Assembly (NCBI GenBank): GCA_016650295.1 | Contig: JAENWA010000023.1 | Span: 1-33,198 of the forward strand | Origin: Desulfuromonadales bacterium | Lineage (GTDB): Bacteria; Desulfobacterota; Desulfuromonadia; Geobacterales; Pseudopelobacteraceae | Direction of reading: 5' to 3' | DNA length: 33,198 nt | In this document: positions 1 through 33,198 of the stretch, piece by piece | Position numbering within the stretch: position 1 is the stretch's first letter | Layout: the number at the start of each line of letters is the position of its first letter | Made by a program: the position numbers and the translations under genes | Notes under the pieces: model-generated | What the model was told of the DNA's origin: nothing | Database searches by the model: none | The model's input: only the letters and a program-made list of their open reading frames with translations

Positions 1-1229
1 AGATCTACAAACTCTACGACTCCCCCCAAGATCGGCTTAAAGAGGCGTTGAACCCGTTCCGAAAAAAGTATCACCGGGATTTCTATGCCCTTGACGATAT
101 AAGTTTTGAGATAAAAAAAGGGGAAACAGTCGGTATTATCGGCCGCAACGGCGCGGGGAAATCGACGCTTCTGAAGATCATTACCGGCGTCATTGCTTCA
201 AGCGGAGGGAATGTTAAGGTCAACGGCAGGATTTCAGCCCTGCTGGAGTTGGGCGCCGGGTTCAACCCTCTTATCAGCGGACTTGAAAATGTGTACTTCA
301 ACGGCACGCTCATGGGATTCAACAAGGAGGAGATGGACAATAAAATTGATGAAATTCTCGCCTTTGCCGATATCGGAGATTTTATTCACCAACCGGTGAA
401 AACATATTCGAGCGGCATGAAAGCCCGTCTTGCCTTTGCGGCTGCAATCAGTATCCAGCCTGAGATTCTGATCGTCGATGAAGCGTTAGCTGTGGGTGAC
501 GTTGCTTTTCAATACAAGTGCTACCAGAAGATGTGGTCCATGAAGGAAAATGGCGCTACGATGCTGCTGGTAACACATTCGACGCAACATATTCTTGAAC
601 AGTGCGACAAGGCCGTATTGATGAGCAACGGCAGGCTTCTCTACCAGGGTAGTGATGTGGAAGAGGTGGTTACCCGTTATGAAAAACTTTTGCGTAATGT
701 CAGTGAATCTGAGATGAATCCTGCCGATCAAGAGCAGGATTCGCTTGAGGATATTGATTTTTCTGTAGAACCGGACAGGGATATTGCGGAAAGCCGGTTC
801 GGAACGGGACGAGCAATTATCAAGAGCGTCGTCATCACCGGCAGTTTCGAGTCTAACGAAGATATCGTCATATTCCGAAGCGGCAGGCGCATATTTATCA
901 AGTTTCTTATCTTTTCCCGTGATGAAATTGACAATATCGCGCTTGGTGTCTCGCTCCGCAGGAAAGACAGTGCTGATATTTGGGGAGACAACAATATTTA
1001 TGCGAATCAGCCTATTACGCTGAAAAAAGGTGTAAACAGGATAGTCTACGAAACGACCCTGAATGTTGTTTCCGGTGAATATCTCCTGTTCTGCGGACTG
1101 GCAACCTACCGGGGTAACGAACGGGAAGAACTGGACCAGCGTTGGCCGATACGGATCATCAAGGTTGCCAGTGACCGCGAAGGGATCGGCTACATCTACA
1201 GCCCCATAAAAGTTTTGACAGGATTCTAG
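1..1229 (+). CDS. wzt: Polysaccharide ABC exporter ATP-binding subunit with C-terminal Wzt-like domain, 5' end outside window
   Basis: ATPase of an ABC-2 type exporter that moves lipid-linked O-antigen or capsule across the inner membrane. Numbering from the TTG at 48, I see Walker A GRNGAGKST (32-40), the signature SSGMK followed by ARLAFA, and Walker B ILIVDEALAVGD. From about residue 248 (motif RFGTG) a separate beta-rich region of about 145 residues matches the Wzt_C type, which in characterised systems binds the modified end of the glycan. No stop lies between base 3 and 48 in this frame, and those codons read as typical Wzt N-terminus (YKLYDSP...RLKEAL). The TTG is therefore not the true start and the gene begins outside the window. 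The membrane partner Wzm is not in view and is probably upstream. The next gene follows after 56 bp and looks like a glycan-capping enzyme. Confidence 0.9.
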   Translation, partial: IYKLYDSPQDRLKEALNPFRKKYHRDFYALDDISFEIKKGETVGIIGRNGAGKSTLLKIITGVIASSGGNVKVNGRISALLELGAGFNPLISGLENVYFNGTLMGFNKEEMDNKIDEILAFADIGDFIHQPVKTYSSGMKARLAFAAAISIQPEILIVDEALAVGDVAFQYKCYQKMWSMKENGATMLLVTHSTQHILEQCDKAVLMSNGRLLYQGSDVEEVVTRYEKLLRNVSESEMNPADQEQDSLEDIDFSVEPDRDIAESRFGTGRAIIKSVVITGSFESNEDIVIFRSGRRIFIKFLIFSRDEIDNIALGVSLRRKDSADIWGDNNIYANQPITLKKGVNRIVYETTLNVVSGEYLLFCGLATYRGNEREELDQRWPIRIIKVASDREGIGYIYSPIKVLTGF

Positions 1230-1285
1230 TCGCGCAAAGACGCTTTCAGTCCTTTTCTGCTTATACACGCACTCAGGGAGTAACT

Positions 1286-3913
1286 ATGTTCGTCTCTTTT
1301 CTCTATCCATTTCGTATCCGTAATATCGAGGCGCCGTTTCTCTGGATATTCTACCGACAGCTTGCCCAGTTCAAACATGATGAAATAACGTATCTGGGGA
1401 GTCCGGATTACTTTGTCGATCCATCCGGATTTGGAGAGCGTTGGGAGTTTAATCGGGGAGCTCAGGAAAACCTTGGTTACAGCATCCCCACAAAGATGGA
1501 TCTGGATGTCATCAACAAGCGGATCATCGATCATCCGGTTTTTGACGACCTGAGCAAATTGCCTACGGCCAACAGCGCCTGGAAGCATCTGATCACCGAA
1601 CGTCACGAAGGGCTTGAAAAGGCCATTGAAACCCATCTTGCCGATATTATCCGGCAACATCCCGTTGAAGCGATTCTTACCTGGTGTAACTGTCGCAGCC
1701 TATCGGTAGTGGCGGAGAAATATGGTATTCCCGTCATCCACAACGAGCAGGGACCGACACGATCTCCCCATTACACTCAGACCGCCTATTTGGACTTTTC
1801 CGGAGTAAACGGCCACACTGAAGCTCACTCGCGGTTTCTGCGCTTCAAGGCAGAGGTCGAGGGCCGGTCGGTCCAGATCCTGTCGAAGAAGGAACTCCTC
1901 TATCTTTTCGTCCAGGAACACTATCTGCCGGAACTCATTTCAGAGGGGACTTCCCGCCCCTTCGACATGGGACTCGCCCTGCAGATTGAAGATGACTCAA
2001 ATGTTATCGCGTACGGGAAGGGGTACAATAATTTTGAACTGATACACTCTGCCCGTAAACTATACAACCGGGATGCAATCCTGATTCGCAGGCATCCTCG
2101 CGGCCACCTGGAATATAAAGAAAACCTGGGAGTCATCGACGACTCGCCAAACGTCTTCGCATTTTTCAAGAAATGTCGACGTATTGCCACAGTCAACTCA
2201 AGCGTCGGGCTTGAAGCACTGCTGTTTGACATGCCGACATTCATACTCGGTGACAGTCCCTTCAGCTTCATGACCAATAACCGCCTTGATTCTGTCGCGG
2301 ATGGTCTCGATATCAATGACCAGTTGTTGGCGCTCAACTTTATACTCTTCGGCTACCTGATTCCCTATGAGCTGCTGTTCAATGTCGATTACTACCGGTG
2401 GCGGTTGGCGGAACGAAGTGAAATAGAAATATTCCAGTATCACCAGAATTATTATCAGGCAAAAGAACTTACAGATATCAATGAGCTTGAGATGCTTCCG
2501 GGTAAGGATGTTTTTATTTACGCGATTGACAACAAGGTTCGCAGACATGTTCAACATGCTGCGAACCAGGCAACTGTCAGTGAGCTGAAGCTGAAGGAAA
2601 AGATTAAAGAAGCCGCCCGTCTCAATGATGATATTGCCAATCTCAAACAGCGTAACGATGAACTGACCGGCCAACTGAAAGGTGCGAATGAGCAGATCCA
2701 GCAACGTTTGGGAGACATCACGTATCGCGATGGCCGGATCAGAGAGATTCAGGAGGATCTTGACCGTGCTGTTAATGGAAGAAGCGAGCTGGAGGAGCGT
2801 CTGCATCAGTTGTGCGCGGATGTTGCCGACCGCGATGGCCGGATCAAACAACTTGCTGAAGAGATGGTTCGTTCGGGAGAACAGAAATCAGGTCTGGAAA
2901 CACGTCTCGAACAGAAGACAATTGAATTGGCGGAACGGGAACGCGACCTGGCTGAGAATGGCCGGTTGCTTGCTGAAGAGATGGTCCGTTCGGGAGAACA
3001 GAAATCAGGTCTGGAAACACGTCTCGAAAAGAAGACGATTGAATTGACTGAGCGTGAACGCGATCTGGCTGATCATGGCCTCATGCTCGCGGAAAAAGAC
3101 AAACTGATCAATAATCATTCAGCAGAGCTTGCCGAGTTGGATAAACAGCTCAACCAATTGAAGGAAGAACTCTCCTGTGCCGGTGCACTTCAGGCCGAAC
3201 TGGAAAAGTGGGTTGATCACAAATCCGTTGAAATTGTCAGCCGGGATGAGCGGATCAAGCAGCTTAGGGCGGAGATTGCCCTGATCGGCGAGCGACGGGC
3301 CGAGATGGAAGACCGGTTAGCCCAGAAGAGTGTCGAACTGGCTGATCTGGACGCGCGACTTGCGCAACTGGTGGAAGAGCTTGCCCGTGCAGCCGAATTG
3401 CGGGCAGAACTGGAAAAGTGGCTGGACCACAGATCCCTCGAACTTGTCAGCCGGGATGAGCTGATAATACAGCTTAAGGCAGAGATTGATCTGGTCGGAG
3501 AGTATCGGCTCGATCTGGAAAGCAAATTGAATCAAAAAACAATTGAACTGGCGGAACGGAACGAACGGATCAGGCAGATTGAGGAAGAAGTCGCCCTGGA
3601 AGGTCAGCGGTTGGAAGAGCATCTGCGTCGGACGGACGAGCAGCTTGCCGGCAAGGAACGACAATTGCAGACAAAAGACCGCTTCATGCAGGAGCAGGAG
3701 GCGCTCCTGCTTGCGAATGCCGATGAATTGAGGGTGAGGGAAGCAGAACTGGCGAGTTTTCAGGAAGCAAGGGCCGTGGAAAAACTGGAGTTCGAGCGGC
3801 GAATCGGTGAAATGGAGGAACGGATAAAGGATCTGCTCAACTCGAAGAGCTGGAAGATCACTGCGCCGCTCAGGAAAGCGCTTGATCTGTTTGGTGGAAA
3901 CGGTGAACGGTGA
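1286..3913 (+). CDS. Capsule-synthesis/Kdo-transferase-like enzyme with very long coiled coil
   Basis: 875 residues; ATG preceded by AGGGAG at 1275-1280. Residues 1 to about 410 resemble the KpsC/KpsS/GT99 group of capsule and beta-Kdo transferases: an NEQGP motif followed by DFSGVNG, Q233 with a D-D-S stretch (QIEDDSN), an H270-P271 pair (RRHPRG), and N304 in NSSVGLEAL. From about 419 to 855 nearly everything is charged heptad-like coiled coil, including a 39-residue tandem duplication (523-600) and a looser 70-residue repeat. The C-terminus is SWKITAPLRKALDLFGG plus GNGER encoded by the flanking heptamer array. Known chain-terminating enzymes of ABC-exported O-antigens (WbdD, WbbB) combine a capping domain with a coiled coil that sets chain length. 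Adjacency to a Wzt with a C-terminal domain fits that role. Family assignment is by motif memory and moderate; the coiled coil is certain. Confidence 0.7.
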   Translation: MFVSFLYPFRIRNIEAPFLWIFYRQLAQFKHDEITYLGSPDYFVDPSGFGERWEFNRGAQENLGYSIPTKMDLDVINKRIIDHPVFDDLSKLPTANSAWKHLITERHEGLEKAIETHLADIIRQHPVEAILTWCNCRSLSVVAEKYGIPVIHNEQGPTRSPHYTQTAYLDFSGVNGHTEAHSRFLRFKAEVEGRSVQILSKKELLYLFVQEHYLPELISEGTSRPFDMGLALQIEDDSNVIAYGKGYNNFELIHSARKLYNRDAILIRRHPRGHLEYKENLGVIDDSPNVFAFFKKCRRIATVNSSVGLEALLFDMPTFILGDSPFSFMTNNRLDSVADGLDINDQLLALNFILFGYLIPYELLFNVDYYRWRLAERSEIEIFQYHQNYYQAKELTDINELEMLPGKDVFIYAIDNKVRRHVQHAANQATVSELKLKEKIKEAARLNDDIANLKQRNDELTGQLKGANEQIQQRLGDITYRDGRIREIQEDLDRAVNGRSELEERLHQLCADVADRDGRIKQLAEEMVRSGEQKSGLETRLEQKTIELAERERDLAENGRLLAEEMVRSGEQKSGLETRLEKKTIELTERERDLADHGLMLAEKDKLINNHSAELAELDKQLNQLKEELSCAGALQAELEKWVDHKSVEIVSRDERIKQLRAEIALIGERRAEMEDRLAQKSVELADLDARLAQLVEELARAAELRAELEKWLDHRSLELVSRDELIIQLKAEIDLVGEYRLDLESKLNQKTIELAERNERIRQIEEEVALEGQRLEEHLRRTDEQLAGKERQLQTKDRFMQEQEALLLANADELRVREAELASFQEARAVEKLEFERRIGEMEERIKDLLNSKSWKITAPLRKALDLFGGNGER
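2852..3085 (+). repeat. In-frame 117-bp tandem duplication in the coiled coil
   Basis: Copies at 2852-2968 and 2969-3085 encode 39 residues each (starting LAEEMVRSGEQKSG), identical at 33 of 39 positions by eye. The first 60 bases differ at one position. 39 is five heptads plus four, so each copy adds a stutter (equivalent to four heptads plus one hendecad). A second periodicity of 210 bp (70 residues, ten heptads) links the ELEKW(V/L)DH segments near 3200 and 3410. Confidence 0.85.
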
Positions 3914-4034
3914 ACGGTGAACGGGGAACAGGGAACAGGGAACAGCCTCAACCGATCCCCAGTCCCCGGTCCCCGATCCCGGTTTTACTGATCCCCGATC
4001 CCGGATTACTGATCCCGCAGTTACAGATCCCGAA
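3900..4034. repeat. Heptamer repeat array 1 (G-rich arm, then C-rich arm)
   Basis: Begins inside the last codons of the preceding gene with GGTGAAC units, continues as GGGAACA units, then switches at about 3945-3952 to C-rich units (GATCCCC, GTCCCCG, GATCCCG) separated by short T/A spacers. It ends about 14 bases before the next start codon. The G-rich and C-rich arms are roughly complementary, so the RNA or single-stranded DNA could fold back. No other gene or promoter is seen here. Confidence 0.9.
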
Positions 4035-4048
4035 TAAAGGGAATTTCA

Positions 4049-4663
4049 ATGAACGGAAAACGGATTATTACTGTATTGACAATCGTTCCGGTGCTGCTTG
4101 TTAGCCTGTCCGGCGCCGTATCGGCCCAACAAAAAAAACAACCCGTGACCAGTGTCATAGTCAATACCGGGCCGGTAAAAACTCTCAACTCACTCATTTT
4201 TCTTTCCCCCGGCGAGTTGATGAACGGCTGGAACAACAGCGACAAGACTGTCACTAACAAAGTTTCGTATGCTGTGGAAGACGGTGAGGTACGCGGCTAC
4301 CTGGCAATTTCTGGAACCTCCGGTATCGGTACATGGAACTATGCCGGTTCACAGCGGTTCCCTCTTATTGCCGGAAGAACGTACCGTCTGTCTGGCTGGA
4401 TGCTGGTCTCTTCGATCAACGACCCTGCCTGGCCACCCTACCTGAAATGCACCCTCTTTCAAAACGACAAGTGGCTTAACAATTTCAATACGATTAAGTA
4501 TGACTTGGCCAGGCAAGGTGAGTGGCAGTTGCTGAGTGTTGAGTTTTCAGTGCCGGTAGTTGGCGGGTACAAAGGGAATCTTGCCCTGGAAAAGGGAACC
4601 AAGGACACGTCACTGGAGATAAAGGTAGTGTTGAGAGATCTGCAGATCGATTTAATAGAGTAG
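4049..4663 (+). CDS. Exported carbohydrate-binding-like protein
   Basis: 204 residues, ATG with AAAGGG at 4036-4041, directly after a heptamer array. Residues 1-26 are a classical signal peptide (basic start, hydrophobic core, cleavage predicted after VSA). The mature part is predicted beta-rich, with phrases such as YRLSGWM and a late aromatic/charged pattern like CBM4/9 or CBM-like jelly rolls (gain of W/Y-rich strands, no catalytic motif I recognise). It likely acts in the periplasm or outside. It converges on the secreted GH99-like gene with only three bases between the stop codons, so the two may share a substrate. The CBM assignment is an inference from overall look; export is well supported. 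Confidence 0.7.
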   Translation: MNGKRIITVLTIVPVLLVSLSGAVSAQQKKQPVTSVIVNTGPVKTLNSLIFLSPGELMNGWNNSDKTVTNKVSYAVEDGEVRGYLAISGTSGIGTWNYAGSQRFPLIAGRTYRLSGWMLVSSINDPAWPPYLKCTLFQNDKWLNNFNTIKYDLARQGEWQLLSVEFSVPVVGGYKGNLALEKGTKDTSLEIKVVLRDLQIDLIE

Positions 4664-4666
4664 AAG

Positions 4667-5797
4667 TCACTCCATCTCCACGGCGGCCTTCACAGCCAGC
4701 AACCTGGAATTCCCCTCCGCGAGCGTGGGAACCAGCCAGCCTCCTTCGTCTGATTCGTTCCAGGCATAGATGAGGATGGTTTTTGATTCTGTCGATTCCG
4801 GATATTTTCTGATCCATTCCATGGCAGTAAAAAGATGGATTGCCAGTTCACCCGGAGTCGGCTGGGTATACCAGGGGCCCTTTAGTTTATTGGCCTCTTC
4901 GGGTGTTGTGCGACGCGGGCGATTGTCCCATCCAGCGTTTACTATTGGGATGACCTGTTTTGCCGATGATCTGCAGGCTTCCCAATAATCACGGTTAGCT
5001 TTGGCGAGTTTGAGATAGGGATATTCGATGTCATCACCTTTTTCCGTCAGGCTGTAGGCGCCGATGGCGTCAAAACCGAACCGGTTGGCAAGACTGCCTG
5101 TTTCTCCGATGGAAAACCCCTGGGCGACAATATACGTTTCCGGGAGGCCGACACGGGCGGCAGCCTGATCGAGTTCACCTAAGGCTGCTTTCGCGGCCTC
5201 TTCCGAACCCGCCCATTTTGTAAGTTCATGTGCAGAAAACATATATACCAGTGGGCGCCCGTTGAGCACCTTCTGGTAGGTCGGCTCTTTGAATATCGAC
5301 ACAAGCTGCTGCACGGTCTGTTGCCAATCTTCTTTCTTCCCGAGAATCCCCCCCTGGAGAATCAGGCAGAAATTGAGGCCGGACTTTTTTGTGCTGTCGA
5401 GGTATCGCCGCAATCCATAATTATAACGGTCATAAGGGTCACCCGGTTTGCGCTGGTAATAGACAAAGGCCCAGTAGTCAAGCCCCGCATCCTTGGCATA
5501 GGCAATCTCCTTATCCATCACCTCCTGGCTGTCGGATCGAACCGTTACGCTGCCTTTCAAAGAAACATCGGCATAGAACGGAAGGCGATAGTGCCACTGT
5601 TTCGGTTCAAGATTTTTTTCGTACTTGTTGCCATCGAACCAGGCGTCCCAGCGGATGGCGCCGACAATGGGCGAGGAACTACCCGATTCAGAAATGGGAC
5701 TGGCACCTCGCGCTACGGTAATCGTTCCACAGATGCACAGAAAGAAAATTGCGCTTATCAGCCCGCTGACAATTACCTTGTCAGTATTGATCTTCAT
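4667..5797 (-). CDS. Secreted GH99/WbsX-like protein
   Basis: 376 residues from the ATG at 5797. I prefer this start over an upstream one at 5887 because AGGGGG lies 10 bases before it and the protein then begins with a good signal sequence or membrane anchor (residues about 8-27). The mature region keeps the pattern of the GH99-like/WbsX superfamily: DAWFDG near the start, AGLDYWAFVYY, GRPLVYMFS, GFDAIGAY, NAGWDNRPRR, and near the end AWNESDEGGW in place of the AWNEWGEG-x-HLEPD of the cytoplasmic WbsX proteins in this window. Endo-acting glycosidases such as GH99 endo-alpha-mannosidase belong to this superfamily, so a glycan-cleaving role outside the cytoplasm is plausible but unproven. It is transcribed divergently from the lipoprotein gene. 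Confidence 0.8.
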   Translation of the reverse strand: MKINTDKVIVSGLISAIFFLCICGTITVARGASPISESGSSSPIVGAIRWDAWFDGNKYEKNLEPKQWHYRLPFYADVSLKGSVTVRSDSQEVMDKEIAYAKDAGLDYWAFVYYQRKPGDPYDRYNYGLRRYLDSTKKSGLNFCLILQGGILGKKEDWQQTVQQLVSIFKEPTYQKVLNGRPLVYMFSAHELTKWAGSEEAAKAALGELDQAAARVGLPETYIVAQGFSIGETGSLANRFGFDAIGAYSLTEKGDDIEYPYLKLAKANRDYWEACRSSAKQVIPIVNAGWDNRPRRTTPEEANKLKGPWYTQPTPGELAIHLFTAMEWIRKYPESTESKTILIYAWNESDEGGWLVPTLAEGNSRLLAVKAAVEME

Positions 5798-5840
5798 ATA
5801 AGTAAAACCCCCTGTATAAGAACCAAAATTCAATAATGTC

Positions 5841-5869
5841 TTGTCATTTCGAGATGCATACCCTATAAA
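5841..5869 (+). promoter_or_regulatory. Sigma-70-type promoter for the lipoprotein gene
   Basis: TTGTCA at 5841-5846, a 17-base spacer, then TATAAA at 5864-5869. Both hexamers match the consensus at five of six bases with optimal spacing. The predicted start of transcription is near 5876, leaving a leader of about 30 bases with GAGGAGG at 5890-5896 before the ATG at 5906. Confidence 0.65.
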
Positions 5870-5905
5870 TATCACGTTTAAACACAAACTGAGGAGGAAA
5901 TATTT

Positions 5906-6436
5906 ATGCAGAGAAGAACATTGGTTTCCAGCTTGATAGTGAGTGCTCTGGTGGTTGTTTCGTTATCCGCTACCGGATGCAAGAAAGATGAACCCAAAGT
6001 AGAGACAGTGGCCCCCGTTCAGACTTCGCAGCCTGCTGCAGCTCCACAACCAGCCGCTGTGGGGGGAATGTTTATGGCTCAAATCTCTGTTGACAATGCG
6101 CCACAAACAATGAAAGCCGGGGCTACAATCACTTTACCGGTAAAGGTTAAAAACACGAGCTCCGAAAATTGGAAAAAAGACAAAGCGAGTCCCATCAACC
6201 TGTCGTATCACTGGAAAAATGAGGCCGACAAGAAGGTAGTCACTTGGGACGGAATCAGAACCTTGATTTCCAAGGATGTTGCGTCTGGCGAAGAGATCAC
6301 TCTCAATGTGAAAGTCGCCAGCCCCAAAGTAGGGAAGTACATCCTTGAACTGGACATGGTCATGGACACGCCAAATGGTGGCTGGTTCGGGAGAAAGGGG
6401 TCACAAATTGCCTCTATGCCGGTTTCAGTTAAATAG
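5906..6436 (+). CDS. Lipoprotein with Ig-like C-terminal domain
   Basis: 176 residues with a strong GAGGAGG ribosome site nine bases upstream. The N-terminus is a lipoprotein signal ending in LSATGC-KK; alanine at -3 is tolerated but less common than leucine. A Pro/Ala/Gln linker (about 31-50) leads to a beta-rich domain (about 56-176) with landmarks VKVKN-S-x-x-W, LSYHW, WDG-x-RT and GKYILELD-x-V followed by WF. The same landmarks in the same order make up the last 120 residues of the GT2 encoded just downstream. The lipoprotein should be anchored in a membrane and face the periplasm or surface. A glycan-binding or structural role is possible; no catalytic residues stand out. It has its own promoter and a following hairpin, so it may be a single-gene unit. 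Confidence 0.85.
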   Translation: MQRRTLVSSLIVSALVVVSLSATGCKKDEPKVETVAPVQTSQPAAAPQPAAVGGMFMAQISVDNAPQTMKAGATITLPVKVKNTSSENWKKDKASPINLSYHWKNEADKKVVTWDGIRTLISKDVASGEEITLNVKVASPKVGKYILELDMVMDTPNGGWFGRKGSQIASMPVSVK

Positions 6437-6451
6437 GATTCCGTCCAAATG

Positions 6452-6477
6452 CGCCAGCCCTGCTGTCAGGGCTGGCG
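6452..6477 (+). terminator. Perfect GC-rich hairpin after the lipoprotein gene
   Basis: Stem CGCCAGCCCTG (6452-6462) pairs perfectly with 6467-6477 around a CTGT loop, 15 bases after the stop codon. There is no T-run after it, so it could be a weak or factor-assisted terminator or a 3' stabiliser rather than a classical intrinsic terminator. Confidence 0.55.
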
Positions 6478-6515
6478 TGTCGCGCTGTTATCAAGGTAAC
6501 AATGTTCAAACTTAA

Positions 6516-7862
6516 ATGACTGACAACCATCCCCTCGTTTATCTTATCATCCTGAACTGGAACGGCAAGACGGATACCCTCGAATGTCTTGCGTCGGTCA
6601 AGTCCATCGACTATCCGGACTTCGAGATCGTCATTGTCGACAACGGCTCCACCGACGGCTCGGAGAAGGCAATCAGGGCGGCTTTTCCCGAGTTAACCTA
6701 TATCCAGACGGGGGAGAATCTGGGCTACGCGGAAGGGAACAATGTCGGAATCCGCTATGCGATGGAGTCCGGTGCTGATTACGTCTTCGTCCTGAACAAC
6801 GACACTACCGTCGATGCTCATATTTTGTCGGCACTTGTGACGGAAGCGGAGAAAAGCCCTAACGCCGCCATTCTCGGACCGAAAATATATTTTTACGACC
6901 GGCCCGATGTGATCAATTCGGCGGGCGGTTCCATCAACAACGATACGTTGGAGCGGGGTCATATCGGCTACGGTACCAAGGACGACGGCTCGGCGCACTC
7001 TATCGTAACATCTGTAGAATGGACCACTGGCTGCGCCATGCTGCTCAGGGTTTCTGCTCTGCGGGAAGTTGGGCTCTTCGATCCGGACTTCTTCCTCATC
7101 TGCGAGGAACTTGACCTCTGCGCTCGGGTCAGGAGACGCGGTCTAGACATCTTGTTCGTCCCAGACGCGAAGCTATGGCACAAGGTGTCGGCGGCGTTTG
7201 AGGGGAACTACTCGCCGGTTTACTGTTATTACTTTTTCCGTAACAGCTTGCTCTACGCGCGCAAGAATTTTCGGGACAGTAGGCTCTCCCTGTACAAACT
7301 GCTTCTGAGGCAGAGTAGAGAGTTCTATCGCCAGTTGGCGAAGTCGGGCGATTTGGACTCCCGAAAGAAGGGGTTTTGCATCCTGATGGGAACCATTCAC
7401 TTTTTTCTTGGTCGTTTCGGGAGAGCACCGGCGTGGGTCTTCAAGGTCAACTTCCCCCGGAAGACGACCGAACTTGTCGAGGAGAGTACGGGGAAAGACC
7501 TTTTCAAAGCGGAAATCAGGTTTAATAAAGTAGAGTTTTCAGGCAAGGCCGGCAACACTTTAACCGTGCCTGTAACGGTCAAAAACCTGAGTGAAGCCAC
7601 GTGGCCTGCGTTTTCGTCTGATGCGGTTCGGCTTTCCTATCATCTGCGTGATGAAAACGGCAAAGCGGTTGCTTGGGACGGCCTGAGAACAACGCTTCCT
7701 GGCAACCTGCGCGTCGGGAAAAGCGCCAAGTTGGATGCGGTTGTGCAATTGCCCGAGAACAGAGGCAGCTATATCCTTGAATGGGACTTGGTGCAGGAGT
7801 CGGTGGCGTGGTTTAGTAGTAAAGGTATGGAAGTTCATCAATGCAAAATACATATAGATTAA
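6516..7862 (+). CDS. GT2 glycosyltransferase with C-terminal Ig-like domain
   Basis: 448 residues. The N-terminal GT-A domain has the VYLIILNWNGK start, the VDNGSTDGS nucleotide-sugar motif, and an N94-N95-D96 metal site. WTTGCAMLLRVSAL and the acidic CEELDLCARVRRRG helix are typical of rhamnosyl-transferase-like GT2 enzymes. A helical stretch near 245-310 is followed by a beta-rich domain (about 330-448) that is clearly homologous to the domain of the preceding lipoprotein (VTVKN-S, LSYHL, WDGLRT, GSYILEWDLV, WF). The domain is attached to an otherwise cytoplasmic enzyme. The start codon has only a poor ribosome site (AAGGT 18 bases upstream). The next gene begins 21 bases after the stop, suggesting co-transcription. 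Confidence 0.9.
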   Translation: MTDNHPLVYLIILNWNGKTDTLECLASVKSIDYPDFEIVIVDNGSTDGSEKAIRAAFPELTYIQTGENLGYAEGNNVGIRYAMESGADYVFVLNNDTTVDAHILSALVTEAEKSPNAAILGPKIYFYDRPDVINSAGGSINNDTLERGHIGYGTKDDGSAHSIVTSVEWTTGCAMLLRVSALREVGLFDPDFFLICEELDLCARVRRRGLDILFVPDAKLWHKVSAAFEGNYSPVYCYYFFRNSLLYARKNFRDSRLSLYKLLLRQSREFYRQLAKSGDLDSRKKGFCILMGTIHFFLGRFGRAPAWVFKVNFPRKTTELVEESTGKDLFKAEIRFNKVEFSGKAGNTLTVPVTVKNLSEATWPAFSSDAVRLSYHLRDENGKAVAWDGLRTTLPGNLRVGKSAKLDAVVQLPENRGSYILEWDLVQESVAWFSSKGMEVHQCKIHID

Positions 7863-7883
7863 TTCAATAGCAGGAATATCCAA

Positions 7884-8906
7884 TTGAAAGTTCATTTTCT
7901 CAACGTTCGCACAATGCACCACTCAACCCATTCCGGTTATGACCGGTTCATGGACTTCATCCCCCATACCCCGTTGCTTTCCTCCCAACAGTGGGAGACG
8001 ATGCCCGAAGATGAACGGAAGCGGGCATATGAGGAGGCCAAGGCTCAGATAAGCTGGTACAACCCGCCTGACCTGGAGATGGAGACCAACGCCAACGCTT
8101 TGAACCCCTGGTTCCATAAACATGTCTGCCATTTTCTTTACGGCGAGAACTCTGTTTTTCATATCAAGAAGTCGCAAAACCCTAAGAAAAAAATCTTCGT
8201 CTCCTTCCACCAGCCCCCACAGGCGCACCAACAATTCATACGGACCCGCGAGCCGCTCAAGGCCATCGACGGAATTGTCGTCGTCAGCACCAACCAGATA
8301 CCGTTTTTCGAGCAGTACGTGGACCGGTCGAAGATTTTGTTCATCCCTCATGGCGTCGATACCGACTTTTTCCGGCCCGACGATTCTGTGCCGAAGGACC
8401 CGAACAGAATTCTCTTCGTGGGGAACTGGCTACGGGACTTCGACACCCTTGTTGCAGTCTCAAAAATCCTGACCGATAAAGCGCCGCAGGTGAAGATCGA
8501 TGTCGTCACCCTGGAGCGGAACAAGCCGCTATTCAATGGGTGCGACAACGTCCGTTTCTTCAGCGGCATTCCGGAAGAGGACCTTCTCCGCAAATACCAG
8601 CAGGCGACCCTGCTTCTCGTCCCGATGAAAGATTGTACCGCCAACAATTCGGTTTTGGAGGGGATGGCCTGTGGGCTTCCCGTCATAACTACCGATATCG
8701 GTGGAATCAGAGATTACGTGAATGAAGAGTGTGCGATACTTTGTCAGCCAGGTGATGCTGACGGTATGGCGGATAGACTGATGCAATTGCTTGGAGATCA
8801 TGCCTGTAAAAAAGAGATGGGAAAAGCTGCGAATAGAAAGTCGGAAGAATTCACATGGCACCGTGTATCCAGAATAATGTTAAGTGCTTATAATGTATCG
8901 TTTTAA
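7884..8906 (+). CDS. GT4-like glycosyltransferase
   Basis: 340 residues from a TTG with CAGGAA about seven bases upstream. Starting there gives the usual first strand KVHFLNVR; the first ATG (7914) would remove it. The C-terminal GT-B half has ILFVGNWLRDFD, a nucleotide-binding loop region, and LEGMACGLPVITTDIGG-x-RDYV. The first glutamate of the usual E-x7-E pair is missing (the region reads KDCTANNSVLEGMA), as in several GT4 subfamilies that keep only the second glutamate. The N-terminal half includes a long stretch rich in His and Trp (about 10-75) that is unusual for GT4. It lies between a GT2 and a membrane GT-C-like protein. Sugar specificity cannot be read from the sequence. Confidence 0.85.
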   Translation: MKVHFLNVRTMHHSTHSGYDRFMDFIPHTPLLSSQQWETMPEDERKRAYEEAKAQISWYNPPDLEMETNANALNPWFHKHVCHFLYGENSVFHIKKSQNPKKKIFVSFHQPPQAHQQFIRTREPLKAIDGIVVVSTNQIPFFEQYVDRSKILFIPHGVDTDFFRPDDSVPKDPNRILFVGNWLRDFDTLVAVSKILTDKAPQVKIDVVTLERNKPLFNGCDNVRFFSGIPEEDLLRKYQQATLLLVPMKDCTANNSVLEGMACGLPVITTDIGGIRDYVNEECAILCQPGDADGMADRLMQLLGDHACKKEMGKAANRKSEEFTWHRVSRIMLSAYNVSF

Positions 8907-9023
8907 GAATTTGTTGAATCAGGTTTGTAAAGACTTTCATCTGCTCTTGTACCGGAAAGCTTAATAAGCTGGTGGTAGATTGAAACGACATTGTGATTTG
9001 TCGAAATTTTAGTGGAGATTCCT

Positions 9024-10538
9024 ATGTTTCCCCTCTGTTCAGATGCAGATAGTAATAAATCACATTATATTGGCACAGTAGGTTGTCTTATATTGCTTTT
9101 GCTTATAGCAGCAATTACAAGAATTCCTTTTATGATAAATGGATTCGGAGAACCTGACTCAGCAAGGATATTGATCACTGCTATTGATTCGAGTAAATAT
9201 AATGTATTGAACGAATATCAGATAGATGTCGTGCCAGGATATGCCGCTATGTTGGCTTATTTATTAAAAACAAATGGTAGCAATTACAGTGCAGTTTTGA
9301 ATGCCATGAATTTGATAAATGTAATTATAGGTATTGCCATTGTCATTCCTGGTTTCTATTACTTAAAAAGTATAACTAAAGATATTGTTATTTCATTTTA
9401 TGCTATTCTGATGTTTTTGTTCGCTCCAGCAATTTGGCAGGCATCACTTTATGGATTTCCTACACTCATTTCATTGTTCTTCCTCATAACATCATTATGG
9501 TTTTTTACGCTATTTTATGATGTCGAATCAAACCTTAAATATGTGTACATTGTTTTGTCACTATTTTGCATTGTTTTTCTATTCATCATAAAAGCAGACA
9601 TCTTGCTGAATTTGGGTGCTTTTATCGGCACAGCATTGATAAAAAAATATGACAGGAAAAATATATTATTTGTATTGGTCTACATAGCCATTGCATTCAT
9701 AAGCTGCTTGCTGGTCAGAAAGATTTTTTTTGGTGTGTCAGGATCAGCACAAACAGGGTCAATTGCCGGGATATGGTCATTCATAACATTGTTTAAACGG
9801 TTAAGCGGTCAATCTTGGTATATTACCCATATTAAACCCATATTGTATGCAACCGGGTTTATGACATGTGTCTTATTTGTATTTGGTATTGTTACCAATT
9901 ACATACATAATAGAAGATACTTGTTGCTATGTATCTGTTGGGTGGTGCCACCAACAATATTCTGGTCATTGCTTTCTGAAAACAGTACCAGACATAATAT
10001 GGCGTCTGTCTTGCCTGAAGTATTGCTAGTAGTCATATTTATTAGCTATATTTTTAATAAAACTGTTAGATACAAAATGGCACTGATACTTGTGGTAGTG
10101 TCAATGCTCATTACATCCAATATATTGTTGAGTAAACCTTCATCCGATTTTGTGTCTCCTTCCGCGAATATATTTAAAAGCAGCAAACTATACTCAGAAC
10201 AATCAAATCGTTTCGCTGAAAATGTTAAAGATATATTCAATGGACAACAACGTAAAATATGTTTTATGGGCGGATGGGAAAACCCTTTTGTGATTTTTGA
10301 AATTCTAAATAACTCTCAATCATATAAGGTGGAACGACTCAAAGAATCGGATCATTACCGTATTGAAATGACCGCTAAGGATGGAAAAGACTACACTTGG
10401 GTTGTTATTTATCCGAGGGGGGCAACAAAGGAAGAGGCTGTCCGGAGTGCACTTGAAAAATATAAGGATTACGATTTTTCAGACTATCTGATCGTGACTT
10501 CATTATCCGGACTCGGCATAGAAACGGAAAAACTCTAG
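9024..10538 (+). CDS. GT-C-like integral membrane glycosyltransferase, AT-rich
   Basis: 504 residues from the ATG at 9024, chosen over a GTG at 9012 because GGAG sits six bases before it. About ten hydrophobic segments fill residues 15-375, then a soluble C-terminal domain of about 130 residues. The first external loop carries GFGEPDSARIL, the acidic pair typical of GT-C enzymes that use polyprenyl-phosphate sugars (dolichyl-phosphate-mannose or arabinosyltransferase type). Base composition drops sharply: a sampled 60-base line (9601-9660) has 21 G+C, against well over half in neighbours, and codon use is A/T-ending. This suggests recent acquisition. The donor lipid could come from the GT2 at 11917. 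Family call is by topology and the acidic motif, so a flippase or polymerase cannot be excluded. Confidence 0.7.
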   Translation: MFPLCSDADSNKSHYIGTVGCLILLLLIAAITRIPFMINGFGEPDSARILITAIDSSKYNVLNEYQIDVVPGYAAMLAYLLKTNGSNYSAVLNAMNLINVIIGIAIVIPGFYYLKSITKDIVISFYAILMFLFAPAIWQASLYGFPTLISLFFLITSLWFFTLFYDVESNLKYVYIVLSLFCIVFLFIIKADILLNLGAFIGTALIKKYDRKNILFVLVYIAIAFISCLLVRKIFFGVSGSAQTGSIAGIWSFITLFKRLSGQSWYITHIKPILYATGFMTCVLFVFGIVTNYIHNRRYLLLCICWVVPPTIFWSLLSENSTRHNMASVLPEVLLVVIFISYIFNKTVRYKMALILVVVSMLITSNILLSKPSSDFVSPSANIFKSSKLYSEQSNRFAENVKDIFNGQQRKICFMGGWENPFVIFEILNNSQSYKVERLKESDHYRIEMTAKDGKDYTWVVIYPRGATKEEAVRSALEKYKDYDFSDYLIVTSLSGLGIETEKL

Positions 10539-10603
10539 GCAACATTCATAAGGTATGAGCACTCAGCCAGACTTATGATTCATGCGTAGGAATAAAGGGT
10601 GAT

Positions 10604-11920
10604 ATGTTGAGATCGAAAAACAAGAATATTGTTATCGGCGGCGGAATATCAGGCCTGTGCGCCGCCAAGACAATCCAGGAGATGGGCCAAGAACTCCTGC
10701 TGCTCGAACAGTGCCCCACACTTGGGGGGTTGACGCGAACCATGGAAGTGGGCGACTTCTGTTTTGACTATACCGGCCATTTTCTCCATCTCAGCCACTA
10801 CCGAACCCCTGCTGAAATCCCTTTCGCCGGACTGAATGACGATGATTGGCAGCAAGTCAGCCGTCGATCCTGCTGTTTTGTTGCCGGCAAGATGATCGAA
10901 GCTCCCATCCAGTACAATATCGGCCAGTTGCCCGTGGGTGTCTATGAAGAGGTCGTTAGGTCCTATAAAGAACGCCCTATCTTTGATGAATCTGTGCCTA
11001 CCACATTCCTAGATTTCATCATCCAGGGCTTTGGGCAATATCTCGCCGACCTGTTTCTCATTCCACAGAACGAAAAGACCATGGCCATTCCACTTGAACG
11101 CCTCTCCAGTAAAGCAGTCAAACGATTTTTCCCCCCGCCCGTAGAAGAACTCGTTCGGGCCGGTATGATCAAAAACTCTTCGACCGCTGCCGAGTACAAC
11201 TCTACCTTCTGGTATCCCCGCATCGGCGGAATAGGTCGCCTGGTAAACGGCCTGAGTACCGGTTTGGACGGTGTTCATGTACGGCAACCGGTTACTGCGA
11301 TAGATCTTTGTGCGAAGACTGTACAAACAAAATCCGGCGAGATTTTCCCTTGGGACGTCCTGTTCCCGAGCATGCCTCTTAATACACTCTGCCGGATTTC
11401 GAACGACCCGGATCTGAGGGCGGCAGGTGAAAAGTTATCCCACAGTTCGACCATCAGCTTCAATATCGGCCTCAATACCCCGGTTAAACCCGAGTTCGAA
11501 GGTATTCACTGGATATATGTGCCCGACCGCTCAATTCCGTTTTACCGGGTTGGCTTCTATTCCAACATCAGCAAAGGGACCTGCACCCCCGGAACCAGTG
11601 CGCTTTATGTCGAAGTAGGGATTTCGAGTGAAGACCTCCTGGTTCCAAACATTGTAAGAGACCTTCAACCGAAAGTTATCGCTGCGCTTGAGGATCTCGG
11701 CTGGATCGACAGTCGTGATATTTCGTGTCTTGTAGTCAACATAATCGAGCACGCATATGTCCATTTTACAGAAGAGCGGGACCGCCTGGTGGAGGATATT
11801 CTGGAGCGTCTGCACCGTTACTGCGTTCATCCCATCGGCCGTTACGGGCTATGGGAGTACACAGGTATGGAGGATGCTCTGGAGTCCTCCATGGCAACAG
11901 TTCGCGAGGTTCTCTCATGA
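10604..11920 (+). CDS. FAD-dependent oxidoreductase, UDP-galactopyranose-mutase-like
   Basis: 438 residues; AAAGGG at 10594-10599 precedes the ATG. The N-terminal Rossmann motif is IGGGISGL (residues 11-18), with E34-type acidic residue at the end of strand two (LLLLEQ) for the FAD ribose, then GGLTR-T and a YTGHFLHLS loop. That loop parallels the GPHIFH region of UDP-galactopyranose mutases and protoporphyrinogen-oxidase-like proteins. A redox or ring-contraction step on a nucleotide sugar is plausible, but the classical mutase motifs are not all present. The stop codon overlaps the next gene's start (ATGA at 11917-11920), so this enzyme and the GT2 are translationally coupled. Confidence 0.75.
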   Translation: MLRSKNKNIVIGGGISGLCAAKTIQEMGQELLLLEQCPTLGGLTRTMEVGDFCFDYTGHFLHLSHYRTPAEIPFAGLNDDDWQQVSRRSCCFVAGKMIEAPIQYNIGQLPVGVYEEVVRSYKERPIFDESVPTTFLDFIIQGFGQYLADLFLIPQNEKTMAIPLERLSSKAVKRFFPPPVEELVRAGMIKNSSTAAEYNSTFWYPRIGGIGRLVNGLSTGLDGVHVRQPVTAIDLCAKTVQTKSGEIFPWDVLFPSMPLNTLCRISNDPDLRAAGEKLSHSSTISFNIGLNTPVKPEFEGIHWIYVPDRSIPFYRVGFYSNISKGTCTPGTSALYVEVGISSEDLLVPNIVRDLQPKVIAALEDLGWIDSRDISCLVVNIIEHAYVHFTEERDRLVEDILERLHRYCVHPIGRYGLWEYTGMEDALESSMATVREVLS

Positions 11921-12657
11921 CATACGGCATCGTGGTTCCGGTCCACAACGAGGGACTCCACCTGGAAGAGTCGGTTACGTCGTTCCTGGGGAGTCTTCCG
12001 CAGGGCGTTTCCATTGACGAGTTCATTCTTGTTGAAAACGGATCAAAAGACAATACGCTTGATGTATGCAATCAACTTGCCCGGAGTTTTCCTACTCAGG
12101 TTCGGGTACTGACGCTCCCCAGGGGCAGCTATGGCGAGGCGATCAAGCGTGGTATGCTCGAATGCCATTGTACTCACCTGTCCATTCTCGAATGCGATTT
12201 TCTCGATGCAGGGTTTGTCGCCGAATCGATGAAACTCTTCCGTTCCGACGCTGCACAGTTCATCGTGGCTTCCAAGCGTCATCCCGATTCGATCGATAGA
12301 CGCCCCCTGAAACGGCGCATCCTGACCGCTCTGTACAATTTTGTCTTTCTTCGTGTTTTGCTGGGATACCCCGGCACCGACACCCATGGATTGAAGAGTA
12401 TCGAAATCAGCTTGGCAAAGAAATTGTGCGAATTGGCTGTTACTTCCGATGAGGTTTTTCAGACGGAGATCGTGCTTATTGCCTGGAAAATGGGAATTAA
12501 AATCGTTGAGAGGCCTATTCAAATTATTGAGACCCGGCCCGCGCCAGTATCTGTCCGCAAGCGTCTGCCGAAGGTGCTGAGTACCGTCAGGGAATTGAAG
12601 CAGTCACTGAAGAGGTTTAAGGACTGTCACCTGAACGATCACATTTCAAGGGGTTAA
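11917..12657 (+). CDS. GT2, polyprenyl-phosphate sugar synthase-like
   Basis: 246 residues. The start at 11917 is supported by GAGG seven bases upstream, by the ATGA overlap with the FAD enzyme, and by the family-typical opening MTYGIVVPVHNEG. Longer versions starting at 11725 only add sequence from the other frame. Motifs: VENGSKDNT, PRGSYGEAIKRGM, and the acidic ECDFLD (92-97) where metal and sugar bind; DTHGLKS follows, a feature of DPM1-like enzymes. These transfer a sugar from NDP-sugar to polyprenyl phosphate on the cytoplasmic face. No membrane segment is obvious, but the next gene, two bases on, encodes a multi-pass protein of the type often fused or paired with this enzyme (as in AglD). 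Confidence 0.85.
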   Translation: MTYGIVVPVHNEGLHLEESVTSFLGSLPQGVSIDEFILVENGSKDNTLDVCNQLARSFPTQVRVLTLPRGSYGEAIKRGMLECHCTHLSILECDFLDAGFVAESMKLFRSDAAQFIVASKRHPDSIDRRPLKRRILTALYNFVFLRVLLGYPGTDTHGLKSIEISLAKKLCELAVTSDEVFQTEIVLIAWKMGIKIVERPIQIIETRPAPVSVRKRLPKVLSTVRELKQSLKRFKDCHLNDHISRG

Positions 12658-12659
12658 CA

Positions 12660-13676
12660 GTGTTGCTACAGTCAGGTGATAAAAAGTTCTGGATAGGTTC
12701 AGGCATCAGCCTGATATTTCTGCTTCTCCTCTTCAGGAAGATCGACTTCAACCAGTTGACTGATGCCTTTAGGGTGATGGATATTCGTTACTTCCTCTTA
12801 GCGATAGTGTTCGTCTTCATCAGCTACTATGTTAGGGCAATCCGGTGGCGATACTTACTGATTCCGCTGAAAACATGCTCGATGTCAAATCTCTTCGCCT
12901 CGACAATCGTCGGATACATGGTGAATGGTCTCCTCCCGGCACGATTGGGGGAGCTCGCAAGGGCCTACCTGCTGGCAAAGAAAGAAAATCTGGAGAAAGG
13001 GGCCGTGTTTGCCTCTCTTGTTCTCGACAGGCTGTTTGACGGATTCACTGTGCTCCTTATTCTCCTGGTAACAATTTTCACCCTCAACCTTCCTAGCGGT
13101 TCTGAAATAGGGCAAAAGGCGCTGATTATCGGGGGATACGTAACACTTACCCTGTACCTGTTTGTTGTTATATTCATCGTCTTTCTGCGGATCAGGACGG
13201 AGGGAGCTCTTAGGGTTGTTTCCCGGATATTCACACCATTCTCACATAAGGTGTCGGCGAAATTGGTGCGTCTGCTCGGTTCATTCATTCATGGCTTCCA
13301 CCTCTCAACAAAAACATCGCACCTTCTCGCCCTTATTGTTTCTTCCATTGTAATCTGGCTTCTTTCCATCATTCCAATTTATCTGATCTTGCGCGCCTTC
13401 GGGGTTTTCCTCCCTTTCACAGCCTCCATGTTCATTCTTGTTCTGCTGGTATTCGCCATTATGGTCCCTGCTTCGCCAGGTTATATCGGCACTTATCACT
13501 ATGCCTGTTTCATGGCCCTTACTGCTTTTAACGTCGCTGATGGAAAAGCTATGAGCATCGCGCTTATTATTCATGCAATAAACTTTATACCGGTTATTTT
13601 TGCCGGCTTCTTTTATCTTTGGAAAAGCAAACTCTCCCTTTCAACTCTACAAGCGGAACCAAGCGGAAATCTATGA
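12660..13676 (+). CDS. Flippase-like membrane protein (LPG synthase TM/UPF0104 family)
   Basis: 338 residues from a GTG with AAGGGG about six bases upstream and only two bases after the previous stop. About eight membrane helices. Family landmarks are YYVRAIRWRYLL, the NGLLPARLGELARAYLLAKKE loop and ASLVLDRLFDGF, then PASPGYIGTYHYA near the C-terminus. These match the MprF N-terminal/AglD C-terminal membrane family, proposed to flip lipids or lipid-linked sugars. Together with the upstream GT2 it would make and translocate a polyprenyl-phosphate sugar for a GT-C enzyme such as the one at 9024. Function as a flippase is known for relatives but inferred here. Confidence 0.85.
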   Translation: MLLQSGDKKFWIGSGISLIFLLLLFRKIDFNQLTDAFRVMDIRYFLLAIVFVFISYYVRAIRWRYLLIPLKTCSMSNLFASTIVGYMVNGLLPARLGELARAYLLAKKENLEKGAVFASLVLDRLFDGFTVLLILLVTIFTLNLPSGSEIGQKALIIGGYVTLTLYLFVVIFIVFLRIRTEGALRVVSRIFTPFSHKVSAKLVRLLGSFIHGFHLSTKTSHLLALIVSSIVIWLLSIIPIYLILRAFGVFLPFTASMFILVLLVFAIMVPASPGYIGTYHYACFMALTAFNVADGKAMSIALIIHAINFIPVIFAGFFYLWKSKLSLSTLQAEPSGNL

Positions 13677-13825
13677 CGCTTGAATATCGAAACTATATCG
13701 CAAAATTGTTGCACAAAACCAGATAGTGCACTCAACAAAATAAGTTTCTGCGAATCAGATCAAAAAATATTCGCTTTGAATGACTTTAGCGTTGACTTCC
13801 CTAGACCTTGTAACAGTTTAATCAA

Positions 13826-13906
13826 CGTAGGTTGTGCAAAACAGAGCGCGCCCAAAGGAACTGGCTATGTTGGGCGCGGCATGAAACCGCCTTTGCCCAA
13901 CCTACG
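13826..13906. repeat. Nested palindromic intergenic element
   Basis: Lies in the 280-bp gap between the flippase gene and the giant gene. Outer arms cgtaggttgtgcaaa (13826-13840) and 13892-13906 are inverted copies with one mismatch. Inside, cgcgcccaa (13847-13855) pairs perfectly with 13870-13878. The GTAGGTTGGGC type of end resembles short palindromic repeats dispersed in many proteobacterial genomes (REP- or MITE-like). The 150 bases before it (13677-13825) hold nothing I recognise. Confidence 0.75.
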
Positions 13907-13956
13907 GAAAAATATGTGTCACATGGTTCTAGTAAGTTGTATCCAGGAGCACATGA

Positions 13957-16900
13957 ATGAACATCTGTCTGATTTCCCAGGAATACCCCCCCGAAACCAA
14001 CCTCGGCGGCATTGCCACCTACACCCAGACCCTCGCCCGCCATCTGGTGACAATGGGACACCGGGTCCACGTACTGACCCATGGCAAGGACCGTGAATAT
14101 ATCGTTGAAGATCTGGGGGTGACGGTACATCGACTGTCGCCGGGCCTCAAGGGTGGGCTGGACGCCCAGGCACGGGCGAACCTTGAACCGTACGACGGGC
14201 TGAATCACTGGATACTCGGTTTCAGCCGCCGGGTTTATGAATACTTTCTGCCGCTGCACGAAAAAGAACGATTCGATGTCATCGAGGCTCCCGACACCTG
14301 CGCCCAGGCGCTCTTTGTCTACAAATTCATCCAGGGACCGAAAAAAATCGTCCGGCTCCATACTCCTTTCTTCTGGGTGCGCCACCTCAATAATATTCCC
14401 GACAGTCCCGAAAACTCGCTCCGCGAGACGCTGGAAAAGGAGCAGGCCTTCGCGGCAACGGACGTTACCTCCCCCACCCATGTCCTGGCCGGGATTGTCG
14501 GTAAGGAGTGGGGAATTGACCCAATCCCGGTGATCCCCAATTTTTTCAGCCTGAACAACTACCGGCCGGACCTGGCGATCTACGATCAGTATCTTCAAGG
14601 TGCGGAATTCCTGCTCTACTACGGCCGTTTCGAATACCGCAAAGGGGTCCATGTTCTCGCTCCGGCTCTGAGAGAAGTACTGACTCGCTACGGAGAGCTG
14701 AAAATTGCCTTCGCCGGTGATGACTCCATGTACAATAACGCCTCCATGAAGGCCGGTATTCAGGAGACGCTGCATGAGTTCTCCGACCGGGTGGTATTCA
14801 TCCCCAATATTCCCCACGACTCTCTATACCCCCTGATAGAGCGGGCCAGACTGGTAATTCTTCCCTCGCTGTGGGAGAACTTCCCCTACGCCTGTCTGGA
14901 AGGGATGGCCCTGGGGAAAGCGGTAATCGCCACCACCGGGAGCGGCTTTTCTGAAATCATCGACGACGGGGTAAACGGCTTCCTGGTTCCGCCGGGAGAT
15001 TCCGGGGCGCTGTCGGATCGGATCGAGGCTTGCCTGGAGCGAGACGATCTGGAGGAGATCGGCGCCATGGCAGCCGAAAAGGTGAAGGTGTTTGCCAATG
15101 ATGCTGTTGTCCCGCAGATGGCAGAGTTCTACGGACAACGAACGGAACGGGGGAAGAAGGGGCTGACAGTCCTCTACCCCACTTCCATGTTTCCCAAGCT
15201 CTCTGAGACGTTCATCCTGGAGCAGATAACGGGTCTAATCGATCTTGGCCATGACGTGAAGATAGTCGCCTTCTACCGCCCCGACGAGAAGGTCTTCCAT
15301 CCCCAGATCGAAAAATACGGTCTTCTGGAAAAGACCCTCTATATCCCGAAACTTGATGCGGACCCCGGATTTGAATTCACCTCCGAGGTAGACGAGTTTC
15401 TTAAAGATGTGGATGTGATCCATTCCCACTTCGCGGCGCTTCCCACCGATTTCGCTCTGCACGCTTCCCGGCGGTTCGGCATTCCGTTTATCTTCACAAC
15501 CCATGCCTACGACATATTCGTTCATGTCACGAAGGAAAAGCTGGCGGAGTATGCAGCGGCTGCGGCGAGGATCATTACCGTTTCCGACTTCAACAAACTA
15601 TACATGCTCGACATGATCGGCGAGGAATACCGGGACAAAATCGACATAATCCGCTGCGGGATCGACGTGTCGCGCTTTGCGCCAGAGGAGCGGCCGGAAC
15701 GCGGACAGGTAACGATCCTCACGACGGGGCGTTTTGTCGAGAAAAAGGGGATCACCTATGCCATTCGTGCCTTTGCCAGGTTGCCGGTCGATTGCCGCGC
15801 CGGATTGCGGATCATTGGCGATGGTCCTCTCAGACAGGAAATAGAAACTACGATAGCTGAATTGAAACTTCAGGACCGCGTCAAACTCCTCGGGGCCTTA
15901 CCCCAGTCAGAAGTCGTCCGGGAGATGCAGAATGCAGATATCTTCGTGCTTCCCTCGGTAACTGCGGCGAACAATGACCGGGAAGGTCTTCCCGTCTCGA
16001 TCCTGGAAGCACAGGCCATGAAACTTCCCGTTGTTTCCACCTTCCACACCGGTATCCCCGAAGGGGTCATTGACGGGGAGACGGGATTTCTTGTTCCCGA
16101 GAAGGATGTGGATACACTGGCCGGGAATCTGCTGGTTCTGATACAGGACCGGGATATCAGACTGGCAATGGGTGAATACGGTCGCAATCATGTGGCTCAA
16201 AATTTCAACATCAGCCGGGAGATCAATAAACTGGAGGGAATTCTGTCCTGCGCCGCAGCGAGGAATGATCACACTGCAATTTCCATGAACAAGAAAATCA
16301 GAGTGCTTTTCGTCGCCCATTCGTCCTATTTTTTCGGAGCTGAACGAAGTTTCCTGTTCATGCTGGAAAACCTGGACCGGCAGAAGTTCGAGCCGATTGT
16401 CGTACTACCGGAAGATTTGCCCGACCAGCCGCTGGGCAAACGTCTCGCGGACCTTGGCATCAGTACCCGGATAATCCACTGCCCGAGCAGGTGGATCGAC
16501 TTTCCTGTCAACGGCGACCCTTTGCAGGAATTTTTCGATGAGATAGAGGTTGTCGGAGAGTTCATAAGGGTGATCCGCGACGAGAAGATCGATTTAGTAT
16601 ATACGAATACTATTACCAAAATATCAGCGGCCATAGCCGCTAAAATAAGCCGGATACCCCACGTATATCATGTCCGGGAAGTCCTTGAGGACCACCCCCT
16701 GCAGGGTTGTTTCCCTACCCATACCATCTTCCGGATAATAGATTGGCTCTCCGACCGTATCATTACGAATTCTGAGTTCGTTTCCCGCCAGTTTGAGGGC
16801 ATTTCCACACGAGGAAAGGTCGCTCATGTCTATAATGCCGTGGATGTTGGCGAGTCTGTTCAGCCGATATGTCCTAGTGCATTCAGGGAGGAGCTGGGAT

Positions 16901-19900
16901 ATTCAGTTGATACGTATCTCATCGGGATTATCGGAAGTGTTCATCGGCACAAAAACCAGGAAGATGTAATCAGGGCGCTCCGCCATGTTCTTGACCAACA
17001 GATTTCGGCAAAGTTGGTGATTGTCGGCCACCCGTTTCACGAGTACCTCATACATCTCCAGTCAGTGGTCGAAGAACTCGGCTTGCAGGAGGACGTCGTA
17101 TTTCTTCCCTTCAGGACAGACATTCTTCCCGTCATTCATGACCTGAATGTGCTCGTCGTGGCATCACTGGCTGAACCCTTTGGAAGGACCACCATTGAAG
17201 CAATGGCCGCCGGGAAGCCCGTGGTTGCGACCAATACCGGCGGTTCCCCTGAGATTGTCTTAGATGGGGTGACTGGTCATCTCGTTCCGGTACATGATCC
17301 GGAAAAGATGGCCAAGGCCCTGCTGGATATCCAGCATGATCCGGTCAAAGCAAAGAGAATGGGAGAGGCGGGGCAACAGAGAATCCGGGATATTTTCAAC
17401 CGTGAAAATTACCATACCGGGATCGAGAATGTTCTTTTACTAGCTGCAAACGATTCTCCAAAACTCGGAATTGAGTCTGTTTCACACGATCCGGGCGCAA
17501 TTGCTAAAGAATTTGAGTCTCTTGTTCCTGAATCGGAAATGGAGCAGTTTCGTCAAGAGGCAATGAAGCTTGTATTGAATCCCCGCGATGAAATTGGAAG
17601 GCAGATAGAATCGGTTCTGCTCGGACCCATGGCAGGTATTTCCGACAGTAAAATAAACTCAACGAGGTCAAACGAAGGATCTATGAACTCTACCACTACA
17701 GCTGTTGAACATCAGCAGCGTACAGCCAGGCTCATTTCATTCTATCTCCCCCAGTTCCATCCAATAGCCGAAAACGACGCTTGGTGGGGGAAAGGGTTTA
17801 CCGAGTGGTCGAACGTCTCAAAAGCGAAACCTCTCTTTCCCGGTCATCGTCAACCACACCTCCCCACCGATCTGGGTTTCTACGATCTGAGACTGCCTGC
17901 CGCTCGCAAAGCCCAGTCTGATCTTGCAAAAGAATATGGAATTGAAGCCTTTTGTTACTGGCACTACTGGTTCCATGGAAAACGGCTTATAGAGCATCCC
18001 TTCAACGAAGTACTCAAGAGTGGCGAACCTGATATCTCCTTCTGTCTGGCATGGGCAAACGAAACCTGGTCGAGAAGATGGCTGGGCGAGGAAAAAGACA
18101 TCCTCATGAAGCAGTCGTATTCTCTGGAAGACGACCTGAACCATGTTCGGTGGCTCCTTCCCGTTTTTGCTGATCCGCGATGCGTGAAGGTGAATGGCAG
18201 GCCGCTGTTCCTGATCTACCGGCCGACAGATCTCCCCGACCCGCAAAGGACGACCGATCTGTTCAGGAGCGAATGTGTTCGGAATGGTCTTCCGGAGCCG
18301 TTTCTCCTCGGCATCAATTCCCATTGCTGGAACCTTGACTGCCGCACGATCGGCTTTGACGGCACGGTCCTTTTTATGCCCCAACTCGGAAACCTTCCCG
18401 AGTTCATGAACGATGATCCGAGTGAATCGAAACGGGAGCGCAATCGTAGATTCGGCGTCGAGAGCGATAAACTCAAGATGTACGACTACGAGGAAGCTCT
18501 CGGCTCCATGCTCGCCAATCGCAAAAAATACGAACACTACGTCCATCCCTCCATCTTTGTCGGCTGGGATAATACGGCGCGCAGAGGCGATAATGGCATC
18601 ATCATCGTCAATAATGAACCGGCCATCTTTGGCAAGAACCTGGCGCAACTGGTTGAAGAGGTGCAGGTAAATTCTCCGGATGAGCGGTTCGTGTTCCTGA
18701 ATGCCTGGAACGAGTGGGCGGAAGGGAACCACCTGGAACCTGACAACTGGACCGGAAAGAGTTTTCTGGAGGAGGTTAAAAAGGCCGCTGGAAGGGAAAC
18801 GGGGGGGGCGTTGGTAACAGCATCTTCATCGATTTCTGTTGCCACGCCTCCGGTTCAGCAGGATTTATCACCTGACAACATCAAGGCCATTGCCTTTTTC
18901 CTTCCTCAATACCACCCCATCCCGGAAAACGACGAATGGTGGGGCAAAGGATTCACCGAGTGGAACAACGTGGTCAACGCCAAGCCGCAGTTTCCCGGCC
19001 ATTACCAGCCGCACCTCCCCGGAGAACTGGGCTTCTATGACCTGCGCCTCCCCGAAGTCCGCAAGGCCCAGGCCGACCTGGCCAGAGAACATGGTATTCA
19101 CGGTTTCTGCTATTACCACTACTGGTTCAACGGCAAGCTCCTCCTGGAAAAACCGCTCCATGACATGCTCGCATCCGGCGAGCCCGATTTCCCCTTCTGC
19201 CTCTGCTGGGCCAACGAGCCGTGGACCCGCGCCTGGGACGGAAGAACAGGTCATGTGCTCGCCGAACAGCACTACGGCGAAGAGGACGACCGGCAGCATA
19301 TCCGCTACCTCTCCCAGTTTTTTCACGACAAACGTTACATCCGGGTAAATGGTAAACCCCTGCTCCTGATCTACCGCGCCCACCACATGCCCGATCCCCA
19401 GAAGGCGGCCGAGGCCATGCGGGACGAGGCGCGAAACATTGGTATCGGCGAGATCTACCTCTGCCGGGTGGAGAGCTTTTCCAACGAGCATACCCACCCC
19501 TCCACCATCGGCTTCGACTCGGCGGTGGAATTCCAGCCCGACTGGACCCGGATCGGCAAAAAATCCTCGAACCCGGTGTACGGAGACCATGCGGTCCATG
19601 GTTACGAGGAGATGGTCAACCGGATGATCGCCAAGAAACGGCCATCCTACAAGCGCTTTCCGTGCGTGACCCCGGCCTGGGACAATTCCAGCCGCCGCAA
19701 GACCCACGCCACCATCTTTACGGGATCAACGCCGCAACTCTATGAAAAATGGCTCTCCAACGCCATTCGTCGCGCCGGCATCGACAACCCCGATGACCGG
19801 ATCGTCTTCATCAATGCCTGGAATGAGTGGGGAGAAGGAAGCCACCTTGAACCGGACCAGGTCCACGGCCGGGCTTACCTGGAAGCGACGAAAAGTGCGA

Positions 19901-20211
19901 TCGACAACCAGGGCAAGATTCTTGATCAATACGACGTATCAACTAGTGCCGATTCACATAACCCGCTGGATCAGCAGTTAGCCGAACATGAGCGGAAGAT
20001 CGCCGAGCGTGACAAAGCACTGGTGGATCGTGAGCGGCAGATAGCGGATCGAGACCATTTGCTGGTCGAGCGGGATCAACTTATGTCCGAGAAGGATCAA
20101 CTGCTTGTCGAGCGGGAACAACGGATTCAAGAACTGCTCGATTCCGCCAGTTGGCGGATAACGAAGCCACTCAGAAAAGGGTTTGACATTCTCATGACGA
20201 AAAAAAAATAA
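13957..20211 (+). CDS. Giant multidomain glycosyltransferase: GT4-GT4-GT4-WbsX-WbsX-coiled coil
   Basis: 2084 residues in one uninterrupted frame; CAGGAG at 13945-13950 precedes the ATG. Domains: GT4-1 about 1-398 (GGIATYTQTLA; E-NFPYACL-E), GT4-2 about 404-764 (LSETFILEQ; E-GLPVSIL-E), GT4-3 about 780-1162 (GAERSFLFMLE; E-PFGRTTI-E). All three keep the E-x7-E pair, so all look active. WbsX-1 spans about 1257-1605 (CYWHYWF, AWNEWAEGNHLEPD) and WbsX-2 about 1641-1983 (CYYHYWF, AWNEWGEGSHLEPD). A charged coiled coil (about 1990-2060) then leads to SWRITKPLRKGFDILM and a lysine tail. Methionines at the GT4-3 and WbsX-1 junctions (777 and 1243) look like relics of separate genes; the second has AAGGA three bases upstream. 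It could add several residues of a repeat unit in one assembly. Cytoplasmic, probably membrane-associated through the tail. Confidence 0.92.
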   Translation: MNICLISQEYPPETNLGGIATYTQTLARHLVTMGHRVHVLTHGKDREYIVEDLGVTVHRLSPGLKGGLDAQARANLEPYDGLNHWILGFSRRVYEYFLPLHEKERFDVIEAPDTCAQALFVYKFIQGPKKIVRLHTPFFWVRHLNNIPDSPENSLRETLEKEQAFAATDVTSPTHVLAGIVGKEWGIDPIPVIPNFFSLNNYRPDLAIYDQYLQGAEFLLYYGRFEYRKGVHVLAPALREVLTRYGELKIAFAGDDSMYNNASMKAGIQETLHEFSDRVVFIPNIPHDSLYPLIERARLVILPSLWENFPYACLEGMALGKAVIATTGSGFSEIIDDGVNGFLVPPGDSGALSDRIEACLERDDLEEIGAMAAEKVKVFANDAVVPQMAEFYGQRTERGKKGLTVLYPTSMFPKLSETFILEQITGLIDLGHDVKIVAFYRPDEKVFHPQIEKYGLLEKTLYIPKLDADPGFEFTSEVDEFLKDVDVIHSHFAALPTDFALHASRRFGIPFIFTTHAYDIFVHVTKEKLAEYAAAAARIITVSDFNKLYMLDMIGEEYRDKIDIIRCGIDVSRFAPEERPERGQVTILTTGRFVEKKGITYAIRAFARLPVDCRAGLRIIGDGPLRQEIETTIAELKLQDRVKLLGALPQSEVVREMQNADIFVLPSVTAANNDREGLPVSILEAQAMKLPVVSTFHTGIPEGVIDGETGFLVPEKDVDTLAGNLLVLIQDRDIRLAMGEYGRNHVAQNFNISREINKLEGILSCAAARNDHTAISMNKKIRVLFVAHSSYFFGAERSFLFMLENLDRQKFEPIVVLPEDLPDQPLGKRLADLGISTRIIHCPSRWIDFPVNGDPLQEFFDEIEVVGEFIRVIRDEKIDLVYTNTITKISAAIAAKISRIPHVYHVREVLEDHPLQGCFPTHTIFRIIDWLSDRIITNSEFVSRQFEGISTRGKVAHVYNAVDVGESVQPICPSAFREELGYSVDTYLIGIIGSVHRHKNQEDVIRALRHVLDQQISAKLVIVGHPFHEYLIHLQSVVEELGLQEDVVFLPFRTDILPVIHDLNVLVVASLAEPFGRTTIEAMAAGKPVVATNTGGSPEIVLDGVTGHLVPVHDPEKMAKALLDIQHDPVKAKRMGEAGQQRIRDIFNRENYHTGIENVLLLAANDSPKLGIESVSHDPGAIAKEFESLVPESEMEQFRQEAMKLVLNPRDEIGRQIESVLLGPMAGISDSKINSTRSNEGSMNSTTTAVEHQQRTARLISFYLPQFHPIAENDAWWGKGFTEWSNVSKAKPLFPGHRQPHLPTDLGFYDLRLPAARKAQSDLAKEYGIEAFCYWHYWFHGKRLIEHPFNEVLKSGEPDISFCLAWANETWSRRWLGEEKDILMKQSYSLEDDLNHVRWLLPVFADPRCVKVNGRPLFLIYRPTDLPDPQRTTDLFRSECVRNGLPEPFLLGINSHCWNLDCRTIGFDGTVLFMPQLGNLPEFMNDDPSESKRERNRRFGVESDKLKMYDYEEALGSMLANRKKYEHYVHPSIFVGWDNTARRGDNGIIIVNNEPAIFGKNLAQLVEEVQVNSPDERFVFLNAWNEWAEGNHLEPDNWTGKSFLEEVKKAAGRETGGALVTASSSISVATPPVQQDLSPDNIKAIAFFLPQYHPIPENDEWWGKGFTEWNNVVNAKPQFPGHYQPHLPGELGFYDLRLPEVRKAQADLAREHGIHGFCYYHYWFNGKLLLEKPLHDMLASGEPDFPFCLCWANEPWTRAWDGRTGHVLAEQHYGEEDDRQHIRYLSQFFHDKRYIRVNGKPLLLIYRAHHMPDPQKAAEAMRDEARNIGIGEIYLCRVESFSNEHTHPSTIGFDSAVEFQPDWTRIGKKSSNPVYGDHAVHGYEEMVNRMIAKKRPSYKRFPCVTPAWDNSSRRKTHATIFTGSTPQLYEKWLSNAIRRAGIDNPDDRIVFINAWNEWGEGSHLEPDQVHGRAYLEATKSAIDNQGKILDQYDVSTSADSHNPLDQQLAEHERKIAERDKALVDRERQIADRDHLLVERDQLMSEKDQLLVEREQRIQELLDSASWRITKPLRKGFDILMTKKK

Positions 20212-20250
20212 CCATGGCCGGCATCGTGCGGCTCGTGTCGAGGACCAACA

Positions 20251-21087
20251 ATGGAGACTAAATCCGCATATCCGCCAGGGCATTTCTATTCCCCGATTCC
20301 GTGCCTTGACGATGTCCTGCAGAACGAGGAGACGATATTCCATGTTCCGGAAACCATACCGGGTGTGGATCTCAATCCCGAGGGACAATGGGAGCTTGCC
20401 CGGAGATTTGCCGGATTCTACCGCGAGATGCCCTTTCAACCGGAGCAGCAGGAAAACCTCCGCTACTATTTCGAGAACCCGAACTTTTCCTATTTCGATG
20501 CGATTTCGCTCCACTGCATGATCCGCCACGCGAAACCGAAAAGGATCATCGAGGTCGGTTCGGGTTTTTCTTCCTGTGTGACTCTGGATACGAACGATAC
20601 CTTTTTCGACAACAGGATCGACTGCACCTTTATCGAACCATATCCAGATCTCCTTCTATCACTGATGAAACCGGGGGACCGGGAGCAGGTAACGATAATC
20701 CCCTCAAAACTCCAGGACGTACCGACGGAGACCTTTACTGCTCTGGGTCCCGGCGATATCCTCTTCATTGACTCGACTCACGTCTCGAAGATCGATAGCG
20801 ACGTTAACCATGCACTCTTCAGGATTCTTCCATCACTTGCCCCCGGTGTATTCATTCATTTCCATGACATCTTCTACCCCTTCGAGTATCCCAAGCAATG
20901 GATCTATGACGGGAGGGCCTGGAACGAAAACTACATCCTCCGTGCATTTCTCCAGTACAACAGCTCCTTCAATATTGTGTTTTTCAATAATTGGTTCGCA
21001 AGGTTTAACAGACAGTTATTGCAGGATCAGATGCCGCTTGCCCTGAAGAACGCCGGTGGGAGTATATGGCTGCAAAAGGTAGAGTGA
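20251..21087 (+). CDS. Class I SAM-dependent methyltransferase
   Basis: 278 residues, start supported by AGGACC ten bases upstream and 39 bases after the giant gene. The SAM-binding motif I is RIIEVGSGFSS (98-108), motif II region FIEPYPD, and DILFIDSTHVSK (about 169-180) resembles the metal/acid loop of Methyltransf_24-type enzymes. HFHDIFYPFEYP follows and is typical of sugar- or natural-product-modifying members. It probably methylates a sugar of the glycan or a nucleotide sugar. No membrane segment is seen. It closes the biosynthetic block before the first heptamer array of the toxin-antitoxin island. Confidence 0.85.
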   Translation: METKSAYPPGHFYSPIPCLDDVLQNEETIFHVPETIPGVDLNPEGQWELARRFAGFYREMPFQPEQQENLRYYFENPNFSYFDAISLHCMIRHAKPKRIIEVGSGFSSCVTLDTNDTFFDNRIDCTFIEPYPDLLLSLMKPGDREQVTIIPSKLQDVPTETFTALGPGDILFIDSTHVSKIDSDVNHALFRILPSLAPGVFIHFHDIFYPFEYPKQWIYDGRAWNENYILRAFLQYNSSFNIVFFNNWFARFNRQLLQDQMPLALKNAGGSIWLQKVE

Positions 21088-21090
21088 AGC

Positions 21091-21297
21091 CGGGATTGGG
21101 AACCGGTGAAGGGTGAAGGAAATCCGGGGAACGGGGAACGGGGAACGGGGAACGGGAAGCGGGAAGCGGGAATCGGGAATCGGGAACAGGGAACAGGGAA
21201 CAGCAAAGACTTTTACCGATCCCCGATCCCTAGTCCTCGGTCCCGGTTTTTACAGATCCCCGATCCCGCTGTTACAGATCCCGAATCCCGAAGTCGG
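21091..21297. repeat. Heptamer repeat array 2
   Basis: G-rich arm with four GGGGAAC, then GGGAAGC, GGGAATC and GGGAACA units; a core CAAAGACTTTTAC near 21204-21216; then a C-rich arm (GATCCCC, GATCCCT, GGTCCCG, GATCCCG). Four GGGG runs spaced by AAC from 21126 fit a G-quadruplex motif on the plus strand. The array ends 16 bases before the HepT-like start, and the GGAAGG ribosome site lies at its edge. Confidence 0.92.
21187..21297. repeat. 111-bp direct repeat, copy 1
   Basis: Second half of array 2. It aligns without gaps to 23164-23274 with four mismatches by eye (107 of 111 identical), offset 1977 bp. The two copies bracket both toxin-antitoxin pairs. Confidence 0.9.
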
Positions 21298-21312
21298 AAG
21301 GATGAAAAGTGA

Positions 21313-21765
21313 ATGGTTGACGAAATCAGTAATCTTCTTGATGTAAGTTCGCTGGAAAAAGCAATGCTTCAGCTTGAACAGAGCCTTGGGTATCTCGACT
21401 CCGAAATGGCCAGCCGGGATGATGGTCTTCGTGCACAGTTTCGGGCCGCGTCTATCCAAGCCTTCGAATATACCTATGAACTCGGTGTCAAGATGCTGCG
21501 CCGCCAGCTTGAACAGATCGTTATCAACCCTGCGGAACTCAGGGAGATGGCGTTCATGGAATTGATTCGCTCGGGCGCCGAGGCCGGTCTGATCCGGGAA
21601 GTAGCTCAATTCCGGGTCTATCGGGAGAAGCGCAACATGACCAGTCACACCTATGACGAGGAGAGGGCGGAAGAGGTGCTGGCAATCCTTCCCGGATTTA
21701 TCCGGGATATGCGATATCTCCTCGACGAGTTGAAACGGCGCAATGATGCAGCTGCTCGGCATTGA
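21313..21765 (+). CDS. hepT: HEPN toxin-like protein, HI0074/HepT type
   Basis: 150 residues, all helical, GGAAGGA about ten bases upstream. It carries the HEPN RNase motif and the HepT extension as R107-x4-H112-x-Y114 (RNMTSHTY). In studied HepT/MntA systems the arginine and histidine form the RNase site and the tyrosine is oligo-adenylylated by the partner, which silences the toxin. The length suits the HI0074-like group (also called nucleotidyltransferase substrate-binding proteins). Its 3' end overlaps the MntA-like gene by 23 bases, so the pair is translationally coupled, here toxin first. Toxicity is inferred from the family; HI0074 itself is less clearly toxic. Confidence 0.87.
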   Translation: MVDEISNLLDVSSLEKAMLQLEQSLGYLDSEMASRDDGLRAQFRAASIQAFEYTYELGVKMLRRQLEQIVINPAELREMAFMELIRSGAEAGLIREVAQFRVYREKRNMTSHTYDEERAEEVLAILPGFIRDMRYLLDELKRRNDAAARH

Positions 21766-22132
21766 CCCCCACGACCTGGAGACTGTGCGCACCATTCTCC
21801 AGGAATACGTCCCCGGCTACGAGGTCCGGGCCTTTGGTTCCCGCGTGCATGGTCGCAAGATCAAGAAGTTTTCCGATCTGGATCTTGCCGTCATTACGGA
21901 GACCCCCCTCGATACATTGCACATGGCGGAACTGAAGGACGCCTTTATCGAGTCAGGCCTACCCTTCAAGGTTGACATTATTGACTGGGTGGTTACGGGT
22001 GAACGGTTCAGGGTGATAGTCGAGAGGGAATATCTGGTGATTCAGGAAGCGGGGAACAGTGATCGGGGATCGGGGAACGGTGAACAGGGAACAGGGAACG
22101 GGGAACGGGGAACAGGGAATGGGGAACGGTGA
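21743..22132 (+). CDS. mntA: MntA-like minimal nucleotidyltransferase with repeat-encoded tail
   Basis: 129 residues. The active site is G32-S33 followed by D45-L-D47, giving GS-x11-DxD where the studied MntA motif is GS-x10-DxD, so one residue longer. A plausible third acidic residue lies in FKVDIIDW. It should transfer AMP from ATP to the HepT-like tyrosine. The family domain ends near residue 103 (IVEREYLVIQEAG). The last 25 residues (GNSDRGSG, then GNGEQGT-like units to the stop) are encoded by heptamer array 3: three 7-bp units make seven codons, giving a seven-residue periodic tail. The array has therefore replaced or extended the original C-terminus. Two ATGs in tandem (21743 and 21746) are possible starts. 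Confidence 0.87.
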   Translation: MMQLLGIDPHDLETVRTILQEYVPGYEVRAFGSRVHGRKIKKFSDLDLAVITETPLDTLHMAELKDAFIESGLPFKVDIIDWVVTGERFRVIVEREYLVIQEAGNSDRGSGNGEQGTGNGERGTGNGER

Positions 22133-22327
22133 TCAGGGAACAGGGAACAGGGAACAGCAAGTTCCGGTTTTACAGATCCCCGGTCCCCGATCCCGCTTTT
22201 CTAAAAAATACCGATCCCCGATCCCGTTTTTTCAAGAACTACTGATCCCCAGTCCCAACTCCCCGGTCCCCGATCCCGCTTTTCTAAAAAATACCGATCC
22301 CAGATCCCGGCTTTTAACTGATCTCGG
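22050..22327. repeat. Heptamer repeat array 3, separating the two toxin-antitoxin pairs
   Basis: G-rich arm GGGGAAC/GGGAACA units overlap the end of the MntA-like gene. The switch occurs near 22160-22172 (GTTCCGGTTTTACAGATC). A long C-rich arm follows in which GATCCC units are split by T/A-rich spacers (TTTTCTAAAAAATAC). It ends about 25 bases before the second pair. Confidence 0.92.
22178..22301. repeat. 41-bp perfect direct repeat within array 3
   Basis: Copies at 22178-22218 and 22261-22301 are identical for 41 bases (starting ccccggtccccgatcccgct), 83 bp apart. This shows that larger blocks, not only heptamers, have been copied within the array. Confidence 0.85.
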
Positions 22328-22351
22328 CTTACAATTGGAGAATAACGTGAT

Positions 22352-22633
22352 ATGAGGCTGAAAGATTTTGAGCAGGAAGCAATTCTATCTACGGTGCAAT
22401 GCCTTGACATTAATGCCCGTGTGTATCTGTTTGGTTCGCGTGTTGATGACTCCAAAAAAGGTGGAGATATAGATCTGCTCGTCATGTCCGACAAGCTGAC
22501 CAGAGACGATAAAAGAACCATTAAAATGAGATTGTATGAGCTTCTCGGTGAACAGAAAATTGATCTTCTGCTTGCGGCGGATGATTCGGATCCATTTGTC
22601 AAACTGGCACTTGAGACAGGGGTGAAATTGTGA
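22352..22633 (+). CDS. mntA: Second MntA-like minimal nucleotidyltransferase
   Basis: 93 residues, GGAG 11 bases before the ATG. Active site G28-S29 followed by D39-I-D41 (GS-x9-DxD), two residues shorter than in the first pair; a third acidic position is suggested by QKIDLLLAADD. Short length is usual for the MNT antitoxin. The stop overlaps the toxin start as GTGA (22630-22633). The predicted job is AMP transfer to its HEPN partner. Base composition is lower in GC than the first pair and than the sugar genes, so the two pairs probably arrived separately. Confidence 0.85.
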   Translation: MRLKDFEQEAILSTVQCLDINARVYLFGSRVDDSKKGGDIDLLVMSDKLTRDDKRTIKMRLYELLGEQKIDLLLAADDSDPFVKLALETGVKL

Positions 22634-23082
22634 CTGACCAGATGCAGTTACTACTGGTAAAAGAGTTGAAGGTGCTTTGTGATGTCAGGGATGTGCTGGA
22701 ATATTCGTTTAATAAATGCAGCGCTATCGGCATAAAGGATTCGTATGAGCCGGAAGAACTCGAAAGTTTTGAGTCATTTAACGGCCGATTTGCTCGTTTG
22801 AGCGACATTTTGATTCAGAAAATTTTCCGGGTGGTCGATGAACTGGATTTGGACTCGCAGGGCACAATCAGAGACAGAATAAACAGAGCGGAAAAAAAAG
22901 AACTGATTGCAAGTAGTGACGTTTTTGTTGAGATTCGGATGATCAGGAATGATATTGCACATGAATATCTTCCCGAGGCAATTCGCGACATATTCGGAAA
23001 AGTGCTTTTGTTAACGCCACATCTTATTGATGGCGTAGTAAGAACTGTAGCATATTGCGCGAAATACACTCGTGTTGGCTGA
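22630..23082 (+). CDS. hepT: Second HEPN toxin-like protein (HepT type)
   Basis: 150 residues from a GTG that overlaps the antitoxin stop. R106-x4-H111-x-Y113 (RNDIAHEY) reproduces the HepT RNase and adenylylation motif. The remainder is helical and charged. Sequence outside the motif is unlike the first HEPN protein, so this is a different HepT lineage and not a copy. Gene order is antitoxin first, opposite to the upstream pair. Its stop codon falls at the first base of heptamer array 4. Expected activity is tRNA or mRNA cleavage when not adenylylated, by analogy only. Confidence 0.85.
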   Translation: MTDQMQLLLVKELKVLCDVRDVLEYSFNKCSAIGIKDSYEPEELESFESFNGRFARLSDILIQKIFRVVDELDLDSQGTIRDRINRAEKKELIASSDVFVEIRMIRNDIAHEYLPEAIRDIFGKVLLLTPHLIDGVVRTVAYCAKYTRVG

Positions 23083-23274
23083 ACTGGGAAACGGGAAACG
23101 GGAATCGGGAATCGGGAATCGGGAATCGGGGATCGGGGATCAGGGAACGGTAAAATCTGGAATCAGGGAACAGGGAACAGCAAAGGCTTTTACCGATCCC
23201 CGATCCCTAGTCCCCGGTCCCGGTTTTTACAGATCCCCGATCCCGCTGTTACAGATCCCGAGTCCCGAAGACGG
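23083..23274. repeat. Heptamer repeat array 4
   Basis: G-rich arm GGGAAAC, several GGGAATC, GGGGATC and GGGAACA units; a core CAAAGGCTTTTAC near 23181-23193; then the C-rich arm shared with array 2. The GGGGATCGGGGATC part is an exact complement of the GATCCCCGATCCC part, so a strong fold-back is possible here. Confidence 0.92.
23164..23274. repeat. 111-bp direct repeat, copy 2
   Basis: Second half of array 4, matching 21187-21297 in the same orientation with four mismatches. Recombination between copies would remove 1977 bp, covering both toxin-antitoxin pairs and leaving a single hybrid array. Confidence 0.9.
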
Positions 23275-23360
23275 TGAAGGTTTAAGCGGAAGGCATGACT
23301 TAAGAATATCTATATCAATTATAAAGTAGACATTACAAATTATCTTGCTAAAGTAAATAT

Positions 23361-24638
23361 ATGCCCGTAACCATTCAACGTTCAATTCTCGAAGAGATCA
23401 GAAAAGACCTGCACCGCGAAGAGATCTCGCTTCTGATCGGCCCGCGTCAGGCCGGCAAGACAACGATCATGAAAATCCTTCAGAGAGAGTTGGATGCCGC
23501 TGGAGAGAAGACGCTCTTCCTGAGTCTTGATTATGACTCCGACCGCAATTACTTCGCTTCGCAACAAACCCTTTTGAAAAAAATAGAACTGGAATTCGGT
23601 GACGCTCCCTGCTTTGTCTTCATCGATGAGATTCAACGCCGGGAAGACGCCGGCATATTTCTCAAGGGCCTTCAGGACATGGGCCGCCCCTGCAAGTACA
23701 TTGTCTCCGGTTCTGGCAGTGTCGATCTGAAGGCGAAGGTCAAGGAGTCGATGCTCGGAAGGAAGCGCATCTACGAGATCTACCCTCTCTCCCTTCGTGA
23801 ATTCGTCGATTTCAGAACCGGCTACCGGTACGCTGACCGCCTGTCTGACTTCTTTGAACTGGAAAAGGAACGCTCGGCGGAGCTGCTTCTGGAATACCTG
23901 AACTATGGCGGCTATCCCCGCGTGGTGCTGGAAACCGTCGCGAGAGAGAAGCTCCGCGTAATGGATGAAATCTACCAGGGCTACATCACGAAGGACATAG
24001 CCTATCTCCTCAAGGTGGAAAAGATCGAGGCGTACGGGCAGCTGATGAAGACCCTTTCCGATCAGACCGGCAAGATTATCAACTACTCTGAACTGGCCAC
24101 AACCCTCGGCATCTCGCTGCCGACGGTCAAAAACTACTGCTGGTATGCGGAGGAGACCTACATCCTGAAACGCATCACGCCGTTTTTCCGTAACATCCGC
24201 AGTGAGATCAGCAAGGCGCCGTCTGTTTACTTCTCCGATCCCGGTTTCAGAAATTATGCTCTGGGGGTGCTGGGGCACCTGCAGCGGCCTGATGACCTGG
24301 GTTTTGCATTCCAAAATCTGGTCTATCTGGTCCTGCGGGAGAAGCTGCGCTGGAGCGGCGCGCAGATCCACTTTTGGCGGACCAAGGGAAAAACCGAAAT
24401 TGATTTCGTCGTTGACACGGGCAGAAGCACTATCCCCATTGAGGTCAAATACCGGGAGTTGACCAAACCATCCCCCCCCAGAGCGCTCGATGGATTTGCC
24501 GCAAAGTACCGCCCGGCACGTTGCCTTGTCGTCAACAGAAGCCTCCGGGCTACGGTCCGCATGGGTGATACGGATGTCCGCTTCACGACGATATGGGAAC
24601 TGCTGCTTGATGATTCCTTGCTGAAGGAGGAAGGGTGA
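23361..24638 (+). CDS. AAA-type ATPase with DUF4143/PD-(D/E)XK-like C-terminus
   Basis: 425 residues. Walker A GPRQAGKTT (27-35), Walker B FVFIDE (85-90), a sensor-like IVSGSGS, YPLSLREF and GGYPRVV are hallmarks of the DUF4143 ATPase group. Near 270 a helix-turn-helix-like stretch (ATTLGISLPTVKNY) could bind DNA. Late in the protein D348 is followed by E361-V-K363, the PD-(D/E)XK pattern usually found in this group. Molecular role of the group is poorly known; many members lie near mobile or defence genes. The upstream 85 bases are AT-rich with TATAAA at 23320-23325 but no well-spaced -35 box, and the ribosome site is weak. It is flanked by arrays 4 and 5, like a third module of the island. 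Confidence 0.87.
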   Translation: MPVTIQRSILEEIRKDLHREEISLLIGPRQAGKTTIMKILQRELDAAGEKTLFLSLDYDSDRNYFASQQTLLKKIELEFGDAPCFVFIDEIQRREDAGIFLKGLQDMGRPCKYIVSGSGSVDLKAKVKESMLGRKRIYEIYPLSLREFVDFRTGYRYADRLSDFFELEKERSAELLLEYLNYGGYPRVVLETVAREKLRVMDEIYQGYITKDIAYLLKVEKIEAYGQLMKTLSDQTGKIINYSELATTLGISLPTVKNYCWYAEETYILKRITPFFRNIRSEISKAPSVYFSDPGFRNYALGVLGHLQRPDDLGFAFQNLVYLVLREKLRWSGAQIHFWRTKGKTEIDFVVDTGRSTIPIEVKYRELTKPSPPRALDGFAAKYRPARCLVVNRSLRATVRMGDTDVRFTTIWELLLDDSLLKEEG

Positions 24639-24645
24639 AGAAAAT

Positions 24646-24667
24646 CCGGGAATCGGGAATCGGGAAC
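24646..24667 (+). repeat. Heptamer repeat array 5 (short, G-rich arm only)
   Basis: Three GGGAATC/GGGAAC units directly after the ATPase stop codon, with no C-rich arm. The remaining 100 bases to the next gene hold no clear promoter; AAAGGA at 24754-24759 is that gene's ribosome site. Confidence 0.75.
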
Positions 24668-24768
24668 TGTTACTACGCGGCGACTGTTCTGCCCAGGCCA
24701 CAGCCGGCCCTTTTAATAGATTATGTATCACCGGCACTATAACTTTTTCCGATAAAGGATTTTAGACA

Positions 24769-26397
24769 ATGGCAAAGGATTTAATACAGGACAACCAGTA
24801 CAATATCGGTCACATCTGTACCCGCCAGCAGTGCGAAGCGGGTAATGCCGACAAGGTGGCCATGCGTTGGGTTTCTTCCCACCTGGAGCGGATAGATTAC
24901 ACCTTCTCGGATCTGGACGCGGAAAGCAACCGCTTTGCCAATGCACTGAAAACCCTGGGTCTCGGCAGTGGAGACGTCTTCTTCACCTTCCTCCCCAAGA
25001 TGCCCGAGCAATTCTTCGCCTTCCTGGGCGCCCTGAAACATCAGGTGATCTGCGGCACGCTCTTCTCCAACTTCGGCGAGGATGCCCTGCTGGACCGCTT
25101 GGGGGATGCCGGGGCAAAATGCGTCATTACCAAGAAGAGTTTTCTGAAGAAGATCAGCAGGATCCGCACCCAGCTTCCGGCGCTTCGTCATATCATCGTG
25201 GTGGATGGCGAGGATGACCCGGCCAACGGGATCATCGGCTATCAGTCACTGATGGCGGCGGCGTCCCCGGAGTTCACGGCAGAGCTTACGTCAGCCGATA
25301 CCCCATCCGTCCTGCACTACACCTCCGGTTCCACCGGCAAACCCAAAGGTGTGCTTCATCGCCACAACAGCGTCCTTTCCCAGAACAAAACCGCACGCGA
25401 GATCCTCCAGCTGGATCCGGATGATATCTTCTGGTGTACCGCCGACCAGGGCTGGGTGACCGGCACCTCCTACGGCATCATCGGCCCCTGGAGCATCGGG
25501 GTTACACAGCTGCACTTCGGAGGAGGCTATGATGCGGCAATCTGGTTCGATCTGTTGGAACAGGAACGGGTCACGATCTGGTACTCGGCCCCCACGGCGC
25601 TCCGCATGCTGATGCGGGAAGAACCGGAGATCTTCACCGGGCGCAAACTGGAGAGCCTCCGGCATATCTTCAGTGTCGGCGAACCGCTCAATCCGGAGGT
25701 GATCCTCTGGTCGCGCCGCACCCTCAACCACGACATCTATGACACCTGGTTCCAGACCGAGACCGGCGCCATTATGATCAGCAACCGTCCCGGCCTGGCG
25801 ATCCTGCCCGGTTCCATGGGGAAACCGGTCGATGGGATCGAGGCCGCCATCATAGCTGACGACGGCACACCGGTTGCCGACGGAGAACAGGGTAACCTGT
25901 GCGTCAAACCGGGCTGGCCCTCCATGTTTACCACCTATCTGAACAATGATGAGGTCTACCAGCAGAAGTTCAGAAACGGCTACTACTATACCGGTGATAC
26001 GGCCTATCGCGACAGCGACGGCTATTTCTGGTTCATGGGGCGCAGCGATGACGTGATCAACACCGCCGGCCACCTGGTCAGTCCCTTCGAGGTGGAAAGC
26101 GCGCTGCTGGAAATCCCGGAGATAGCCGAGTCAGGGGTGATCGGGGTGCCGGACGAGCTCTTGTTCGAGAAGGTGGTGGCCTTTGTGCATCTGCATGCGC
26201 AATACACTTGGTCGCAGGAACTGGAACTGAAAGTTCGACTGTACGTTTCCAACAAGGCCTCCTCAATTGCCACTCCGCAGGAGATTTTCGTTGTCGATTC
26301 GATCCCGAAAAACAAGAGCGGCAAGATCATGCGCCGGGTCCTGAAGGCCAGATATATGGGTACGGATGCCGGCGACATTTCAACATTGGATATATGA
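24769..26397 (+). CDS. Acyl-CoA synthetase, acetyl/propionyl-CoA ligase-like
   Basis: 542 residues of the ANL (AMP-forming) superfamily, activating a short carboxylic acid to acyl-AMP and then acyl-CoA. Core motifs: YTSGSTGKPKGV (184-195), TADQGWVTG, YDTWFQTETG, YYTGD, GRSDDVINTAGH, and PKNKSGKIMRR (513-523). K519 matches the lysine that closes the active site and is reversibly acetylated in Acs enzymes. WVTGTSYG and DTWFQTETG resemble acetyl-CoA synthetase more than long-chain ligases. It is shorter than classical Acs because the N-terminal extension is absent. In this setting it might supply acyl-CoA for sugar acylation, but no acyltransferase is visible in the window, so it may be metabolically unrelated to its neighbours. 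Confidence 0.9.
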   Translation: MAKDLIQDNQYNIGHICTRQQCEAGNADKVAMRWVSSHLERIDYTFSDLDAESNRFANALKTLGLGSGDVFFTFLPKMPEQFFAFLGALKHQVICGTLFSNFGEDALLDRLGDAGAKCVITKKSFLKKISRIRTQLPALRHIIVVDGEDDPANGIIGYQSLMAAASPEFTAELTSADTPSVLHYTSGSTGKPKGVLHRHNSVLSQNKTAREILQLDPDDIFWCTADQGWVTGTSYGIIGPWSIGVTQLHFGGGYDAAIWFDLLEQERVTIWYSAPTALRMLMREEPEIFTGRKLESLRHIFSVGEPLNPEVILWSRRTLNHDIYDTWFQTETGAIMISNRPGLAILPGSMGKPVDGIEAAIIADDGTPVADGEQGNLCVKPGWPSMFTTYLNNDEVYQQKFRNGYYYTGDTAYRDSDGYFWFMGRSDDVINTAGHLVSPFEVESALLEIPEIAESGVIGVPDELLFEKVVAFVHLHAQYTWSQELELKVRLYVSNKASSIATPQEIFVVDSIPKNKSGKIMRRVLKARYMGTDAGDISTLDI

Positions 26398-26446
26398 GTT
26401 GTTACCTCTAGTTACCCGGACATTTATTTCAGAAAAGAGACATTAA

Positions 26447-27820
26447 GTGCGCGCCATCGCCTTCTACCTTCCACAGTTCCACCCCATCCCGGAAAATGAC
26501 GCCTGGTGGGGCGAGGGATTCACCGAATGGACCAATGTCCGGAAAGCCGAACCGCGCTTCTCCGGCCATTACCAGCCCCACGTTCCCGGACAGCTCGGCT
26601 ACTACGATCTGCGCGATCCCGAGGTGCGCCAGGCCCAGGCGGAGCTGGCGCGCGCACACGGCATCCACGGCTTCTGCTACTACCATTACTGGTTTGGCGG
26701 CAAACGGCTGTTGGAAACCCCTGTTCATGAGGTTCTGCAGACCGGAAAGCCGGACTTCCCTTTCTGCCTCTGCTGGGCCAATGAAAACTGGACCCGTCGC
26801 TGGGACGGTGAGGAAAGAGAAGTCCTCATGGCCCAGGATCATAGCCATGCGGATGACCTGGCCCACATCGAGAGCCTCTTCCCGGCATTCCGTGACGAAC
26901 GCTACATCCGGGTGAACGGGAAACCGCTGTTTCTCGTTTATAAGACCAACCTGCTGCCCGATCCGAAAAAGACCGCCGAAATCTGGCGTGAGGCGGCACA
27001 CAAGGCGGGGATCGGCGAGATCTACCTGGTCAGGGTCGAGAACTATTTCCAGGGGTATGATCCGTCGCCCATGGAGATCGGTTTTGACGCCGCTGCGGAG
27101 TTTGCCCCGCACTGGGGGTGCTTCGGGGAAAAGGTTTCGGACAAAATCGAGCTGTTTGAAGAGTACCGGGACTGCAATCCTCTCATCTACGACTACGACA
27201 ACATCATGCTTGGAATGCTCGGGAAACCGAAACCGGACTACAAGCTCTTTCGCGGTGTCTTCCCGTCCTGGGACAACTCGGCGCGCCGACTGAACGACCC
27301 GGTCATGTTCGTCAATTCGTCGCCCGAGAAATACGCCTTCTGGCTTTCCCAGATTGCCCGTTACACCTACCAGAATTTTTCAGGGGACGAACAGTTCGTC
27401 TTCATCAATGCCTGGAACGAGTGGGGGGAGGGCTGCCACCTGGAACCGGACGGGAAGTACGGATTACGTCACCTGGAAGCGACCCGCCTGGCCCTCGGTC
27501 TGGCCAGGGATCTCTTCGAGGCGACAGAGGGGATCAAGCAGTCGTCCGGGACTTTCGCCATTTCGCCTGAAAAGTGGTACGAATTACTGGCCGATGTGTA
27601 TCGCGGCAGTCGGAAGCTGTCCGCAGACGAACTGAATATGGTTGCCGCGTTCGGGCCGTACGTCTTCTTCGCCATGGCTCCGATGCTGGACAAGGGTATA
27701 CAGGACCAGTTCAATCTTGCCCTGAATAACAAGGACCGGCAGATTGCCGAACTGTACGACTCGCTGAGCTGGAAGATAACCGCTCCGCTGAGGAAGATTT
27801 TCGACATGTTTTTCAAGTGA
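26447..27820 (+). CDS. WbsX-family protein (subtype B) with C-terminal helical tail
   Basis: 457 residues from a GTG after AAAAGAGA; the protein opens directly with the family's first strand (RAIAFYLPQFHP). The WbsX/GH99-like domain covers about 1-345 with WWGEGFTEW, CYYHYWF, CLCWANENWTRRWDG, RYIRVNGKPLFLVY, GIGEIYLVRVE and INAWNEWGEGCHLEPD. It is closest to the second WbsX domain of the giant protein. About 110 further residues end in SWKITAPLRKIFDMFFK, the same tail as gene 2 and the giant. WbsX proteins occur in O-antigen clusters and are thought to act on sugars in the cytoplasm; activity is not established. The next WbsX gene follows after 32 bases. Confidence 0.88.
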   Translation: MRAIAFYLPQFHPIPENDAWWGEGFTEWTNVRKAEPRFSGHYQPHVPGQLGYYDLRDPEVRQAQAELARAHGIHGFCYYHYWFGGKRLLETPVHEVLQTGKPDFPFCLCWANENWTRRWDGEEREVLMAQDHSHADDLAHIESLFPAFRDERYIRVNGKPLFLVYKTNLLPDPKKTAEIWREAAHKAGIGEIYLVRVENYFQGYDPSPMEIGFDAAAEFAPHWGCFGEKVSDKIELFEEYRDCNPLIYDYDNIMLGMLGKPKPDYKLFRGVFPSWDNSARRLNDPVMFVNSSPEKYAFWLSQIARYTYQNFSGDEQFVFINAWNEWGEGCHLEPDGKYGLRHLEATRLALGLARDLFEATEGIKQSSGTFAISPEKWYELLADVYRGSRKLSADELNMVAAFGPYVFFAMAPMLDKGIQDQFNLALNNKDRQIAELYDSLSWKITAPLRKIFDMFFK

Positions 27821-27852
27821 AAATAACCGAATGAGCTCCACCAGAAGGAATT

Positions 27853-28923
27853 ATGTCAGTTAAACCACGATTGATAGCCTTCCATCTCCCCCAGTTCCAT
27901 CCGATCCCGGAGAACGACGCCTGGTGGGGACAGGGATTCACAGAATGGCGAACCGTTGCCGCTGCGAAACCACTCTTCAAGGGACACAGTCAGCCAAATG
28001 TCCCGGCAGACCTCGGTTTCTACGACCTCCGGCTTCCCGAGGCGCGCAATGCCCAGGCCCTGCTTGCAAAGCAGTACGGCATCGAGGGGTTCTGCTACTG
28101 GCACTACTGGTTTAACGGCAAGCTCCTGCTGGAGACGCCGGTACAGGAGATAATCTCGTCCGGGGAGCCGGATATGCCTTTTTGCCTGGCCTGGGCGAAC
28201 GAGCCATGGTCCAGAAGGTGGCACGGCAGACCCGAGGATATTCTCCAGGACCAGACCTACGGTGGTGTCGAGGACGACCGGCGGCACTTCGAATGGCTCC
28301 TGCCCGCCCTTGCCGATCCGCGGGCGATAAGGATCGATGGGAAGCCGGTCTTTCTGGTCTACAAGGCGAAAAGTCTCCCTGATTGCAGACGGACGACTGA
28401 CCTCTGGCGTGAGCTGGCCGTGAAAAACGGCCTGCCGGGACTGTATCTTCTGTCGATCGAGACGGACGGGACTTTCGGATGGGACCCCCGGCAGGGGGGA
28501 TTCGATGCGGCGGTGGAGTATCAGCCGTACTGGCTTCGGCTGAACGAATACCTGAAGAAAAACTGGCTGCTGGTGGCAAGGAATTACGTGCAATACCGCG
28601 GCCTTTGGGTTCTCGACTACGGGAAACTCTGGCCGCATCTCCTTTCACCGGAAGTCGGCTACCCCCTGTACCGGGGTGTCTGCCCGCGTTGGGACAATAC
28701 CCCGCGAAAAGGACCAAAAGGGATCGTCTTCAGCAACTCGACATCGGAAGAGTACGGCAAGTGGCTAAGCCATACGATTCAACTGATGCAAAACCGCCCG
28801 GAGGAACATCGCATCGTGTTCATCAATGCATGGAACGAATGGGGGGAGGGGAATTACCTGGAGCCTGATCTGAAATACGGCCATGCATATCTTGAGGCGA
28901 CCCGCGCGGCACTGACAGGGTGA
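27853..28923 (+). CDS. WbsX-family protein (subtype A), single domain
   Basis: 356 residues; AAGGA shortly before the ATG. The protein is a bare WbsX/GH99-like domain: FHLPQFHPIPEND, WWGQGFTEW, CYWHYWF, CLAWANEPWSRRW, WLLPALADPR, NGLPGLYL, CPRWDNTPRKG and INAWNEWGEGNYLEPD. These features match the first WbsX domain of the giant protein and not the second. It has no coiled coil and no SW(K/R)IT-x-PLR tail. With the preceding gene it makes a B-A pair, the reverse of the A-B order inside the giant. A GT2 gene starts 32 bases later, consistent with one transcript. Confidence 0.88.
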   Translation: MSVKPRLIAFHLPQFHPIPENDAWWGQGFTEWRTVAAAKPLFKGHSQPNVPADLGFYDLRLPEARNAQALLAKQYGIEGFCYWHYWFNGKLLLETPVQEIISSGEPDMPFCLAWANEPWSRRWHGRPEDILQDQTYGGVEDDRRHFEWLLPALADPRAIRIDGKPVFLVYKAKSLPDCRRTTDLWRELAVKNGLPGLYLLSIETDGTFGWDPRQGGFDAAVEYQPYWLRLNEYLKKNWLLVARNYVQYRGLWVLDYGKLWPHLLSPEVGYPLYRGVCPRWDNTPRKGPKGIVFSNSTSEEYGKWLSHTIQLMQNRPEEHRIVFINAWNEWGEGNYLEPDLKYGHAYLEATRAALTG

Positions 28924-28955
28924 CGGCTAACTGCGTTTATTAGGTTTAAATTCCA

Positions 28956-29939
28956 ATGGTATCTTCCGAAAGACTGGACAAAAATGTATCCATTGTGCTC
29001 GACCTGGCGGTTCACCTTCATGTCAGGGACATGCTCGAACTGTTCACCACGTTCATTAACAGGGGAAGGGGCGCCGGGAATTACGAACCCGATATACTCG
29101 GTGAGACCTGCGCGCTCTCTTTTGAAAAACAGACCGAACCTCTGGTCAGTATCATCATCCCGGCGTTCAACCAATGGGAATACACCCGCTCCTGCCTCGT
29201 CTCAATCCTGCGAAATACCGCCGATGTTCCCCATGAAATCATCCTGGCCGACGACACTTCCACCGACGAGACGAAACGAGCCGGCGACCTGGTCAGCGGA
29301 ATTACCGTCATCAGGAACGAGCGGAATCTCGGGTTCATTCGCAACTGCAATAATGCGGCATCGAGGGGTGCGGGGAAATATCTTCTTTTCCTGAACAACG
29401 ACGTCATCGTCCGGGAGGGCTGGCTGAAACCCCTCGTGGAGCTCCTGGAGCGGGACCCTGCCGCGGGGATGGCCGGGCCGAAGCTGGTCTATCCGAACGG
29501 TCTGCTGCAGGATGCCGGCGCAATCGTCTGGAGTGACGGGAACGCCTGGAATTACGGAAGATGGGACAATCCGGATAAAACGAAATACAACTATGCGCGG
29601 GAAGCCGATTATGTCTCCGGCGCCTGCATGCTGGTGAGACGGGACCTGTGGGAGGATATAGGGGGATTCGATCTGCGGTACGCACCGGCGTATTACGAGG
29701 ATACCGACCTTGCCTTCGAGATCCGCAGTCGCGGCTACAAGGTGCTCTACCAGCCGAAATCGGCAGTGGTACACTTCGAAGGGATAACGTCCGGGCTGGA
29801 TATACGGAAAGGGGTCAAGAGTTTTCAGGAAGTCAACAGGGAGAAATTCTTCAGGAAGTGGGAAGCGATCCTGAAAAAGGAGCATTTCAGGCCGGGACAC
29901 GTTCATTGTGCGGTCAGGTCTAAAGGCAGTGAATGGTGA
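28956..29939 (+). CDS. GT2 glycosyltransferase
   Basis: 327 residues. After an N-terminal helical stub of about 65 residues, the GT-A domain starts with VSIIIPAFNQWEYT and has ADDTSTDET, NLGFIRNCNNA, the metal motif FLNNDVIV, and YVSGACMLVRRDLWEDIGGFD. The acidic helix is AYYEDTDLAFEIRSRGYK. It resembles the single-domain form of O-antigen/rhamnan GT2 enzymes often found as one half of bifunctional proteins. The stub has no family I recognise and could be the remnant of a fusion. The ATG has only a weak upstream AGG. Heptamer array 6 starts five bases after the stop. Confidence 0.87.
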   Translation: MVSSERLDKNVSIVLDLAVHLHVRDMLELFTTFINRGRGAGNYEPDILGETCALSFEKQTEPLVSIIIPAFNQWEYTRSCLVSILRNTADVPHEIILADDTSTDETKRAGDLVSGITVIRNERNLGFIRNCNNAASRGAGKYLLFLNNDVIVREGWLKPLVELLERDPAAGMAGPKLVYPNGLLQDAGAIVWSDGNAWNYGRWDNPDKTKYNYAREADYVSGACMLVRRDLWEDIGGFDLRYAPAYYEDTDLAFEIRSRGYKVLYQPKSAVVHFEGITSGLDIRKGVKSFQEVNREKFFRKWEAILKKEHFRPGHVHCAVRSKGSEW

Positions 29940-29944
29940 AGAAG

Positions 29945-30105
29945 GGATCGGGAATCGGTGAACGGTGAACGGTGAACGGTGAACGGGTGAACGGTGAATC
30001 GGGAATCGGGGAATCGGGGAATACAGGTTTTGCTGATCCCTGATCCCTGATCCCTGATCCCAGGTACCAGGTCCCGATGGCGGGAATCGGTGAATTGGTG
30101 AATTA
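29945..30105. repeat. Heptamer repeat array 6
   Basis: G-rich arm of GGTGAAC and GGGAATC units (29945-30022), core ACAGGTTTTGCT, C-rich arm of three or more GATCCCT units (30033-30061), then a short second G-rich stretch. A spurious ATG inside the array (30077) is in frame with the next gene. Confidence 0.9.
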
Positions 30106-30130
30106 CAACAGTGAATGGTATTCAGGCATC

Positions 30131-31333
30131 ATGAAAATCCTCTTCGTCAGCCTCTTTTTGCCCCAGGAAAAGGCCTACCACGCCGGCGGTCGCTATGTGT
30201 TCGAACTCCTGCGCCAGCTCTCTCAGCGCCACGAAATCCATCTCGCCACCCGCCTCCAGGATAACGAATATTCCGGTCTGGAGGAGTTGCGCCCCTTCTG
30301 CCGGGAGATTTATCCCTATTCATATCCGGCCAGGGAAAAACGCGGACTGCTTGACAAGATCCGGCTGGCCGGCAATTACATCGGTTTCAGCCGCTTTGCG
30401 GACCGGCTGATCCGGGACGGTGTCTTCGACCTGGTTCAGGTGGAATGGGTTGAAACGGCGCTCTGCATCAGGCGGGGGCGTATCCCCATGGTGCTTGATG
30501 CCCACGATGTAATCTCCAAACCGGCCGGGCGGGCAATGAATCAAAAAACGGGGCTGGGGCGGATTATCGCCCGGCTGCGCTGCCTGCTGGTCAGAAGTGT
30601 GGAAAAAAAGATCATGGGGCGCTTCACGACCATCTTCACCATGTCGGAGTATGACCGGAACTATCTCCACGGCATGCTTCCGGGAGTGGACGCCAGGACG
30701 GTGCCGATCCCGGCCGGATTGGATATCGGCGACCGCAGTTTTGAACGGGAGGCGAATACGCTCCTGTTCCTGGCATCCTACCGATACCGGCCGGTCAACG
30801 TGGCGGCGGCGCTCTGGTTTTGTCGGGAGGTCCTGCCCTTGGTGCGACAGGAGGTTCCCGATGCCAGGTTCATCATCGCCGGCTATGGTCCGCCTGTGGA
30901 GCTGACTGCGCTTGCAGCGGACCCGCTGATCGAGGTGCCGGGTTTCGTGGATGATCTGGAAGCCTGCTACAAAGGGGCTGCGGTCTTTGTTGCGCCCATT
31001 CTGCAAGGGGGGGGCATCATCGTCAAGATCCTCGACGCCCTGGCCGCCGGTACGCCGGTGGTGACGACCACCTTCGGCAACGAGGGGATCGGCGGGACGC
31101 CGGGTAGGGACCTGCTGGTGGCGGATGATCCGCAGGCATTTGCAGCGGCGGTCATTGCTATCCTGCGTGACCCCGGGTTGGCGGAGCGGTTGACGGAGAA
31201 TGGCCGTGCTTTTGTTGCGGAGCATTACGGCCTGGACGCGGTTCTGGCGAAGATTGAAACCATTTACGGGGAACTGGTGCGGAAACCGGGAAGCGGGAAC
31301 CGTAAAGACGTAAAAGCTTTTACTGATCCCTGA
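30131..31333 (+). CDS. GT4-like glycosyltransferase with repeat-encoded C-terminus
   Basis: 400 residues from the ATG at 30131. This start gives the usual first strand MKILFVSLFLP; an in-frame ATG at 30077 lies in the repeat and adds unrelated residues. GT-B features: HAGGRYVFELLRQLS, DAHDV, FLASYRYRPN-like NVAAALWF, and GGGIIVKILDALAAGTPVVTT followed by GNEGI. The canonical first glutamate of E-x7-E is replaced, as in a common GT4 subfamily with K-(I/L)-x-(D/E)-A-L-A. The last 17 residues (from KPGSGNRK to the stop) are encoded by heptamer array 7. It is likely cytoplasmic, adding a sugar to the same glycan. It converges on the TPR gene. Confidence 0.87.
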   Translation: MKILFVSLFLPQEKAYHAGGRYVFELLRQLSQRHEIHLATRLQDNEYSGLEELRPFCREIYPYSYPAREKRGLLDKIRLAGNYIGFSRFADRLIRDGVFDLVQVEWVETALCIRRGRIPMVLDAHDVISKPAGRAMNQKTGLGRIIARLRCLLVRSVEKKIMGRFTTIFTMSEYDRNYLHGMLPGVDARTVPIPAGLDIGDRSFEREANTLLFLASYRYRPVNVAAALWFCREVLPLVRQEVPDARFIIAGYGPPVELTALAADPLIEVPGFVDDLEACYKGAAVFVAPILQGGGIIVKILDALAAGTPVVTTTFGNEGIGGTPGRDLLVADDPQAFAAAVIAILRDPGLAERLTENGRAFVAEHYGLDAVLAKIETIYGELVRKPGSGNRKDVKAFTDP

Positions 31334-31366
31334 TCCCTGATCCCTGATCCCCGATCCCGAATCCCG
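31283..31366. repeat. Heptamer repeat array 7 between convergent genes
   Basis: Short G-rich arm, then a perfect 14-bp palindrome gtaaaagcttttac (31310-31323), then GATCCCT/GATCCCC units ending two bases before the TPR gene's stop codon. The palindrome extends the core seen in arrays 2 and 4 and could act as a two-way terminator. Confidence 0.88.
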
Positions 31367-31368
31367 GC

Positions 31369-33198
31369 CTATCGGCCTTGCCCCGCCAGCTGCAACTGCT
31401 CAGCCGCCTCGGCGTTTGACGGATTGATCTTCAGTGCCCGGCGGAAATCGGCGAGCGCTTCATCTTTCCGGTTGGTTGCCAGTAAAGCCATGCCCCTGTT
31501 TACGTATGCCAGGTCGTAGTCGGGATCTAGCTTAAGACATTTTTCGTACGCATTCAACGCATCGGGATAGCGCTTCTGCAGGGCATAAATGTATCCGATA
31601 TTGTTGTAAGGCTCGGCCATGGTAGTCTCAAGTTTAGCCGCCTGGAGAAACTCCTTGAGCGCCTCATCAAATTGCCCGAGCGTTCCGTATATCTTCCCGA
31701 TATTGTTGTGGGCCTCGCCCAAATCGGGATTAGCCGCCAGGGCGGCTTTGAACTCAGCTAACGCCTCCGTGAAGCGTCCCGACTGGGTATAAATGAGGCC
31801 GAGATTGAGGGACGCATCGGTCTGATCAGGGGCTAGTGTGCTCGCTGTGCGATAAGCCTCCTCCGCGCCGGCGAGATTGCCTCTTCTTTCCCGTGCACGA
31901 CCAAGATTCATGAATACCCTGGCTTTCTGTGGGCTTTTTCCGGCGTTGTCCTCCCAGAAAGATACTTCATCGCGCCAGAGCTGGTTCCTGGCGACGGTCA
32001 ACCCTGCCAGGAGTATCACTACTGCTGCAGCTCCCGCCACAATCCACGTCCGCGGCCATCCCGGAATCCGGGGGTTAGTGCCTCCGTAAAGAGAAACGAA
32101 TGCGGCCGCTGCCATGAAAAGTCCGACGGAGGGGAGATACATCCGGTGCTCGACGATGACATCGACTATCGGAATTACACTCGACTCAATCGAAAGGGTG
32201 ATGAAAAACCAGAAGATGCCGAAAGCGATAACACTGTGGAGAATACCCTTTTCATCAGCCTCCTTGCGTGAAAGGTACTGGGAATATACGGCGGCTCCCA
32301 GGAGGGAGCAGAGCAGTGCGCCCGACAGAAGCACGGCAGGGTTGAGAAAAGTGTCATATAGCGGATAGTCATAGTCGAGACGCTGTCCGACCGGGAAAAG
32401 AAGGAGCCTTAAATAGGTTACGATCACTCGGCATTCGGTTGCCAGGTAATCCCATCGCGACATGTCGGTCTGAAGTCTCGTCGCTTTGTCAAGATTACTG
32501 ATGATTTCGCCTAACGTGCCGCCGGACAATTTTATTGCAAGGGTAGCCAGGACAACCAAAAGGAACGCCATGACCAGGGCGAAGGCTTTCTTCTTCAACT
32601 GTCTGGTGAAGAAGAGAAACTCATACATGAGAATTGCGAACGGGAGCGTATAAGCGATTTGCTTGGTCTTCATTGCAAGGAGTGCCGATAGCAGGGCGGC
32701 TGCAAACCAGACACCGGCGGCAAGGTAGTGTTTGCCCGGCTCTTGCTGAATTAGCCTCGCCCGGATATAGCTCGTAAGCGAGAGCAGGTAGAGCATCGAG
32801 GCGAGCGACGCCAATCGCTGCACAATGTATGTTACCGCTTGAGTCTGGAGCGGATGGACGATGAAAAGAAGGGCGGCAAGCAACGCAATGAATCCCGCCC
32901 GGCTTTCGGCCGTGCTGTTGTTGCGGGCGGCTGAAAAGTAAGGGGTTCTAAAAGTGAGGGAGGTAAGCCGGTAGACCAGTAGTGCTGCCAGCAGATGGAT
33001 TGTAATGTTTACTACATGGTAACCGGTAACATTGAGGCCGCCGAACCGGTAATTCAGTGCAAAAGTAAAGTAGCCGAAGAATCTCGAAACGAAACCGCCA
33101 TAACCCCTGAATGCCTGGCCCGACTCCATATTGGTAAAATAGGATAAATCCTTAATCAGCGGTATCCTTACTATGCTGATGTAATCATCCCAGTAAAA
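31369..33198 (-). CDS. Multi-pass membrane protein with C-terminal TPRs, TMTC-like; 5' end outside window
   Basis: The frame stays open to the right edge: 23 codons precede the first ATG (33129), reading FYWDDYISIVRIPLIKDLSY, so the true start is beyond the window. About nine or ten membrane helices are followed by five 34-residue TPRs (about residues 393-562 counted from 33129; e.g. AEPYNNIGYIYALQKRYPDA). The WDDY acidic pair followed by FGYFTFALNYR and a YHVVNITIHLLAALLVY helix resembles GT-C enzymes such as the TMTC/DUF1736 type, which use polyprenyl-phosphate sugars, with TPRs perhaps binding acceptors. Bacterial members are common and mostly uncharacterised. It is transcribed toward the GT4 gene with array 7 between. 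Confidence 0.85.
   Translation of the reverse strand, partial: FYWDDYISIVRIPLIKDLSYFTNMESGQAFRGYGGFVSRFFGYFTFALNYRFGGLNVTGYHVVNITIHLLAALLVYRLTSLTFRTPYFSAARNNSTAESRAGFIALLAALLFIVHPLQTQAVTYIVQRLASLASMLYLLSLTSYIRARLIQQEPGKHYLAAGVWFAAALLSALLAMKTKQIAYTLPFAILMYEFLFFTRQLKKKAFALVMAFLLVVLATLAIKLSGGTLGEIISNLDKATRLQTDMSRWDYLATECRVIVTYLRLLLFPVGQRLDYDYPLYDTFLNPAVLLSGALLCSLLGAAVYSQYLSRKEADEKGILHSVIAFGIFWFFITLSIESSVIPIVDVIVEHRMYLPSVGLFMAAAAFVSLYGGTNPRIPGWPRTWIVAGAAAVVILLAGLTVARNQLWRDEVSFWEDNAGKSPQKARVFMNLGRARERRGNLAGAEEAYRTASTLAPDQTDASLNLGLIYTQSGRFTEALAEFKAALAANPDLGEAHNNIGKIYGTLGQFDEALKEFLQAAKLETTMAEPYNNIGYIYALQKRYPDALNAYEKCLKLDPDYDLAYVNRGMALLATNRKDEALADFRRALKINPSNAEAAEQLQLAGQGR

Follow-up and report, generated by a model that had tools for sequence, protein, structure and literature searches.

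The window, that is, the whole stretch of DNA analysed here, is one complete contig (33,198 bases) from a draft genome and starts inside wzt. Judged from its genes, the locus is of the ABC-transporter type of polysaccharide assembly, with a Wzt whose Wzt_C domain scored 38.7 bits (cut-off 30.4) and a GT99 protein next to it. This bears out the glycan-assembly setting claimed in the preliminary description. No Wzm or sugar-nucleotide genes were recognised on the contig. The features were as follows, the module borders within the 2084-aa protein being our own:

3 to 1229, + strand: Wzt, ABC transporter ATPase with a Wzt_C carbohydrate-binding domain; cut at its 5' end by the contig edge
1286 to 3913, + strand: GT99 (WbbB-like) chain terminator, with tail SKSWKITAPLR at 3842 to 3874
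4667 to 5887, - strand: distant WbsX/GH99 relative, secreted-looking (WNESDEGG)
6516 to 7862, + strand: GT2 with an extra C-terminal domain
7884 to 8906, + strand: separate GT4, of which a 62% relative is fused behind WbsX in Geomonas
13957 to 20211, + strand: GT4-GT4-GT4-WbsX-WbsX-coiled coil-tail protein, 2084 aa (open reading frame and Pfam)
13957 to 15150, + strand: its GT4 module 1, E-x7-E from residue 307
15151 to 16272, + strand: GT4 module 2, E-x7-E from residue 676
16285 to 17466, + strand: GT4 module 3, E-x7-E from residue 1073
17467 to 17718, + strand: linker of about 84 residues before WbsX-1, lowest GC3 (0.39)
17731 to 18774, + strand: WbsX module 1 (PF14307, 444 bits), E-W-x-E pair E1586/E1589
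18889 to 19890, + strand: WbsX module 2 (PF14307, 469 bits), E-W-x-E pair E1957/E1960; predicted GH99 fold
19963 to 20139, + strand: coiled-coil helix (residues 365-423 of the AlphaFold2 model)
20143 to 20208, + strand: C-terminal tail SASWRITKPLR and basic helix
20251 to 21087, + strand: Methyltransf_24 protein, directly downstream of the 2084-aa gene
26447 to 27820, + strand: separate WbsX protein, with tail SLSWKITAPLR at 27761 to 27793
27853 to 28923, + strand: separate WbsX protein without tail
28956 to 29939, + strand: GT2
30077 to 31333, + strand: GT4

The five-module frame is real and intact: it runs over 2084 codons from ATG to TAA, with AGGAG 7 nt upstream of the ATG. Pfam recognised three Glycos_transf_1/Glyco_transf_4 stretches, each a GT4-type domain with its E-x7-E pair, and two WbsX stretches, both over the curated PF14307 cut-off along the full profile (the protein as a whole scored 899.6 bits, the cut-off being 25.1). 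WNEWAEG lies at residue 1584 in WbsX-1 and WNEWGEG at residue 1955 in WbsX-2, so that the catalytic motifs earlier described as intact, in a frame free of decay, were all found in place. The AlphaFold2 model of residues 1639-2084 has a barrel-type domain and, after it, two helices divided by a short break, the first of 59 residues and the second C-terminal, which completes the series of three GT4 modules, two WbsX modules, coiled coil and basic tail that had been read from the letters. This protein may plausibly, as suggested, make the larger part of a repeat unit, though the contig encodes, besides it, five more GT2/GT4-matching proteins and two more WbsX proteins.

It had also been proposed, from internal methionines at two junctions, that the frame arose by fusion of formerly separate genes. 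The methionines are weak evidence (M777 is without a Shine-Dalgarno sequence at the usual distance and M1243 has a possible AAGGA), and we used module comparison in their place. GC3 ranges from 0.57 to 0.76 across the five modules, as opposed to 0.39 in the linker that precedes WbsX-1. In the fetched loci, the closest relatives of the modules are split over different proteins. Those of GT4-1 and GT4-2 lie together in one Geomonas protein (GT4-1 shares 55% identity with the opening module of the Geomonas multi-GT proteins), those of GT4-3 and of the two WbsX modules in three other genomes; for GT4-3 the best relative is a separate tail-bearing GT4 of 514 aa in genome G212 (49%). Since the modules differ in GC3 and have their relatives in different proteins, the fusion itself is better supported than by the methionines. 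The fusion state is labile: in other genomes related modules are encoded separately, and genes fused in one Geomonas stand apart in another. A recent tandem duplication of WbsX was rejected, as the two modules are 46% identical and a tree of 127 sequences puts them on separate major branches.

Architectures in other genomes were collected with the domains of the window as queries, in the form of purpose-built profiles or, in one case, by plain BLAST, and checked with Pfam on 20 proteins or parts of proteins (10 + 6 + 4, some overlapping); closely related genomes were counted separately in all counts given here. The combination had been described as unfamiliar, which holds for the exact GT4x3-WbsXx2 order, rare and not seen elsewhere in the genomes searched, and does not hold for the general kind, large fusions of WbsX with glycosyltransferases being frequent, with frames of up to 3,708 aa. 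Literature searches, with most subscription papers outside their scope, found no description of the exact architecture and no WbsX enzymology. The Geomonas paludis protein of 2294 aa (GT4-GT4-GT2-GT2-GT4-WbsX-tail) is likewise a fused assembly protein with related modules and the same tail, but has two GT2 modules and a single WbsX where the present protein has a pair of WbsX. Five other proteins join a likely terminator (methyltransferase or Capsule_synth), a coil, the tail and WbsX in one chain, together with RgpF or GT modules.

The fold of WbsX is predicted to be a barrel of GH99 type. Searching the PDB with a single WbsX sequence gave no credible match, and one was obtained with a 39-row profile (39 of the 43 WbsX domains, near-identical Geomonas copies being dropped). 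In the predicted model of WbsX module 2, the one module modelled, we found the GH99 (beta/alpha)8 fold: Foldseek placed GH99 entries at ranks 1-37, and VIA-align gave Z scores of 23-26 for GH99 chains, 19-21 for GH71-type chains and at most 16 for others among the matches listed. The catalytic E-W-x-E pair of GH99, reported there as E-W-[H/G]-E (PMC11025385), is kept in every one of the 39 domains, as E-W-A-E in 29 and as E-W-G-E in 10. WbsX thus shares a predicted fold and E-W-x-E with the GH99 endo-alpha-mannosidases BtGH99, BxGH99 and human MANEA, from which it differs by its low identity in structural alignments (13-19%) and its place inside glycan-assembly proteins. As the GH99 motif H[I/L]EPY occurs in 0/39 domains, we file WbsX as GH99-like in fold and not as a member of GH99. 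Since the predicted fold is not a classical transferase fold, counting five transferases in the protein is unproven. The secreted-looking relative at 4667 to 5887 had no match to a solved structure below E 0.4. In Burkholderia gladioli R1879, wbsX mutants are reported to resist an LPS-binding phage (PMC13391952).

The basic tail noted previously is present, and goes beyond that description in being a recurrent module, with the consensus S-x-S-W-[KR]-x-T-x-P-L-R, shared by three proteins of the cluster and occurring in 51 of 277 genomes of the class. At E<=1e-6 there were 91 matches in 55 loci of 49 genomes (91 of 107 rows, 16 weaker ones being left out), and Wzt_C lay within 30 kb of at least 46 of the 55 loci. 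Among 44 WbsX loci (one row per locus; second rows and weak or partial rows were left out), Wzt_C was near at least 17 of the 18 with a tail within 30 kb, versus at least 7 of the 26 without (Fisher p 8e-6). Outside the class Wzt_C was found within 30 kb of only 10 of 20 tail loci, which counts against the reading proposed below. The outside-class set comprised 50 of 80 loci chosen by hand, and the figure of 14/50 is not a prevalence, since the six non-Geomonas loci in which a tail had been found before were all included. Nor is the tail obligatory, because none was found in a genome of the same family (G266) that has the Wzt-GT99 pair. Net charge was positive in 31 of 32 tails, but only in 7 of the 32 was the tail helix more amphipathic (by hydrophobic moment) than its own shuffles at a level below 0.05. 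Six spelled-out variants of the tail, in exactly those spellings, did not occur in the literature text searched.

Studied ABC-dependent systems divide the work in this way among a multi-module polymerase, a coiled-coil terminator and the carbohydrate-binding domain of Wzt, as described in PMC11231755, and the C-terminus of WbdD is reported to hold an amphipathic membrane helix and a polymerase-binding region (PMC11231755, PMC3447403). The GT99 protein matches its family at residues 4-393 and continues with about 400 residues that look coil-like by composition, to about residue 850, which places the catalytic domain of the putative terminator at the distal end of a long coiled-coil stretch. It aligns with the solved WbbB (8CSE) at 217 bits, and the three catalytic residues of WbbB, Glu158, Asp232 and His265, whose roles are described in PMC9587256, are all conserved (the chain index being one above the paper's). 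GT99 was present in only 2 of 277 genomes of the class. The likeness is thus to the GT99 beta-Kdo terminator of WbbB as described from Raoultella terrigena and K. pneumoniae O12 (GT99-GT102-GT103), except that polymerase and terminator form one chain in WbbB and two proteins here. Like WbdA/WbdD as described in E. coli O9a and K. pneumoniae O3/O5, the locus pairs a multi-module polymerase (there a mannosyltransferase of two or three modules) with a coiled-coil terminator; the 2084-aa protein adds two WbsX modules and a coiled coil and tail of its own, and the terminator is GT99 instead of a methyltransferase/kinase. A variable distribution of terminator, ruler and polymerase modules is also shared with ORF6 of K. 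pneumoniae O7 (methyltransferase-kinase, coiled coil and two GT2), whose interactions were demonstrated by its authors (PMC11231755); that protein uses other GT families, and no WbsX is described for it.

We consider it fairly probable that the 2084-aa protein is a multi-module polymerase like WbdA and WbbB, making a surface polysaccharide, most likely an O-antigen, that is exported by an ABC transporter. The intact domains, the Wzt and GT99 context, the position of tail loci near Wzt_C, the five chains that join terminator, coil, tail and WbsX, and the phage resistance of the wbsX mutants speak for this. Its coiled coil and tail would recruit it to the membrane and link it with the other enzymes of the locus that carry the tail, the GT99 protein among them. 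The long coiled coil of the GT99 protein would measure the chain, GT99 would cap it with Kdo, and Wzt would then recognise the capped end for export. If so, the WbdA/WbbB principle (modules in one chain, a coiled-coil ruler, a cap read by the exporter) would extend to a five-module enzyme with WbsX, and both the role of a GH99-like fold within a polymerase and the way in which separately encoded modules of such a machine meet would become testable.

An artefact of assembly or frame that runs separate genes together would account for the GC3 differences and for a combination found nowhere else in the analysis; in the sets of 277 and 395 genomes, which overlap, no other frame held two WbsX domains. 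The contig does come from a draft genome. We nevertheless regard an artefact as very improbable: the frame is open over 2084 codons with none of its modules incomplete, other genomes have fusions of a comparable kind (the Geomonas paludis protein is one), and elsewhere these two types of WbsX are encoded by directly adjacent genes that are not fused. That the tail is the mere natural end of any coiled coil, with no special role, is distinctly unlikely, if less so. The matches listed in a PDB search with the tail profile (60 of 79) included coiled coils, many of them designed, which match the coiled-coil half of the profile; against this, S42, S44, W45, T48, P50 and R52, invariant in 24 aligned tails (of 32, near-identical Geomonas copies being dropped), lie beyond the coil, and the motif repeats within one locus on proteins with unrelated catalytic domains.

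The predicted hydrolase-type fold was unexpected inside a polymerase and counts against the polymerase reading, as do the failure to recognise Wzm and sugar-nucleotide genes on the contig, the small share of tail helices with marked amphipathicity, the tail-free Wzt-GT99 pair of G266 and the scarcity of GT99 in the class. The GT4 modules might polymerise while WbsX acts as a cytoplasmic GH99-type endo-glycosidase or transglycosidase, trimming or rearranging the lipid-linked chain in editing or length control, as the Foldseek and VIA-align results and the invariant E-W-x-E would support. We find this rather unlikely, since the four mutually distant WbsX modules of the cluster better fit one module per linkage, WbsX sits on the polymerase side in the terminator-ruler-polymerase fusions, and H[I/L]EPY is missing throughout. 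A product other than LPS O-antigen (a capsule, an exopolysaccharide or a protein-linked glycan) seems about equally unlikely, because the pairing of a GT99 terminator and a carbohydrate-binding domain on Wzt is known from the O12 O-antigen. Within the polymerase reading, WbsX could form bonds with a GH99 barrel in the cytoplasm, through E-W-x-E and possibly by a 1,2-anhydro sugar route, while the tail would be an undescribed docking or membrane module of general use, through which the polymerases and terminators of ABC-exported glycans are assembled into one machine; we hold this combination to be possible but on balance doubtful. The tail is readable from the sequence alone and could serve to find such machines.

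The big gene lies in a glycan cluster, the 5' end of the contig falling within wzt, whose encoded product has a Wzt_C domain. The features discussed below are the following.

1286-3913 (+), 875-aa GT99 protein, WbbB-like, next after wzt
4667-5887 (-), distantly WbsX/GH99-related product that looks secreted, next to the cytoplasmic WbsX cluster
5906-6436 (+), small, lipoprotein-like product
6516-7862 (+), GT2 whose C-terminal domain (~120 residues) shares 34% identity (E 3e-21) with the adjacent 5906-6436 (+) product
7884-8906, separate GT4
9012-13676 (+), consecutive genes for a hydrophobic protein that Pfam does not match, an FAD protein, a GT2 and an LPG_synthase_TM protein, which may form a module for decoration or for a lipid-linked side branch
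13957-20211 (+), the big protein
21313-24638 (+), insertion inside the glycan cluster: small NTP_transf_2 nucleotidyltransferase, with a small ORF upstream of its gene, and AAA_14/DUF4143 ATPase

The window is one entire contig within a 4.07-Mb draft genome. The frame of the big protein runs for 2084 codons without a stop, and its ATG is preceded by AGGAG at 7 nt. Pfam recovered three GT4-type and two WbsX (PF14307) modules, in agreement with the single frame of the preliminary description, and every motif claimed there to be intact was found, the E-x7-E pairs beginning at residues 307, 676 and 1073 and the WNEW[AG]EG motifs lying at residues 1584 and 1955. All three GT4 modules matched solved GT4-type enzymes; the top match of GT4-2 (3oka, a GDP-mannose-dependent mannosyltransferase, 67 bits) leaves its donor unfixed. 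Fused assembly proteins of this general kind are frequent; the big protein is a genuine, undamaged and rare example of them, and its chief interest lies in the GH99-like chemistry predicted for WbsX and in a C-terminal tail (S-x-S-W-[KR]-x-T-x-P-L-R) common to several proteins.

The GT99 protein matched the solved WbbB at 217 bits and keeps in the alignment all three catalytic residues of that enzyme, Glu158, Asp232 and His265 (PMC9587256). Some 400 residues of the GT99 protein are coiled-coil in composition, and its end reads SKSWKITAPLR. GT99 is rare in the class Desulfuromonadia (2/277 genomes). Five more GT2/GT4-matching proteins and one methyltransferase surround the big gene, and two separate WbsX genes are also present in the cluster, the product of one ending in SLSWKITAPLR. 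The locus has the layout of ABC-dependent O-polysaccharide systems as outlined in passages of PMC11231755, in which one or several proteins carry the polymerase modules, a coiled-coil ruler bears the terminator at its distal end, and the capped end is read by a domain of Wzt. Module identity, intact motifs, the shared tail, the locus type and the GH99 fold of WbsX-2 come from sequence or prediction; beyond these, a sugar chain would be assembled in the cytoplasm on a lipid carrier, each module making one linkage, with the GT99 protein capping the chain and the coil and tail perhaps serving docking.

Of the 29 loci compared, 16 encode proteins with the tail motif (32 proteins), and the S, S, W, T, P and R of the motif were invariant in 24 aligned tails. 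The tail profile had matches in 51/277 class genomes and exactly three in the window genome, every one in this cluster. At E<=1e-6, the threshold for tail-locus counts, we obtained 91 matches in 55 loci (19 with two or more), at least 46 of these loci being within 30 kb of Wzt_C. Among the Wzt_C matches listed, WbsX loci were near Wzt_C in 17/18 cases with a tail and in 7/26 without (Fisher p 8e-6, which is optimistic because related genomes were counted separately); in the reverse direction, a tail was nearby in only 46 of the 150 Wzt_C loci, among those listed. Outside the class, tails occurred in 14 of 50 hand-picked genomes and 10/20 tail loci were near Wzt_C; the link is weaker there, partly on short contigs.

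The tail comes after coil-like stretches behind dissimilar domains (G and L numbers denoting compared genomes and fetched loci): GT99 or Capsule_synth (window, G205, G182), methyltransferases (G067 twice, G091, L162), a sulfotransferase (L141), GT4, GT2 and WbsX. In two proteins of G067 and in G091, G182 and L162, the tail is internal to a single chain, where it separates a likely terminator from WbsX plus RgpF or from WbsX plus GT4 and GT2. The natural comparison, by position and described role, is the C-terminus of WbdD, described in parts of PMC3447403 and PMC11231755 as containing a membrane-located amphipathic helix and as binding the polymerase; amphipathicity of the tail was not significant in most cases. 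In G266, from the same family as the window genome, Wzt adjoins a WbbB-like GT99-GT4 fusion without tail (L196:6876-11189), and the tail profile had no match.

WbsX is often annotated as "glycoside hydrolase family 99-like" in genomes; its Pfam name implies a glycosyltransferase, yet it is predicted to fold like GH99. With a 39-row WbsX profile, the top eight PDB matches were all GH99 structures (best E 3.8e-4, third 0.019; next sequence after the GH99 set 1.2). In the alignment with BxGH99, three blocks are collinear; blocks one and two are very weak, and block three places the WbsX "NEWaEG" opposite the GH99 "NEWHEG". An AlphaFold2 model of residues 1639-2084, from WbsX-2 onward (mean pLDDT 87.3), retrieved GH99 entries at Foldseek ranks 1-37; with VIA-align, among the matches listed, GH99 reached Z 23.2-25.9, GH71-type chains 19.3-20.7 and the rest <=16. 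E-W-[A/G]-E is kept in 39/39 WbsX domains, and the catalytic pair of MANEA, E404/E407, sits in the same E-W-x-E motif according to part of PMC11025385. The H[I/L]EPY motif of GH99 was found in 0/39 WbsX domains, which counts against membership in that family. Moreover, glutamates are absent from the E-W-x-E positions of the alignment in 5ngw, the best PDB match, so the GH99 fold by itself is no proof of E-W-x-E catalysis.

A putative bond-making role is favoured over a bond-breaking one by the occurrence of several distinct WbsX modules in a locus and by their position on the polymerase side. The Plesiomonas O-antigen papers, in the portions concerned, place WbsX relatives among transferases by annotation, in O66 with wzm/wzt and in O37 with wzx/wzy (PMC6467956, PMC9723277). 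In B. gladioli, wbsX mutants (nonsense at residue 419, frameshift at residue 1346) resist an LPS phage according to a section of PMC13391952, which lends genetic support to the importance of a large WbsX protein for O-antigen.

These searches turned up no other instance of the exact module combination, which the preliminary description had not recognised as described; its general design is already known. No second frame besides that of the window holds two WbsX domains in the lists of the class (277 genomes, 45 with WbsX) and of the phylum sample (395 genomes, 48 with WbsX, open frames reaching 3708 aa); two partial WbsX stretches in G525 jointly make one domain. None of 88 WbsX-bearing ORFs from 80 loci found by homology carried two, and 24 had a further detected domain or tail. 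Among the fetched loci, the best relatives of GT4-1 (55%) and GT4-2 (39%) are both in one Geomonas multi-GT protein, those of GT4-3 and WbsX-1 are separate genes of G212 (49%) and G261 (68%), and that of WbsX-2 is an 899-aa protein of G273 (64%). Geomonas azotofigens has two genes, GT4-GT4-GT2-tail and GT2-GT4-WbsX-tail, and modules matching both are united in a single 2294-aa protein of Geomonas paludis. In Geomonas, WbsX is also fused to a relative (62%) of the window's separate GT4.

Recent duplication of the two WbsX modules was rejected, since they share 46% identity and lie on different major branches of a tree of 127 WbsX domains. The WbsX-1 clade has ten members (support 0.987). Five of the nine others have a directly adjacent second WbsX gene (G261; L119, Sulfuricellaceae; L120, a cyanobacterium; L154 and L156, Flavobacterium), spaced from a 23-nt overlap to a 26-nt gap, in the window's order in 4/5 and reversed in G261; the second WbsX is closer to WbsX-2 than to WbsX-1 in all five. 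Judging from these neighbours, the fusion seems to have arisen by in-frame joining of a gene pair that recurs elsewhere. The remaining four members (L138, L139, L151, L166) have no directly adjacent second WbsX; L139 carries a GT4-WbsX frame ~740 nt upstream of its clade gene.

Other WbsX frames with several GT domains were seen elsewhere in the phylum (3699 aa, L198:5040-16139 (-); 3616 aa, L197:2850-13700). A Candidatus Methanoperedenaceae archaeon (L183:7502-14347) has a 2281-aa protein with a Sulfatase-family N-terminus followed by WbsX, GT4, GT2 and GT4. The secreted-looking relative at 4667-5887 (-) retains the E-x-x-E spacing in WNESDEGG, and its counterpart in the matching Geomonas cluster is a 51% identical gene.
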